Assembly (NCBI RefSeq): GCF_002252525.1
Contig: NZ_NNRM01000016.1
Span: 107,644-171,643 of the forward strand
Reading direction: 5' to 3'
Source: Brucella pseudogrignonensis
GTDB lineage: Bacteria; Pseudomonadota; Alphaproteobacteria; Rhizobiales; Rhizobiaceae
Length of the DNA: 64,000 nt
This document shows, piece by piece, positions 1 through 64,000 of the stretch. The notes beneath the pieces were generated by a model, which saw nothing but the letters and a program-made list of their open reading frames with translations, made no database searches and was not told where the DNA came from. Numbering within the stretch: position 1 is the stretch's first letter; each line of letters opens with the position of its first letter. The position numbers and the translations under genes were made by a program.

Positions 1-217
1 GCTTGTCATCAGCGGTAATCGTGAATTCATTGGCCGGTGCCGGTGTCATCTTGAGCGCATTGGACTGCACGGCATGGAAAGTCAGCGTGTATGCATCGCC
101 CTGATCGCGATAGACTGCACGGTTCTGCGTACAGGCGGCCTGAACGGCGCTTGAGAAAACCGTCACGGCAAGAGCTGATGCCGCCACCACTTTGAAGAGC
201 TTCTTAACGTCATGCAT
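1..217 (-). CDS. exported protein of unknown function (3' end cut by window edge)
   Basis: About 72 N-terminal codons are visible; the rest lies left of the window. The start at 217 is chosen because GAGGAG sits about 8 bases upstream and because this frame opens with MHDVKKLFK followed by a hydrophobic stretch ending AVQAA, a good signal peptide with a probable cleavage site near residue 25. The mature part begins CTQNRAVYRDQG, which suggests a small periplasmic protein. I do not recognise the family. It reads in the same direction as the LysE, MAPEG and suc genes and may be the distal part of that transcript. Confidence 0.6.
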   Translation of the reverse strand, partial: MHDVKKLFKVVAASALAVTVFSSAVQAACTQNRAVYRDQGDAYTLTFHAVQSNALKMTPAPANEFTITADDK

Positions 218-267
218 CTGTCGGTTCTCCTCGTATTCCCGGCAGTGATTACTGCGCTTTCGCTCTG

Positions 268-906
268 TTACTGTGCTTTTGCAATGGCAAGTTTCAGACC
301 AAGTGCAATGAAAACCACACCACTTGTTCTGTCGATCCATTTGGAGGCGCGCGAGAAAACCGCGCGCATCTTTGGCGTCGTCATAAAAAGGCTGACACCG
401 ATAAACCATGAAATCAATGCCGTGGCCATTACCACGCCATAGCCAAGCTTCACTTCAGTCGGAGTATGAAGGCTCACAACCGTCGAGAAAATCGAAAGGA
501 AGAAGAATACGGCCTTGGGGTTGAGCGCATTGGCGGCAAAGCCCAGACTGAAAGCCTTTAGCGCGCTCTGCTTGCGCTGCTGGTCCTGTGCGCTCATATC
601 GATATCGATCTTCGTCGTACCAGCACGCAGTGCCTTGATGCCGATATAGACCAGATAGGCCACACCGCACCATTTCACGATATTGAAGAGATAGATCGAC
701 TGGGAAATGATCAGCCCGAGACCAAGCACCGTATAGGTGACATGCATCATGAAGGCTGCACCAATACCAAAGCTGGTAATGATTGCCTCGCGACGCCCCT
801 GCATCAACGACTGGCGGATAACCATGGCGAGATCAGCGCCCGGCGAAACGATGGCAAAGACGAAGATCGCCATCAGGGATGCAAGTTCAAACAGATAGGG
901 ATGCAT
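268..906 (-). CDS. LysE/RhtB-family amino-acid exporter
   Basis: The 212-residue inner-membrane protein has the length and hydrophobic pattern of the LysE/RhtB family: about six membrane segments, with the family signature FAIVSPGADLAMVIRQSL near residues 17-35. Members export amino acids or related small molecules by proton exchange; the substrate here cannot be told. The start is put at the ATG at 906 rather than the GTG three bases earlier because GAGGAAAA lies 7 bases upstream of the ATG. It follows the MAPEG gene by about 40 bases on the same strand, so it is probably the tail of the suc transcript, although no functional link to the TCA cycle is evident. Confidence 0.85.
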   Translation of the reverse strand: MHPYLFELASLMAIFVFAIVSPGADLAMVIRQSLMQGRREAIITSFGIGAAFMMHVTYTVLGLGLIISQSIYLFNIVKWCGVAYLVYIGIKALRAGTTKIDIDMSAQDQQRKQSALKAFSLGFAANALNPKAVFFFLSIFSTVVSLHTPTEVKLGYGVVMATALISWFIGVSLFMTTPKMRAVFSRASKWIDRTSGVVFIALGLKLAIAKAQ

Positions 907-946
907 CACTTTTCCTCGCCCCGCATCTCAGGGATGCAGGCAACCG

Positions 947-1360
947 TCAAAAAACCAGATTGAAAAACATGAGTGCAAGCCCGGCCAGCGAACCGATCCA
1001 GACGAGCGAGCGGATATAAGGAATACCCGCCAGATAAAGCGGCACATAGATGATGCGGCAGGCAAACCAGACCCAAGCACCATAAAGTCCGAAACCTGCT
1101 GCATCGCCCTTGAACACAAGTGCAAGCGCAAGTGCTATAAATGCAGGGTAGGTCTCGCGGAAATTGGCGGAAGCACGTTCCGCGCGACCAGCCAGATGGC
1201 CGGAGGGCTTACGCCCTTCATCACGCGGACCCGCATTCCATTGGGAGCCGAGTTCTTTCGTCGCCGTCCAGCCCTGCAGGAGGATGTGAACCACCAGCAG
1301 AACCACACTCCAGCCGATCAGCGGGAGAAAAGGCGACGCGGAAAAGATACCCGGCTCCAT
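947..1360 (-). CDS. MAPEG-family membrane protein
   Basis: This 137-residue protein has four hydrophobic segments and the size of the MAPEG family (membrane-associated proteins in eicosanoid and glutathione metabolism). The central part FRETYPAFIALALALV with the following hydrophobic helices fits bacterial members. A ribosome site AAGGAA lies 9 bases before the ATG. It starts only 11 bases after the sucB stop codon, so it is almost certainly cotranscribed with sucAB. Bacterial MAPEG proteins are mostly uncharacterised, and a glutathione-dependent role here would be family inference only. Confidence 0.8.
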   Translation of the reverse strand: MEPGIFSASPFLPLIGWSVVLLVVHILLQGWTATKELGSQWNAGPRDEGRKPSGHLAGRAERASANFRETYPAFIALALALVFKGDAAGFGLYGAWVWFACRIIYVPLYLAGIPYIRSLVWIGSLAGLALMFFNLVF

Positions 1361-1371
1361 AGCTCTATTCC

Positions 1372-2601
1372 TTACAGGTCAAGAACCAGACGCTCTGGAT
1401 CTTCCAGGCTTTCCTTGACGCGAACGAGGAAGGTCACTGCTTCCTTGCCGTCAACAATGCGGTGATCGTAGCTGAGAGCCAGATACATCATCGGACGGAT
1501 GACGATCTGACCGCCGACGACAACCGGACGATCCTGGATCTTGTGCATGCCGAGAATACCCGACTGCGGCGAGTTGAGGATCGGCGAAGACATCAGCGAA
1601 CCGTACACACCACCATTGGTGATGGTGAAGGTGCCGCCCTGCATGTCAGCCATCGAGAGCGAACCGTCGCGTGCAGCTTTTGCAAGACGACCCAGTTCCT
1701 TTTCAACGCCAGCGATCGAACGCTGATCGGCATCGCGGATGACAGGAACAACAAGGCCCTTGTCGGTGCCGACAGCCATGCCGACGTGAGCAAAGTTCTT
1801 GTAGATGATGTCAGTGCCGTCGATCTCGGCGTTAACAGCCGGGATTTCCTTCAGCGCATGGGTCACGGCCTTCGTGAAGAAGCCCATGAAGCCGAGCTTG
1901 ACGCCATGCTTCTTCTCGAAGATGTCCTTGTAACGCGAACGCAGTTCCATCACCGCAGACATGTCGACTTCGTTGTAAGTCGTCAGCATCGCAGCGGTAT
2001 TCTGAGCGTCCTTGAGGCGCTTGGCAATGGTCTGGCGCAGACGGGTCATCTTCACGCGTTCTTCGCGTGGTGCATCGTCAGCCGACGAAGCAGGACGTGC
2101 AGCGGCAGCAGGAGCCTGAGCGGCTGGAGCAGCCGAAACACCCTTAGCAATTGCGTCGAGAACGTCACCCTTGAGAACCTGACCGCGCTTGCCCGAACCT
2201 TCAACCTGATCAGCGGAAAGGCCGTTTTCAGAAAGAAGCTTGGAGGCAGCAGGCGCAGGCTGCATTGCCGGACCCGACGATGTCGACGCAACAGGAGCTG
2301 CCGCAGCCGGAGCAGCAGCTGCTGCTGGCTTGGCTTCTTCCTTCCTGGGAGCAGGTGCAGCACCTGCGCCAGAAATCTGACCGAGCAGTGCGTTCACTTC
2401 AACCGTGTCGCCTTCCTGTGCCACGATTTCGGCCAGTACGCCCGCAGCCGCAGCTGGAACTTCCACTGTTACCTTGTCGGTTTCCAGTTCCACCAGAGGT
2501 TCATCGACAGCGATAGCATCGCCGACCTTCTTGAACCACTTTCCGATGGTTGCCTCAGTAACGGACTCCCCAAGCGTGGGAACGCGAATTTCGGTAGCCA
2601 T
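1372..2601 (-). CDS. sucB: 2-oxoglutarate dehydrogenase E2, dihydrolipoyl succinyltransferase
   Basis: This is the E2 core of the 2-oxoglutarate dehydrogenase complex: it transfers the succinyl group from E1 through its lipoyl arm to CoA in the cytoplasm. The 409 residues show an N-terminal lipoyl domain with the lipoylated lysine in ETDKVTVEV (K43), an Ala/Pro linker at about 80-115, a peripheral subunit-binding domain at about 117-150, a second Ala-rich linker, and the acyltransferase domain ending with [10 protein letters not shown], which carries the catalytic His (about 380) and Asp (about 384). The length is normal. It follows sucA by 92 bases on the same strand. The E3 gene (lpd) is not in the window. 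Confidence 0.97.
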
Positions 2602-2693
2602 GGTTTCTTCTTCCGTTGATCTTCGATCTTTAGATTTGATTTCAATTCAAGCCGGAAGCAGCTTTTCCAAACCGCTCCCCGCCGAAAATTAAA

Positions 2694-5600
2694 TTAGTTT
2701 CCCAGCGCATCCTCGAGGAAAGCCTCGAGCTGTGCAAGGTGCTTCGACATCAGGCCGGTTGCAGGCGATGCCGCAGCCGGACGACCGGTGTAGCGAACGC
2801 GCTGATGCTTGGCGTCGATATGAGCGAGAACCCATTCGAGATACGGATCGATGAACGACCACGCACCCATGTTCTTCGGCTCTTCCTGACACCAGACGAT
2901 TTCCGCATGACGGAAGCGCGAGAGCTCGTTGATGAGCGCCTTGGCAGGGAACGGATAAAGCTGTTCCACGCGCAGCAGGTAGACATCGTCGATGCCACGC
3001 TTTTCGCGCTCTTCGTAAAGATCGTAATAGACCTTACCCGAGCACAGAACGACGCGGCGGATCTTGGCATCCTTCTGAAGCTTGATACCATCGCCCTTGT
3101 TGTACTGTGCGTCATCCCAAAGCAGACGGTGGAACGATGAATCGCCCGACAGTTCGTTGAGGCTCGAAACAGCACGCTTATGGCGCAGCAGCGACTTCGG
3201 CGTCATCATGATGAGCGGCTTACGGAAGTCACGCTTCATCTGACGGCGCAGAATGTGGAAGTAGTTAGCCGGCGTCGTAACGTTTGCGACCTGCATGTTG
3301 TCTTCCGCACACATCTGCAACCAGCGTTCCAGACGAGCCGAGGAATGTTCAGGACCCTGACCTTCAAAGCCATGCGGCAGAAGGCAGACAAGACCCGACA
3401 TACGCAGCCACTTGCGTTCACCCGACGAGATGAACTGATCGAAGACGACCTGAGCACCGTTGGCGAAGTCACCGAACTGGGCTTCCCAGAGAACCAGAGC
3501 GCGTGGATCGGACAGCGAATAACCGTACTCGTATCCAAGTACCGCTTCTTCCGAAAGCATCGAGTTGATGGCTTCGTAGATCGCCTGACCCTTCTGAATG
3601 TTGTTCAGAGGGATATAACGGTTCTGGGTTTCCTGATCATAGAGAACCGTGTGACGCTGCGAGAAGGTGCCGCGCTCCACGTCCTGACCGGACAGACGGA
3701 TCGGGCTGCCTTCGGAAACCAGCGAACCGAATGCCAGCGATTCAGCCGTTGCCCAATCGAGGCCTTCACCGGTTTCAATCATCTTGGCGCGGTTGTCGAG
3801 GAAGCGCTGAATGGTGCGATGAACATTGAAGTCCTTTGGCACTTCAACGAGCTTCTTGCCGATTTCTTTCAGCGTCTTGATCGGAACACCGGTTTTGCCA
3901 CGGCGCTGTTCGTCGGCATTGTCTGCCGTGCGCAGGCCAGCCCAGGCACCGTCCAGCCAGTCAGCCTTGTTCGGCTTGTAGCTCTGACCGGCTTCAAATT
4001 CCTGTTCAAGCTTTTCGCGCCATTCAGCCTTCATCTTGTCGATGTCAGCCTGAGCGAGAAGACCTTCAGCAATCAGCTTGTCGCTGTAAAGCTGAACAGT
4101 TGTCTTGTGCGCGCGGATTTCCTTATACATCAATGGCTGGGTGAATGAAGGCTCATCACCTTCATTGTGGCCGAAGCGGCGGTAGCAGAACATGTCGATG
4201 ACCACCGGCTTATGGAAGGTCATGCGGAATTCCATCGCAACCTTGGCTGCGAAGACAACAGCTTCCGGATCGTCACCATTGACGTGGAAAACAGGCGCTT
4301 CAACCATCTTTGCCACATCCGATGGATAAGGCGAAGAACGCGAGAAGGCCGGATTGGTGGTGAAGCCGATCTGGTTGTTGATGATGAAGTGCAGAGTACC
4401 ACCAACGCGGTGGCCTTTCAGACCCGAAAGACCGAGACACTCGGCAACAACACCCTGACCTGCGAAAGCGGCATCGCCGTGCAGAAGCAGCGGCAGAACC
4501 TTGGCGCGTTCCGTCAGCGGAACCATGTCATCGCGGGTACGGCCAACAAGCAGATCCTGCTTGGCGCGTGCCTTGCCCATGACAACCGGGTTGACGATTT
4601 CAAGGTGTGACGGGTTTGCAGTCAGCGAAAGGTGAACCTTGTTGCCGTCGAACTCGCGGTCCGACGATGCACCAAGATGGTACTTCACGTCGCCCGAACC
4701 TTCCACATCGTCAGGCGCATAGGAACCGCCCTTGAACTCGTGGAAGATTGCGCGATGCGGCTTGCCCATAACCTGGGAAAGCACGTTCAGACGACCACGG
4801 TGCGCCATGCCAAGCACGACTTCCTTGAGGCCCATCTGACCGCCACGCTTGACGATCTGCTCCAGCGCCGGGATCAGCGATTCACCGCCATCAAGACCGA
4901 AACGCTTGGTGCCCTTATACTTCACGTCGATGAACTGTTCGAAACCTTCAGCTTCGATCAGCTTCGACAGAATGGCCTTCTTGCCTTCAGCAGTGAAAGC
5001 ATAGCCTTTGTCTGGACCTTCGATGCGTTCCTGAATCCAGGCCTTTTCGACTGGATCAGAGATGTGCATGAATTCTACGCCGATGTTGCCGCAATAGGTG
5101 CGCTTGAGAATTTCAAGCATCTGCGGAACAGTCGCATATTCAAGACCGAGAACGTTATCGATGAAGATCTTGCGATCGTAATCGGCAGGCGTGAAGCCAT
5201 AGGTTGCCGGATCAAGTTCGCTAAAATCGTTTGGCTTTTCAGCAAGACCAAGCGGATCGAGATTGGCATGAAGATGGCCACGCATACGGAATGCGCGGAT
5301 CATCATGATGGCGCGAACGCTGTCGCGTGCAGCCTGTGCAATCTCTTCCGAAGTCAGTGCGGCAGCAGAAGCGGACTTGGCATCACCTTTTGCAGACTTG
5401 CCCTTGAGCTTGTCGGTCACATGCTTTTCGACTTCGGCCCAATTGCCGTCGAGTGCCGAGATCAACTCGCCATTGGCCTGAATTGGCCAGTTCTTGCGAG
5501 TCCAGCTTGCGCCCTGTGCGTTCTTACGCACATCGTCGGCATTGTCTTTCAGCTGTGCGAAGAAATCGCGCCATTCCTGATCAACCGAAGTGGGATCATC

Positions 5601-5699
5601 CTCGTACTTGGCATACAGCTCCTCGATATAGTCGGCATTGCCGCCATAGAGGAAAGAGGTAAGGGCGAAAACGTCGTTGGCTTGTTCTTGCCTTGCCAT
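2694..5699 (-). CDS. sucA: 2-oxoglutarate dehydrogenase E1 component
   Basis: This thiamine-diphosphate enzyme decarboxylates 2-oxoglutarate and succinylates the E2 lipoyl arm. The 1001 residues match the usual length for alphaproteobacterial E1. Visible landmarks are the N-terminal ALTSFLYGGNADYIEELY segment that binds the rest of the complex, MAHRGRLNVL, LHGDAAFAGQGVV (ThDP/Mg region), NNQIGFTTNP, and the transketolase-like C-terminal half with HGFEGQGPEHSSAR. The start ATG at 5699 is preceded by TTAGGTT. A gap of about 300 bases separates it from sucD, so it may have its own promoter as well as read-through from mdh-sucCD. Confidence 0.97.
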   Translation of the reverse strand: MARQEQANDVFALTSFLYGGNADYIEELYAKYEDDPTSVDQEWRDFFAQLKDNADDVRKNAQGASWTRKNWPIQANGELISALDGNWAEVEKHVTDKLKGKSAKGDAKSASAAALTSEEIAQAARDSVRAIMMIRAFRMRGHLHANLDPLGLAEKPNDFSELDPATYGFTPADYDRKIFIDNVLGLEYATVPQMLEILKRTYCGNIGVEFMHISDPVEKAWIQERIEGPDKGYAFTAEGKKAILSKLIEAEGFEQFIDVKYKGTKRFGLDGGESLIPALEQIVKRGGQMGLKEVVLGMAHRGRLNVLSQVMGKPHRAIFHEFKGGSYAPDDVEGSGDVKYHLGASSDREFDGNKVHLSLTANPSHLEIVNPVVMGKARAKQDLLVGRTRDDMVPLTERAKVLPLLLHGDAAFAGQGVVAECLGLSGLKGHRVGGTLHFIINNQIGFTTNPAFSRSSPYPSDVAKMVEAPVFHVNGDDPEAVVFAAKVAMEFRMTFHKPVVIDMFCYRRFGHNEGDEPSFTQPLMYKEIRAHKTTVQLYSDKLIAEGLLAQADIDKMKAEWREKLEQEFEAGQSYKPNKADWLDGAWAGLRTADNADEQRRGKTGVPIKTLKEIGKKLVEVPKDFNVHRTIQRFLDNRAKMIETGEGLDWATAESLAFGSLVSEGSPIRLSGQDVERGTFSQRHTVLYDQETQNRYIPLNNIQKGQAIYEAINSMLSEEAVLGYEYGYSLSDPRALVLWEAQFGDFANGAQVVFDQFISSGERKWLRMSGLVCLLPHGFEGQGPEHSSARLERWLQMCAEDNMQVANVTTPANYFHILRRQMKRDFRKPLIMMTPKSLLRHKRAVSSLNELSGDSSFHRLLWDDAQYNKGDGIKLQKDAKIRRVVLCSGKVYYDLYEEREKRGIDDVYLLRVEQLYPFPAKALINELSRFRHAEIVWCQEEPKNMGAWSFIDPYLEWVLAHIDAKHQRVRYTGRPAAASPATGLMSKHLAQLEAFLEDALGN

Positions 5700-5997
5700 A
5701 ACCTAATCCGGAGCCTCCGCTCCGTCTCCTTGTAGTAGCTCATCATGCGCGGGCCGGAAGCTTTTGACCTTCATCCCTCACGCCGCCGGGGAGGAACCAC
5801 AACAGACCCCGGCATAACTCGATCGCAAATTCAATTCTTGCGGAAGAATGATGGCCAAAGCCTGACATTCCCTTAAACCGGCCGCCCCGGTATTTTTGCG
5901 CGCATCTTGTCCGAAAACCGCTTCACACTTTTCGGGATACGCTTGCCCCGGCAGCAGCTTTCGCCACTGCCGGTTCATTTCAATCAGCTACGTAGTC
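5700..5997. other. sucD-sucA intergenic region with one dispersed-repeat copy
   Basis: The region has no gene I can support. Positions 5898-5943 hold one copy of the dispersed repeat (listed separately). A 67-codon open frame across it on the minus strand is a translation of the repeat, not a gene. I see no convincing promoter or terminator, although internal sucA transcription start sites would have to lie here. Confidence 0.5.
5898..5943 (-). repeat. dispersed palindromic repeat, copy 1
   Basis: On the plus strand it reads GCGCATCTTGTCCGAAAACC then GCTTCACACTTTTCGGGAT. The reverse complement matches the copies at 11669 and 36297 nearly base for base, including the GTGTGAA variant shared with the copy at 11669. 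Confidence 0.8.
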
Positions 5998-6900
5998 TCA
6001 GCCCTTGAGGACTTCAACCAGCGTCTTGCCGAGCTGTGCTGGCGAAGGAGACACGCGAATGCCAGCCGATTCCATGGCTGCAATCTTGTCTTCTGCGCCG
6101 CCCTTGCCGCCCGAAATCACGGCGCCGGCATGGCCCATGGTGCGTCCGGCAGGAGCCGTACGGCCAGCAATAAAGCCAACCATTGGCTTCTTGCGACCGC
6201 GCTTGGCTTCGTCCTTCAGGAACTGAGCCGCATCTTCTTCAGCCGAACCGCCGATTTCACCGATCATGACGATCGACTTGGTTTCGTCGTCGGCCAGGAA
6301 CATTTCCAGCACGTCGATGAACTCGGTGCCCTTGACCGGATCGCCGCCGATACCGACAGCAGTGGTCTGGCCGAGGCCTTCGTTCGAAGTCTGGAACACT
6401 GCTTCATAGGTAAGTGTGCCAGAGCGGGAAACAACACCCACCGAACCCTTCTTGAAGATATTGCCCGGCATGATGCCGATCTTGCATTCTTCAGGGGTCA
6501 GGATGCCTGGGCAGTTTGGTCCGAGCAGGCGCGACTTCGAGCGTTCCAGACGCTCCTTGACGCGAACCATGTCCATGACTGGAATGCCTTCGGTGATGCA
6601 GACGATGAAGCCGACTTCAGCTTCGATCGCTTCGATGATTGCATCTGCTGCACCTGCTGGCGGAACGTAGATCACCGATGCGTCTGCACCTGTGCGTTCC
6701 TTGGCTTCTGCAACAGTTGCGAAGATCGGAAGCTTTTCGCCCCTCGAGCCTTCCCAGGTTTCGCCACCCTTTTTCGGGTGAATACCGCCGACCATCTGCG
6801 TGCCGTAATAAGCAAGCGCCTGTTCGGTGTGGAAAGTACCGGTCTTGCCGGTCAGGCCCTGTACGAGAACCTTGGTGTCCTTGTTAACGAGAATGGACAT
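5998..6900 (-). CDS. sucD: succinyl-CoA ligase (ADP-forming), alpha subunit
   Basis: The alpha subunit of succinyl-CoA synthetase carries the CoA-binding Rossmann domain and the phosphorylated histidine, and with SucC makes ATP from succinyl-CoA in the TCA cycle. The 300 residues include [17 protein letters not shown] near residues 13-29, [20 protein letters not shown] in the middle, and [14 protein letters not shown] near 251-264, where the His is the phosphorylation site by family knowledge. It starts three bases after the sucC stop codon, which implies translational coupling and equal expression of the two subunits. Confidence 0.97.
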
Positions 6901-6903
6901 GCC

Positions 6904-8100
<1,197 letters not shown>

Positions 8101-8131
8101 CTGGTTGTCCTCTGCGGATTAACAGCCGGAA

Positions 8132-8165
8132 AAGGCCGGGCTGCTCTCAAGAGCGATCCGGCCTT
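8132..8165 (-). terminator. intercistronic hairpin between mdh and sucC
   Basis: AAGGCCGG (8132-8139) pairs with CCGGCCTT (8158-8165), with additional pairing of CTCT and GAG inside the loop. Read on the minus strand, the second arm runs into TTTTCC, so this could be a partial terminator or attenuator that lowers sucC relative to mdh, or an mRNA-stabilising stem. The U tract is short, so full termination is unlikely. Confidence 0.5.
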
Positions 8166-8174
8166 GTCTGGAAC

Positions 8175-9559
<1,385 letters not shown>

Positions 9560-10723
9560 TCAGCCTGCTGATTTTTCTGCAAATGCTTCCAGATATTCCG
9601 CGCTCTGCATTTCAAACAGGCGGGAAGCCGTGCGATCAAACTCGAAGGCTTCTACGCCTTTGCTTGCTTGATAAAGCTTTTCAGGCTGTGCTTCGGCAGA
9701 GATGAAAAGCCGCGCGTGATGATCGTAAAGCACGTCGATCAGCAGAATGAAGCGCTTGGCCTCATTGCGACGCGAATAATCAAGCACCGGCACATCATCA
9801 ACAAACAGCGTCTGATAGCGTGTGACGATGGCGATATAATCGTTGGCTGCAAGCGGCTGGGCGCACAGTTCATCGAAGGTGAAGCGTGCGGCCCCCGGCA
9901 CTGCATGACGCACGGGAATATCGCGTCCCTTGATATGCACCACGTCTGGCTTTTCTTGCCGACCATCCTTATGCGCGGTCCAGGCGGCATCCATGCGCTT
10001 GGCCGTCTCGGAACCAAGCGGCGTCAGATAAACCGGCTGACGGTCGAGCTTTTCCAGTCGGTAATCGGTGCGTGAATCGAGATTGATCACATCAACATGC
10101 TGCTTAAGGATATCGACAAAGGGTAGAAACAGCTGACGGTTCAGCCCGTCGCGATAAAGATTGTCAGGCGCCACGTTGGATGTCGCGATCAGCACCACGC
10201 CGCGCGCAAACAATGCATTGAACAGGCGCGACAGGATCATCGCGTCGGCAATGTCGGTCACAGTAAATTCGTCGAAGCAAAGCACCCACGCCTGTTCGGC
10301 CAAAGCTTCAGCCACCGGCGGGATCGGATCTTCCTGCTTGGTTTCGCCTCGCTTCAATGCCTGACGATGCGCATTGATGCGCTCATGCGCATCAGCCATA
10401 AAATCATTGAAATGCGCACGGCGTTTGCGTTCGACCGGCAAAAGCTGGAAGAACATATCCATCAGCATGGTCTTGCCGCGACCAACTTCGCCATGAACAT
10501 AAAGTCCTTTGACGGTGGCAACTTCCTTGCGCTTGCCAAACAACCAGCCAAGCGCACTCGATTTGCGCGAAAGACGTTTGGTGCAAACTTCCTCGATCAG
10601 CCGGTCATAGCGTGCAGTCAGTTCAAGCTGTGCGGGATCGGATTCGACCTCGCCTGCCTTGACCAGCGCGTCATAATGCTCGCGAACCGAGGGGAACGCC
10701 TTCAAATTACCATCGAAAGACAT
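9560..10723 (-). CDS. zapE: ZapE/AFG1-family cell-division ATPase
   Basis: ZapE is a cytoplasmic AAA-type ATPase that associates with the Z ring in Gammaproteobacteria; its mitochondrial homologue AFG1/LACE1 acts in protein quality control. The 387 residues show Walker A GEVGRGKTMLMDMF near residue 80, Walker B WVLCFDEF, and ATSN in the sensor-1 region. The start ATG at 10723 (MSFDGNLKAFPSV) has GGACAGG upstream; an in-frame GTG at 10738 would add only five residues and lacks a good site. In many alphaproteobacteria this gene lies next to the mdh-suc operon, as here. Confidence 0.93.
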   Translation of the reverse strand: MSFDGNLKAFPSVREHYDALVKAGEVESDPAQLELTARYDRLIEEVCTKRLSRKSSALGWLFGKRKEVATVKGLYVHGEVGRGKTMLMDMFFQLLPVERKRRAHFNDFMADAHERINAHRQALKRGETKQEDPIPPVAEALAEQAWVLCFDEFTVTDIADAMILSRLFNALFARGVVLIATSNVAPDNLYRDGLNRQLFLPFVDILKQHVDVINLDSRTDYRLEKLDRQPVYLTPLGSETAKRMDAAWTAHKDGRQEKPDVVHIKGRDIPVRHAVPGAARFTFDELCAQPLAANDYIAIVTRYQTLFVDDVPVLDYSRRNEAKRFILLIDVLYDHHARLFISAEAQPEKLYQASKGVEAFEFDRTASRLFEMQSAEYLEAFAEKSAG

Positions 10724-10750
10724 GATTGCCTGTCCCACCGCTCAATTACG

Positions 10751-10783
10751 AAAAAGGCGGAGCGTCTCACGACTGCCCCGCCT
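10751..10783 (-). terminator. terminator of omp19
   Basis: Read on the minus strand, AGGCGG with a following GC pairs with GC and CCGCCT across about ten bases and is followed by TTTTT. It lies just after the omp19 stop codon and before zapE, so the two genes are probably separate transcripts. Confidence 0.7.
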
Positions 10784-10804
10784 GTCTTTAACTCAATAGG
10801 CTTA

Positions 10805-11341
10805 TCAACGCGACAGCGAAACTGCCTGACCGCTCGTGGTCTGACCGTCGAATCGGCCCTGACCGGAAGAATAAAGCGTAGCGACCGTGCCGCCATTCGC
10901 ATCATAGAGCGAAAGCTGCTTGCCGCTGACCGACCAGGAAGCGAGGCTTCCGAGTTCACCCGGGCAACGCAGCGGACCAGCGCGATAGCCCTGACCATAC
11001 TTGGTCTGTGGCGTTGCGATCTTACAATTCTGACCGGCAAGCGATGCATTCCATACGCCTGCGACAGTGCCCGGCGTCAGATCAGGTGCCGATTCGGGCG
11101 GCAGGCTTGCAACCTGCGTTCCGGCCGCTGGCTGCGACATGTCGGTCGTCGGCGCCGTCGGAAACGAGTTAGGAGCGTTCAGATTACCAGACTGTACGGA
11201 ACTGACGGGAGCAGAACGCAGCGGTGCTGGTGGCGGTGGCGATGCATTGTTGTCAAAACCTCCGACTCGGGAGCTTTGGCAACCGGCCAAAATGACGCCC
11301 GCCGCAGCAATGCTGAGCAAACTTGCTTTTGAAATTCCCAT
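10805..11341 (-). CDS. omp19: outer-membrane lipoprotein Omp19, protease inhibitor (AprI/Inh fold)
   Basis: Omp19 is an abundant outer-membrane lipoprotein of Brucella and Ochrobactrum that inhibits host proteases. The 178 residues begin MGISKASLLSIAAAG with lipobox LAGC (Cys21), then a Pro/Ser-rich linker to about residue 90, then the AprI/Inh inhibitor domain with VAGVWNASLAGQNCKIATPQ and the paired cysteine in GPLRCPGELG. The start at 11341 gives a proper lipoprotein signal; an open frame continues 24 codons upstream but would bury the signal peptide. The family length of about 177 matches. Confidence 0.95.
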   Translation of the reverse strand: MGISKASLLSIAAAGVILAGCQSSRVGGFDNNASPPPPAPLRSAPVSSVQSGNLNAPNSFPTAPTTDMSQPAAGTQVASLPPESAPDLTPGTVAGVWNASLAGQNCKIATPQTKYGQGYRAGPLRCPGELGSLASWSVSGKQLSLYDANGGTVATLYSSGQGRFDGQTTSGQAVSLSR

Positions 11342-11454
11342 CTGGTTCTCCAATTTCGCCAAAAGTCCTGGCATGTTCGTGGGGCTGACTATTCGGGGGA
11401 GTGCCCCTCGCACCGTCGAGTTTGAAAGCTCGACCTAAAAACAATATTGCACCG

Positions 11455-11483
11455 ATAAAATGGCGATATGGTTAAAAAATCAA
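11455..11483 (-). promoter_or_regulatory. possible sigma-70 promoter of omp19
   Basis: On the minus strand TTGATT (11483-11478) is followed after 17 bases by TTTTAT (11460-11455), about 115 bases before the omp19 start. Moderate match to consensus; other starts are possible. Confidence 0.35.
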
Positions 11484-11668
11484 CAGCAAGCTACCGTGAA
11501 TTTATGCAAAAGCATCCATAGAAGGCTTGAAATAGCTTAGAAATTTTCAAAATGGCGCAGGAAGGACACAGTTTTTAGGTAAACACCGATCCACAAATTC
11601 AGCAATCAGACCGGGCTTGAGCCAATAACGCGCCGGTACTGGCAATTTGTGGGCTTTTCCGCCATATA

Positions 11669-11780
11669 GAGCGCATCCCGAAAAGTGTGAAACGGTTTTC
11701 GGACAAGATGCGCGTTAAAACAAATGCTCGGAACGCCGATCTGATCCAGTCAGAACGAAACACGATCCAGAGCCTTTCCG
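11669..11780 (+). repeat. dispersed palindromic repeat, copy 2
   Basis: The core at 11669-11715 reads GAGCGCATCCCGAAAAGTG, TGAAACGGTTTTCGGACAAG and ATGCGCG. It is followed by a second module with CGCCGATCTGATCCAGTCAG, like the one at 36255-36296. This is one of the fuller copies in the window and ends about 25 bases before dapF. Confidence 0.8.
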
Positions 11781-11805
11781 ATATAGACAGGACCCGGAAC
11801 CAGCA

Positions 11806-12693
11806 ATGAGTAAGGCCATCTTCGCCAAGATGAACGGACTGGGCAACAAAATCATTGTTGCCGATATGCGCGGACGCAGCGATCGTATCGCTCCGACTGC
11901 TGCCATCCGTCTGGCCGGAGAAGAGGCAACTTCCTTTGACCAGATCATGGCGATCCATGATCCAAAAACGCCCGGCACCGATCATTATATTGAGATCATC
12001 AATTGTGACGGCACACAGGCGCAAGCCTGTGGCAACGGCACACGCTGCGTGGTGCAGTGGCTTTCCAATGAAAGCGGAAAACAGGATTACACTTTCCAGA
12101 CACTGGCTGGCATCCTGACCGCCAATGAGCACGAAGACGGGCTGATTACGGTCGATATGGGCAAGCCGCATTTCGACTGGAAGGAAATCCCCCTCGCCCA
12201 TGAAGTGGACGACACCCGCGCCATTGATCTGTCTGCTGGCCCTGCAGATGCGCCTGTTCTGCAAGCGCCGTCGATTGCATCCATGGGCAATCCGCACGCG
12301 ATCTTCTGGGTCGAAAACGATGTCTGGTCCTATGCGCTCGATCAATATGGGCCCGGGCTGGAACATGATCCGATTTTCCCGGAACGCGCCAATATTTCCA
12401 TCGCTCAGGTCACATCGCGCGACAGCATGAACCTGCGCACATGGGAACGTGGTGCGGGCCTTACCCTCGCATGTGGTTCTGCCGCCTGCGCTGCCGCCGT
12501 CTCAGGCGCACGTACTGGCCGTACCGAACGCAATGTCACCGTCAATGTCCCAGGCGGCCCGCTCAAGATTGAATGGCGCGAAGACGATCACGTCATGATG
12601 ACCGGTCCCGCTGAATGGGAATTTGATGGCACATTCGATCCCGCAACCGGCGAATGGGAGTACGCCCCTAATCAGAGCAGAGGTGCTGCCTGA
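11806..12693 (+). CDS. dapF: diaminopimelate epimerase
   Basis: DapF converts LL- to meso-diaminopimelate, the penultimate step of lysine synthesis and the source of the peptidoglycan cross-linking residue. The 295 residues include the two catalytic cysteine motifs, ACGNGTRC near residue 73 and [10 protein letters not shown] near residue 222, and the opening [13 protein letters not shown]. The stop codon overlaps the mtaB start (TGATG), so the two are translationally coupled. Length is slightly above the usual 275-285. Confidence 0.96.
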
Positions 12694-13976
12694 TGGCCGT
12701 TGAAGTCGTAACTTTCGGATGCCGCCTCAACACCTATGAATCCGAGGTGATGAAGCGCGAGGCAGACAGCGCCGGCCTTGGCGAACTCAAAGATGGCGCG
12801 ATCATCTTCAACACCTGCGCCGTTACGGCAGAAGCCGTGCGTCAGGCACGTCAGGCCATCCGCAAGGCACGCCGCGACAACCCGGAAGCCCGCATTATCG
12901 TCACCGGTTGTGCTGCGCAGACGGAATCGGCCAAATTCGAGGCCATGGATGAAGTCGACCTCATTCTGGGTAATGAGGAAAAGCTCAAGGCCAACTCCTA
13001 TCGTATGTTGCCCGACTTCGGCGTGAACCAGTTCGAAAAGGTGCGCGTCAACGACATTATGGAAGTGCGCGAAACCGCGAGCCATATGGTCGATGCGATT
13101 GAAGGCCGCGCGCGCGCATTTGTGCAGGTGCAGAATGGCTGCGATCATCGCTGCACCTTCTGCATTATCCCTTATGGTCGCGGCAATTCACGCTCGGTGC
13201 CGATGGGCGGCGTGGTCGATCAGATCAAGCGCCTCGTCGATAATGGCTATCGCGAAGTGGTTCTGACCGGCGTGGACATGACCTCTTACGGTCCCGATCT
13301 GCCGGGAAGCCTGCGTCTCGGCAAGCTGGTGAAGACCGTTCTCAGTCAGGTGCCGGATTTGCAGCGCCTGCGCCTGTCATCCATTGATTCCATCGAGGCC
13401 GACGAAGACCTGATGGAAGCAATCGCCAACGAAAAGCGCCTGATGCCCCATCTGCATCTGTCGCTACAGGCAGGCGACGACATGATTTTGAAGCGCATGA
13501 AGCGTCGCCATCTGCGTGATGATTCCATCCGATTCTGCGCAGATGTACGCGCACTTCGCCCTGACATCGTGTTCGGTGCCGACATTATTGCAGGTTTCCC
13601 GACCGAGACTGAAGAGATGTTTGCAAACTCGATGAAGATCGTCGAGGAATGCGGGCTGACGCATCTGCACGTCTTCCCATACAGCGCACGCGAAGGCACA
13701 CCGGCTGCACGTATGCCGCAAGTCAGGCGCGAAATCGTCAAGGAACGCGCAGCGCGTTTACGTGCCGTTGGCGACCGGGCTTATGAAAAACACCTCGCTT
13801 CTCTCAATGGCACTGTGCAGCGCCTGTTGATCGAGAAGGAAGGCATTGCCCGCACGGAAGGCTTTACGCTGGCCGCTGTTGATCAGGGTAATGCTGGCGA
13901 AATTATCGAACGAATTGTGACGGGGCATGACGGTGAAAAACTCCTCACCCGTCAGACAGAGCCGCAAGCGGCTTAA
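12693..13976 (+). CDS. mtaB: tRNA (t6A37)-C2 methylthiotransferase
   Basis: MtaB is a radical-SAM enzyme that converts t6A to ms2t6A at position 37 of ANN-decoding tRNAs. The 427 residues show the N-terminal methylthiotransferase domain with cysteines in FGCRLN, NTCAVTAEAV and VTGCAAQ, which bind the auxiliary cluster, the radical-SAM triad CDHRCTFC near residue 150, and LSLQAGDDMILKRMKR. It overlaps the dapF stop codon by one base and is followed by ftsY after 21 bases, a common arrangement in Hyphomicrobiales. Confidence 0.94.
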   Translation: MAVEVVTFGCRLNTYESEVMKREADSAGLGELKDGAIIFNTCAVTAEAVRQARQAIRKARRDNPEARIIVTGCAAQTESAKFEAMDEVDLILGNEEKLKANSYRMLPDFGVNQFEKVRVNDIMEVRETASHMVDAIEGRARAFVQVQNGCDHRCTFCIIPYGRGNSRSVPMGGVVDQIKRLVDNGYREVVLTGVDMTSYGPDLPGSLRLGKLVKTVLSQVPDLQRLRLSSIDSIEADEDLMEAIANEKRLMPHLHLSLQAGDDMILKRMKRRHLRDDSIRFCADVRALRPDIVFGADIIAGFPTETEEMFANSMKIVEECGLTHLHVFPYSAREGTPAARMPQVRREIVKERAARLRAVGDRAYEKHLASLNGTVQRLLIEKEGIARTEGFTLAAVDQGNAGEIIERIVTGHDGEKLLTRQTEPQAA

Positions 13977-13997
13977 AGCTTAAGGGCATCAGATTTC

Positions 13998-15485
13998 ATG
14001 GCAATGGGTTTCATCAAGAAAATGTTCTCCTTCGGCAAGAAGGAGGTTGAAGAAAAGCCGGTCGAACAGCCCGCTCCTGATGCCGTGGAAGCGGCTTTAG
14101 AAACACAGCTTCCTGAAACCGTCGAAGCGCCTAGCGAAACCGAAAACACTGTCGTTGAAGTGGTTATTTCCGAACCGGAAGTACCAGTGATCGCCAGTGA
14201 GCCTGAGCCTGAGCAGATTGAAGAGCCTGCCGCTGAACCGGTTGAGGAAGAAAAGGCAGAACCGGAGCATCCGGTTGCCGAGATCGAAATCCCGATTGAA
14301 CAGCCACCGGTGATGGAACCGATCGTGGTTGAAGCACCTGTGCCAGAGCCCATTGTTGCGCCCGTCGTCGAGCCAGAGCCAGAGCCTGTTGCTGAACCCG
14401 AACAGGTTGAAATCGCGAAAGTTCCTGAAGTTTCAGAGGCACCCGTTGTTGAGGAAATAGTCGAGCCCGCAACTCAGCCAGAGGCAGCGAAGCCCAAAAA
14501 GGTCAAGGTCGCAAAGGCCGTTGAAGAACATCAGGAAGAAGCGCCGGTCGAGGCAGCGCCTGAGCCAAAGCTCTCCTGGTTCGAGCGCCTGCGTCGCGGC
14601 CTGCTGCGTTCATCGAATTCATTGAGCGATTCCATCAGCGGTATCTTCACCAAGCGCAAGCTCGATGAGGACACGTTGCAGGATCTTGAAGACGTGCTCA
14701 TTCAGGCCGATCTCGGCCTTGAAACGGCCATGCGTGTGACCGATGCGCTGTCGTCCGGTCGTTATGGCAAGGACGTGACTGGCGAAGAAGTGCGCAACAT
14801 CATGGGCGCGGAAATCGAAAAGGTGCTTGGGCCTGTCGCAAAGCCTTTGGAGCTTGATCTCTCGCACAAGCCGCATGTCATTCTGGTTGTCGGCGTCAAT
14901 GGCACCGGCAAGACCACGACCATCGGCAAGCTTGCCGCAAAACTGACCGCTGGCGGCCTCAAGGTCATGCTTGCGGCAGGCGATACTTTCCGCGCTGCCG
15001 CCATCGAACAGCTCCATATCTGGGGCGAGCGCACCGGTTCCCCGGTTGTTTCGAGCAAGCTCGGGGCCGATGCAGCGGGCCTTGCCTATGATGCATGGAA
15101 GCAGGCCAAAGATGCGGGCAGCGATGTTCTTATCATCGACACTGCAGGCCGTTTGCAGAACAAGGCCGAACTGATGGACGAACTCGCCAAGATCGTTCGT
15201 GTTCTTGGCAAACACGATCCGGAAGCCCCACACACGGTTCTCCAGACCTTGGATGCAACCACCGGCCAGAATGCACTCAATCAGGTCGAGATTTTCAAGA
15301 ATATCGCTGGCGTCAACGGCCTTGTCATGACCAAGCTTGACGGCACGGCACGCGGCGGCATTCTGGTGGCCATTTCGGCCAAGCACAAGCTTCCGATCTA
15401 TTTCATCGGCGTCGGCGAAGGCGTCGACGATCTTGAACCATTTGCGGCCAAGGATTTTGCCCGCGCCATCGCAGGAGTTGCCTGA
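13998..15485 (+). CDS. ftsY: signal recognition particle receptor FtsY
   Basis: FtsY docks SRP-ribosome complexes at the inner membrane for cotranslational insertion. The 495 residues comprise a long acidic, Pro/Glu/Val-rich A domain (about 1-190), the helical N domain starting at [16 protein letters not shown], and the G domain with P-loop [30 protein letters not shown] and [10 protein letters not shown]. The A domain is composed of degenerate PEP/PEPE-type repeats of low complexity, typical of the variable membrane-targeting part. The stop overlaps the start of the next gene (TGATG). Confidence 0.96.
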
Positions 15486-16141
15486 TGGAGCATCCCGTTT
15501 TCGAACGCGATCCGTCGCAAAAGACCGAAGCAGAACGCAAGGAAGTCCCGCCGCTACTCAAGCTTGCGCTGGAACTCGGACCGCTGCTGGTGTTCTTTTT
15601 TGCCAATGCGCGTGGTGAAAGCCTGATCGAGCGCTTTCCGGTACTTGGCCAGATTGGCGAACCGATCTTTCTGGCAACCGCACTCTTCATGGTTGCAACC
15701 GTCATTGCGCTTGCCATTTCATGGTCGATGACACGCACCCTGCCGATGATGCCGCTCATTTCCGGCATCGTGGTTCTGGTGTTTGGTGCGCTGACGCTCT
15801 GGCTGCACAACGATACCTTCATCAAGATGAAGCCGACCATCGTAAACACGCTGTTTGGCGCGATCTTGCTCGGCGGGCTTTTATTCGGCAAATCCCTGCT
15901 TGGTTATGTGTTTGATTCGGCTTTCAAGCTGGATGCAGAGGGTTGGCGCAAGCTGACCTTCCGCTGGGGTTTGTTCTTCATCTTCCTGGCAATTGCCAAT
16001 GAAGTGGTGTGGCGCAATTTTTCGACCGATGCCTGGGTTTCCTTCAAGGTCTGGGGCATCATGCCGATCACCATTGTCTTCACGCTTTCACAAATGCCGC
16101 TTATCCAGAAGCACACTTTGCCTGAGGCGAAAGCCGAATGA
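15485..16141 (+). CDS. yciB: inner-membrane septation protein A (YciB/IspZ family)
   Basis: This 218-residue protein has about six membrane segments and the family features [17 protein letters not shown] near the start and [20 protein letters not shown] with NEVVWR towards the end. YciB proteins influence cell-envelope synthesis and septation, but their biochemistry is unresolved. It overlaps ftsY by one base. The last codons are duplicated just downstream (see the direct repeat at 16129-16173). Confidence 0.9.
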
Positions 16142-16173
16142 ATAAGAACGTGATGAAAGCCGAATGAATAAGA
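16129..16173 (+). repeat. short tandem duplication at the yciB 3' end
   Basis: GAAAGCCGAATGAATAAGA occurs at 16129-16147 and again at 16155-16173 with a 26-base period; a degenerate third GCCGAATAA follows at about 16185. The first copy contains the yciB stop codon, so the duplication probably arose from slippage or unequal exchange after the gene end. Confidence 0.85.
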
Positions 16174-16218
16174 GTTCGGTGCAGGCCGAATAACAAACGC
16201 ATGAAAATGGAGGACGCC

Positions 16219-17001
16219 ATGCCCCAGATCGACAAAAGACTCGATATCGAACAGTTCATCTGCCGCAGCGATAATTATGGCGTTCTCATCCATGATCCTG
16301 AAAGTGAGCTGACCGCGGCAATCGACGCGCCGGATGCGCACGCAATCGAAGCGGCGCTCAAGCGCCGTGGCTGGACGCTCGACTTCATTTTCACGACGCA
16401 TCATCACCTTGATCACGTCGAAGGCAACGAGGCGCTGAAAGCCAAATTCGGCGTCAGCATCATCGGACCAAAGGCTGAGCAAAGCAAAATCCCGACACTT
16501 GACCGTACCGTTCAGGACGGCGACGAGTTCACCTTCGGACTTTTCAAGGTCAAAGTGATTTCCACGCCCGGTCACACGGCTGGCGAGATTTCCTTTTATC
16601 TGCCAGAAGCAAAAGTGGTGTTTACAGGCGACACGCTTTTTGCACTGGGCTGCGGTCGACTGTTTGAAGGAACACCGGATATCATGTTCCAGTCGCTGCA
16701 AAAGCTTGTGGCGCTGCCGGGCGATACTGCCGTTTATTGCGGCCACGAATATACGCAGAGCAATGCACGCTTTGCCTTGACCATCGATCCCGACAATTCG
16801 GCATTGAAGGAACGTGCAGCCGAGATTGCGCGGCTCCGTGCAGCTGATAAGATGACCCTGCCCTCCAGCATAGCGCTTGAAATGGCAACCAATCCATTTC
16901 TTCGCTGGCACGATGGCCGCATTCGCACGCGGCTTGGAATGCAGGGCGCAACTGATGAAGCGGTTTTCGCGGAAATCCGTAAGCGCAAGGATTTATTCTA
17001 G
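16219..17001 (+). CDS. gloB: hydroxyacylglutathione hydrolase (glyoxalase II)
   Basis: GloB hydrolyses S-D-lactoylglutathione to D-lactate and glutathione, completing methylglyoxal detoxification. The 260-residue metallo-beta-lactamase-fold protein shows the metal motif TTHHHLDHVEG, then TPGHTAGE, FTGDTLFALGCGRLFEGT and YCGHEYT, and the C-terminal substrate-binding segment ending RTRLGM and RKRKDLF. The ATG at 16219 is chosen because GGAGGA lies 8 bases upstream; an in-frame ATG at 16201 would precede this ribosome site. Confidence 0.94.
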   Translation: MPQIDKRLDIEQFICRSDNYGVLIHDPESELTAAIDAPDAHAIEAALKRRGWTLDFIFTTHHHLDHVEGNEALKAKFGVSIIGPKAEQSKIPTLDRTVQDGDEFTFGLFKVKVISTPGHTAGEISFYLPEAKVVFTGDTLFALGCGRLFEGTPDIMFQSLQKLVALPGDTAVYCGHEYTQSNARFALTIDPDNSALKERAAEIARLRAADKMTLPSSIALEMATNPFLRWHDGRIRTRLGMQGATDEAVFAEIRKRKDLF

Positions 17002-17010
17002 GACATTACC

Positions 17011-17505
17011 ATGATGACGATTTCTCGCTTCAAACAGTTTCATGCAGCAGCTCTGCTCGGCCTTTCTCTTGCGATCCTTCCGCAGTCAGCGAACATGGCC
17101 TTTGCCGAAGACATTCTGGCAATTGCAACGCCACCGCAGACACCAGCTGACATCAACAATTTCAAGCTGACCGAAGACCTCCTGACGCGTATGGAAAAAA
17201 TCCATACGCAGCTTGAGGATATGCAGCTTTCACCGACTGCCGAAGAAGGTCAGGATGCGCAGCCGTCGATGGATTCTATGGTCAAGAGCATCGAATCGCG
17301 CCCGCAAGTGGTTGAGGTGATGAAGGCGGAAAATATCGAGCCACGCGATTATCTTCTCGCCTATTTCGCCATGATGAGCGCGCTTGCAGCAGCCGATGCC
17401 GAAGAAGAAGATCAGCTTGTCGATGAAGTGAAGCAGATCAATCCCGAGCACGTCGCCTTTGGCAAACAATATGGCGACCGCATTCGCGAACTGATCGGGG
17501 AATAG
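17011..17505 (+). CDS. exported protein of unknown function
   Basis: The 164-residue product opens with a signal peptide (hydrophobic LLGLSLAILPQSANMAFA, cleavage probably after AFA near residue 32). The mature part is acidic and helical with no recognisable domain; it includes QPSMDSMVKSIESRP and LLAYFAMMSALAAADAEEED. It starts nine bases after gloB and probably shares its transcript, which ends at the hairpin at 17519-17547. A second ATG directly follows the first, so the start may be one codon later. Probably a periplasmic protein conserved in the family; I cannot assign a role. Confidence 0.75.
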   Translation: MMTISRFKQFHAAALLGLSLAILPQSANMAFAEDILAIATPPQTPADINNFKLTEDLLTRMEKIHTQLEDMQLSPTAEEGQDAQPSMDSMVKSIESRPQVVEVMKAENIEPRDYLLAYFAMMSALAAADAEEEDQLVDEVKQINPEHVAFGKQYGDRIRELIGE

Positions 17506-17518
17506 AGTATCAAAAAAA

Positions 17519-17547
17519 ACCGGCGAAGTTTCCTTCGCCGGTTTTTT
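17519..17547. terminator. bidirectional terminator between gloB operon and zntA
   Basis: AACCGGCGAAG pairs with CTTCGCCGGTT around a TTTC loop, with an A tract before and a T tract after. It can serve both the plus-strand gloB transcript and the minus-strand ATPase gene that ends at 17551. Confidence 0.9.
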
Positions 17548-17550
17548 CTT

Positions 17551-20055
17551 TCAAGATGATTGCCTTAGCAGCCGTAGTGCGTTGATTGTCACCAGAACGG
17601 TCGCGCCGGTATCGGCCAGAATTGCTGGCCAGAGGCCAGTGATCCCCAGCACCGTGGTCACAAGGAATACCGCTTTAAGACCAAGTGCGATTGTAATATT
17701 CTGATGAATATTACTCATAGTCCGCTTCGACAGATCGACCATCGCAGCCACATCACCGACGCGACCATGCAACACCGCTGCATCCGCCGTTTCCAGCGCC
17801 ACATCCGTACCGCCACCCATGGCGATGCCAACATCGGCCGCAGCAAGCGCTGGCGCGTCATTGATACCGTCGCCAACCTTGGCAACAACCTGACCCGCAT
17901 TGCGAAACTCGCCAACGATCCGCTGCTTGTCTTCCGGCAGGAGTTCGGCACGCACTTCGATGCCCAGATCCTTGCCGATAGCTTCTGCCGTGCGACGATT
18001 ATCGCCGGTCAGCATAACGGTCCGAATACCGGCATCCTTCAGCGTCTTAAGCCCAGCGATCGCATCCGCGCGCGGCTCGTCACGCATGGCTATGGCACCT
18101 GCAATTTTGCCGTCTGCAACCAGAACAGAAACCGTCTTACCCTCATCATTACAGGCAGCAATCCGCGCCGCTAGATCGTCCGGAATGACAGAGATTTCAT
18201 TGGCAGCCTTGCGCGAACCCAAGAACAGCTCAATCCCATCAGCTTTACCTGACACACCCTTGCCGCCATGTGCCTTACCTGCCGAAACGGCTGAGAGTTT
18301 CAGGCCACGCGTATCTGATGCACCGACAATCGCTAAGGCTAACGGATGGCTTGAACCTGCATCAAGAGATGCAGCCAGACGCAAGACTTCTTCTTCTGAA
18401 AGTGCGCCGGGCAGAACATCCGTTACCTGCGGCTTGCCTTCTGTCAGCGTACCGGTTTTGTCGAAACAGGCGGTCGTAATCTTGCCTATGGTTTCAAGAA
18501 CTGCGCCCCCCTTCAGCAACAGCCCGCGCCTCGCACCGGCCGAAAGCGATGCCGCGATGGCAGCAGGTGTCGAAATAACCAGCGCACAGGGGCAACCGAT
18601 CAGCAGAATGGCCAGACCTTTATAAATCCACTCACCCCATTCAGCACCCGCGACCAGCGGCGGCAGAATGGCAACCAGAGCCGCCACGACAACAACGCCC
18701 GGCGTATAGTAAGTCGAGAAGCGATTGATGAAACGCTCTGTGGGTGCTTTGGCTTCCTGTGCTTCCTCAACCAGCCGCACAACACGCGCAATCGTGTTGT
18801 CCTGCGCTGCGGCTGTCACTTTCACCCGCAACAGCCCGTCGCCATTGATGGTGCCTGCAAAGACGCTGTCGCCGACTGCCTTGCCGACAGGCGTGCTTTC
18901 ACCCGTGACGGGTGCTTCATCGATTGCACTTTCACCCGAAATGATCTCGCCATCCGCAGGCATACGATCACCGGGACGCACCGCAATCACGTCGCCCACG
19001 CTCAGCTCTTCCGCTGGTACTTCTTTTGTGGAGCCATTGCTTTCCAAAAAGGCGGTCTTCGGCACCAATGCCGTCAGCGACTGAATGCTTGCGCGCGCCT
19101 TGCCTGCGGCCACACCTTCCAGCAATTCACCAACCAGAAACAGGAAGACGACAGCCGCAGCTTCTTCGGTCGCACCGATGATGACAGCGCCAATGGCCGC
19201 AATAGTCATCAGCATTTCAATCGAAAACGGCGTGCCATTGATGGCTGCGGAATAAGCACGCTTTGCAATCGGTATGAGGCCGATCAGCATTGCAGCCGTA
19301 AAGGCCCATAATTCAATCGGCGGATAAAGATGGCCAACAATATAGGCAACCACCAGACCACCGCCACAGGCGAGCATCATCTGGCCCTTGCCGCTCTGCC
19401 ACCAGCGCTTCGGTTTTGCAGGCACCTTTGGCTGGATTTTGAGCGCCCCTGTCGATTGCGCGCTGGCTTTGTAGCCAAGTGCCGTAACCTTCGCGGCAAT
19501 CTCGTCAACACTGGCCGAGCCGTCATGATTGACGGTCATGGTGCCATTTGTCACGGAAACAGACACATCCTGCACCCCGCCGACACGACGAACAGCCGTG
19601 TCGATCTTGGCGGCACAGGACGCACAATCCATACCCTCCACGCTGAAGCGTAAACTATCAGCGCCCGCTGTAATCTGCTTTGCTTCGGGTTCGTCATGAG
19701 CGTGATCATGATGAGCGTGGTCGTGCTTGTGGTCATGATCATGGCCGCTACAGCCTGCATGGTCATGGTTATGGTCATGGTCGTGATCGTGATCGTGATC
19801 GTGATGCTCATGCTTGGCAGGCGCTTTTTCGTCAGCCAATGGTTCGATGCCATAGCCAAGACTACGGACCTTTTTGGCAACACTTTCCAGATCACTGCTG
19901 CCATCATGGCGCACCGTCATCATGCCCGTCGTCACCGACACGGAAACATCCTCCACGCCCGAAACGCGGCGCACAGCCGTATCGATTTTCGTCGCGCAGG
20001 ATGCGCAATCCATGCCTTCAACGCGAAAGCGGTTTTGTTTCAAAATCTCGTTCAT
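17551..20055 (-). CDS. Zn/Cd/Pb-type P1B ATPase exporter
   Basis: This 834-residue inner-membrane pump exports soft divalent metals with ATP. It has two heavy-metal-associated domains, each with GMDCASC (Cys17/Cys20 and near 145), joined by a linker at about 80-125 very rich in His and Asp (HDHDHDHDH and similar). The ATPase core has IGCPCALVIS (transmembrane CPC), DKTGTLTEG (phosphorylated Asp), SSHPLA, and GDGINDAPALAAADVG. The paired GMDCASC domains and divergent MerR gene point to ZntA/CadA-type rather than copper function; copper pumps usually have other membrane signatures. AGGGGCAGGTC upstream of the ATG is the ribosome site. Confidence 0.93.
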   Translation of the reverse strand: MNEILKQNRFRVEGMDCASCATKIDTAVRRVSGVEDVSVSVTTGMMTVRHDGSSDLESVAKKVRSLGYGIEPLADEKAPAKHEHHDHDHDHDHDHNHDHAGCSGHDHDHKHDHAHHDHAHDEPEAKQITAGADSLRFSVEGMDCASCAAKIDTAVRRVGGVQDVSVSVTNGTMTVNHDGSASVDEIAAKVTALGYKASAQSTGALKIQPKVPAKPKRWWQSGKGQMMLACGGGLVVAYIVGHLYPPIELWAFTAAMLIGLIPIAKRAYSAAINGTPFSIEMLMTIAAIGAVIIGATEEAAAVVFLFLVGELLEGVAAGKARASIQSLTALVPKTAFLESNGSTKEVPAEELSVGDVIAVRPGDRMPADGEIISGESAIDEAPVTGESTPVGKAVGDSVFAGTINGDGLLRVKVTAAAQDNTIARVVRLVEEAQEAKAPTERFINRFSTYYTPGVVVVAALVAILPPLVAGAEWGEWIYKGLAILLIGCPCALVISTPAAIAASLSAGARRGLLLKGGAVLETIGKITTACFDKTGTLTEGKPQVTDVLPGALSEEEVLRLAASLDAGSSHPLALAIVGASDTRGLKLSAVSAGKAHGGKGVSGKADGIELFLGSRKAANEISVIPDDLAARIAACNDEGKTVSVLVADGKIAGAIAMRDEPRADAIAGLKTLKDAGIRTVMLTGDNRRTAEAIGKDLGIEVRAELLPEDKQRIVGEFRNAGQVVAKVGDGINDAPALAAADVGIAMGGGTDVALETADAAVLHGRVGDVAAMVDLSKRTMSNIHQNITIALGLKAVFLVTTVLGITGLWPAILADTGATVLVTINALRLLRQSS

Positions 20056-20082
20056 GACCTGCCCCTATCGAGACCACTCTTG

Positions 20083-20123
20083 AATTGTCTGAAACAAGGT
20101 CTACATCCTCTAGTGACTAGAGG
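20083..20123 (-). promoter_or_regulatory. MerR-type operator-promoter of the metal ATPase
   Basis: CCTCTAG (20107-20113), TGA, CTAGAGG (20117-20123) is a perfect 7-3-7 palindrome. On the minus strand it lies between TTGCTC (a -35-like box beginning upstream of the palindrome) and TAGACC, giving a spacer of about 19 bases, the over-long spacing that MerR-family activators correct by DNA distortion. It lies between the divergent ATPase and MerR starts, so one dimer could control both. Confidence 0.75.
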
Positions 20124-20136
20124 AGCAAGAGAAAAA

Positions 20137-20562
20137 ATGATTACCAATGTTCCGATTGGCGAAGCATCGAAAGCCAGCGGTGTGAAAGTGCCAACTATCC
20201 GTTATTACGAGCAAATCGGGCTTCTCCCGGTGCCTCCGCGCACGGAAGGCAATCGCCGCCTTTATGACAATGCCGATATTCAGCGGCTGTTATTCATCCG
20301 CCATGCGCGCGATCTGGGCTTTGAAGTGGATGCGATCCGCACGCTTTTAGACCTTCAGGACAATCCAGACCAGTCGTGCGCTGCAGCTGATTCTATTGCA
20401 CGCGCGCGCCTGATCGATGTCGAGCATCGCATCACCAAACTATTGTCTTTGAAAACTGAACTTTTGCGGATGCTGGATTGCACGGCACATGGCCGTATTG
20501 ACCAGTGCCGCGTTATCGAAATCCTGGGCAATCACGAGGAATGCGTACATCCGAAGCACTGA
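20137..20562 (+). CDS. MerR-family metal-responsive regulator (CadR/ZntR/PbrR group)
   Basis: This 141-residue regulator has an N-terminal MerR helix-turn-helix (KVPTIRYYEQIGLLPVPPR), a dimerisation helix and metal-ligand cysteines placed as in the CadR/PbrR/ZntR group: one in DQSCAAAD near residue 85 and a Cys-x8-Cys pair in DCTAHGRIDQC near 115-124. An extra C-terminal NHEECVHPKH may add ligands. It is divergent from the P1B ATPase and shares the palindrome at 20107-20123 with it. The start at 20137 follows AGGAGCAAGAG. Confidence 0.93.
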   Translation: MITNVPIGEASKASGVKVPTIRYYEQIGLLPVPPRTEGNRRLYDNADIQRLLFIRHARDLGFEVDAIRTLLDLQDNPDQSCAAADSIARARLIDVEHRITKLLSLKTELLRMLDCTAHGRIDQCRVIEILGNHEECVHPKH

Positions 20563-20597
20563 ACTTCAGACGCAACCATCAATAAGCGGCCATCGCC

Positions 20598-21440
20598 TTA
20601 CTGTATCTTCTCGAATCGCGTCGCCTCGATTTTCAGCGTCCCGAGCTGCGTGCCTATGCGGGCAACAACCGGCGCATAGATGCCGGAATTGCCTAATGAA
20701 GCGAAAGAGATCGTCATCTTGCTGCGCGTGCTCAGATAGTCGATGGCCTTCTTGCCCTTTTGGTAGCCCGAGATCGGTACGAACTTGGCCGAACAGATCA
20801 CCGATTCGCCCGTAAAGCCTTCCGTCGTGAAAGATTCTGTACCGTTGAACGCCAACCGGATGTCGGCACGGGTCTGACCATCGAAAACTTGAAGCGTGCG
20901 ATTGCACACGGCTTTTGGATCTTTGGTTGGAATCATCAGCGCACTGAGCGGGTCACTCACATTGACCAGATCATTGGGGGCTGTTTCCACCCATGGATCG
21001 CGCTTTTTAACCGGCGGCAGATTTTCCGATTCCGTCACATTGCCACTCGAAAAACGTATCTTGGTACTCTTGTTCTTTCGCCCATGCTTGTAAGCAAGAT
21101 CGAAAGCGGATGGAATAACTTTACCCTGAACCGAGTTGCCGCCAACATAGACGGTGCCGTCCGTATCATCGAAAACGCGCGCGATGCCTGATGTCTTGAA
21201 GCGGCCATTCACACCGTAACTTGAACCTTTGACGGTGGTTTCAATCGCAGAACGCGCGATCGAAAGGCCGAACATCGAGATTTCATACTCTGTTCGGTAG
21301 AGAGCGTCTGCCTGAGCGCTGCTTATTGCAGCCACACTCGCAATCGCCAATCCGGTTAGCAATGCAACACCCCGCCGCGCTGCCCCATTCTGCATCCACT
21401 CGCTTTTCACCGGCTTGAAGAAATGCGATTGCTCGATCAT
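20598..21440 (-). CDS. DUF3108 exported protein
   Basis: The 280-residue protein resembles the DUF3108 family: a periplasmic, mostly beta-strand protein beginning ALYRTEYEISMFGLSIARS after a signal segment (GVALLTGLAIASVAAISSAQA). Later motifs include DPLSALMIPT and RADIRLAF. No biochemical function is established for the family. The start at 21440 (MIEQSHFFK) has AAAGGAAAA upstream; the ATG at 21395 would give a more conventional signal peptide start and remains possible. An open frame extends upstream to 21602 but has no good ribosome site. Confidence 0.75.
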   Translation of the reverse strand: MIEQSHFFKPVKSEWMQNGAARRGVALLTGLAIASVAAISSAQADALYRTEYEISMFGLSIARSAIETTVKGSSYGVNGRFKTSGIARVFDDTDGTVYVGGNSVQGKVIPSAFDLAYKHGRKNKSTKIRFSSGNVTESENLPPVKKRDPWVETAPNDLVNVSDPLSALMIPTKDPKAVCNRTLQVFDGQTRADIRLAFNGTESFTTEGFTGESVICSAKFVPISGYQKGKKAIDYLSTRSKMTISFASLGNSGIYAPVVARIGTQLGTLKIEATRFEKIQ

Positions 21441-21890
21441 GCCAGATTTTCCTTTCACGATATTCGCCCCGTGAAGCACCGTGCACCCGCACGAACAGTG
21501 CCCCAGCAATCCAAATCCACGCATCGCGTCAGCAAAACCGATTCTGTTTTTCCGACCCATGCTGTAGTTTGTCTTTGCGCTTTTGACTATAAATGGCTCC
21601 AAATCTGCGTAGAATTCTCTTTCAGCATTAACTGTCGAACAGCAAAAATCGGCGAAGTTATGATCGGGAGGGTCTTCCGATACCGCAAAAGGCCGTAAAT
21701 GCGCGCCTTTGGGCCATCATGGCGGAATCTATCTTGACTGTAATCGCTACTCTCACTATAGAAACGCGACTTTCCCAATAGGCCGCCTGTCCGAGATCGC
21801 GCGCCAGCAGCAGAAATACTGCTATGATTGCGTTGAATTCGGACATTCGAGTCGGGGCCTGAGAAACAAAAATTTGAAGGTGAGACCAAA
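21441..21890. other. divergent DUF3108/rpmB intergenic region
   Basis: The 450-base gap holds a strong sigma-70-type promoter for rpmB at 21734-21762 and about 130 bases of 5' leader. No conserved leader structure is evident by eye. The half nearer DUF3108 shows no supported element. Confidence 0.5.
21734..21762 (+). promoter_or_regulatory. sigma-70-type promoter of rpmB
   Basis: TTGACT at 21734-21739 and TATAGA at 21757-21762 are separated by exactly 17 bases, an excellent consensus match 130 bases upstream of the L28 start. Confidence 0.8.
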
Positions 21891-22184
21891 ATGTCCCGCG
21901 CTTGTGAATTGACCGGCACCTCGGTCCAGTACGGCAACAATGTAAGCCACGCGAACAACCGTACGCGTCGTCGCTTTCTGCCGAACCTCTGCAACGTTAC
22001 GCTGATGTCCGAAGTTCTCGGCCAGAGCTATCGTCTGCGCATCTCCGCTTCTGCTCTGCGTTCGGTTGAGCATCGCGGTGGTCTTGATGCATTCCTCGTC
22101 AAGTCTGACGACAAGGAACTTTCGCAGCGCGCTCGCCTGCTGAAGCGTCAGATCGCTAAGAAGCAGGCTGAAGCTGCTGCATAA
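21891..22184 (+). CDS. rpmB: 50S ribosomal protein L28
   Basis: L28 is a small basic protein of the large ribosomal subunit. The 97 residues begin [20 protein letters not shown] and contain [11 protein letters not shown] and [20 protein letters not shown], the standard features of alphaproteobacterial L28. AAGGTGAG lies just upstream of the ATG. It is followed by a strong terminator and appears monocistronic. Confidence 0.97.
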
Positions 22185-22208
22185 GCAATCAGCTTTTTAA
22201 AGTTTGAC

Positions 22209-22238
22209 AAAAAAGGCTGACTCGCGTCAGCCTTTTTT
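22209..22238. terminator. rpmB terminator
   Basis: AAAAAAGGCTGAC pairs with GTCAGCCTTTTTT around a TCGC loop. The T tract ends directly at the first base of the candidate preQ1 riboswitch. Confidence 0.93.
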
Positions 22239-22268
22239 GCTGGTTCCATCACCCAGGATAAAAAAATG
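22239..22268 (+). ncRNA. candidate preQ1-I riboswitch controlling the queuosine-precursor transporter
   Basis: The RNA from 22241 reads CUGG (P1 5' strand), UUCCAUCAC (loop), CCAG (P1 3' strand), then GAUAAAAAA and the AUG start codon. This matches the preQ1 class-I layout, for example the Bacillus subtilis aptamer with GAGG-UUC...CAC-CCUC-UAUAAAAAA: the same UUC after the GG, a C directly before the 3' strand where the ligand-pairing C lies, and an A-rich third loop. Loop bases CAU are complementary to the AUG start codon, so the pseudoknot would hide the start codon. The loop is shorter than in the studied aptamers (9 against 10-12). AGGA at the end of P1 is the only ribosome site. Confidence 0.7.
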
Positions 22269-22931
22269 CCTATTACAGGTCCTTCTTTTGCCCGGCTATT
22301 GCCGGCGGTGATAGCGATGTGTGCAGCTGTGGCTGCATCGAACATCCTTGTCCAATATCCTTTCCAGCATTTTGGCCTTGGTGAACTGCTCACCTATGGT
22401 GCTTTCACCTATCCGGTGGCATTCCTCGTCAATGATCTGACGAATCGCCGCTTCGGTCCATCAGCCGCACGCAAGGTCGTCTATGCCGGTTTTGTGCTGG
22501 GCGTCCTCATGTCGATCTGGCTTGCAACCCCGCGTATTGCCATTGCATCCGGCTCGGCATTCCTGATCGCACAGCTCATGGATATTACAGTCTTCAACAG
22601 CCTGCGTCAGAAGACCTGGTGGAAGGCACCCTTCGCAGCTGCAATGTTCGGCTCGGTCGTTGATACGATCCTGTTCTTCTCCATCGCCTTTGCTGCAAGC
22701 TTTGCGTGGATCGACGCGATGACCGGCATGCCCGATTCGTCGCTGGCAGAACCCGCCTCGTTCCTTGGCCTTGGCGTACCCCTCTGGGCTTCACTGGCTT
22801 TCGGTGACTTCTTCGTAAAGGTCGTGATGGGAACGCTGATGCTGGTACCTTATGGTGCCATTCTGGCGATTTTCGCACCGGCACTCTATGCGCCAGACCG
22901 CGTCAACGCTGCGAAAAACACTAATCTTTAG
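22266..22931 (+). CDS. queuosine precursor transporter (VUT family, YhhQ/COG1738)
   Basis: The 221-residue membrane protein has about six membrane segments and the VUT-family features ASNILVQYPF, LTYGAFTYPVAFLVNDLTNR and QLMDITVFNSLR. YhhQ-type members import the 7-deazaguanine precursors preQ0/preQ1 for queuosine tRNA modification. The putative preQ1-I riboswitch immediately before and over the start codon fits this role: excess precursor would shut off its own importer. The ATG at 22266 is the only reasonable start. Confidence 0.88.
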   Translation: MPITGPSFARLLPAVIAMCAAVAASNILVQYPFQHFGLGELLTYGAFTYPVAFLVNDLTNRRFGPSAARKVVYAGFVLGVLMSIWLATPRIAIASGSAFLIAQLMDITVFNSLRQKTWWKAPFAAAMFGSVVDTILFFSIAFAASFAWIDAMTGMPDSSLAEPASFLGLGVPLWASLAFGDFFVKVVMGTLMLVPYGAILAIFAPALYAPDRVNAAKNTNL

Positions 22932-23008
22932 AAGTCACGATCCGTTGATCTGAAAAGAAATTGGTTTTTCTCAGCGAGTAAAGCCTATAAGAACCGCGCT
23001 TCGATAAA

Positions 23009-23032
23009 AAGACGGATGATCTTCCGTCTTTC
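23009..23032. terminator. terminator after the queuosine-precursor transporter gene
   Basis: AAAGACGGA (23009-23017) pairs with TCCGTCTTT (23024-23032) and is followed by CTTT. It lies about 80 bases after the transporter stop codon. Confidence 0.75.
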
Positions 23033-23149
23033 TTTATCGGGGCCATTTTCTATATTGTTCACAAGAAGCATGATCCGCGAAGATTTATTTCCTTAGCGGT
23101 CTTAATGCTTCTTCGTTGAGATATTTATATTTAGATAAGGATGAATTAG

Positions 23150-23890
23150 ATGTCCTTTAATAAGGAAAAACTTCCGCTCGTCATTATTACCGGCGCAAGT
23201 TCTGGCATTGGCTTGGCTACTGCGAAGATGTTTGCCGATCGCGGCCATCCGTTGCTGCTTCTTGCGCGTCGACTGGACGTCATGGAAAAGCTCAACCTGC
23301 CCAACACGCTCTGCAAGTCGGTCGACGTAACCGACCGAAAGGCGCTTGTAACGGCAGTTCAGGAAGCCGAAGCCAAGTTCGGCCCTGCGGATGTCATCGT
23401 CAACAATGCCGGTATCATGTTGCTGGGCGATGCAACGAAGCAGAACCCGGATGAATGGGACCGGATGCTTGAGGTCAATGTCAAAGGCCTTCTCAATGGC
23501 ATCCATGCCGTCTCGGCAGGCATGGTGGCACGCAAACATGGCACCATCATTAACATCAGCTCCGTGGCAGGTCGCAAGACATTCGCTAATCATGTGGCCT
23601 ATACGGCCACGAAATTCGCCGTACACGGGCTTTCTGAGAATCTGCGTGAGGAACTCTCGCCGCATGACGTTCGCGTTGTGACGATAGCTCCAGGTGCCGT
23701 CGAGACCGAACTTCTCAGCCACACCAACGACGCAGGCATCAAGGCAGGCTATGAAGCGTGGAAGAAGGATATGGGTGCGCCTGTGCTTTCAGCGGACGAC
23801 GTTGCCCGCGCCATTGTCTATGCTTATGACCAGCCACAGGGCGTCTGCATTCGCGAAATCGTGCTCGCGGCAACCCGCCAGCAGGCTTAA
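23150..23890 (+). CDS. SDR-family NAD(P)-dependent oxidoreductase (YdfG-like)
   Basis: This 246-residue classical short-chain dehydrogenase has TGASSGIGLATAKMF (cofactor binding) near residue 16, NNAGIMLLG, the catalytic Ser in INISSVAGR and YxxxK in VAYTATKFAV. The family includes 3-hydroxy acid/serine dehydrogenases and many unassigned reductases; the sequence alone does not fix the substrate. It stands alone, with terminators on both sides. Confidence 0.88.
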   Translation: MSFNKEKLPLVIITGASSGIGLATAKMFADRGHPLLLLARRLDVMEKLNLPNTLCKSVDVTDRKALVTAVQEAEAKFGPADVIVNNAGIMLLGDATKQNPDEWDRMLEVNVKGLLNGIHAVSAGMVARKHGTIINISSVAGRKTFANHVAYTATKFAVHGLSENLREELSPHDVRVVTIAPGAVETELLSHTNDAGIKAGYEAWKKDMGAPVLSADDVARAIVYAYDQPQGVCIREIVLAATRQQA

Positions 23891-23897
23891 AAGAGGC

Positions 23898-23950
23898 CCG
23901 AAAGCGCTTTCCCAAAAGTGGAATCCGGTTTTAAGATAAAATGCGCGCTC
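23898..23950 (+). repeat. dispersed repeat, degenerate copy 3
   Basis: GAAAGCGCTTTCCCAAAAGT and GGAATCCGGTTTTAAGATAA, then AATGCGCGCTC, align with the repeat core but with several changes, so this is an old or divergent copy. Confidence 0.5.
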
Positions 23951-23971
23951 AAAATGCCCCTCTATCTTATG

Positions 23972-24006
23972 CCAAAACTCCATGAGTATGGTTCATGGAG
24001 TTTTGG
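23972..24006. terminator. bidirectional terminator between the SDR gene and cobT
   Basis: CCAAAACTCCATGA pairs perfectly with TCATGGAGTTTTGG over 14 bases around a 7-base loop. It lies between convergent genes and can end both transcripts. Confidence 0.85.
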
Positions 24007-24070
24007 TTAAGCCCGAGCGGCCATTGGACTTTTTCAAGGCGTGATGCGCCAGTGTCTCGGCGCCTTGGTA

Positions 24071-25984
24071 TTATCGTCCGCCTGCGCGACGGCGTCCGCG
24101 GCCTTTGCCTTCTGCGCCCCGTTCTTCGAACAGGGATGCAAGCTGCTCGGTCATTGCACCGGCCAGCTCTTCCGCGTCCACGATGGTCACGGCACGCTGA
24201 TAATAGCGGGTGACGTCATGACCGATACCAATAGCGATCAGCTCAACCGGCGAACGGGTTTCGATCTCTTCGATGACCGCGCGTAAGTGGCGCTCAAGAT
24301 AATTGCCCGGATTGACCGAAAGCGTTGAATCATCCACCGGCGCACCGTCGGAAATCATCATCAGGATCTTGCGCTGTTCAGGACGAGCCAACAGGCGCTG
24401 ATGCGCCCAGATCAGCGCTTCACCGTCGATATTTTCCTTGAGCAGGCCTTCGCGCATCATCAGGCCGAGATTGCGTCGTGCGCGGCGCCATGGCGCGTCT
24501 GCCCTCTTATAGATGATATGGCGCAAATCGTTGAGGCGGCCCGGATTGGACGGCTTGCCACGACCCAGCCATGCTTCGCGCGACTGACCACCCTTCCAAG
24601 CCTTTGTGGTGAAGCCGAGGATTTCGACCTTCACGCCGCAACGCTCCAGCGTGCGGGCAAGAATATCGGCGCAGGTCGCTGCAACCGTGATCGGACGACC
24701 ACGCATCGAACCGGAATTATCGATAACCAGCGTTACGACCGTATCACGGAAATCCGTATCGCGTTCCATCTTGTAGGAAAGCGGCTGTGTTGGGTCGATA
24801 ACGATACGCACAAGACGTGCACTATCGAGATAGCCCTCTTCCAGATCAAAATCCCAGGAACGGCTCTGCTGCGCCATCAGACGGCGCTGCAGACGGTTTG
24901 CGAGACGTCCAACAACGCCCTGCAGATTGGCCAGCTGCTTGTCGAGGAAGCCGCGCAGACGATCAAGCTCAGCCTCATCGCACAGATCGGTGGCTTCTAC
25001 TTCCTCATCGAATTCGCGCGTGAAAACATTGTAATCGACATGCTCTGCGAAATTGGCAAAAGGCTGGTTCTGACGGCGCGTGTCGCCCGGCGTTTCCGCA
25101 TCGACATCTTCGCTGTCGTCCATATCGTCGGAAGCCGCATCGGCGGCATCCATTTCGCCCTGTTCGCCTTCTTCGCTGGAACTGTCCGATTCTTCGCTTT
25201 CAGCCGAATCAGAGCCTTCCTGGCTTTCTTCGCCGCCTTCCTCATTTTCGTCTGAGTCGGGCGTCTGTTCGTTATCTTCGTCCTGCTCGTCGCTTTGCTC
25301 TTCCTGAGAAAGCTCCTCGGCCATATCCATGGAAGCGAGCATATCGCGCACGGTGCGTGCAAAAGCCTGCTGATCTTCCAGATTTTCGCCAAGACGGGCA
25401 AGCTCTGCACCGGCCTTTTGTTCGATCCACTCGCGCCAGAGATCTAGCACAGGGCCAGCTTCGACAGGAGCTTTGCGACCTGTCAGTTTTTCGCGCAACA
25501 GAAGCGAGATCGCTTCTTCAAGCGGCGCATCTTCCTTGTCGGTCACATCGGAGAAATTGGCGCGGGCATATTTATCTGCGAGCATAGTCGCAAGATTATC
25601 GGCAACACCGGCCATTGCGCGGGCACCAATGGATTCCACACGCGCTTGCTCGACCGCATCATAGATTGCGCGCGCCTGTTTGCCTTCCGGCGCTAGGCTT
25701 GCGTGAATACGGGCATTATGGCGCGCCTGTCGCAGCGCCATGGAATCACCCAGACCGCGCGTAACGGCAACATCATGCGCCGTCGGACGTTTTGGCAGAT
25801 CAGGCAGGCGGGCACGATTGGCGGTCAGCGCCGGACGATCATTGCTGAAAGCCACTTCCAGCTCATTCTCGCCGGAAATAGCGCGCATGGTCGCGGTCAT
25901 TGCCCGCTTGAACGGTTCGGAATCAACCGGCCCGTTTTTACGCTCGCGCGAATTATCGCCTATTGCTGACTTCTGGCCCGACAT
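24071..25984 (-). CDS. cobT: cobaltochelatase subunit CobT
   Basis: CobT with CobS and CobN inserts Co2+ into hydrogenobyrinic acid a,c-diamide in aerobic cobalamin synthesis. The 637 residues comprise an N-terminal helical region, a very acidic central stretch at about 220-300 (many Glu, Asp and Ser), and a C-terminal von Willebrand A domain with the metal-ion-dependent adhesion site [10 protein letters not shown] and ISDGAPVDD. The C-terminus ends in a basic [10 protein letters not shown]. It follows cobS by 63 bases. The other cob genes are not in the window. Confidence 0.95.
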
Positions 25985-26047
25985 CTGCCTATCCTGACTT
26001 TATACAAAGCACCGCCGCCCGTTATGGGCGGCAGGTTTCATCCAGCC

Positions 26048-27082
<1,035 letters not shown>

Positions 27083-27177
27083 TCAGGGAGCCTTTCGGTG
27101 AACCGGATGACGCCCTTCTGTTCAGTTGCGGGCATCCGTAATCGCATCTGCGCGCAAGCGCAGTAGATGAATGTCCG

Positions 27178-27200
27178 TCAGGGCATTGAACATGCCCTGA
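27178..27200. terminator. hairpin between J-domain gene and cobS
   Basis: TCAGGGCAT pairs with ATGCCCTGA around TGAAC. There is no T tract on either side, so it may stabilise or separate the two messages rather than terminate them. Confidence 0.35.
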
Positions 27201-27229
27201 TACTCGGCCTCATAAAGCCCACAGAGGCT

Positions 27230-27862
27230 TTAGCAAAAACCTGCTGTCTTGAGCAATTGATAAGCCTGAATGACCTCGCGAAATCTTTCTTCAGACCCGC
27301 GGTCACCACCATTTGCATCGGGATGGTGTTGCTTCACAAGTTCTTTATAGCGCGACTTAATCATATCGCTAGTCGAATTTGCATCAAGACCGAGCGTCGC
27401 AAGCGCCTTTACTTCCAAAGTGCGCGGTTTACGCTGCACAGCTTTGGCAGTACCGGGATTGCTTTTCGCATCTTTGACGAAATTGAACGGATCGCGCAGA
27501 CGATTGTGATAGGCAGCCGAACCCGAACGACGGGTCGCCATATCCGGCGACGTGCGTGCGGAAGCGGTGGAGTTGGATGCCGTCGACCAAGTCGGGCGAT
27601 TGCCAGTGATCGCATCCTTCTGGAATTTCGAGATTTCGCCGTCGGACAAACCGGAGAAATAATTGAAATTCTTATTATATTCCCGGACATGATCCACGCA
27701 GAAATGAAGGTATTCACCCTCGCGCATGCGCCCGACCGGCGCACGATGCGTGCCCGGCTTATCGCAACCGTCCCACTGGCAGCAGGGACCGCTGGACTTC
27801 TTTTCCGCTTCCTTCTTGGGACGGATGCGGATGCTGTCGAAAAGTTTTGAGTGCGTTGTCAT
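27230..27862 (-). CDS. J-domain protein with N-terminal cysteine cluster
   Basis: The 210-residue protein has a J domain at its C-terminus (residues about 148-210: KALATLGLDANSTSDMIKSR, then KELVKQHHPDANGGD with the HPD triad that stimulates DnaK). The N-terminal half has a compact set of possible metal ligands: CCQWDGCDKPGTHRAP, then YLHFCVDHV near residues 27-60. A C-terminal rather than N-terminal J domain is unusual for DnaJ-class proteins and marks a family common in Hyphomicrobiales. It lies upstream of cobS on the same strand; a role in cobaltochelatase assembly is possible but unproven. Confidence 0.85.
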   Translation of the reverse strand: MTTHSKLFDSIRIRPKKEAEKKSSGPCCQWDGCDKPGTHRAPVGRMREGEYLHFCVDHVREYNKNFNYFSGLSDGEISKFQKDAITGNRPTWSTASNSTASARTSPDMATRRSGSAAYHNRLRDPFNFVKDAKSNPGTAKAVQRKPRTLEVKALATLGLDANSTSDMIKSRYKELVKQHHPDANGGDRGSEERFREVIQAYQLLKTAGFC

Positions 27863-28049
27863 CGAATCGGATTATGCGAATTAAGAGTGACTAAACAAGA
27901 ATTGACATTTCATCCTGAATGGTTTTGGCCATGAATTCAGGGCGAAATTTTGATGCAGATTGCAATTCCTGTGCGGATTTGCCCCACGGGTTGCCGCCGA
28001 GGCGACGTCTATATGAGGCACAACGTCTATATGGGGAGAACTGGCCAAA

Positions 28050-28364
28050 ATGTCCATTCACAATAGCAAACAATCTTCAATGGAAGCCAAGCTTAGTGCA
28101 GCTTTCTCTCCGGAACGGCTTGAAATCATAAATGAAAGCCACCTCCATGCAGGCCATCATCACGAAGATCGTGGCCATCATGAGGTCTATGATGGTACCG
28201 GCGAAACACATTTTCGCGTGCGCATCGTATCTGCCAAGTTTGAGGGTATGAGTCGCATCGCGCGCCATCGCGCCATCAACGATCTTTTAAAAGAAGAGCT
28301 GGAAACCGGCGTTCACGCACTCGCACTGGAACCTACCGCGCCCGGTGAAACGACGCGCCGCTGA
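28050..28364 (+). CDS. BolA-family protein
   Basis: BolA-like proteins bind monothiol glutaredoxins and take part in iron-sulfur handling and stress regulation. The 104 residues contain the family core RLEIINESHLHAGHHHED followed by ETHFRVRIVSAKFEGMSRIA and RHRAINDLLKEEL. The extra histidines in HAGHHHEDRGHH add to the usual ligand. It is divergent from the J-domain gene. GGGGAGAAC lies about 10 bases before the ATG. Confidence 0.92.
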   Translation: MSIHNSKQSSMEAKLSAAFSPERLEIINESHLHAGHHHEDRGHHEVYDGTGETHFRVRIVSAKFEGMSRIARHRAINDLLKEELETGVHALALEPTAPGETTRR

Positions 28365-28368
28365 TGTT

Positions 28369-28875
28369 TTATGCTGACGCCTTAAGCCATTTGCGCAGAC
28401 GACCACGCGCATTGGCATAGGGCGAGGACGTGTTGAACTGGATCATGCGGCCCAGCGTATATTTTTCATACCAGAGGACGCCGTAAAGCTCAGTGTCCGT
28501 GCGCGCCTTGATTAAGGTCAGCAGCGCATTCTTTGCCGTTTCAAATCGCGATAAAAGCGCTTCAAAGGATAGCGTTTCGTAATCCCGGTAAAACTTGGCC
28601 GCTAAAGCACCAAGTTCATTCCATTTAAAATCTGTTTCCGGAAAATCGACTGCAAGCCCCTGATCACGCCGCTCGCACCATTTGAGCACCAGCTCGTTCC
28701 ATCCGGTCAGATAGGCGACGAGATCATGCACGCTCATCAGCGTGCCCTTTGCATGACCTTCCATGGTTCTGGATTTGGCCTGCTCCGGCTTAACGCGTGA
28801 AAGATCGAGCACGAGCCGCGCATAATTTGTTTCAATTGCCTCAAGCAGTTCGTGTTTGCTGGATGGCACAGCCAT
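28369..28875 (-). CDS. ClbS/DfsB-family four-helix-bundle protein
   Basis: The 168 residues match the ClbS/DfsB (DUF1706) family in length and in SVHDLVAYLTGWNELVLKWC and LYGVLWYEKYTLGRMIQFNT. Named members are ClbS, a cyclopropane hydrolase giving colibactin resistance, and DfsB; most homologues are uncharacterised. The start codon overlaps the stop of the upstream CNNM gene by one base, so the two are coupled. Confidence 0.85.
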   Translation of the reverse strand: MAVPSSKHELLEAIETNYARLVLDLSRVKPEQAKSRTMEGHAKGTLMSVHDLVAYLTGWNELVLKWCERRDQGLAVDFPETDFKWNELGALAAKFYRDYETLSFEALLSRFETAKNALLTLIKARTDTELYGVLWYEKYTLGRMIQFNTSSPYANARGRLRKWLKASA

Positions 28876-30188
28876 CAGGATGAAACCTTCGCAACGACGA
28901 CACCAGAAAGCGGTTTGCCATCGGCATCCAGCGGCACGATGCGCAGACGTGTGAGGCGGTTCTTTTCTTTTTTCAGCACCGAGAAGCGCTTTCCGTGGAA
29001 GGTAAATGCCTGCTTCACTTCCGGTATGGTCTGCGTTTCATGAATCACCAGGCCGGCAACGGTGGTCGCTTCCTCATCCGGAAGCTTCCAGCCGAGCGCG
29101 CGGTTGAGATCACGGATCGGCAAAGAGCCATCGACCAGAATGGAACCATCCGGCTGCAACCGCAGACCCTGCATGTCGATATCGTGTTCATCGGAAATGT
29201 CGCCGACAATCTCTTCGAGAATATCTTCCAGCGTTACCAATCCCTGCACATCACCGTATTCGTCAACAACGACGGCAATATGCGCCTTGCGGCGAAGAAA
29301 CGCGTCAAGCTGGTCCTGAAGTGTGGTTGTGTCAGGCACAAACCACGGTTTGCGCGCCACTTTCATGATGTCGATGCGGGAAAAATCATTATCGACATCG
29401 TAAAGCGCGCGCAGCAGGTCCTTGGTATGGATGATGCCGACTATATTATCGATCTCATCCCGCCAGACCGGCATACGCGTGTGTGGGCTTGCAAGAATAT
29501 CACCGACGATCTGATCGGCAGGCGCATCAGCATTGATCGTGCCCATGGATGTGCGATGCACCATGACATCGCTGACTTCCAGTTCTTTAAGATCCAGCAG
29601 ACCGCCAAGCTGATCACGATCTTCCTTGATCAGCGATTTATCGCGGTGCAGCACTTCGACCGCACCGCGCAATTCTTCCTGTGCGGAAAGCATCGAACGG
29701 CCGGATGCGAGATTAACACCGAACAATCGGAGAATTTTGCGCACGATCCAGTTCACCAGCCCCGAAACCGGGCCGAGAAAAGTTACAACCGCTGAAACAG
29801 GGCGTGCAACATTCAACGAGAATCGGTCAGGGCTGGAAATGGCCCAGGATTTGGGCAGCACTTCAGCAAAAATGACCAGAATGATTGTCATCGCCAGCGT
29901 CGAATAAGCCACCCCTGCATCACCAAACAGGTGCAAGAAGATATTGGCAGCAATCGACGAGGCAAGAATATTGGCGAGGTTGTTGCCAATCAGAAGCACA
30001 CCGATCAGCCGGTCGCGCCTTCCAATGAGATATTGAACCACTGTTGCGCGTTCATCGCCATTATGCGCGTAAGTGAGCATTCGGGCGCGGGATGCGGCGG
30101 TCAGTGCCGTCTCCGCGCCGGAAAAAAAGCCCGACAGAATGATGCAGAGCAGGATGATGCCACACATGATCCATAGCTCGAAAATCAT
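28875..30188 (-). CDS. CNNM/CorC-family transporter (DUF21, CBS pair, CorC domain)
   Basis: The 437-residue inner-membrane protein has an N-terminal DUF21 domain (four hydrophobic segments, with GFFSGAETALTAASRARM near residue 20 and LIGVLLIGNNLANILASS), a CBS pair at about 200-325 (VMVHRTSM, VVDEYGDVQGLVTLEDILEE) and a C-terminal CorC/HlyC domain ending near GKPLSGVVV. Relatives are linked to Mg2+/Co2+ efflux. AAAGGAATACGAGA precedes the start. It lies 20 bases after aroB on the same strand. Confidence 0.92.
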   Translation of the reverse strand: MIFELWIMCGIILLCIILSGFFSGAETALTAASRARMLTYAHNGDERATVVQYLIGRRDRLIGVLLIGNNLANILASSIAANIFLHLFGDAGVAYSTLAMTIILVIFAEVLPKSWAISSPDRFSLNVARPVSAVVTFLGPVSGLVNWIVRKILRLFGVNLASGRSMLSAQEELRGAVEVLHRDKSLIKEDRDQLGGLLDLKELEVSDVMVHRTSMGTINADAPADQIVGDILASPHTRMPVWRDEIDNIVGIIHTKDLLRALYDVDNDFSRIDIMKVARKPWFVPDTTTLQDQLDAFLRRKAHIAVVVDEYGDVQGLVTLEDILEEIVGDISDEHDIDMQGLRLQPDGSILVDGSLPIRDLNRALGWKLPDEEATTVAGLVIHETQTIPEVKQAFTFHGKRFSVLKKEKNRLTRLRIVPLDADGKPLSGVVVAKVSS

Positions 30189-30207
30189 TCTCGTATTCCT
30201 TTCAGGG

Positions 30208-31338
30208 TCAGACGGAGAGGCGTTCCTTCAGAAATTCCAATACTGCTGCAGGCGGTACGTCCTTGGCAATGAAGGATTGACCGATGCCGTGCGTCAGAAT
30301 GAATGTCAGCGCGCCACGCGCCACTTTCTTGTCCTGTGCAATATAATCCATCAGCTTTTCAGCATCCGGCAGGCCACCCGGCACTTCATGCAACGATGTC
30401 GGCAGCCCGACAGCTTTCAGATGCGCTTCAACACGTTCGGCAGCCTCGACGCCACAAAGGTTCATCTTGACCGAAAAGCGATGCGCTAAGGCCATGCCAA
30501 TGGCAACGCCTTCGCCATGCACCAGACGGCTTGAATCATAGCCGGTCGCGGTTTCAAGCGCATGACCGAATGTGTGTCCGAGATTGAGCAAAGCACGGTC
30601 GCCATTCTCACGCTCGTCGCGCGCCACAACCGCGGCCTTCGAACGGCAGGATTCGGCAATTGCTTGTGTGCGTGCAGCACCACCTGCAAAGACTTCACCC
30701 CAGTTCTTTTCAAGCCAGGCGAAGAAATCCGGACGGTCAATCAGGCCGTATTTGGCCACTTCTGCATAGCCTGCCCGGAATTCACGCTCACTCAGTGTAT
30801 CAAGCACTTCCGTATCGGCCAGCACAAGCTGTGGCTGATAAAACACGCCGACAAGGTTCTTGCCAAACTGCGTGTTGATGCCGGTCTTGCCGCCAACGGA
30901 CGAATCCACCTGTGCAAGCAACGAGGTTGGCATCTGAACGAAATTCATGCCGCGACGTACGATACCGGCAACAAAGCCGGACAGATCACCCACAACACCG
31001 CCGCCAAAAGCCACAACCGCATCGCCACGTTCAAGACGAGCAGCCAGCACAGCATTGGTCACAGTTTCCAGTGTCGAGAAGGACTTTGACTTCTCACCGG
31101 GCGCCACAATAACCGGCGTGGATTCGATACCTGCACGGGCAAAACTTGCCCTCAGAGCTTCGAGATGAGCCTTGGCAACATTTTCGTCGGTGACGATTGC
31201 CACACGAATCCCCGGCAGACGCTTAGCGACTTCTTCGCCAGCGCGCGCGATCAGGCCTTTTCCGATCAGAATTTCATAGGATCGGTCCCCCAGCGAAACC
31301 GGAACTGTCACACTGTCGGCGCTCAAAGGGGTATTCAT
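30208..31338 (-). CDS. aroB: 3-dehydroquinate synthase
   Basis: AroB makes 3-dehydroquinate from DAHP, the second shikimate-pathway step, with NAD and a divalent metal. The 376 residues include [51 protein letters not shown] and the metal-ligand region [25 protein letters not shown] precedes the ATG. It follows aroK by about 120 bases that contain a repeat copy, and precedes the CNNM gene by 20 bases. Confidence 0.96.
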
Positions 31339-31364
31339 GCAGATAGTCTCCTAATGCATGTTGC

Positions 31365-31458
31365 GGAAAATTTAGAAGCGGTTTTCCGATAACGACATGC
31401 GTAAAAACAACAAAATAGAGCGAGCGTGGCGTTTAAATTTAAGCGCGACACGCTCTAT
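31365..31458 (+). repeat. dispersed repeat, copy 4, with terminal hairpin
   Basis: AGAAGCGGTTTTCCGATAAC, then GACATGCGTAAAAACAA, is a divergent core. It is followed by a hairpin in which TAGAGCG (about 31416) pairs with CGCTCTA (about 31456). The same two-part layout occurs at 36297-36398. It fills the aroK-aroB gap. Confidence 0.75.
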
Positions 31459-31460
31459 TA

Positions 31461-32060
31461 TCAGGCTTCGCCCTTGGTGAGATGCGCGGTGAGAACGTCG
31501 ATCAGTTCACGGGCAATCACTTCCTTCTTGTCGTCCCGCGTCATCACATGCAGATCAGCGAGCGCATAAACCGGATAGCGCACGTCCATCAACCGCTGCA
31601 TCACGCCGCGCGGATCGTCATTCTTGAGAAGTGGGCGGTTCTGACGGCGCGAAACACGATCCATCAGCACATCAAGCTCGGCATTCAGCCAGATGGACAC
31701 GCCATTGGCAGCAATCGCCTCACGGGTTTCGGCATTCATATAGGCACCGCCACCGGTGGCAAGCACCATCGGACCATCTTCAAGCAGCCGCAGGATAACC
31801 CGGCGCTCCAGATCCCGAAACTCGGCTTCGCCATAGGCATCGAAAAGTTCAGGCACGGTCATACGGGCTGCAGATTCAATCTCATTATCCGCATCTTTAA
31901 ACGGCAGTCCGAGCATGGTCGCGACCTTGCGGCCGACGGTCGATTTTCCTGCCCCCATCAGCCCAACAAGAACAACGACTTTCGCACCAAGAAGCTGACG
32001 GACGGCATCCGCTTGCTCGTTAAGATTTGTCTGTTTTGTTGTGCTGCTCATTGACCTCAT
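31461..32060 (-). CDS. aroK: shikimate kinase
   Basis: AroK phosphorylates shikimate at the 3-hydroxyl. The 199-residue protein has P-loop [15 protein letters not shown] near residue 33, DADNEIE (Mg and shikimate contacts), FRDLERRVI and ATGGGAYMN, plus the lid [10 protein letters not shown]. The start at 32060 ([10 protein letters not shown]) is chosen because GGAGG lies 9 bases upstream; an upstream extension to 32111 would place that site inside the gene. It is the head of aroK-aroB-CNNM-ClbS and divergent from the small membrane-protein gene. Confidence 0.94.
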
Positions 32061-32196
32061 CCATTTCCTCCGGTTCCACATGAAAAACCGTGCGGCGTCA
32101 ATCGCTTTCATCGGCTAAAGTGAACCGGACATGGGTTTTTATGCGCCGGAACTGCCCGTCCTTGCTTTCGTCTCAATAGCACAGCATAAACGCTTC

Positions 32197-32409
32197 ATGC
32201 CCACGCTGACGCGCATCATTGCCTTGCTCGCTGTTATTGCCGCCATAGTCTATGGCGCAATGTTCTCACTTGCCAACTTTGTGAAACCGACGACCCACGA
32301 AATTACGGTCGAGATTCCCTCATCAAAACTGAAGCAGACCGTCGTGGCACCGCCACCGCCTGCCGTATCGGACAATGAACCGGTAACAAGCGAAACGGGA
32401 CAGGAGTAA
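32197..32409 (+). CDS. small single-pass membrane protein
   Basis: The 70-residue product [20 protein letters not shown]... has one N-terminal membrane segment and a short Pro-rich tail ([11 protein letters not shown]). It stops one base before the xerD start region and is presumably cotranscribed with xerD. A start at 32131 adding 22 residues is possible, but neither has a strong ribosome site; the later one places the membrane helix at the N-terminus as is usual. I do not recognise a function. Confidence 0.65.
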
Positions 32410-32410
32410 T

Positions 32411-33334
32411 ATGCGCGCTTCACTGGCCATCGAAAACTTTCTTGAAATGATGAGCGCTGAACGTGGAGCTGCTGGCAACACGCTTGAATCCTATCGCCGC
32501 GATCTTGAAGCTGCGGCCGATGTGATGCAGACGCGTGGCGTCAATCTGGCAGAAGCGAAGACCGAAGATGTCCGCCATGTTCTCGATGGCATGTCGAACG
32601 AAGGCTTTGCCGCCACCTCGCAGGCACGGCGTCTTTCGGCACTCAGGCAATTCTTCCGTTTTCTCTATTCGGAAGGCTTCCGGCAGGACGATCCGACCGG
32701 CGTTATCGATGCCCCTAAAAAGCAGAAGCCGCTGCCAAAAATCATGAGCGTCGAAAATGTCGGCCGTCTTCTTGATCGCGCCGATCTTGAGGCAAAGGAA
32801 GCGCCGGAACCGGCTGAGCGTATCAAGGCGCTGCGTCTGCACGCACTACTTGAAACACTTTATGCAACGGGCCTGCGTGTCTCGGAGCTGGTCACGCTGC
32901 CAGTCAGTGTGGCACGCACCGATCATCGTTTTCTGATCGTTCGCGGCAAAGGCTCGAAAGAACGCATGGTCCCACTGTCGCAAAAAGCGCGTGAAGCACT
33001 GCAGAATTTTCTCTCTCTGCGCGATTCATTGCCCGGCTATGACGACAATCCCTGGCTGTTTCCGGCTTTCTCCGAAAGCGGTCATCTGGCGCGACAGGTC
33101 TTTGCGCGCGAATTAAAAGGGCTTGCAGCACGAACCGGCCTGTCCAGCGCCTCGATCTCTCCGCATGTGCTGCGCCACGCTTTTGCCAGCCATCTTTTGC
33201 AAAACGGTGCTGATCTGAGAACCGTGCAGCAATTGCTCGGCCATTCGGATATTTCTACCACCCAAATCTATACGCATGTTCTGGAAGAAAGACTGCATAA
33301 GCTGGTAAGTGAACATCACCCGCTTGCCGATTAA
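32411..33334 (+). CDS. xerD: site-specific tyrosine recombinase XerD
   Basis: XerD with XerC resolves chromosome dimers at dif. The 307 residues show the core-binding domain ([20 protein letters not shown]) and the catalytic domain with Arg in [39 protein letters not shown] and the nucleophilic Tyr in the last motif. CAGGAGTAAT precedes the ATG. Its length and its position beside aroK and accA mark it as the housekeeping enzyme, not a mobile-element integrase. Confidence 0.94.
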
Positions 33335-33469
33335 GCGCTCTGCAGGTAAGAGAATTTCAGAAAAATTTGCAAGATGCGCATGAAGTAAATATGTAAGGCG
33401 TCGTAAAACAGCCGTTTTCTAGCGTGTTTTATGGCCAACATCTCTGGAAACGCACAATAGTCAGGCCCG

Positions 33470-34423
33470 ATGTATAACTATCTCGATTTTGAAAAACCCG
33501 TCGCCGACCTCGAAGGCCAGATCCTTGAGCTGAAGAAACTCGCTCAGGAACAGGGCAGTGTCGAGATGAGCGACGAGATCAGCCGTCTCGAGAAACGCTC
33601 GGCCGATGCGCTTAAAGATATCTACCGCAAACTGACCCCATGGCAGAAGGCGCAGATCGCCCGCCATCCGGATCGTCCGCATTGCCTGGAATATATCGAC
33701 AAGCTGTTCACGGAATTCACGCCACTGGCAGGCGACCGTCAGTTTGCCAATGACGAAGCCATTCAAGGCGGCTTTGCCCGCTTCAATGGTCAGGCCGTTG
33801 CCATTCTGGGCCAGGAAAAAGGCTCGGATACCAAGACGCGCCTCAAGCACAATTTCGGCTCGGCCCGTCCGGAAGGCTACCGCAAGGCTGTGCGCATCAT
33901 GGAAATGGCTGACCGTTTCCAGCTGCCGCTGATCACCTTCGTCGACACTGCCGGTGCCTATCCAGGCGTGAGCGCTGAAGAACGCGGTCAGGCGGAAGCC
34001 ATTGCGCGCTCCACTGCTGAATGCCTCAAGCTGCGCGTGCCTGTCATCTCGATCATCATCGGTGAAGGCGGTTCGGGCGGCGCGATCGCGATTGCTGTCG
34101 CAAACCGCGTCTATATGCTCGAACATTCGATCTATTCGGTGATTTCACCTGAAGGTGCAGCTTCGATCCTCTGGCACGATTCCACGCGTGCAAAGGATGC
34201 AGCTTCCAACATGCGCATCACTGCGCAGGATCTGTTCGATCTCAAGGTTATCGACGGCATCATCCCGGAACCGCTCGGCGGCGCACATCGCGGCAAGGAT
34301 GCCGTTATTGCGGCTGCGGGCGACATCATCACCGCCTCGCTGCGCTCGATGAAGGATGTCGATGGCGAAACGCTCAAGCAGGAGCGTCGTCAGAAGTTCC
34401 TCGACATCGGTCGTAACCTTTAA
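33470..34423 (+). CDS. accA: acetyl-CoA carboxylase carboxyltransferase, alpha subunit
   Basis: AccA and AccD form the carboxyltransferase that makes malonyl-CoA for fatty-acid synthesis. The 317-residue protein starts MYNYLDFEKPVADLEGQI and has PWQKAQIARHPDRPHCLEYI, FVDTAGAYPGVSAEERGQAE and GEGGSGGAIAIAVANRVYML. Length is normal. The gene is followed by a terminator at 34449-34476. Confidence 0.96.
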   Translation: MYNYLDFEKPVADLEGQILELKKLAQEQGSVEMSDEISRLEKRSADALKDIYRKLTPWQKAQIARHPDRPHCLEYIDKLFTEFTPLAGDRQFANDEAIQGGFARFNGQAVAILGQEKGSDTKTRLKHNFGSARPEGYRKAVRIMEMADRFQLPLITFVDTAGAYPGVSAEERGQAEAIARSTAECLKLRVPVISIIIGEGGSGGAIAIAVANRVYMLEHSIYSVISPEGAASILWHDSTRAKDAASNMRITAQDLFDLKVIDGIIPEPLGGAHRGKDAVIAAAGDIITASLRSMKDVDGETLKQERRQKFLDIGRNL

Positions 34424-34448
34424 TTTACCAACAATTTCAAAAATTGGC

Positions 34449-34476
34449 TCCGGCGCGCCCTTGGTGCGCCGGATTT
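34449..34476 (+). terminator. accA terminator
   Basis: TCCGGCGC (34449-34456) pairs with GCGCCGGA (34466-34473), followed by TTT. It lies about 25 bases after the accA stop codon. Confidence 0.75.
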
Positions 34477-34672
34477 GCATCGTGCTATTATTTCCGCCAT
34501 ATTGCGGACATTCTGTTTTTTAGGTATTTGAGCAACGGTTTATCAACGATACCGAAAGGTTTAGTTGTTAATATCCGGGCACCGAAAAGTCAGATTTGCT
34601 TAAATGCGTCGGTGACGCAGCTTCGATCAGATTCTGATGAAAGTTGAATACTGGTTGTTCTACCTATTTGTT

Positions 34673-34722
34673 TTTACGCATTATCCTATGCAAAACCGCT
34701 TCGCACTTTTGCTGGAAATGCT
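34673..34722 (-). repeat. dispersed repeat, copy 5
   Basis: The segment 34690-34722 (GCAAAACCGCTTCGCAC, then TTTTGCTGGAAATGCT) is identical over 33 bases to the reverse complement of 63964-63996. Such identity over 29 kb apart indicates recent movement or gene-conversion-like maintenance. Confidence 0.85.
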
Positions 34723-34741
34723 CTAACAGGCTCGATGCGAT

Positions 34742-35947
34742 ATGAAGATCAGAACCGCACTTCTTGGAACACTCTTGGCATCGGCTCTGCTTGCCGGTTG
34801 TCAGGGCTCGTCCGTTTCCGATCTCAGCTTACGCGCTGAAAAACCTCTTTCCGAGAAAATCGTCGCCAAGATGAAATCGAAGGGCATGACGCGCACTTCG
34901 CCGGTGATGGTTCGTATTTTCAAGGAAGAAGGCGTCCTCGAAGTCTGGAAGCAGAAGAACAACGGCAAATACGACCAGATTGCCTCTTATGAGATCTGCA
35001 AATGGTCAGGCAAGCTTGGTCCGAAATTCGTAGAGGGTGATCGTCAGGCGCCAGAGGGCTTCTATAATGTTCGCCCGGCACAAATGAACCCGAATTCGCA
35101 ATATCACCTTGCCTTCAACATTGGCTTCCCGAATGCCTATGACCGCGCGCACAACCGCACCGGACAGAATCTGATGGTGCATGGCGCTTGCTCGTCATCG
35201 GGTTGTTATTCGATGACCGACGAAAGCGTCAGCGAGATTTATGCCTTTGGCCGCGATGCCTTCAAGGGCGGTCAGCGCGACTTCCAGATTCAGGCTTTCC
35301 CGTTCCGCATGACCGCAGCCAACATGGCACGTTACAAGAGCGACCAGAACTACGCATTCTGGAAGATGCTCAAGCAGGGCTATGACGCTTTTGAAACAAC
35401 CAAGGTTCCGCCAAAGGTTGATGTCTGCGAAAAGCGTTATGTCTTCAACGTGCCAACGCCGGATGGTCAGCCGCTTTCAGCGACCGATGCCTGCCCACCT
35501 TCGGTCGGCTCGGAATCCATGGCTTACACGTCTTCTTATGAAAAGACGTTCCAGTCCGCATTCAGCGCGGCACAGAAGAAGCCTTCGCCGTCCATTCAGG
35601 GCATCGCAGAAGCCAAGCTGGTCTCCGAATGGAGTGCTGCGCGTGCACGCGGCGAGAAGGTAACGCGCGAACCGCCGTCGCTTTCGCCAGCATCGGCTGA
35701 AACGCCAAATGCACCGGATATCCAGCCTGCGGCAACGCCGATCTCGGCACAGCCTGCGACAGCCATTGCTGCAACGCCAGCAGTTGCTACTCCGGCTCAG
35801 ACTGCTGCTCAGACTGCGGCAGTCCCTGTTCCGCAGGAAAATCCGGCAGCGGTTTCACCGATGACCACCGCAAGCACGGTCCCAGATGCTGTTGCAGCAC
35901 CTGCACCGGAAAAGAAGAAGGCCTGGTGGAAGCTGGGTGGTAACTAA
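34742..35947 (+). CDS. L,D-transpeptidase (YkuD) lipoprotein
   Basis: The 401-residue protein starts with a lipoprotein signal (lipobox LLAGC, Cys20). Residues about 50-230 form a YkuD-type L,D-transpeptidase domain with the catalytic motif HGACSSSGCYSMTD, where the second Cys should be the nucleophile. The C-terminal third is an Ala/Pro/Thr-rich low-complexity tail ending in KKKAWWKLGGN. Family members cross-link or attach proteins to peptidoglycan; an envelope-linked role is likely. Confidence 0.88.
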   Translation: MKIRTALLGTLLASALLAGCQGSSVSDLSLRAEKPLSEKIVAKMKSKGMTRTSPVMVRIFKEEGVLEVWKQKNNGKYDQIASYEICKWSGKLGPKFVEGDRQAPEGFYNVRPAQMNPNSQYHLAFNIGFPNAYDRAHNRTGQNLMVHGACSSSGCYSMTDESVSEIYAFGRDAFKGGQRDFQIQAFPFRMTAANMARYKSDQNYAFWKMLKQGYDAFETTKVPPKVDVCEKRYVFNVPTPDGQPLSATDACPPSVGSESMAYTSSYEKTFQSAFSAAQKKPSPSIQGIAEAKLVSEWSAARARGEKVTREPPSLSPASAETPNAPDIQPAATPISAQPATAIAATPAVATPAQTAAQTAAVPVPQENPAAVSPMTTASTVPDAVAAPAPEKKKAWWKLGGN

Positions 35948-35953
35948 TACCAG

Positions 35954-36184
35954 ATGGATAAAGACGCTCCCGTCTATGATCTGAGAGGGCTTAAGTGCCC
36001 TCTTCCCGTTTTAAAGACGCGCAATCGCCTGCAGGATTTGCCGAGCGGCGCGCTTCTCTGGGTCGAAGCAACCGATCCTTTATCCGGTATCGACCTTCCG
36101 CATTTCTGCACGCAGGAAGGCCACGCTCTGCTCAAGCAGGAGCGCGACGAAAACCTTCACCGTTTTCTTATTCAGAAGAAATAA
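35954..36184 (+). CDS. TusA/SirA-family sulfur carrier protein
   Basis: The 76-residue protein has the family signature YDLRGLKCPLPVLKTRNRL with the active cysteine in KCPLP (residue 14). TusA-like proteins relay sulfane sulfur, for example to tRNA thiolation or molybdenum cofactor. It starts six bases after the L,D-transpeptidase stop codon, so it is probably cotranscribed, without an obvious functional link. Confidence 0.9.
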   Translation: MDKDAPVYDLRGLKCPLPVLKTRNRLQDLPSGALLWVEATDPLSGIDLPHFCTQEGHALLKQERDENLHRFLIQKK

Positions 36185-36185
36185 G

Positions 36186-36400
36186 GTCTGGAGCATAAGT
36201 CCCATCGAAGTGAAACGAGGGTCGATAAGATTATGCTTCAAATAAAAAGGCTTAGAGCGCCGGTCTGATACAATCAGATCGAAACGCGCTCTAAAGCATA
36301 TCGCAGAAAAGTGCGAAGCGGTTTTCGGAACAAGATGCGCATAAAAAACAAAGAGATAGAGAAAGCGCAGCGGATATACTAACCGCGACGCGCTCTAACG
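36186..36400 (+). repeat. composite dispersed repeat, copy 6 (fullest)
   Basis: Between the converging TusA and CobW genes lie three hairpin modules: GGAGCATAA with TTATGCT (36191-36238), AGAGCGCCGGTCTGAT with ATCAGATCGAAACGCGCTCT (36255-36296), and the core AGAAAAGTGCGAAGCGG with TTTTCGGAACAAGATGCGC (36305-36342), followed by a last hairpin GCGCAGCGG/CCGCGACGCGC to 36398. The modules recur separately at other copies, so this looks like a mosaic of related palindromic units. Confidence 0.8.
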
Positions 36401-37594
36401 TGTTGAATAGCCCGGAATAGCCAGCGGATTGTCCATCATCGCAGCACGGTCTGGACGATCAATGCCTGCCTTGCCGAGAAACGCGTCGAAAAGCTCGCGC
36501 ACATAGGTTTCCGGCAGATCCTTCACGATCATCACCAGCAGCGTTTCATGCTCATCCTTCGGCCATTTCGGCAGGCGTGCTGGCGGATGAAAGATTTTCT
36601 GCACACCATGAATGACCAGCGGGCGATCCGGGTCTTCGGCGATCTGAACAATGCCCTTCACGCGCAAGAGCTTTTCGCCATGGGTCGAGCGCAGCAGATC
36701 GAGAAACATCTCGAATGTCGAGAACGGGATCGGTTCCTTGTGACACAGAGAGAAGGAACGAATGGCATCATCGTGATGATGATGGTGGTGGTGGTGATGG
36801 CCGTGGTCATGATCGTGATCGTGATCACAATCCGGTCCGCAGACATGGCCATGCCCGGAATGCGTATCGTGATGATGGTGCGAATGATCGTGGTCATCAT
36901 GATGGTGATGATGATCATCCTCATAAGCTTCCGCACGAAGCCAGCGCTGAACATCGGCCGTCTTTGTTTCCGGATTATAAAGCCCACATTCAAACAACGC
37001 CGCATAGCCGGTGCGGCCATCGGATGCTTCAAGAATATCGGCACCCGGATTAAGCTGTTCGAGCCGTGCCTTGAGGTCTGCAAGTCCGGCTTGCGCCTCC
37101 GGCAGATCAGCTTTGGTAATGATGATGCGATCAGCCATCGCTGCCTGACGAACAGCTTCCTCATGATTGTTGAGGGTTGCCATACCGTTGACGGCGTCAA
37201 CCGTTGTCAGCACGCCATCAAGGCGCAGAACCTGCATGAGAACAGGATGACCCATGATTGAGTGCAGCACAGGTGCCGGATCGGCAAGGCCTGTCGTCTC
37301 GATGATAATCCGCTTCAATGCCTTGATGCGCCCGGTCTGGAGGCGGTCGATCAGGTCAGCCAGCGTATCGACCAATTCACCACGCACGGTGCAGCACAGG
37401 CAGCCGTCGGCAAGCTCGATCACACCTTCACTGGCCTTTTCCACCAGCAGGTGATCGATGCTCACTTCACCAAATTCATTGATGATGACTGCCGTATCGG
37501 TCAGCTCTGGATCTTTCAGCAGCCGGTTAAGCAGTGTCGTCTTGCCCGAGCCGAGAAAGCCGGTCAGTACAGAAACAGGAATTGGTTGTGGCAT
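36395..37594 (-). CDS. CobW/COG0523-family GTPase with His-rich insert
   Basis: COG0523 GTPases are metallochaperones, several for zinc, one linked to cobalamin. The 399 residues show P-loop [15 protein letters not shown], the metal motif [11 protein letters not shown] (CxCC), [10 protein letters not shown] (G4) and a CobW C-terminal domain. Between the two domains at about 235-290 is a stretch dominated by His and Asp ([16 protein letters not shown] and similar). The start at 37594 (MPQPIPVSV) follows the upstream gene by 10 bases; an earlier in-frame ATG at 37624 overlaps that gene. No cobalamin genes adjoin, so a zinc chaperone is the better guess. Confidence 0.88.
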
Positions 37595-37604
37595 GATCTC
37601 AGAC

Positions 37605-38726
37605 TTAGTTGATTGTGGCTGCATTCACACCGGCAGCTGCGCGCTGCGGGCGTGGCATCGGCACAGGAACCTGCGAAATATCAAGCTGACCGACTTTCGT
37701 CACCTTTGCAGGTGGAGCCGAAACAAGGCCGACTTCAACGGGAACCGGCTCGCGGGTCATCGCATGAATATAGGGCGAGTTGAGCTGCAAACGGCCCTCG
37801 ACATCGCGACCGTCCCAGCGGTCGGCCATGGCCTGCTGGCTGCAGATGGCCTTGCGCATATCAACAGCCTGATAGGCGGCACTGTTTGCTGGCGGCACCA
37901 TGCTGCCAAGCGTTGGCACTCCGGCACCATTGTTGCGGAAAGCATCGGTCATCAGCTGTGCTGCCTGAACCGCACGCGTTTCCTGACGATCAGCACCCAG
38001 AACGACAGCCAGAATGGTGCGACCCTGACGGGTCGCGGAGCTGGCCAGATTGAAGCCGGAAGCACAAACGAAGCCGGTCTTCATGCCATCAGCACCATCG
38101 AAACGGCCAAGCAGAATATTGTAGTTGGCCTGTGGCTTCTTGCCGTCGCCCGTATCGATGGCTTCGGTTCCAAAGTAATGGGCATATTGCGGGAACTCAC
38201 GACGCAGCTGCACGCCCAGAACGGCCAAATCATGCGCGGTCGAATAATTGTTCGGATCATGCAGGCCATTTGGGTTTGCAAAATGCGAACCGCTCATACC
38301 GATGCGCTGCGCTTCTGCATTCATGCGCTGCACGAAAGCCGATTCCGAACCACCAACGGATTCTGCAACAGCAACCGCCACGTCATTGGCGGACTTTACC
38401 AGCATGATCTTGAGCGCAGTGTCGAGCGTCATCACGGAGCCCGGACGATAGCCCATCTTGCTCGGCGGCTCTTTCGAGGCATTGACGGTCATTTTCACTG
38501 GCGATTCAAGCGTCATCTGACCCGACTGAAGCGCGCGGAACGTGACATAAGCGGTCATCATCTTGGTCAGCGAAGCCGGATACCAGCGCTGGAAAGGATC
38601 CTGCGCGGAATAAACCTTACCGGTGGCAACATCGACAGCAATCGATGGATTAGCCAGAGCAGCAGACAAGGTCAGGGCCGAAAGAGCCGCTGCTGTGCAA
38701 AGGATTTTCAACGACTTCGAGATCAT
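37605..38726 (-). CDS. D-alanyl-D-alanine carboxypeptidase (PBP5/6 type)
   Basis: This 373-residue exported enzyme trims the terminal D-Ala of peptidoglycan stem peptides. After the signal peptide ([18 protein letters not shown]) come the active-site motifs SLTK (in YPASLTKMM), SAN (in [10 protein letters not shown]) and KTG (in [11 protein letters not shown]). The C-terminal ~90 residues form an unmatched region with Pro-rich end. The start at 38726 (MISKSLK) is favoured over a TTG at 38738. It is followed by the CobW-type GTPase after 10 bases, so the two form a transcription unit. Confidence 0.92.
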
Positions 38727-38960
38727 TCGTAGTTCCAATCAGCAAGAGCCGCAATGTCTGCGGGCGATCGATTCCGCTTCCTGTTGTATCAACCTGCTAA
38801 AGTGACAACGGCGTGCGAATACGTCATTCAAAAAGGAAGATTTACACTGCTTCTATCTAAGCCATATGGCAATCAAAAGGCAAATAGGGATTGCCCGCTT
38901 TCACTGAAACGTCATATCCTCACTACTTCTGCTTATTGAGAATCTCAGGATATTTCCGAA

Positions 38961-40124
38961 ATGCCAGTGCTTAATCGTGTCGTCGAAACTGCAAGCGAGA
39001 TCGCCGCATGGCGTCGCCATCTGCATCAGAACCCTGAACTGCTCTATGACGTTCACGAAACGGCACGCTTTGTCGAAGAAAAGCTGAAATCTTTCGGCTG
39101 CGATCTGGTCGAAACCGGCGTCGGACGCAGCGGCGTCGTCGCGGTCATCAAGGGTCGTCACGGTGATGGTCCGGCCATTGGCCTGCGCGCCGATATGGAT
39201 GCGCTGCCAATCACTGAAACCAGCGGCGTTGAATGGGCATCGAAAAATTCGGGCAAGGCACATTCCTGCGGACATGATGGCCACACGGCGATGCTGCTGG
39301 GTGCCGCACAGTATCTCGCTGAGACCCGCAACTTCCGTGGTTCTGCCGTTCTGCTGTTTCAGCCAGCTGAAGAAGGCGGCGCTGGCGCGCTGGCCATGGT
39401 TCAGGACGGTGTCATGGATCGCTTCGGCATTTCGGAAGTCTATGGCGTTCACAATCTGCCAAGCCTTCCTGTCGGCCAGTTTGCCATGTGCAAAGGCCCG
39501 ATCATGGCTGCCACCGATGAATTCGACCTTTCGATCAAGGGGCGCGGCGGCCATGCAGCGCAACCGCACCGCACGATTGATCCTATCCTTGCCGGTTCAC
39601 AGCTGCATCTCGCCATTCAGGGCATTGTTTCGCGCAATATCGATCCGCTCGATTCCCTCGTGATCTCGGTCACGAAGTTTCACGCAGGCGAGGCTTATAA
39701 CGTCATTCCTGAAACGGCCAAGCTTTCAGGCACAGTGCGCACCTTGAGCAAGGAAACCCGCGCCTATGCCGAAAAGCGTATTCGTGAAGCAGCAGCAGGC
39801 ATTGCATCGGTCAGCGGTGCAGAAATTACCGTTCGCTACAAGAACAACTATCCTGTGACCTACAACCACGATGACCAGACTGATTTTGCAGCCCGCGTTG
39901 CAAAAAATGTGGCTGGCGAAGGCAAGGTGAAAACCGATGTGGCTCCGATGATGGCTGCAGAAGATTTCTCCTACATGCTGGAATCGCGCCCGGGCGCCTA
40001 TATCTTCCTGGGCAATGGCGACACGCCCGGCCTGCATCATCCGGCCTATGACTTCAACGATGAAGCAATTCCTTATGGCGTGAGCTATTTCGTGTCGGTG
40101 ATCGAAACAGCACTTGCTGCCTGA
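38961..40124 (+). CDS. M20-family amidohydrolase (hippurate hydrolase type)
   Basis: The 387-residue metallopeptidase has the M20D features: WRRHLHQNPELLYD, GLRADMDALPI, HSCGHDGHTAMLLGAA (metal ligands), QPAEEGGAGALAM and NGDTPGLHHPAYDFND. Members hydrolyse N-acyl amino acids such as hippurate or indole-3-acetyl conjugates; the substrate here is open. Upstream lies a divergent carboxypeptidase gene. AGGATATTTCCGAA precedes the ATG. Confidence 0.9.
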   Translation: MPVLNRVVETASEIAAWRRHLHQNPELLYDVHETARFVEEKLKSFGCDLVETGVGRSGVVAVIKGRHGDGPAIGLRADMDALPITETSGVEWASKNSGKAHSCGHDGHTAMLLGAAQYLAETRNFRGSAVLLFQPAEEGGAGALAMVQDGVMDRFGISEVYGVHNLPSLPVGQFAMCKGPIMAATDEFDLSIKGRGGHAAQPHRTIDPILAGSQLHLAIQGIVSRNIDPLDSLVISVTKFHAGEAYNVIPETAKLSGTVRTLSKETRAYAEKRIREAAAGIASVSGAEITVRYKNNYPVTYNHDDQTDFAARVAKNVAGEGKVKTDVAPMMAAEDFSYMLESRPGAYIFLGNGDTPGLHHPAYDFNDEAIPYGVSYFVSVIETALAA

Positions 40125-40252
40125 TCCAGAGTTCAAAAGAAATGCGCCTGCCCCGCTTTTTGCGGGGTTGGCGAAAGCCATGAAAAACAGTATGTGTCGA
40201 AAAATGCTCGAACCATTGGAATCAATGGCAAATACGAGCGTTTCTGATGACT

Positions 40253-40329
40253 GGTCCCGTAGCTCAGTAGGATAGAGCGCAAGATTCCTAATCTTGAGGC
40301 CACTGGTTCGAATCCAGTCGGGATCACCA
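40253..40329 (+). tRNA. tRNA-Arg(CCT)
   Basis: The cloverleaf folds fully: acceptor GGTCCCG/CGGGATC, anticodon stem CAAGA/TCTTG (40280-40296) with loop TTCCTAA giving anticodon CCT, and T arm CTGGTTCGAATCCAG. The 3' CCA is encoded (40327-40329). It reads AGG codons as Arg. Accessory genes follow on its 3' side. Confidence 0.97.
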
Positions 40330-40616
40330 TTCATCTTCCGGGCAGGCAAATCCCTTCGCGCTCAAATTATCTTGAAGTCCTGTGATTTTCCGTAACCTGT
40401 GCTATACCCGCTCACGGTCTTGCGGTGGGCTTCTTAGTCCCTCTAACTGGTTGGCATATTTTTTTGCCGTGCGCTCGTCTTGCGACAAGGCGCAGAACTG
40501 TTCCTGGAACCAAAAGCCTGACCGTGAACACATCCCCCAGGATCGTCCGAGACGATCGACCGTAATGCTGGCTGCTTTGACGGGCAGACCCGCGCCTTCG
40601 CAAAGCTGAAACTACC

Positions 40617-42047
40617 ATGAGTGTTATGCCGGAAGCCCAGACTTCGACCAGTGAACCAACCGCGTCACTGGAAGCGAAAAGCAATTTCCGGATTATTGCC
40701 CTGATCGTTGCAAGCGCGATGCTGATGGAACAGCTCGACGCTACCATCCTTGCGACTGCACTGCCGACAATGGCCCGGGATTTTGATGTCGCCGCCCCTT
40801 CGATGAGCGTGGCGCTCACCTCCTATCTGCTCAGCCTTGCGATTTTCATTCCTGCAAGCGGCAAAATCGCCGATCGCTTCGGCACCCGAACCGTGTTCCG
40901 CTTTGCCATCGGCATTTTCATACTCGGCTCGATCCTTTGCGCGCAGGCACCAAATCTGCCCTTTCTGGTCTTTGCCCGTCTGTTGCAAGGTGCCGGCGGA
41001 GCCATGATGCTGCCAGTCGGGCGTCTGGTTCTGATCCGCTCGGTCGAGCGCAAGGATCTCATCTCGGCAATGTCATGGATGCTGGTCCCTGCCCTGATGG
41101 GCCCAATCCTCGGCCCTCCCATCGGTGGTCTGTTCGTGACCTGGCTCGATTGGCGCTGGATTTTCTACATCAATGTGCCGATTGGCATTCTGGGCATGAT
41201 TTTCGTCTCGCTCTATATTGGCGAATATAAAAGCGACACCAGAGAGCCGTTTGATTTCGTCGGCTTGATCCTGTCCGGCATAGCACTTGGCGCGCTGCTT
41301 TTCGGCCTTGAAAGTGCAAGCACGACCAGCGGTCTGGCAGCCAAGTTCTTTGTGGTCGGCATCGTGTTTGCAATTGCAACCGTCATCCACTCGCGCCGCC
41401 ATCCCGCCCCGCTTCTCGATTTTTCGCTGATGCGGATTGAGAGCTTCGGCACCTCGATGATTGCCGGATCGATCACCCGCATCACGCAAGGGGCGCATCC
41501 CTTCTTGTTGCCCTTGATGCTGCAGGTCGCCTTTGGCATTTCAGCGGTTTCTGCTGGTAATATGGTACTGGCCACAGCGCTCGGTTCCATGGCCATGAAA
41601 GCCTTTGCGCCCAAGATCATCCGCCGGTTCGGTTTCCGCTCGTCACTGGTGGTGAACGGCATATTCTCATCATGCAGCTATGCGATTTGTGGCTTCTTCG
41701 GCCCTGAATGGCCACATTGGCTGATTTTTGCCGTGCTGTTCATGTCCGGCTTTTCAATGTCGTTCCAGTTCACCGCCTATAATACGGTGGCCTATGATAA
41801 GGTTGATGAAAAGCGGATGAGTTCGGCCAATAGCTTTTACTCAACCTTCCAGCAGCTCATGCTGTCCTTTGGTGTGTGTATCGGCGCGCTGGCCCTTCAT
41901 TCATCCATGGCCTGGCACGACCGAGACGTGCCACTGACCTCGGATTTCTCGATCGCCTTCTTTATCGTCACCGGCATATCGCTGACAGCAACTTTCTGGA
42001 ACCTGCGCTTTGCAAAACACGCAGGCGAACAGATGCGCGGAAGATGA
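40617..42047 (+). CDS. MFS drug/solute exporter (DHA2 family, EmrB/QacA-like)
   Basis: The 476-residue membrane protein is a DHA2-type major facilitator: MEQLDATILATALPTMA in helix 1, SGKIADRFGTRTVFR (motif A) between helices 2 and 3, RLLQGAGGAMMLPVGRLVL and MLVPALMGPILGPPIGG (motif C-like) in the middle. About 14 hydrophobic segments fit. Substrate unknown; multidrug or organic-anion efflux are typical. It stands alone after the tRNA. Confidence 0.88.
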   Translation: MSVMPEAQTSTSEPTASLEAKSNFRIIALIVASAMLMEQLDATILATALPTMARDFDVAAPSMSVALTSYLLSLAIFIPASGKIADRFGTRTVFRFAIGIFILGSILCAQAPNLPFLVFARLLQGAGGAMMLPVGRLVLIRSVERKDLISAMSWMLVPALMGPILGPPIGGLFVTWLDWRWIFYINVPIGILGMIFVSLYIGEYKSDTREPFDFVGLILSGIALGALLFGLESASTTSGLAAKFFVVGIVFAIATVIHSRRHPAPLLDFSLMRIESFGTSMIAGSITRITQGAHPFLLPLMLQVAFGISAVSAGNMVLATALGSMAMKAFAPKIIRRFGFRSSLVVNGIFSSCSYAICGFFGPEWPHWLIFAVLFMSGFSMSFQFTAYNTVAYDKVDEKRMSSANSFYSTFQQLMLSFGVCIGALALHSSMAWHDRDVPLTSDFSIAFFIVTGISLTATFWNLRFAKHAGEQMRGR

Positions 42048-42058
42048 GGAATGGGGGC

Positions 42059-42823
42059 TTACCCCCCATAAGGCCAGTTGGCCTGCGAGAATACACCACC
42101 ATCGACCCAGAGCGTCTGCCCTGTCACAAAACGCGCAGCGTCGGACGCCAGAAACAGCACCGGCCCTGATATATCCTCGGCAGAACCAACGCGACGCAGC
42201 GGCGTGATCCGGCTCCAGGTGTCTGCATAGTCGGGCTGTTCCTGCATTGTGCGTTCGTTGAGAATGGCGCCCGGCGCAACACAATTGACCCTGATACCAT
42301 TCGGCCCAAGCTCAACAGCAGAGACTTTGGTAAACTGCTCGATACCGCCTTTTGATGCCGTATAGGAAACGAGGCTGGGAAAAGCGAGCTTGTTGCAGCC
42401 CGAGCCTATATTGATGATCGCACCGCCTTTGCCGACCTCGACCATGCGCCGGGCTGCAGCCTGTGTGTTGAGAAAGCAGCCCTTCATATTGGTGCGAATG
42501 ACATCGTCCCAATCGTCTTCCGAAAGCTCCAGCAACGGCCCCCAGGTCTGAATACCGGCATTATTGACGAGCACGTCAGGCGCATCGCCATACCAGCTGC
42601 AGACTTCATCGAAAAATGCGTCAACGTCACTTCCAACGCCGACATCACAAGCGACACCCAGCGCCTGACCGCCTGAAAGCTCAATCTCTTCCATGAGTGT
42701 CTCTGCAGTGTCTTCATCGCCAAGATAGCTGAAAGCCACAGTGTAACCTGCTTCGGCAAATGCTGAGACCAGATGCCTGCCAATGCCGGTGCTGCCACCG
42801 GTGACGACCGCAAATCCACTCAT
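42059..42823 (-). CDS. SDR-family oxidoreductase
   Basis: The 254-residue classical short-chain dehydrogenase has VTGGSTGIGRHL, VLVNNAGIQTWGP, the catalytic Ser in NIGSGCN, YTASKGGIEQF and a C-terminal WVDGGVFSQ, the usual pattern of glucose 1-dehydrogenase-like and 3-oxoacyl-reductase-like SDRs. GGGAGG lies upstream of the ATG. It is divergent from the GFA-family gene and converges with the MFS gene. It may belong to the catabolic set to its right, but lies outside that operon. Confidence 0.88.
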   Translation of the reverse strand: MSGFAVVTGGSTGIGRHLVSAFAEAGYTVAFSYLGDEDTAETLMEEIELSGGQALGVACDVGVGSDVDAFFDEVCSWYGDAPDVLVNNAGIQTWGPLLELSEDDWDDVIRTNMKGCFLNTQAAARRMVEVGKGGAIINIGSGCNKLAFPSLVSYTASKGGIEQFTKVSAVELGPNGIRVNCVAPGAILNERTMQEQPDYADTWSRITPLRRVGSAEDISGPVLFLASDAARFVTGQTLWVDGGVFSQANWPYGG

Positions 42824-42925
42824 AAAATTCCCTCCCGAAATCTTGTGAGTGAGACTTTAGTTGAGTTTTTCCAATGGTAAAGCCGGAAAGACTGAAATAA
42901 AATTCTGGCGAAAGAGGAGATCCGA

Positions 42926-43360
42926 ATGAACCCCAATATTGAAGTTGCCAATGGTGCCTGCCACTGCGGAACCGTTCGCTTTCGCGTCAAACTATCAGAT
43001 GGCCTTAACACTGCGCGCCGCTGCACCTGCTCCTATTGCAGAATGCGTGGAGCTGTCGCCGTTTCCGCAGATCTGAATGGCGTTGAAGTTCTGGAAGGAG
43101 AAGATGCGCTGACGCTCTACACATTCAATACGGGCGCGGCCAAGCATTATTTCTGCTCGAAATGCGGGATCTACACCTTCCACCAGCGCCGATCCAACCC
43201 TCAACAATTCGGTGTCAATGCCGCATGTCTCGAAGGCGTCTCACCTTTCGACTTCAAGGTCATTCCGGTCAATGACGGCGTGAACCACCCGTCCGACAAT
43301 CCGAACTACAAAGGCTCCGGCATCGCGGGTTATCTGCGTTTTGAGGTGAACGAAGACTAA
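42926..43360 (+). CDS. GFA-family (CENP-V) zinc protein
   Basis: The 144-residue protein has the GFA/CENP-V zinc motifs: GACHCGTVRFRV near residue 10, RRCTCSYCRMRG and HYFCSKCGIYTFHQ. The family name derives from a formaldehyde-glutathione enzyme, but that activity is not established for most members. AGAGGAGA precedes the ATG. Its last four bases overlap the end of the GMC gene on the other strand. Confidence 0.88.
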   Translation: MNPNIEVANGACHCGTVRFRVKLSDGLNTARRCTCSYCRMRGAVAVSADLNGVEVLEGEDALTLYTFNTGAAKHYFCSKCGIYTFHQRRSNPQQFGVNAACLEGVSPFDFKVIPVNDGVNHPSDNPNYKGSGIAGYLRFEVNED

Positions 43361-44994
43361 CCCCGCGCGCGCCGTTTGTGTTCGTTTTTCTCCCATGAAA
43401 ACACAACAGGCGGCAGCGGGTCGAGACCGCGAATAATATCCGCACCCTTTTCGCCGACCATGATGGTCGGCGCATTGGTGTTGCACGAGGGAACGCGCGG
43501 CATGATCGAGCTGTCGCAAACCCGCAGACCTTCAAGACCACGCACTTTAAGTTCCAGATCGACAACGGCCATCGCATCCGTCCCCATCCTGCAGGTTCCG
43601 ACCGGATGATGATCGGTCTTGGCATTGGCGCAGGCATAATCGAACAGATCATCGTCACTGACGACCTTTGGCCCCGGCAGACGTTCGGCCATCACATAAG
43701 GTTTCAATGCATCCTGGCTCAGGATTTCGCGCGCGATCTTCAGACCTTCAAGCGACATCTTGCGATCATGCGGATCACTCCAGTAATTCGGGTCGATCAG
43801 GGGGGCTGCAGCCGGATCATTGGAAGCCAGCCGCACGGTTCCACGCGAACGCGGATGCAGATAAGCAGAATTAAGCGTCACGCCTGCATTCTTGAGCTTC
43901 TCGACGCCAGCTTCAATGCCCGAACCAAGCCCCAGATGAAACTGAATATCCGGTGAGCGGGCATCCGGATCAGCATACCAGAAGCCGCCGGTTTCAAAGA
44001 GGCTGGACGCCACCGGGCCAGAGCGCAGAAAGATATATTGCAGGCCCGCGCCCAGCGTCCGATGCAACTTTGCCACGCCATCATAGGTGTGATCGCCCGT
44101 ACATTCGGCAATGACAAACAGATCGAGGTGATCCTGCATGTTCTCACCCACACCCGGCAGATCGTGCCTCACATTAACGCCAGCCTTTTTAAGATGGTCA
44201 GCAGGGCCGATACCCGATTGCAGCAGAAGCTTCGGTGAGCCGATAGCGCCGGACGAGACAATCACCTCGCGGTTTGCGCGCAAAACCTCGCCGCTCATCA
44301 GTGTTACGCCGGTGACTAGGGTCTTTTCGAGATCGATACTGCGCACCGGCGCATTCATCCGCACGGTAAGGTTCTTGCGATCCCTGATCGTCGCGAGATA
44401 GGCAAGGGATGCTGACGAGCGGCGGCGATTGCGCTGGGTGAGCTGATAAAAGCCGACACCTGCCTGCTCACGACCATTGAAATCCGGGTTATACGGAATG
44501 CCGAGTTCTTGACCCGCGCGGATATAGGCGTCGCAAATCGGCAATGGTGCAGACGGCATCGAAACGCCAAGCGGCCCGCCATAGGAGTGAAAATCATCGT
44601 TGAAACGCTGATTGTCTTCAGCCCGTTTGAAATAGGGCAGCACATGGCGATAGTCCCAGCCGGTACAGCCGTCCTCATTAGCCCATAGATCATAATCGGC
44701 TGCATTGCCGCGTGTATAAATCTGCGCATTGATGCTGGAGCCGCCGCCGATGACTTTTGCCTGCGTATAGCGCAACACACGGTTTTTGAGGTGCTTCTGC
44801 GGAACGGTTTCCCACCCCCAGCTCGCCACACCCTTGGTCATCTTTGCAAAACCGGCAGGCATGTGAAACAGCGGATTCCAGTCGCTTCCGCCTGCTTCCA
44901 GCAGCAGCACTTTGATCGCTGCATCTTCGCTCAGACGATTGGCGAGAACGCAACCGGCAGGACCGCCGCCAACAATGATATAGTCATACTTCAT
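43357..44994 (-). CDS. GMC-family FAD-dependent alcohol dehydrogenase (choline-dehydrogenase-like)
   Basis: The 545 residues show the ADP-binding fold DYIIVGGGPAGCVLANRL at the N-terminus, GMC signature 1 GGSSINAQIYTRGNAADYD, and the C-terminal active-site HPVGTCRMG with catalytic His. Members oxidise primary or secondary alcohols (choline, long-chain or aromatic alcohols) at FAD. It is the last gene of the LacI-headed operon, 20 bases after the SDR gene, with GGAGGAG before the ATG. The substrate is unknown. Confidence 0.9.
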   Translation of the reverse strand: MKYDYIIVGGGPAGCVLANRLSEDAAIKVLLLEAGGSDWNPLFHMPAGFAKMTKGVASWGWETVPQKHLKNRVLRYTQAKVIGGGSSINAQIYTRGNAADYDLWANEDGCTGWDYRHVLPYFKRAEDNQRFNDDFHSYGGPLGVSMPSAPLPICDAYIRAGQELGIPYNPDFNGREQAGVGFYQLTQRNRRRSSASLAYLATIRDRKNLTVRMNAPVRSIDLEKTLVTGVTLMSGEVLRANREVIVSSGAIGSPKLLLQSGIGPADHLKKAGVNVRHDLPGVGENMQDHLDLFVIAECTGDHTYDGVAKLHRTLGAGLQYIFLRSGPVASSLFETGGFWYADPDARSPDIQFHLGLGSGIEAGVEKLKNAGVTLNSAYLHPRSRGTVRLASNDPAAAPLIDPNYWSDPHDRKMSLEGLKIAREILSQDALKPYVMAERLPGPKVVSDDDLFDYACANAKTDHHPVGTCRMGTDAMAVVDLELKVRGLEGLRVCDSSIMPRVPSCNTNAPTIMVGEKGADIIRGLDPLPPVVFSWEKNEHKRRARG

Positions 44995-45014
44995 GCGTTT
45001 CTCCTCCCGAGAAA

Positions 45015-45779
45015 CTAAAGCTTCGCAATCGACAGGCCACCATCGGCATTGATCGCCGAGCCCGTCGCAAAAATGAAATCGCCGCCTGCAAGCCCGGCCA
45101 CAATAGCGCCGACATCGCCTGCCTCGCCCCAGCGTTTCATCGGCACCAGACCACCTTCGATCAGTCCGTCATAACGCTCGGCAACACGCGCTGTCATATC
45201 AGTGCGTATGATACCGGGACGCACCTCGAACACGCCGATCCGTGCTTCGGCCAGCCGAAGCGCAAGCCCCTGCACGAAGGCCGTCAGACCCGCTTTGCTG
45301 ATGCAGTAATCAAGCCTTTCGGGCGAAGTCATTACCGACGAAACCGAACTGATCGTCACGATACTGCGCGGAAAACGCACATCCGTCACCGCCAGCATGG
45401 ATTTCACCACCGCTTGCGTAAAAAACACCGTACCGCGCAGGTTCACATCAATAATCGTGTCAAAATTCTCAGGTTTCAGCCCGAGAAAATCGCCGCGCTC
45501 GACCGAGCCCATACCTGCATTGTTGACCAGACAATCGATGCCCCCAAGCTCATTCACAACGGCTGCAACCGTCGCTTCGTGCGTTTCGATAGATGCCAGA
45601 TCGCTTTCAAAGAAAGCCACCCTTCCCCCAAGCCCGCGCAATTCATGGATGACCGCCTCATCACGTTCACGGTCGGTAATCGCCAGATCAAACCCTTTGG
45701 CGGCCAAAGCACGCGCTATGCCAAGCCCGATACCACGCCGCCCGCCAGTCACCAGTGCCACAGGTCTTTGACGGCTCAT
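45015..45779 (-). CDS. SDR-family 3-ketoacyl reductase-like oxidoreductase
   Basis: The 254 residues carry VTGGRRGIGLGIARAL, NNAGMGSVERGD, ISSVSSV with the catalytic Ser, LDYCISKAGLTAF (YxxxK) and a C-terminal INADGGLSIAKL. The best resemblance is to 3-oxoacyl-ACP/CoA reductases annotated in catabolic operons. It overlaps the preceding GMC gene by four bases and has GGAGGTACTGGT before its ATG. Confidence 0.88.
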   Translation of the reverse strand: MSRQRPVALVTGGRRGIGLGIARALAAKGFDLAITDRERDEAVIHELRGLGGRVAFFESDLASIETHEATVAAVVNELGGIDCLVNNAGMGSVERGDFLGLKPENFDTIIDVNLRGTVFFTQAVVKSMLAVTDVRFPRSIVTISSVSSVMTSPERLDYCISKAGLTAFVQGLALRLAEARIGVFEVRPGIIRTDMTARVAERYDGLIEGGLVPMKRWGEAGDVGAIVAGLAGGDFIFATGSAINADGGLSIAKL

Positions 45780-47269
45780 ACCAGTACCTCCGCTTGAATG
45801 TGATCAGCAACGCGCAGAGCCTGCGCGGCAATGGTCAGCGCGGGATTAACCGCCGCCGATGTCGGCAGAAACGACGCATCGACCACATAGAGATTGGGGT
45901 GATCATAAGCACGGCAATAAGGATCAAGCGGCGCTGTTGCTGGATTATTGCCGATACGTACCGTGCCGCATTGATGCGATGGTGTTCGCCTGTCGAACGC
46001 CCGCGACAGCACGATTGGAAACCCTGCTGCACGCAGCGCCGATTTGAGCTTATCAACCAGCATCAGATGCGCCTTCCAGTTGGAACGCACCCAATGCAGA
46101 ATGATGCGATCACCATCCACGCTCACGCGACTTTCCGGCGATGGCAGATCTTCGCTCATCGCGTAGAAATCAATCGTATGTCCGGCAATGCGGTTTAAAA
46201 GCCATTCCGGCACCTGGCGCATATTGGATTTCAGGATCGCGCCCGAAACCCGCCCCAGCAATTGCACATTGCCAAGCGGTGGCCCGCCAGCCCCATCGCT
46301 GAGATAGTAGTCGTTAAAGCCAAAGGTCTTCTGGTAGACGCTGTCATTGCGATAGCGCGGATCAAACCCAATCACCGCACTGGCATTGTGGTTCATGAAA
46401 TTGCGACCGACCTGATCGGAACGGTTCGCCAGTCCCGAACGCAGCAAAAGCGCTGCCGACTGAACCGCACCCGCTGAAAGAATGACGAGCTTTGGACGCA
46501 GGACCAGCGCTTCGCCATTCTTCACATAATGAACAGCTGTAATGGTTTTACCATCAGGCCCGGTTTCCAGCTTCGTTACCCGCGCGGAGGTTTCAAGCCG
46601 GACATTTGGATGTTTGAGCGCAAGTGCTAACGGACAAGTCTCCGCATCCATCTTGCCGTCATTGCTGTTGGGATGCGCGTCCCACGGCGTTTTTGCCTTC
46701 GCCAGCCAGCGCTCAATATCAACACCTAATGGCAAGGAAGCCGGATGCAACCCTGCCTTCTTCAGTCGTGCACGCAGATCGGCAATCGGGCTTTCATCAC
46801 GGATAGCTGGATAGGAATAGGGCTTAGAATGATAGGGTTCGGTCGGGTCATCGCCCAATTCACCGCGCACCTGAAAAAGCTCTTCCGCCTTGCAATACCA
46901 GGGTTCAAGTTCATCATAGGCGAAGGGCCACGCCGGAGACACGCCTTCAAGATGCGCAAGCTCCTCAAAATCCTCGCGCCGATAGCGCACCAACACTGCG
47001 CCATAGAATTTGGAATTGCCGCCGACATTGTAATAATTTCCGGGATTGAACGGCGTGCCATCCGTCTCATACCAGAATTCTTTCGGGCGAAAGAAACCAC
47101 GCTGGAAAATGGCGCGTGGATCGCGGTTTTCCGGTCTGTCCGGCAGATGCTCCCCTGCCTCAAGAATAAGAATGTCGGCACCTGATGCGCTCAGACCGGC
47201 GGCCATCGTCGCGCCGCCGATACCCGATCCGATAATGACGATATCCGGCTGTCCTCCCAAAGCCGTCAC
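45776..47269 (-). CDS. GMC-family FAD-dependent oxidoreductase (second)
   Basis: The 497-residue flavoprotein opens DIVIIGSGIGGATMAAGLS (FAD fold), has YNVGGNSKFYGAVLVRYR, and ends with HQCGTVRIGNNPATAPLDPY and VVDASFLPTSAAVNPALTI. The pattern fits the gluconate/sugar dehydrogenase branch of GMC proteins rather than choline dehydrogenase. No cytochrome c or small subunit gene adjoins, which that branch often needs. The start is a GTG four bases after the ALDH stop, so translation is probably coupled. Confidence 0.86.
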   Translation of the reverse strand: MTALGGQPDIVIIGSGIGGATMAAGLSASGADILILEAGEHLPDRPENRDPRAIFQRGFFRPKEFWYETDGTPFNPGNYYNVGGNSKFYGAVLVRYRREDFEELAHLEGVSPAWPFAYDELEPWYCKAEELFQVRGELGDDPTEPYHSKPYSYPAIRDESPIADLRARLKKAGLHPASLPLGVDIERWLAKAKTPWDAHPNSNDGKMDAETCPLALALKHPNVRLETSARVTKLETGPDGKTITAVHYVKNGEALVLRPKLVILSAGAVQSAALLLRSGLANRSDQVGRNFMNHNASAVIGFDPRYRNDSVYQKTFGFNDYYLSDGAGGPPLGNVQLLGRVSGAILKSNMRQVPEWLLNRIAGHTIDFYAMSEDLPSPESRVSVDGDRIILHWVRSNWKAHLMLVDKLKSALRAAGFPIVLSRAFDRRTPSHQCGTVRIGNNPATAPLDPYCRAYDHPNLYVVDASFLPTSAAVNPALTIAAQALRVADHIQAEVLV

Positions 47270-47272
47270 TCC

Positions 47273-48787
47273 CTACTTAGCCTGCGGCATCCACCAGCCG
47301 GTGCGCGCACCGATATGCATGTTGAGCGTTTTGGTTTCGGTATAATCCTCCACCGCATGACGGCCCAACTCGCGACCCAGACCCGACTGGCGATAACCGC
47401 CAAAAGGCAGTTCTGGTGTGCCATCCATGAAAGTGTTCATCCAGACTGTACCGGCGCGCACCTTGCGCCCGATGCTCATGCAGGTATCGAAATCGCGGCT
47501 CCAAACGCCAGCCGAAAGCCCGTAATCAACCGCGTTGGCAATGGAGATCGCCTCATCCACCGTATCGAAGGAAAGCACCGACAGGACAGGACCGAACACT
47601 TCTTCACGCGCCACGGCCATGTCGGCTTTCACGCCTGCAATGATGGTCGGCCCCATATATTGGCCGAGGCCGAGATCCAGCACATCGCCGCCATGGGCAA
47701 TCGCAGCGCCCGCCTTCTTGGCCTGATCGACATAAGCGCCAACCTTGCTCAGATGCTGCGGCGTGATGATCGCGCCCACCTGCGTGCTGACATCGAGCGG
47801 ATCACCGACGATGACCTTTTTCGACAGATCAGCGACGCGCCCGACAATCTCATCGACAATCGAGCGATGCACGATCAGCCGCGAACCGGCATTGCAGCAT
47901 TCGCCCGCATTGAACCATGCGCCAAACACCGCAGCGTCGATGAAGGCATCCATATCCGCATCCGGGAACAGGATTTGCGGGTTCTTGCCGCCAAGTTCCA
48001 GCGACACTTTCTTCAGCGTCTGCGCCGCATTGGCCATGGTCAGCTTGCCGACACCAGTGGAACCGGTGAATGACACCATGTCCACATCCGGATGCGTGCT
48101 CATATGCTGGCCGACATCAGCACCCGTTCCGGTGACGATGTTGACCACCCCGTCCGGCACGCCTGCCTCGGCCAGAATTTCACCCAGCACCAGTGTCGAA
48201 CCAGAGGTTAGTTCCGAAGGCTTTACAACCGCCGTGCAACCCGCCGCCAAGGCGAAAGGCAGCTTCTGACCGACGATCAGGAACGGAAAGTTCCACGGCG
48301 TGATGATGGAGACAACACCAATCGCCTCACGCAGCACAACGCCCAAAGTGCCATCGCCCAGCGTATTATAACTCTCGCCATGCAGATCACGCGCAAGCGC
48401 TGCCGCATAACGCCAGATATCGACGGAACCGGCAATCTCGCCGCGTACCTGACTGATCGGCTTTCCAGCTTCTATCGCATCGAGATAGGCAAGCTCTTCC
48501 GCCCGCGCTTCGATCAGATCAGCGGCTTTCAGCAGCACCAGCGAGCGCTGCGATGCCGTTTTGGACGACCAGCGCCCGTCATCGAAAGCCTTGCGCGCTG
48601 CCGCAACGGCGCGTTCCACATCCGCCTTGTTGCCAGTGGGATAACGGCTCACCGTCACGCCATGGCCGGGAGCAACGCGCTCGATGCTGCCGCCGCTCTG
48701 GCTTTGCACCCATTTGCCATCGATCAGCATGGAGAATTCGCGGACAGCCAGTCCTGCCAGCGGCTGCGGTTTTACGATCGTGCTCAT
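47273..48787 (-). CDS. NAD(P)-dependent aldehyde dehydrogenase
   Basis: The 504-residue enzyme is a typical ALDH: ITPWNFPFLIVGQKL, FTGSTGVGKLTM (cofactor), ELGGKNPQILF (general base Glu) and NAGECCNAGSRL (catalytic Cys). It converts an aldehyde made by a GMC enzyme to the acid; substrate unknown. The start at 48787 overlaps the crotonase stop codon (TGATG) and has GGGAGA at good distance; the ATG two codons earlier would be too close to that site. Confidence 0.92.
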   Translation of the reverse strand: MSTIVKPQPLAGLAVREFSMLIDGKWVQSQSGGSIERVAPGHGVTVSRYPTGNKADVERAVAAARKAFDDGRWSSKTASQRSLVLLKAADLIEARAEELAYLDAIEAGKPISQVRGEIAGSVDIWRYAAALARDLHGESYNTLGDGTLGVVLREAIGVVSIITPWNFPFLIVGQKLPFALAAGCTAVVKPSELTSGSTLVLGEILAEAGVPDGVVNIVTGTGADVGQHMSTHPDVDMVSFTGSTGVGKLTMANAAQTLKKVSLELGGKNPQILFPDADMDAFIDAAVFGAWFNAGECCNAGSRLIVHRSIVDEIVGRVADLSKKVIVGDPLDVSTQVGAIITPQHLSKVGAYVDQAKKAGAAIAHGGDVLDLGLGQYMGPTIIAGVKADMAVAREEVFGPVLSVLSFDTVDEAISIANAVDYGLSAGVWSRDFDTCMSIGRKVRAGTVWMNTFMDGTPELPFGGYRQSGLGRELGRHAVEDYTETKTLNMHIGARTGWWMPQAK

Positions 48788-49563
48788 CACCATTCTCCCT
48801 TAAAATTCGCTTCGCGCTTTTCGCTGAACGAGCGCACGCCTTCCTTCAGATCGCCGGTCTTGGCGACAAGGATGGAACCCAATGCCTCGACGGCGGTTCC
48901 ATTGTCCTCGCCATTGGCGACGGAAAGCATCAGTTTGGAAATTTCCAGTGCAGCGGGTCCGCGCTTGGCCACCCGCGCCGCATAGTCTTGTGCTGCCTGC
49001 AAAGCTGCGCCCGTCTCCACAACGGCATCGACAAGCCCATGTGACAGCGCTTCTTCAGCCGTGAACATTTCGCCGCCCAGCACCATGCGGCGCACGATCT
49101 GCGCACCGAAACGGCGCACAAGGCGCTGCGTACCCGACCAGCCGGGGATCATGCCAAGCGAGGTTTCCGGCAAGCCGATCTTCGCCTGTCGTTCGACAAT
49201 GCGGATATCGGCAGCGCCTGCCAGTTCCAGACCGCCGCCCAAAGCATGGCCGTTCATCGCTGCGATCAGTGGCACACGCAAAGTCGCAAGCCGCTCGAAC
49301 ACACGATGACCGTAGCGCACCCAGGCATGGCCGAATTCCGCCGGTTCCATGCCGCCCCAGGCCTTGATGTCACCGCCGGCAGAAAAGGCTTTGCCCTCAC
49401 CGGTCAGGATTGCAACCCGCACGCTGCTATCCGCCTCCACCCGATCACAGGCTGCAGACAATTCCTGCAAAAGCTCAATATCGAATGCATTGAGCTTTTC
49501 GGGACGCTTGATCGTCATGACCGCGATGTGGTTCTCGGTCGCAATTTCTATCCGATCAGCCAT
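48787..49563 (-). CDS. enoyl-CoA hydratase/isomerase (crotonase) family protein
   Basis: The 258-residue protein has the crotonase pattern: MTIKRPEKLNAFDIELLQEL, AFSAGGDIKAWGG (oxyanion hole), ALGGGLELAGAADIRI and LPETSLGMIPGWSGTQRL with the second catalytic Glu region. It would act on a CoA ester formed by the CoA-transferase encoded immediately upstream. The start at 49563 follows GGAGGCGTGAA; one base separates it from the CoA-transferase stop codon. An extended open frame to 49638 is inside that gene. Confidence 0.92.
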   Translation of the reverse strand: MADRIEIATENHIAVMTIKRPEKLNAFDIELLQELSAACDRVEADSSVRVAILTGEGKAFSAGGDIKAWGGMEPAEFGHAWVRYGHRVFERLATLRVPLIAAMNGHALGGGLELAGAADIRIVERQAKIGLPETSLGMIPGWSGTQRLVRRFGAQIVRRMVLGGEMFTAEEALSHGLVDAVVETGAALQAAQDYAARVAKRGPAALEISKLMLSVANGEDNGTAVEALGSILVAKTGDLKEGVRSFSEKREANFKGEW

Positions 49564-49564
49564 T

Positions 49565-51166
49565 TCACGCCTCCAGCTTTCGCGCAGGCTTTTGCGGCAG
49601 CGAGAGCCCAATCGGCTCTTCGCGGAACAGCGCTTCATCCATAATTTTGAGCTGATCGGAAACGATCAGCGGAAACTCAGCCTGATCGAGAATATGCGCC
49701 TGCAAATCCACACCCGGCGCAATCTCGGTGAGTACAATGCCTTCCGCCGTCAGCTTCATCACAGCGCGTTCCGTGACATAGGTGATGTCCTGTCCCTGCG
49801 CGACACTGCGCGGACCGGAGAAGGTGACATGCTCGACTTCATTGACGAGTTTTTTGAGCTTACCTTCCTTCTCGATCACCAGCTTGCCATCGGCGACGGA
49901 AAGCTTGGCCCCTGCATTGAACATGCCGGAGAAAACGATCATCCTGGCCCTTGCCGTAATGTCCACAAAGCCGCCTGCCCCTGCCGTGACATGCGGACGG
50001 AATGACAGCTTCGACACATTGACCGAGCCGTCGCGTCCGATCTCCAGGAAGGACAAGAGCGACGCATCGAAGCCTGCGCCCTGAAAATAGGTGAACTGAT
50101 AGGGCGATGGCATATAAGCGTCGGCATTCGCCGCGCAGCCAAAGGCAAAATCCAGCAATGGCACGCCGCCAACAGCGCCCTGCTCGATCACCCATGTCAC
50201 GGCGCCGTGCAGGCCTTCCTCCAGCAGAATACGCGGCACATTGGCGGAAATGCCAAAGCCGAGATTGACCGCGCTGCCCGCCTGCAATTCCTGTGAGACA
50301 CGGCGCGCTATCGCCTTCTGGATATTAAATTCGGCCAGACGAAACGTATCGATCGGGCGGAAGATCTCGCCCGAAATCGCCGGATCATACAGCGTTTGCG
50401 TCGTCTGTTTCTGGTCGGGATCGACCACGATATAATCAACCAGAACGCCCGGCACTCGCACATCATGCGGCTTCAGCGTGCCTTCCTTAGCGATGCGCTT
50501 TACCTGCGCAATGACGATGCCGCCATTGTTGCGCGCAGCCAGCGCCTGATCCAGCCCACCAAGATAAGCGCCTTCATGCTCATAGGTGAGGTTGCCACGC
50601 TCATCCGCCGTCGTGGCGCGAATGATCGCCACTTGCGGGATGATGGAAGGAAAATAGAGCCAGTCTTCGCCTTCGAAGCTGACATGTTTCACAACCGGTT
50701 CCTGCGCGGCCTTGTCATTCATCGCCGTGCCCTGACGCTTTGGATCGACAAACGTATCAAGACCCACCTTGGTCAGCACGCCGGGGCGCTTGGCCGCAGC
50801 TTCGCGGTGCATATCGAACAAAATGCCCGACGGAATATTATAGGCCGGAATCTCATTATTGGTGATCATCTGCCAGATCAGCGGCGGCTCGGCACTGGAC
50901 GGGCCCGACGGATAGGAACCGCCGATGATCTTCCTCAGCAATCCCGTCTTGGCAATGTAATCCACGCCCTTTATGCCGCTCATATCGCCCGCCGCAATCG
51001 GATGCAGCGTGGTGATATTTTTCGGATGGCCGGTTTCATCAAAGCGCTCGCCGATGGCTTTCAGCGTCAGATCGGGACAGCCAAGACCGCTTGATGATGA
51101 GACGGAAACGACAGCGTTATCGGGAATAAGTGATGCTGCTTCCGCAAATGAAATATGTTTGCTCAT
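49565..51166 (-). CDS. acyl-CoA:acetate/3-ketoacid CoA transferase, fused alpha-beta (YdiF type)
   Basis: The 533-residue class-I CoA-transferase fuses the alpha domain (SVSSSSGLGCPDLTLKAI near residue 20; HPIAAGDMSGIKGVDYIA) and the beta domain (VNLGFGISANVPRILLEEG, then VIEQGAVGG, the probable catalytic Glu). It moves CoA from a donor such as acetyl- or succinyl-CoA to a free acid, thereby feeding the crotonase and SDR. The start at 51166 is favoured; AGGAC lies in the end of the upstream gene, five bases away from the Gfo stop codon. Confidence 0.9.
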   Translation of the reverse strand: MSKHISFAEAASLIPDNAVVSVSSSSGLGCPDLTLKAIGERFDETGHPKNITTLHPIAAGDMSGIKGVDYIAKTGLLRKIIGGSYPSGPSSAEPPLIWQMITNNEIPAYNIPSGILFDMHREAAAKRPGVLTKVGLDTFVDPKRQGTAMNDKAAQEPVVKHVSFEGEDWLYFPSIIPQVAIIRATTADERGNLTYEHEGAYLGGLDQALAARNNGGIVIAQVKRIAKEGTLKPHDVRVPGVLVDYIVVDPDQKQTTQTLYDPAISGEIFRPIDTFRLAEFNIQKAIARRVSQELQAGSAVNLGFGISANVPRILLEEGLHGAVTWVIEQGAVGGVPLLDFAFGCAANADAYMPSPYQFTYFQGAGFDASLLSFLEIGRDGSVNVSKLSFRPHVTAGAGGFVDITARARMIVFSGMFNAGAKLSVADGKLVIEKEGKLKKLVNEVEHVTFSGPRSVAQGQDITYVTERAVMKLTAEGIVLTEIAPGVDLQAHILDQAEFPLIVSDQLKIMDEALFREEPIGLSLPQKPARKLEA

Positions 51167-51171
51167 AATTT

Positions 51172-53207
<2,036 letters not shown>

Positions 53208-53226
53208 ATCCGTCTCCTGTTCCCTT

Positions 53227-53255
53227 AGATAATTGGAACGATCCAAATTTGTCAA
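53227..53255 (-). promoter_or_regulatory. LacI operon promoter with operator in the spacer
   Basis: On the minus strand TTGACA (53255-53250) and TTATCT (53232-53227) are separated by exactly 17 bases, and the spacer contains the palindrome TTGGATCGTTCCAA. A bound LacI dimer would cover the core promoter, so the gene is very probably autorepressed. Confidence 0.85.
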
Positions 53256-53373
53256 CTTTTTTAATAACCACGGAATTGCCATATTCTTGACATCGGTTTT
53301 CCTTAATTTTTGAAGCATTTCGCGACGCTAAATGCAAAATCAGAGCCTGAAATCGCATTTTTTACGCACCATA

Positions 53374-53402
53374 TTGAAATTTGGAACGATCTAAATTATT
53401 CA
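53374..53402 (+). promoter_or_regulatory. DUF993 gene promoter with operator in the spacer
   Basis: TTGAAA (53374-53379) and TATTCA (53397-53402) are 17 bases apart. The spacer contains TTTGGAACGATCTAAA, one arm imperfect, otherwise the same site as at 53233-53246. The start codon lies 27 bases downstream with GGAGG between. Confidence 0.8.
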
Positions 53403-53428
53403 TGTCGTCGTGGAGTTGGAGGACTGAC

Positions 53429-54607
53429 ATGAGCGCATCATCAGAAAACGTGCTGACCCTGCCATTCGTTGATGGCAGTGTAAAACCATATCACCTGATC
53501 GGCACCCCGACACCGCGCCCCGCCTCTCCTCCAAAATTCAACCGCATTGCCTATGCCGCAGCGCATGTTGTTTCAGACCCGCTGAGAGACAGCAATCCGT
53601 GGAACGCGCCGGCAATTGACTGGGATGCGACAATGGCTTTCCGCCACCACCTCTGGAGCCTCGGCTTTCAGATCGCGGAAGCGATGGATACCTCGCAACG
53701 CGGCATGGGTCTCAATTGGGCCGGAGCGCAGGAGCTGATCCGCCGCTCGCTGGCAGAAAGCAAGACCGTAGCAGGTGCTGATCTGGCCTCTGGCGCTGGC
53801 ACTGACCATCTCGACCCGTCGGAGGCAAAAAGCCTTGATGACGTGATTAAGGCCTATGAAACCCAGGCTGAATTTATCGAGAAGAACGGCGGTCGTTTCA
53901 TTCTGATGGCCAGCCGCGCACTCGCTCGCATCGCCCGCTCGCCAGAGGATTATGCCAAGGTTTATGGCCATATTCTCACTCATGCCCGCGACAAGGTCGT
54001 GCTGCACTGGCTGGGCGACATGTTCGACCCACAACTCAAAGGTTACTGGGGTTCAGACAAGTTTGAAGACGCGCTTGATACGGTCATCGGCATTATAGAG
54101 GCCAATCGCGACAAGGTTGAAGGCATCAAGATTTCGCTGCTCGAAGAGCGCTACGAAATCGCGCTTCGCAATCGCCTGCCGGACGGCGTTCTCTGTTTTA
54201 CGGGCGATGATTTCAACTATGCACCACTCATCGAAGGCGACGGCAACAAACACAGCCATGCGCTGCTTGGCATTTTCGATGCAGTGGCACCACAGGCTTC
54301 AAGCGCGCTTGCCGCCCTCGCAGACGGTGACAATGCCCGCTTCCGCGCGATCATCGAGCCAACCGTGCCACTATCGCGCAAAATCTTTGAAGCACCGACG
54401 CAGTATTACAAAGCAGGCGTTGTGTTTCTCGCCTGGCTCAATGGACACCAAAGCCATTTCACCATGCCCGCCGGAATGCAATCGGCACGCAGTATCCTGC
54501 ATTATGCCGATATTTTCCGCCTCGCGGATCAGGCAAATGTTCTCGATCATCCGGAAATTGCCCTTACCCGCATGAAAACTCTTCTGGCGGTTTACGGCTT
54601 AAACTGA
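53429..54607 (+). CDS. DUF993 family protein, dihydrodipicolinate-synthase-like
   Basis: The 392-residue protein belongs, to my recognition, to DUF993, placed by fold in the dihydrodipicolinate synthase/N-acetylneuraminate lyase superfamily. Landmarks are AAAHVVSDPLRDSNPWNAP, FQIAEAMDTSQRGMGLNW and LEERYEIALRNRLPDGVL followed by TGDDFNYAPLIEGDG. The lyase fold suggests retro-aldol or dehydratase chemistry on a sugar-acid-like substrate; no reaction is established. The start at 53429 follows GGAGGACTGAC. It is divergent from lacI and shares its operator type, so it belongs to the same regulon. Confidence 0.85.
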   Translation: MSASSENVLTLPFVDGSVKPYHLIGTPTPRPASPPKFNRIAYAAAHVVSDPLRDSNPWNAPAIDWDATMAFRHHLWSLGFQIAEAMDTSQRGMGLNWAGAQELIRRSLAESKTVAGADLASGAGTDHLDPSEAKSLDDVIKAYETQAEFIEKNGGRFILMASRALARIARSPEDYAKVYGHILTHARDKVVLHWLGDMFDPQLKGYWGSDKFEDALDTVIGIIEANRDKVEGIKISLLEERYEIALRNRLPDGVLCFTGDDFNYAPLIEGDGNKHSHALLGIFDAVAPQASSALAALADGDNARFRAIIEPTVPLSRKIFEAPTQYYKAGVVFLAWLNGHQSHFTMPAGMQSARSILHYADIFRLADQANVLDHPEIALTRMKTLLAVYGLN

Positions 54608-54680
54608 CCGCCGAAAAAGAAAAATGGCAGCTCTTAACCCCAAGCAAGCTGCACCCCTTTCGGGCGCGGAGTAATATTAC

Positions 54681-54836
54681 ACGCCTCTGCTTTATCACTC
54701 ATCAATCGAGTAGCTCAACATCACCAAATTATCATAGCTGTAAAATTTAAATACACATTTAAGTAGAATCAATATATATTGCATACCTATTAAATATACT
54801 AAATTTATAAGACTCTAATAGAGAGTTATTACTTTA
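54681..54836 (+). other. AT-rich leader of the autotransporter gene
   Basis: About 155 bases upstream of the start codon are markedly AT-rich compared with the rest of the window, with runs such as TAAATATACTAAATTTATAA. A small hairpin ACTCT/AGAGT (54812-54826) lies 10 bases before the ATG, and no strong ribosome site is visible. The composition suggests acquired or nucleoid-protein-silenced DNA. Confidence 0.6.
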
Positions 54837-57032
54837 ATGACAAAATATAAGATATTTATAAAGTCTATAATACTTAGTTTTTTCACTTCTCAAGCATGGG
54901 CTGATGTACCCACTTTCGAGGTTCATGGTTCATTTGGCGGTGAACGTGCTGATGCGGCTGGCATATCAGCGGATGGCAAAACAATTGGCATACACCGATC
55001 ATCTGCGGGCGGTGATTACGATAAATCCTTTATCGTGACGCCGGCCGGTATAACCGATATCGGCTCGTTAAGCGGTTCAGAACGAACAGCACTTTTGGCA
55101 GTTTCATCCAATGGTCTTGCCGCAATAGGCAGCGCATTTGTCAATCAAGCTGAATCACATGCCTTCTGGTGGTCCCGCGAAACCGGAATAAGAGATATCG
55201 GAACACTGGGCGGAACGAATTCATATTCCAGAGGAATTTCGGCCAACGGAACTGTTGTTACCGGAGACAGCTACCTCGCAGGCGACACCATAACCAATGC
55301 ATTTCGCTGGACACTTCAGGATGGTATTACCAGCATCGGTACACTTGGCGGGTCATCGTCATTTACCCATGCGATTTCGGCTGATGGCAGTACGATCGTG
55401 GGTTACAGTTTGACGGCATCGTCCGATGTCCACGCCTTCCGATGGACCGAGGCCAGTGGCATTGTAAGTCTTCAAACTTTGGGTGGAAACACGTCGACAG
55501 CGCGTGCCGTTTCCGCTGATGGGAGTGTCGTTGTAGGCACCAGCGACACCGCCGATAGCTCCCAGCATGCATTCCGCTGGACTGCCGAGACCGGCATGGT
55601 CGATATCAATATTCACGGAAATGCGCTGTATAGTATTGCCGATCTGGTTTCAAACGATGGCAAGGTTGTGGTGGGAACAGCCTCATTCAACAATGGGTTC
55701 AACCAGGCTTTTCGCTGGACCCAGGAAGCAGGCATGATCAGTCTGGGCTCGCTAGGCGGCGGCCTGTCTCACGCTCTCAGCCTCAGCGACGATGGCACAG
55801 CGATCGTAGGCTATAGCTATACCGATACGATGGCGCTCCGTGCATTTCGCTGGACAGCCAGTGACGGCATAATTGATTTGGGAACAATTGGCGGCAACAA
55901 CGCGATTGCCTGGGATGTATCAGGGGATGGCAGCGTGATCGCCGGAACAGCTGAAACAGCTGAAGGAGCGCTTCACGCCACGCTGTGGAAATTTCCAAAG
56001 CCCGATCCGGGAACGATACCAACTGAGCCTGAAGGCAACCCAGGTACCACGCCGACAAATCCGGGCTCCGGTCCAACGGAAAACCCTTCTGCTGAAAAAC
56101 CTGTCACGTCTCCAACAACCATCGACCTTGATCATACGGTTGCGACGGTCTTCACACAGGCAAGTAACAGCTTTTCGGCGATGGAGGCTCAGCGCCTTAC
56201 ATTGAACAAGCTGCAAAACTTTTGCGACATTGAAAGAGCCGGCCAGACCTGCTATTCGCTTTTTACCGATATCAGCGGCTTTGGCGGTCAGAAGGATTTG
56301 CTGACAGGTTTCACGCTTGGTCACGGCTTCACCGACAATTTTTCAGCAGGTGTCACCCTCGCCCATTCTTTCTGGCGTGATCTGCCGGACGGTTTTGATA
56401 CCGGAAGCGATAATTTCGGCACTGGCATCTTTGCGCAGTGGAAAGACAAGACCGCTATAGGGGATTGGTATATGCGGGCGAGCCTGGCAACCAATCGCTA
56501 TGATACCGACATCACGCGGCCAAAGCTCGCCTATACAGAAGCTGGAACCGGCGAAAGCAGGTTACAAGGCTGGAGCACTGCGCTGGAACTGGGGCGGACA
56601 GACAATCTCAATTTCCATAATGCCCGTCTCGGCTATTATGGCGGTCTGCGCTACAGCAATCTGTCCATGGATGGCTATACGGAAAGCAATGCGCTGTTTC
56701 CGTTCACTTATGGTGACATGAAATATGAGCTGACCACGGCTTATGCGGGTACAAATTTCACTATGCCGCTGACCGACAGAATCCGATGGTCGATCAATCT
56801 CGAAATCGAGCAGGATGTTGCGCACAAGGATCCCGAATTTGACGCCAGAGCTGATTATATCGGCGTATTGACGCTCGATTCCGACTTCTCACATACCAGA
56901 GGTTCCGCCTGGACAAGTGTGAGTTATGCCGTCAGCGATGCGGTTGAACTTTCATTGACACCCTATGTGACCCGCACGGCATCGCGGGACAATGCGTTTG
57001 GTGCCATGGTCCGGCTTTCCGGGAAATTCTGA
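54837..57032 (+). CDS. autotransporter with HAF-repeat passenger
   Basis: The 731-residue protein has a signal peptide (KIFIKSIILSFFTSQAWA), eight repeats of about 45 residues at roughly 35-385, each with (I/V)SADG...VG and HAFRWT..(G)..LGTLGG (the HAF repeat), a Pro/Gly/Thr-rich linker (PGTIPTEPEGNPGTTP) at about 388-420, and a C-terminal beta-barrel of about 280 residues ending in Phe (MVRLSGKF), as in outer-membrane autotransporters. The passenger would be displayed on the cell surface; no function is established for HAF proteins. AUA codons and AT-rich bases dominate the first 20 codons. Confidence 0.9.
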   Translation: MTKYKIFIKSIILSFFTSQAWADVPTFEVHGSFGGERADAAGISADGKTIGIHRSSAGGDYDKSFIVTPAGITDIGSLSGSERTALLAVSSNGLAAIGSAFVNQAESHAFWWSRETGIRDIGTLGGTNSYSRGISANGTVVTGDSYLAGDTITNAFRWTLQDGITSIGTLGGSSSFTHAISADGSTIVGYSLTASSDVHAFRWTEASGIVSLQTLGGNTSTARAVSADGSVVVGTSDTADSSQHAFRWTAETGMVDINIHGNALYSIADLVSNDGKVVVGTASFNNGFNQAFRWTQEAGMISLGSLGGGLSHALSLSDDGTAIVGYSYTDTMALRAFRWTASDGIIDLGTIGGNNAIAWDVSGDGSVIAGTAETAEGALHATLWKFPKPDPGTIPTEPEGNPGTTPTNPGSGPTENPSAEKPVTSPTTIDLDHTVATVFTQASNSFSAMEAQRLTLNKLQNFCDIERAGQTCYSLFTDISGFGGQKDLLTGFTLGHGFTDNFSAGVTLAHSFWRDLPDGFDTGSDNFGTGIFAQWKDKTAIGDWYMRASLATNRYDTDITRPKLAYTEAGTGESRLQGWSTALELGRTDNLNFHNARLGYYGGLRYSNLSMDGYTESNALFPFTYGDMKYELTTAYAGTNFTMPLTDRIRWSINLEIEQDVAHKDPEFDARADYIGVLTLDSDFSHTRGSAWTSVSYAVSDAVELSLTPYVTRTASRDNAFGAMVRLSGKF

Positions 57033-57042
57033 CCAAAAGAAA

Positions 57043-57078
57043 AGCCCCGCAGCAAGTGAATGCTGCGGGGCTGTTTTT
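57043..57078. terminator. terminator of the autotransporter gene
   Basis: AGCCCCGCAGCA pairs with TGCTGCGGGGCT around AGTGAA, followed by GTTTTT. The opposite strand (LLM oxidoreductase gene ending at 57093) could use it as well. Confidence 0.93.
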
Positions 57079-57092
57079 GAAGTAAAATGATC

Positions 57093-58115
57093 TCAGCGCC
57101 AGCCAAGTCCCGGTGCAACATGCTTGAGGATCGACTCGATCACATGCGCGTTGTACTCAACACCGAGCTGGTTTGGCACGGTCAGAAGCAGCGTATCAGC
57201 TTCAGCAACCGCCTCATCCTTGGCAAGTTCCTTGATCAGCTGGTCTGGTTCAGCTGCATAGGACCGGCCAAAGACTGCACGCAGATTTTCCTCGATATAG
57301 CCAATCTGATCCTGCTCTTTGCCACCATTGCCGAAATAGGCGCGGTCACGATCATTCACCAGCGCAAAAATGCTGCGGCTGACTGAAACGCGCGGCGTGC
57401 GCGTATGTCCGGCTTCTTTCCAGGCTTCGCGATAAGCGCGAATCTGCTTGGCCTGCTGAATATGCAAAGGCTCGCCGCTTTCGTCCTTCTTCAAGGTCGA
57501 GCTTTGCAGGTTCATACCAAGCTTTGCGGCCCAGATTGCGGTTGCGTCAGAAGCAGCCCCCCACCAAATACGATCTCTGAGACCTTCCGAGTGCGGTTCG
57601 ATCTTCAGAAGCCCCGGAGGGTTTGGAAACATTGGCCGCGGATTTGGCTGTGCAAAGCCTTCGCCTTTCAGCGCCTCAAAGAACACCTCACCATGCTTGC
57701 GGCCCATATCGGCATCAGTCATGCCTTCTTCCGGCTCATAGCCGAAATAACGCCAACCATCGATCACCTGTTCGGGCGAACCACGGCTGATCCCGAGCTG
57801 CAGGCGGCCTTTGGAGATCAGATCCGCAGCGCCTGCATCTTCGACCATGTAAAGCGGGTTTTCATAGCGCATATCGATGACGGCAGTACCGATCTCGATC
57901 TTGCTGGTCCTGGCACCTACGGCTGCAAGCAGCGGAAATGGCGAAGCAAGCTGGCGGGCAAAATGATGCACACGGAAATATGCGCCATCCGCACCCAACT
58001 CTTCAGCAGCGACAGCAAGGTCTATCGACTGCAAAAGCGCATCGCTTGCAGAACGCGTGCCGGACTGTGGCGAAGGCGACCAATGGCCGAATGAGAGAAA
58101 GCCGATATTTTTCAT
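57093..58115 (-). CDS. LLM-class flavin-dependent oxidoreductase
   Basis: The 340-residue protein is a bacterial-luciferase-like monooxygenase (FMN, TIM barrel): GADGAYFRVHHFARQLASPF, IEIGTAVIDMRYENPLYMVE and LQLGISRGSPEQVI. Members oxidise diverse small molecules with FMNH2 and oxygen; the substrate is unknown. It is divergent from the ABC substrate-binding gene. AGAGGAACATAGTC precedes the ATG. Confidence 0.9.
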   Translation of the reverse strand: MKNIGFLSFGHWSPSPQSGTRSASDALLQSIDLAVAAEELGADGAYFRVHHFARQLASPFPLLAAVGARTSKIEIGTAVIDMRYENPLYMVEDAGAADLISKGRLQLGISRGSPEQVIDGWRYFGYEPEEGMTDADMGRKHGEVFFEALKGEGFAQPNPRPMFPNPPGLLKIEPHSEGLRDRIWWGAASDATAIWAAKLGMNLQSSTLKKDESGEPLHIQQAKQIRAYREAWKEAGHTRTPRVSVSRSIFALVNDRDRAYFGNGGKEQDQIGYIEENLRAVFGRSYAAEPDQLIKELAKDEAVAEADTLLLTVPNQLGVEYNAHVIESILKHVAPGLGWR

Positions 58116-58250
58116 GACTATGTTCCTCTGAGCATGATCCGGCCAGCGTGAAACAGGACGCGGCAGAACAATGCTTCAAACTTTGTGCAGGGGCACTTTT
58201 CATCTGTTTTGTCAGAATATGGCGGTGGGCGATAGCCATTGAAAGGGCAC

Positions 58251-58265
58251 TGAACACTGTGTTCA
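58251..58265. promoter_or_regulatory. palindromic operator candidate TGAACACTGTGTTCA
   Basis: TGAACAC, T, GTGTTCA is a perfect inverted repeat between two divergent genes, about 140 bases from the LLM start and 47 bases before the -35 box of the ABC promoter. The cognate regulator is not encoded in the window as far as I can see. Confidence 0.5.
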
Positions 58266-58311
58266 TGAAACAGAATATAGCGGGCTGGAAAGCGCCTGCG
58301 ATGACGACACG

Positions 58312-58340
58312 TTGACAGCCCAAACGGACCCGATTAAGCC
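58312..58340 (+). promoter_or_regulatory. possible promoter of the ABC binding-protein gene
   Basis: TTGACA (58312-58317) is followed after 17 bases by TAAGCC (58335-58340). The -10 box is weak; the start codon is 115 bases downstream. Confidence 0.35.
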
Positions 58341-58454
58341 TCAATCTCAGGCGGATAGATCTTCAATCCCATTCTGGAAAAAATGGTATTGGATATAAGG
58401 TGTATGCCGACAAAATGCCCAAATGGGCAACGCACCAAAACAGGGGAGATTTTC

Positions 58455-59408
58455 ATGCGTTCTATGCTTCTGGCCTTGCTGGCCGCAACAGCACTTGTAA
58501 CGACGGCTCAGGCCAAGGATGTAACGGTTGCCGTTACTGCTATCGTTGAACATCCGGCACTTGATGCTGCGCGCGACGGCGTGAAAGACGCGCTGGCTGC
58601 TGCTGGCTTCAAGGAAGGCGAAAACTTGAAGTTCGTCTACCAGTCCGCTCAGGGCAATCCAGCAACCGCTGCGCAGATCGCACGCCAGTTCGTTGGCGAA
58701 GCTCCAGACGTGATCGTTCCGATTTCGACACCATCGGCACAGGCCGTTGTTTCCGCAACGCGTGATATTCCGATTGTCTTCACCGCTGTTTCCGATCCAG
58801 TTGGCGCACAGCTCGTCAAGGACATGGCAAAGCCGGGCGGCAATGTAACCGGCCTCTCCGACATGTCGCCAGTTGCTGAGCACATCAAGCTCATCAAGGA
58901 AGTGATGCCGAACATCAAGAAGCTTGGCTATCTCTACAATTCCGGCGAAACCAACTCCGTGTCGCTTCTGGCAGCACTGAAGGAAGCCGCTTCTGCTGAA
59001 GGCATCGAGATCGTTGAATCGGCTGCAACCAAATCGGCAGAAGTTCAGGGCGCAGCCCGTGCGCTCGTTGGCCGCGCAGATGCGATGTATGTGCCGACCG
59101 ACAACACCATCGTTTCAGCGCTTGAAAGCGCCGTCGGTGTTGCCGAAGAAAGCAAGCTGCCGCTCTTCACCGCGGATACGGATTCCGTCAAGCGTGGTGC
59201 GCTTGCCGCTCTCGGCTTCAACTATTACGACGTTGGCAAGCAAACCGGCGCTGTCGTTGTGAAAATCCTCAACGGCGAAAAGCCAGGCGATATCGCTGTC
59301 GACATCGCCAAGGGCACCGACCTCGTCATCAATCTTGCTGCTGCAAAGAAGATGGGCGTCGAGTTCCCGCAGGCTGTTATCGACCGCGCAACCAGCAAAG
59401 TCGAATAA
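58455..59408 (+). CDS. ABC transporter substrate-binding protein (COG2984)
   Basis: The 317-residue exported protein has a signal peptide (LLALLAATALVTTAQA) and the COG2984 pattern VTAIVEHPALDAARDGVKDA, VVSATRDIPIVFTAVSDPVG, VTGLSDMSPV and MYVPTDNTIVSALESAV. Relatives in streptococci (TrpX) bind amino acids; the substrate here is unknown. The start at 58455 follows GGGGAGATTTTC. A terminator follows, and the permease and ATPase genes come later, after an oxidoreductase gene. Confidence 0.92.
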   Translation: MRSMLLALLAATALVTTAQAKDVTVAVTAIVEHPALDAARDGVKDALAAAGFKEGENLKFVYQSAQGNPATAAQIARQFVGEAPDVIVPISTPSAQAVVSATRDIPIVFTAVSDPVGAQLVKDMAKPGGNVTGLSDMSPVAEHIKLIKEVMPNIKKLGYLYNSGETNSVSLLAALKEAASAEGIEIVESAATKSAEVQGAARALVGRADAMYVPTDNTIVSALESAVGVAEESKLPLFTADTDSVKRGALAALGFNYYDVGKQTGAVVVKILNGEKPGDIAVDIAKGTDLVINLAAAKKMGVEFPQAVIDRATSKVE

Positions 59409-59427
59409 TTGCGATTTATATCCTAAA

Positions 59428-59460
59428 GAAAAGGGCGGGACGATTTCCCGCCCTTTTCTT
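59428..59460 (+). terminator. terminator after the ABC binding-protein gene
   Basis: GAAAAGGGCGGGA pairs with TCCCGCCCTTTTC around CGATT, followed by TTTTA. It may reduce transcription into the oxidoreductase and transporter genes, giving excess binding protein. Confidence 0.9.
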
Positions 59461-59482
59461 TTAAAACTGTCGAGTTTTCAAA

Positions 59483-60802
59483 ATGCCTGCCATTCATATC
59501 CTTCCTGCTGATGACAACACCAATGGCTGGAGCAGGATATTGCCTGCCCGTGCACCACAAGCTGCACTTAAAGGCGATATTAAAGCTGACTGGATTGTGC
59601 TGGGCGCTGGCTATGCAGGCTTAGCCGCCGCCCGGAGGCTGGCCGAAAACCGGCCCAACGACAAGATTGCACTGATCGATGCGCAAGAAGTCGGAAAAGG
59701 CACATCCGGACGCGCTGCAGGCTTTGCCATTGATCTGCCGCACAATGTCAGCTCATCAATGGAGGAACTGGCCAAGTCGCACAGCTACCGTGCGCTGGCG
59801 CGTGCAGCCATAGACCATCTGAAACAGCAGATTGACCAGCATGGCATCGACTGCGATTGGCGGCAGGATGGAAAATTTCACGCAGCCGTTTCCGATCAGG
59901 GGATGCGTGAAGTTCTTGAACCAACCGTCAAAGAGCTGGAGCGCCTTAAAGAACCCTTCGACTGGCTTGAAGGTGATGCTCTTACCAAACGGCTCGGTAC
60001 CAGCCATTTCAAAGCAGCGATCTTCACCTATGGCACATCACTGCTGAACCCTGCTGCTCTGGTGCGTGGCCTTGCCGACAACCTTCCTGAAAATGTCACG
60101 CTTTATGAGAACTCTGCCGTAACCAAGATCGATTATGGCGACCGTATCCTCATAAGCACGGCAAAGGGTCAGGTTCAGGCACCCGCCATGATCCTGACGG
60201 TCAACGGCTTTGGTGAGCAGTTCGGCTTTTTCAGGCGCAAGCTTCTGAATTTCGCAGCCCATGCGAGCCTCAGCCGCAAGCTTGACGATCAGGAATACAA
60301 AGCCATCGGCGAAGTCGCTCCTTGGGGGCTGACACCTGCCAATTCCTTTGCTGGCATCACCATGCGCCTCACCTCTGATCGGCGCATACTGGTTCGGCAG
60401 AACGTGCATTTCTGCCCGTCGCTGCGCCAGTCGGATGCGCGGCGCCAAACAATCAAGCGTGAGCACAAACGGCTGTTCGACGAGCGTTTCCCGATGCTTT
60501 CAAACGTCGATATGGAACACACATGGACCGGCTTCATCTGCCTGTCACGCAATGGCGCTCCTGGTTTTGGGCAGATCGCCAAGAATGTTTACACCTCGCT
60601 TTGCCAGAACGGCGTCGGCATCACCAAAGGCACGATTGGCGGCATTCTTGCAGCCGACATGGCCTGCGATATCGACAATCCACTGATCGACGACATGCTG
60701 AAGCTCGGCAGCCCGACCGAACTGCCACCACGACCATTCCTCGACATTGGCGTCCGCGCACGATTTGCCTGGGAGCTATGGCGGGCACGCGGCGAAGTAT
60801 GA
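59483..60802 (+). CDS. FAD-dependent oxidoreductase (DadA/PuuB type)
   Basis: The 439 residues belong to the glycine/D-amino-acid/amine oxidase family (DAO fold): WIVLGAGYAGLAAARRLAEN (FAD binding) near residue 37, GTSGRAAGFAIDLPHN, and a C-terminal HTWTGFICLSRNGAPGFGQI followed by NGVGITKGTIGG. PuuB/OrdL-like members oxidise gamma-glutamyl amines or amino-acid derivatives. Position between the binding protein and the permease of one ABC system suggests that it acts on the imported compound. The ribosome site is weak. Confidence 0.86.
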   Translation: MPAIHILPADDNTNGWSRILPARAPQAALKGDIKADWIVLGAGYAGLAAARRLAENRPNDKIALIDAQEVGKGTSGRAAGFAIDLPHNVSSSMEELAKSHSYRALARAAIDHLKQQIDQHGIDCDWRQDGKFHAAVSDQGMREVLEPTVKELERLKEPFDWLEGDALTKRLGTSHFKAAIFTYGTSLLNPAALVRGLADNLPENVTLYENSAVTKIDYGDRILISTAKGQVQAPAMILTVNGFGEQFGFFRRKLLNFAAHASLSRKLDDQEYKAIGEVAPWGLTPANSFAGITMRLTSDRRILVRQNVHFCPSLRQSDARRQTIKREHKRLFDERFPMLSNVDMEHTWTGFICLSRNGAPGFGQIAKNVYTSLCQNGVGITKGTIGGILAADMACDIDNPLIDDMLKLGSPTELPPRPFLDIGVRARFAWELWRARGEV

Positions 60803-61139
60803 GCGAAACCGAGTGAGCTGAATGTTGTAACGGGCGCACAGACTGGTGCTTTTTGGCGCATTTGCAGCGATAATGCTTGCTTATTGGAGCTTTTGGGTTG
60901 TATCGGGAAAAAGACAGAGCCAGAACAATCGCAAGCAATAAAATTGCGCATGAAAAACCGGGGAATGGTTCCAAAGGCAAATGTGTTTGGAACAAACTCA
61001 AATCAAAACCGGTCGTGATTGAAACAGGTCTTTCGGACATGAAAAGGCAAATGCCTGAATGTGCGAAAGCCAGTGAATCTATGTGCCTTGAATGGTGCGT
61101 TTTCATTTTCAATGACGGCAAAGAACAAGGAATCTCAAT
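60803..61139 (+). other. gap between the FAD oxidoreductase and ABC permease genes
   Basis: This 337-base interval has no gene I can support; an 88-codon open frame from a TTG at 60877 has no ribosome site and unusual composition. A hairpin GTTCCAAA/TTTGGAAC lies at 60968-60993. The permease ribosome site AAGGAA lies near the end. Confidence 0.45.
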
Positions 61140-62024
61140 GTGAGTCAGATCGCCTTCTGGGGTGCGGTCGAATTGGGCCTCGTCTTCTCTTTTGTCGCCA
61201 TCGGCGTCTATCTGGCTTTCCGCGTGCTCGATTTCCCCGATCTGACCGTGGATGGCTCGTTTCCGCTTGGTGCGGCCGTAACAGGCGTTCTGATCCTTGC
61301 TGGCTGGAATCCATGGCTTTCCGCCGGTTTTGCGATGATTGCAGGCTCGATTGCCGGTCTGGTGACGGCGACGCTCAACGTGCGCTTCAAGATCCTCAAC
61401 CTGCTGGCTTCCATTCTGACGATGATTGCACTGTTCTCGGTCAATCTGCGCGTCATGGGTCGTCCGAATATCGCACTGATTAATCAGGATACGATGCTGT
61501 CTCCGTTCTTCGGTCACGGCATTCCTGAATATTATGTGCGTCCGGCCTTCCTGTTTGTGCTGGTTGCCATCACGGTATTCCTGGTCTGGCGCTTCCTCGA
61601 AAGCGACATGGGCCTTGCTATGCGTGCAACTGGTGCCAATCCGAAAATGGCCCGCGCACAGGGCGTACGCACTGATCGCCAGATTTACCTCGGAATGGCA
61701 CTCTCCAATGCGCTCGTAGCGCTTGGCGGCTCGCTTTTCGCCCAGACAAACGGCTTTGCAGACGTGACCTCCGGCGTGGGTACAATCGTTGTTGGTCTTG
61801 CCGCTGTGATCATCGGCGAAACATTGCTGCGCTCGCGTCTCATCCTCGTCATTCTCATTGGCTGTGTTGCCGGTTCGATCATCTACCGCATCGCTATCCA
61901 GCTCGCGCTTTCCAATGGCAGCATTGTCGGGCTTCAGGCTTCTGACCTCAACATTGCGACGGCACTTCTTGTTACCTTCGCCCTGATATTGCCGCGCCTG
62001 CGTCGTGGAGGAGCATCATCATGA
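61140..62024 (+). CDS. ABC transporter permease (COG4120)
   Basis: The 294-residue permease has about eight hydrophobic segments and the COG4120 pattern FRVLDFPDLTVDGSFPLGAA, FKILNLLASILTMIALFSVN and MRATGANPKMARAQGVRTD (the ATPase-coupling loop). It begins with GTG at 61140, preceded by AAGGAATCTCAAT; the overlapping ATG is followed at once by a stop codon. It pairs with the binding protein at 58455 and overlaps the ATPase gene by four bases (ATGA). Confidence 0.92.
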   Translation: MSQIAFWGAVELGLVFSFVAIGVYLAFRVLDFPDLTVDGSFPLGAAVTGVLILAGWNPWLSAGFAMIAGSIAGLVTATLNVRFKILNLLASILTMIALFSVNLRVMGRPNIALINQDTMLSPFFGHGIPEYYVRPAFLFVLVAITVFLVWRFLESDMGLAMRATGANPKMARAQGVRTDRQIYLGMALSNALVALGGSLFAQTNGFADVTSGVGTIVVGLAAVIIGETLLRSRLILVILIGCVAGSIIYRIAIQLALSNGSIVGLQASDLNIATALLVTFALILPRLRRGGASS

Positions 62025-62815
62025 TCGAAGTATCCAATCTTGAAGTTATCTTCGGTCGTGGAACACCGCTGGAAAAGCAGGTGCTCAACAAGATCAATCT
62101 GACAATGGAGCAAGGCTCGTTCGTCACCGTGATCGGTTCCAACGGCGCTGGCAAATCGACAATGCTTGGCGTGCTTGCAGGCGATGTCATCCCCACCGCT
62201 GGCAAGGTTGTGATCAGCGGACAGGATGTGACACGCAAGTCCACTGCCGAGCGTGCTGGTCTTGTGGCGCGCGTGTTTCAGGACCCGCTTGCAGGCAGCT
62301 GCGGCACGCTGACGATTGAAGAAAACCTGGCACTGGCTGCATCGCGTGGAACACGCCGTGGCCTGACCCATGCGCTCAATTCCAAACGCCGTGAATGGTT
62401 TCGCGAACGCGTGGCAAGCCTCAATCTCGGCCTCGAAAACCGCATGCAGGATCGCATGGAGCTTCTCTCCGGCGGTCAGCGTCAGGCGCTCTCGCTAATC
62501 ATGGCAACATTGGCGGGTTCAGAAGTGCTGCTGCTTGATGAGCATACGGCAGCACTTGATCCCGGCATGGCTGAATTCGTCATGGAACTGACCCGCACGC
62601 TGATTGCTGAAAACAAGCTGACAGCACTGATGGTCACGCATTCCATGCGTCAGGCGCTCGATTATGGCGACCGCACCATCATGCTGCATGGCGGCAAGAT
62701 TCTGCTCGACGTAACCGGTGACAAACGCAAGACGCTCGGCGTTGAAGACCTCATCGAAATGTTCCGCAAAGTGCGCGGACAGACACTCGATGACGATGCT
62801 TTGCTGATCGAATAA
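62021..62815 (+). CDS. ABC transporter ATP-binding protein (COG1101)
   Basis: The 264-residue ATPase shows Walker A GSNGAGKSTMLGVL, Q-loop RVFQDPLAGSCG, signature LLSGGQRQALSLI and Walker B EVLLLDEHTAALDP, with the switch His in THSMRQAL. It is the motor of the importer formed with 58455 and 61140. It overlaps the permease stop codon by four bases. A terminator follows. Confidence 0.94.
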   Translation: MIEVSNLEVIFGRGTPLEKQVLNKINLTMEQGSFVTVIGSNGAGKSTMLGVLAGDVIPTAGKVVISGQDVTRKSTAERAGLVARVFQDPLAGSCGTLTIEENLALAASRGTRRGLTHALNSKRREWFRERVASLNLGLENRMQDRMELLSGGQRQALSLIMATLAGSEVLLLDEHTAALDPGMAEFVMELTRTLIAENKLTALMVTHSMRQALDYGDRTIMLHGGKILLDVTGDKRKTLGVEDLIEMFRKVRGQTLDDDALLIE

Positions 62816-62836
62816 TATTACAAACAGCTTTGTTTC

Positions 62837-62870
62837 ACAGCCGCCGTTCAGTTTGACCGGCGGCTGTTTC
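62837..62870 (+). terminator. terminator of the ABC transporter operon
   Basis: ACAGCCGCCG (62837-62846) pairs with CGGCGGCTGT (62858-62867), followed by TTCGTTT. It lies between the ATPase gene and holA. Confidence 0.8.
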
Positions 62871-62901
62871 GTTTGAAAACGAATTGCGCTACTTAATCCT
62901 A

Positions 62902-63945
62902 ATGGCGCAAAAGAAAGCACACGAAGTCGATCAGTTTATTGGAAAGCCGAGCAGCTCGTTTCCGGTTGTGCTGCTCTACGGCCCTGATAAGGGGCTGGTG
63001 AGCGAACGTGCGCGTCGATACGCGCAGGCGACCAAGCTTCCGCTCGACGATCCCTTTGCCGTCATCCGCATGGAAGCCGATGAAATCGATGCCGATCCTT
63101 CAAAGCTCGCAGACGAAGCGCGGACAATTTCGATGTTCGGCGGCGAGCGCCTCATCTGGATCAAGAATGCAGCCGGGCAAAAGAAGCTCGCGGATGCCGT
63201 GAAACTTCTGGTGAGCGAGCCACCGCGTGAAACCTATATTCTGGTTGAAGCAGGTGATCTCAAGAAAGGCGCAGGCCTTCGCAGTGCTGTAGAGAACGGT
63301 TCTGCTGGTATGGCGTTGCCCTGCTATTCAGATGATGCGCGCGGCATAGACGGTGTGATTGACGACGTTCTAGCCGAATGGAAAATGCAGATCACCATGG
63401 ACGGGCGCCAGCTGTTGCGGGCAAGTCTTGGCGGCGATCGTCTTGCCACGCGTGGCGAGCTGGAAAAGCTTTGCCTTTATGCGCGCGGCAAGGAACGCAT
63501 TGACATAGATGATGTGCGGGAAGCCGTTGGCGATGTGGCCGGGCTTTCGACCGACGAAGTGGTGGATGCTGTCCTAAACGGCGATCTGTCACGTTTTGAG
63601 ATGACATTTGACCGCGTCGTAAGATCAGGCACAGCACCCTTTTTGGTGCTCAACACAGCGGCTCGTCAGTTCCAACAGATACAGACCCTGCGCCATATCG
63701 CAGACACTGAGCGCAAAAGTGCTTCAGTTGTTGTTGCATCGGCACGGCCTCCGATCTTCTTCAACCGCAAAAAGCTGATTGAAAACGCCGTCGGCCGCTG
63801 GAATGCCGACAGTCTTTCCCGTGTGATGGAACGTCTGCAACGCGCGGTCCTTGAAAGCCGTCAGAATGCGTCATTGGCTGTGCCGATCATCCGCCAGTGC
63901 CTGCTGGCGATTTCGGTAGAAGCCGTGAAACTCTCGCGCCGATAG
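62902..63945 (+). CDS. holA: DNA polymerase III subunit delta
   Basis: HolA opens the beta clamp within the clamp loader. The 347-residue protein has VLLYGPDKGLVSERARRYA near residue 23, GERLIWIKNA, and the C-terminal collar region LVLNTAARQFQQIQTLRHI, all typical of alphaproteobacterial delta subunits. The ATG at 62902 (MAQKKAHEVDQF) is chosen over an upstream TTG at 62884. Length is normal. The ribosome site is weak. Confidence 0.93.
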   Translation: MAQKKAHEVDQFIGKPSSSFPVVLLYGPDKGLVSERARRYAQATKLPLDDPFAVIRMEADEIDADPSKLADEARTISMFGGERLIWIKNAAGQKKLADAVKLLVSEPPRETYILVEAGDLKKGAGLRSAVENGSAGMALPCYSDDARGIDGVIDDVLAEWKMQITMDGRQLLRASLGGDRLATRGELEKLCLYARGKERIDIDDVREAVGDVAGLSTDEVVDAVLNGDLSRFEMTFDRVVRSGTAPFLVLNTAARQFQQIQTLRHIADTERKSASVVVASARPPIFFNRKKLIENAVGRWNADSLSRVMERLQRAVLESRQNASLAVPIIRQCLLAISVEAVKLSRR

Positions 63946-63957
63946 AATTCTAACCAA

Positions 63958-64000
63958 GCTTATAGCATTTCCAGCAAAAGTGCGAAGCGGTTTTGCGTCG
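63958..64000 (+). repeat. dispersed repeat, copy 7 (cut by window edge)
   Basis: 63964-63996 (AGCATTTCCAGCAAAAGTG, then CGAAGCGGTTTTGC) is the exact reverse complement of 34690-34722. The element probably continues past the window. Confidence 0.85.

What the first reader, a model, noticed from the sequence alone, without database searches (positions are those of the whole stretch)
42059..54607. Uncharacterised LacI-controlled catabolic divergon joining sugar-type and acyl-CoA-type enzymes
A LacI regulator heads Gfo/Idh/MocA, fused CoA-transferase, crotonase, aldehyde dehydrogenase, GMC, SDR and a second GMC gene, with tight coupling (1-5 base gaps or overlaps), and a divergent DUF993 lyase-like gene. 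The combination suggests oxidation of an alcohol to aldehyde and acid, CoA activation, hydration and oxidation, then lyase cleavage, but no thiolase or transporter is present. I do not recognise a described pathway with this set.
Basis: partly seen in the sequence, partly recalled or inferred. Interest (0 to 1): 0.75.

Follow-up and report, generated by a model that had tools for sequence, protein, structure and literature searches.

The report
Anhydro-sugar degradation operon with DUF993
A group of genes kept together across nitrogen-fixing bacteria and their relatives contains the known enzyme for 1,5-anhydrofructose, so it is probably the missing aerobic pathway that eats such sugars, and it gives a first testable job to an enzyme family of unknown function.

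Summary
Eight minus-strand genes (LacI, Gfo/Idh/MocA, CoA-transferase, crotonase, ALDH, GMC, SDR, GMC) face a plus-strand DUF993 gene; the SDR at 42059-42823 lies outside the operon. The unit is real: in 80 related loci all five core neighbours of DUF993 are present in 73, and two copies of a LacI-type operator sit in 77 of 80 divergent regions (1 control site in 1.58 Mb). A rearranged version in two more distant genomes keeps the same genes. DUF993 has the dihydrodipicolinate-synthase barrel and an invariant lysine at the Schiff-base position, but lacks the GTTGE and YNxP motifs. Best reading: an aerobic, non-phosphorylating, CoA-dependent pathway for 1,5-anhydrofructose, 1,5-anhydroglucitol or 1,5-anhydromannitol, with DUF993 as the C-C-cleaving lyase. 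A 2025 review calls the enzyme after AFR unidentified and says no oxidative anhydroglucitol pathway is described. Against: three genomes keep the cluster without AFR, and a P450 route is not excluded. Substrate and step order are inferred; no activity was tested.

The parts
53429..54607 (+). The lysine numbered K250 from 53381 is invariant
   Evidence: PF06187 612 bits; 4dnh homologue 57% identity; model and fold match; K250 in 22 of 22; profile alignment puts it on the DapA lysine
53380..53395 (.). LacI-type operator 2, TTTGGAACGATCTAAA, upstream of DUF993
53232..53247 (.). LacI-type operator 1, ATTGGAACGATCCAAA, upstream of LacI
52152..53207 (-).
   Evidence: PF00356 and PF00532; start from sequence
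51172..52173 (-). 1,5-anhydro-D-fructose reductase (AFR) orthologue, Gfo/Idh/MocA family
   Evidence: 2glx E 2e-167, 74.6% identity; 4koa 72%; A13, S33, K94, H180 kept (roles recalled)
49565..51166 (-). fused family I CoA-transferase, YdiF type (probable ATG start)
   Evidence: PF01144; 2ahu YdiF E 1e-111
48787..49563 (-). crotonase with both hydratase glutamates (corrected start)
   Evidence: PF00378; best PDB match 3-hydroxypropionyl-CoA dehydratase 5zai; GLELA and LPE motifs
47273..48793 (-). aldehyde dehydrogenase
   Evidence: PF00171 569 bits; LELGGK and cysteine motif
45776..47269 (-). GMC flavoprotein GMCa, similar to FAD glucose dehydrogenase and fructose dehydrogenase
   Evidence: conserved in the cluster
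45015..45779 (-). SDR of NCBIfam PRK12745 (SDR2)
   Evidence: 376.8 bits, cut-off 250; same family beside DUF993 in a Caballeronia cluster
43357..44994 (-). GMC flavoprotein GMCb, choline-dehydrogenase/alcohol-oxidase type; last gene of the operon
   Evidence: conserved

Best explanation
This is a LacI-controlled pathway for aerobic, non-phosphorylating breakdown of 1,5-anhydrohexoses: 1,5-anhydro-D-fructose (AF) and probably the polyols 1,5-anhydro-D-glucitol (AG) and 1,5-anhydro-D-mannitol (AM). Shown for an orthologue by others (abstract recalled, restated in a review section read here): AFR reduces AF to AM. Inferred here: uptake by the CUT1 ABC transporter (in the cluster in relatives, on another contig here); a cytoplasmic GMC flavoenzyme oxidises AG at C2 to AF, so GMC plus AFR would turn AG into AM; GMCb and ALDH oxidise a primary alcohol to the acid; the CoA-transferase makes the CoA ester; the crotonase removes water beta to the thioester, which loosens the ring ether; SDR2 sets a ketone; DUF993 forms a Schiff base through its invariant lysine and cuts a C-C bond; a three-carbon product leaves as glycerate via glycerate kinase. 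LacI binds two operators and represses both arms until an intermediate of the pathway accumulates. The set of enzymes and the presence of the operators are well supported. The substrate class is moderately supported. The order of steps is a proposal (about 0.2).
For: AFR identity: 74.6% to characterised 2glx; six Sinorhizobium/Ensifer cluster members are 85-87% identical to 2glx and up to 93.7% to 4koa, so among the loci held the closest relatives of the characterised gene lie in this cluster. In 151 genomes of the family (own included), 32 have an AFR match at E <= 1e-90 and all 32 also have DUF993; 26 of them have AFR at 64% identity or more, and DUF993 lies 2.2-2.7 kb away (start to start) in 25; in the 26th the two are on separate contigs and the DUF993 match is cut by a contig end. 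Five core neighbours all present in 73 of 80 loci. Full order with ABC transporter, GMCa, SDR2, GMCb in 10 of 11 fetched stretches, chosen from 13 genomes. A rearranged one-strand cluster with the same genes at 40-81% identity in both AFR-bearing stretches among 7 fetched. Two operators in 77 of 80. The in-cluster binding protein, SMc04396 by gene order only, is reported as induced by dextrin, an alpha-glucan (PMC4960864, one passage). AG is reported in alfalfa roots, higher in inoculated ones (PMC5504246, passages). DUF993: DHDPS fold, invariant lysine. The crotonase keeps both glutamates; in Octadecabacter a MaoC dehydratase stands near the CoA-transferase and no crotonase is listed in the stretch (that gene table can be incomplete). 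Glycerate kinase in 4 of 11 and Dabb in 7 of 11 fetched stretches.
Against: AFR is missing from the whole genome (E <= 1e-60) in 3 of 3 Mesorhizobium genomes checked that keep the rest of the core, so AF cannot be the only substrate. ALDH is almost wholly deleted in L028. DUF993 occurs without AFR in 15 of the 47 family genomes that have it, and in clusters without AFR or without a listed CoA-transferase in other taxa. Published work (as reviewed) gives AM to mannose by C1 hydroxylation, and P450 genes lie elsewhere in all 16 genome handles tested, own genome included (two of the handles, G407 and G426, appear to be one genome), so that route is not excluded. DUF993 lacks the pyruvate-binding GTTGE motif, which argues against a simple 2-keto-3-deoxy-acid aldolase and leaves its substrate open. 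No operator was found at the relocated transporter. The operator pattern was taken from these same sites, so its counts in the window are partly circular; the test is the other loci and the control.
Confidence: 0.5

Rival explanations
1. AFR activity on AF is a side reaction; the operon degrades another carbohydrate taken up by the CUT1 transporter, such as a 2-keto-aldose (osone), a deoxy-polyol or an alpha-glucan-derived sugar, by the same oxidise, activate, dehydrate, cleave logic.
For: AFR also reduces osones (recalled); AFR is lost while the rest is kept in 3 Mesorhizobium genomes; DUF993 works beside other Gfo/Idh or SDR enzymes and other transporters in other taxa; the binding protein is reported to respond to dextrin.
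Against: AFR lies 2.2-2.7 kb from DUF993 in 25 of 26 genomes and residues tied to AFR activity are kept.
Confidence: 0.3
2. AF is reduced to AM and AM is hydroxylated at C1 to mannose by a P450-like enzyme elsewhere in the genome; the CoA-transferase, crotonase and DUF993 serve an unrelated substrate and only share a regulator with AFR.
For: The published scheme as reviewed; P450 genes in all 16 genome handles tested, two of which appear to be one genome.
Against: No P450 match lies inside the cluster in those genomes (compared with the cluster positions); AFR lies between LacI and the CoA-type genes, overlapping LacI and 5 bases from the CoA-transferase, and stays with them even in a rearranged cluster.
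Confidence: 0.12
3. The CoA-transferase and crotonase degrade an acyl group carried by an acylated sugar, while AFR, SDR and DUF993 treat the sugar part.
For: The mixed set of enzymes; acyl-CoA dehydrogenase and ETF join the set in pSymA and Paracoccus clusters.
Against: No esterase or thiolase among the ten genes; the same CoA-transferase and crotonase pair stays with DUF993 in a small Caballeronia cluster.
Confidence: 0.06

Closest known systems
1,5-anhydro-D-fructose catabolism of Sinorhizobium morelense (AFR; Kuhn, Yu and Giffhorn 2006, not read, known from the review PMC12441222 and recall)
   Same: The AFR enzyme; among the loci held its closest relatives lie in this cluster
   Different: The published route goes AF to AM to mannose with an unidentified hydroxylase; here AFR sits in a CoA-dependent gene set with DUF993, GMC and SDR enzymes and no P450
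Anaerobic anhydroglucitol pathway of gut bacteria (glycyl radical enzymes YbiW and PflD, as described in PMC12441222 section 5.1)
   Same: Same family of anhydrohexitol substrates
   Different: That route phosphorylates the sugar and needs a glycyl radical enzyme; neither a kinase nor such an enzyme is among the ten genes here
myo-Inositol (iol) catabolism
   Same: Gfo/Idh/MocA first enzyme; ring polyol broken by dehydration and C-C cleavage (recalled)
   Different: The Gfo protein scores 156 bits against the IolG model, cut-off 355; no Pfam family of the other iol enzymes among the ten genes
DHDPS/NAL class I aldolases, for example YagE and 4-hydroxy-2-oxoglutarate aldolase
   Different: GTTGE and YNxP motifs absent; extra conserved segments; 9-18% identity in the listed structural matches
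Ferulate-type CoA route (acyl-CoA formation, crotonase lyase, aldehyde dehydrogenase; recalled)
   Same: Order CoA activation, crotonase, ALDH
   Different: The crotonase keeps both hydratase glutamates; the ferulate enzyme is recalled to have serine at one of them

Membership tests
1,5-anhydro-D-fructose reductase (EC 1.1.1.292, number recalled) | Closest homology to the characterised enzyme | tested here: met
   74.6% identity to 2glx; next PDB family at E 7e-32 against 2e-167
1,5-anhydro-D-fructose reductase (EC 1.1.1.292, number recalled) | NADPH-site and catalytic residues A13, S33, K94, H180 (roles recalled) | tested here: met
   All four identical
1,5-anhydro-D-fructose reductase (EC 1.1.1.292, number recalled) | Reduction of AF to AM | not testable with these tools
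   needs an enzyme assay
DHDPS/NAL class I aldolases (for DUF993) | DHDPS-type TIM barrel | tested here: met
   profile comparison E 1.3e-7, probability 94%, one target
DHDPS/NAL class I aldolases (for DUF993) | Schiff-base lysine on strand 6 | tested here: met
   K250 invariant in 22 of 22 and aligned with the DapA GVK lysine (that this is the Schiff-base lysine is recalled)
DHDPS/NAL class I aldolases (for DUF993) | GTTGE carboxylate-binding motif and YNxP tyrosine motif (roles recalled) | tested here: not met
   Absent from the 22-sequence alignment; H209-W210 stand near the tyrosine
Crotonase-type enoyl-CoA hydratase | Two catalytic glutamates | tested here: met
   GLELA and LPE
Family I CoA-transferase, YdiF type | Fused alpha and beta domains | tested here: met
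   2ahu aligned over residues 8-528
Family I CoA-transferase, YdiF type | Catalytic glutamate | tested here: inconclusive
   A simple ENG motif search found none; several E-x-G sites, not mapped onto YdiF
LacI-type local regulator | HTH plus sugar-binding domain, with palindromic CG-centred operators at the regulated promoters | tested here: met
LacI-type local regulator | Identity of the inducer | not testable with these tools
   needs induction or binding assays
beta-oxidation | Acyl-CoA dehydrogenase and thiolase in the set | tested here: not met
   Neither among the ten genes
myo-Inositol catabolism | IolG membership | tested here: not met
   156 bits, cut-off 355
P450 route for anhydromannitol | P450 gene linked to afr | tested here: not met
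   P450 matches in all 16 genome handles tested, all outside the clusters; the route itself is not excluded

The most novel reading that the evidence does not exclude
The operon is a complete aerobic, P450-independent, CoA-dependent pathway for 1,5-anhydroglucitol, 1,5-anhydromannitol and 1,5-anhydrofructose, and DUF993 is the founding member of a new branch of Schiff-base lyases that act on a keto-sugar without an alpha-carboxylate.
Probability: 0.3. Interest if true: 0.75.

Novelty: new variant of a known kind. Interest (0 to 1): 0.55.

Why it matters
AFR has been known since 2006, but what happens after it has stayed open: a 2025 review still writes 'still unidentified' for the next enzyme, says an analogous oxidative 1,5-anhydroglucitol pathway has not been described, and notes that lowering this polyol in the gut would need an enzyme that works in air, in the setting of the neutropenia of glycogen storage disease type Ib and G6PC3 deficiency (PMC12441222). 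The cluster names the candidate genes, so the question can be tested with deletions in a standard laboratory rhizobium. It also gives functional context to DUF993 (PF06187), a family with a solved but uncharacterised structure (4dnh), found in 36 of 398 sampled genomes of the phylum and in no paper of the library under that name.

Tried and rejected
Literature: 'DUF993' gave 0 papers; a six-term enzyme search gave 0; 'SMa1409' gave one unrelated paper; the LacI regulon review was searched by term for anhydro, AfrR and sorbose with no hits; 'anhydro-D-fructose' with Sinorhizobium gave 8 papers, three of them opened at passages, none describing this cluster in what was seen. Locus-tag searches gave 2 papers each, opened at passages. 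Two broad searches gave 97 and 859 papers, of which only the 15 listed rows each were looked at. Searches gave one paper each, not opened. The library holds open-licence papers only, so 'not described' means not found in these searches.
Full report
What is there. The closest related locus is from Brucella sp. 21LCYQ03, DUF993 94% identical, so I infer a Brucella sensu lato (Ochrobactrum-type) host. Ten predicted proteins were scanned and all first-stage gene names hold. The operon is LacI, AFR, CoA-transferase, crotonase, ALDH, GMCa, SDR2, GMCb on the minus strand, with DUF993 divergent. Start sites were corrected from the sequence: LacI 53207, crotonase 49563, CoA-transferase probably 51166, DUF993 53429. 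The SDR at 42059-42823 lies beyond a GFA gene on the plus strand and is not counted as part of the unit, nor is the MFS gene at 40617-42047.

Regulation. The region between LacI and DUF993 holds two palindromes, ATTGGAACGATCCAAA and TTTGGAACGATCTAAA, 148 bases apart. A pattern made from them matches in the window at these two places only, each on both strands (4 matches with up to 2 mismatches, 0.41 expected, none of 100 shuffles reaching 4). In the own genome the two are the only perfect matches; two other places match with 1 mismatch, as many as the reversed control. With a slightly widened pattern and up to 1 mismatch, 77 of 80 related divergent regions hold two sites and 3 hold one (L007, L023 and L047, the last a cut contig); the rest of those loci, 1.58 Mb, holds one site. 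The pattern was derived from some of these loci, so the control, not the count alone, carries the weight.

Conservation. In these 80 loci all five core neighbours (ALDH, ECH, CoAT, AFR, LacI) are present in 73, four in 5, three in 1 and none in 1; the last is a 3.4-kb contig. In 13 genomes searched for GMCa all 13 have a relative at 66-91% identity. Eleven stretches from these were fetched: 10 show LacI, AFR, CoAT, ECH, ALDH, a four-gene CUT1 ABC transporter, GMCa, SDR2, GMCb in one order with DUF993 divergent; the eleventh, from the Rhizobium tubonense contig, shows GMCa alone. Dabb follows GMCb in 7 of 11 and glycerate kinase in 4 of 11; some stretches end soon after. The window and seven related Brucella-type loci (L002-L006, L028, L044) have no room for the transporter before GMCa; the own genome keeps it on contig C42 at 81-88% identity, and a glycerate kinase on C8 at 69%. 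Of seven further stretches fetched, the two with an AFR relative (51-56% identity) hold the same genes on one strand with DUF993 and LacI moved to the other end; the five without AFR show other sets, three of them another Gfo/Idh protein, DUF993 and a sugar-phosphate-isomerase-like protein. A rearranged but intact set is good evidence that these proteins work together.

The key enzyme. The Gfo/Idh/MocA protein matches 1,5-anhydro-D-fructose reductase of Sinorhizobium morelense (2glx, 74.6%) and 4koa (72%), far above any other solved relative. Six Sinorhizobium and Ensifer cluster members are 85-87% identical to 2glx and up to 93.7% to 4koa. Four residues recalled as important for AFR are kept. 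In 151 genomes of the family, 32 have AFR at E <= 1e-90 and 47 have DUF993 at E <= 1e-60; all 32 are among the 47. Of 26 with AFR at 64% identity or more, DUF993 lies 2.2-2.7 kb away in 25, and in the other the genes are on separate contigs with the DUF993 match cut by a contig end. Of the six weaker ones, five have DUF993 13-15 kb away and one (G498) on another contig.

Other DUF993 settings. In plasmid records, whose gene tables can be incomplete, DUF993 goes with CoA-transferase, glycerate kinase, acyl-CoA dehydrogenase, SDR, a sugar-phosphate-isomerase-like protein and ETF (S. meliloti pSymA and Paracoccus; a crotonase is listed in Paracoccus), with MFS, crotonase, CoA-transferase, SDR and the isomerase-like protein (Caballeronia, Paraburkholderia), or with other Gfo/Idh proteins and no listed CoA-transferase (Erwinia, Chelatococcus, Pseudoroseomonas, Paroceanicella). 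DUF993 therefore seems to serve a wider class of sugars or sugar acids, and the afr cluster is one version.

Proposed chemistry. AF to AM by AFR is shown for the orthologue (as reported in the review). The rest is inference: C2 oxidation of anhydroglucitol by a GMC enzyme (GMCa resembles FAD glucose and fructose dehydrogenases; pyranose oxidase is recalled to act so on anhydroglucitol), oxidation of the primary alcohol by GMCb and ALDH, CoA transfer, dehydration by the crotonase (both glutamates present; best PDB match 3-hydroxypropionyl-CoA dehydratase), ring opening, ketone formation by SDR2 and C-C cleavage by DUF993, with glycerate as one end product. Both GMC proteins have their flavin-binding motif at the very N-terminus, so they are probably cytoplasmic. 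The missing GTTGE motif argues that DUF993's ketone partner is not a 2-keto acid.

Results against. AFR is absent from three Mesorhizobium genomes that keep the rest; ALDH is mostly deleted in L028; 15 family genomes have DUF993 without AFR; P450 genes exist elsewhere in all 16 genome handles tested, two of which (G407, G426) share the same P450 coordinates and appear to be one genome, so the published hydroxylation to mannose is not excluded; the relocated transporter has no copy of the operator.

Literature. PMC12441222 (section 5.1 read whole, other passages): the step after AFR is attributed to an unidentified P450-like enzyme and no analogous oxidative anhydroglucitol pathway is described. 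PMC4960864 (one passage and a reference entry): smc04396 induced by dextrin, citing Mauchline 2006, which is not held. PMC5504246 (passages): anhydroglucitol in alfalfa roots, log2 ratio 5.58 between inoculated and uninoculated plants. PMC12542648 (passages): SMc04390 to SMc04392 listed as L-sorbose dehydrogenase, SDR and putative dehydrogenase, with negative log2 changes in a phbC phaR strain relative to phbC. PMC4560400 (passages): SMc04401 listed as a chromosomal regulator. That SMc04390 to SMc04402 are this cluster is inferred from gene order and from a recalled statement that afr is SMc04400. Kuhn 2006 is not held.

Verdict. The unit is real and conserved, one enzyme is known, and the pathway was not found described in the searches made. 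Scored as a new variant of a known kind: a sugar-catabolic LacI divergon with a probable new route. Interest 0.55.

Noticed in passing
L060, L062, L063: Mesorhizobium ciceri-type genomes have lost AFR from between LacI and CoA-transferase, and genome-wide at E <= 1e-60, while keeping the rest of the core.
   Followed up: partly
L028 about 5160-5339: ALDH of Brucella daejeonensis is reduced to remnants of its two ends; the neighbouring genes still match.
   Followed up: partly
L139:8185-9315 (-): A second LacI-family gene lies on the opposite strand between ALDH and the ABC transporter; checked by Pfam in this locus only, but its shadow ORF matches in 22 loci, so the transporter may have its own regulator there.
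   Followed up: partly
L152:9254-13602 (own genome contig C42): The afr-type ABC transporter stands apart from the operon here, preceded by a different palindrome AAGACAACGTTGTCAA.
   Followed up: partly
L117 (S. meliloti pSymA): A second DUF993 cluster has an acyl-CoA dehydrogenase whose best NCBIfam model is acryloyl-CoA reductase (375 bits, below the cut-off of 640), with ETF, glycerate kinase and CoA-transferase; its substrate is unknown.
   Followed up: no
L118: A distant DUF993 protein (44% identity) sits beside a type I polyketide synthase on a Streptomyces plasmid; it keeps the lysine but has lost the GDDF motif.
   Followed up: no
window 42926-43360 (+): GFA-family gene (PF04828) on the strand opposite to the operon, between GMCb and the unrelated SDR.
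   Followed up: yes
window 54837-57032 (+): Autotransporter-like protein right after DUF993; one of 80 related loci (L002, 61%) shows a relative next to it.
   Followed up: no
L003:10001-11221: The DUF993 match of Ochrobactrum sp. RH2CCR150 has one stop in its translation over these coordinates; not examined further.
   Followed up: no
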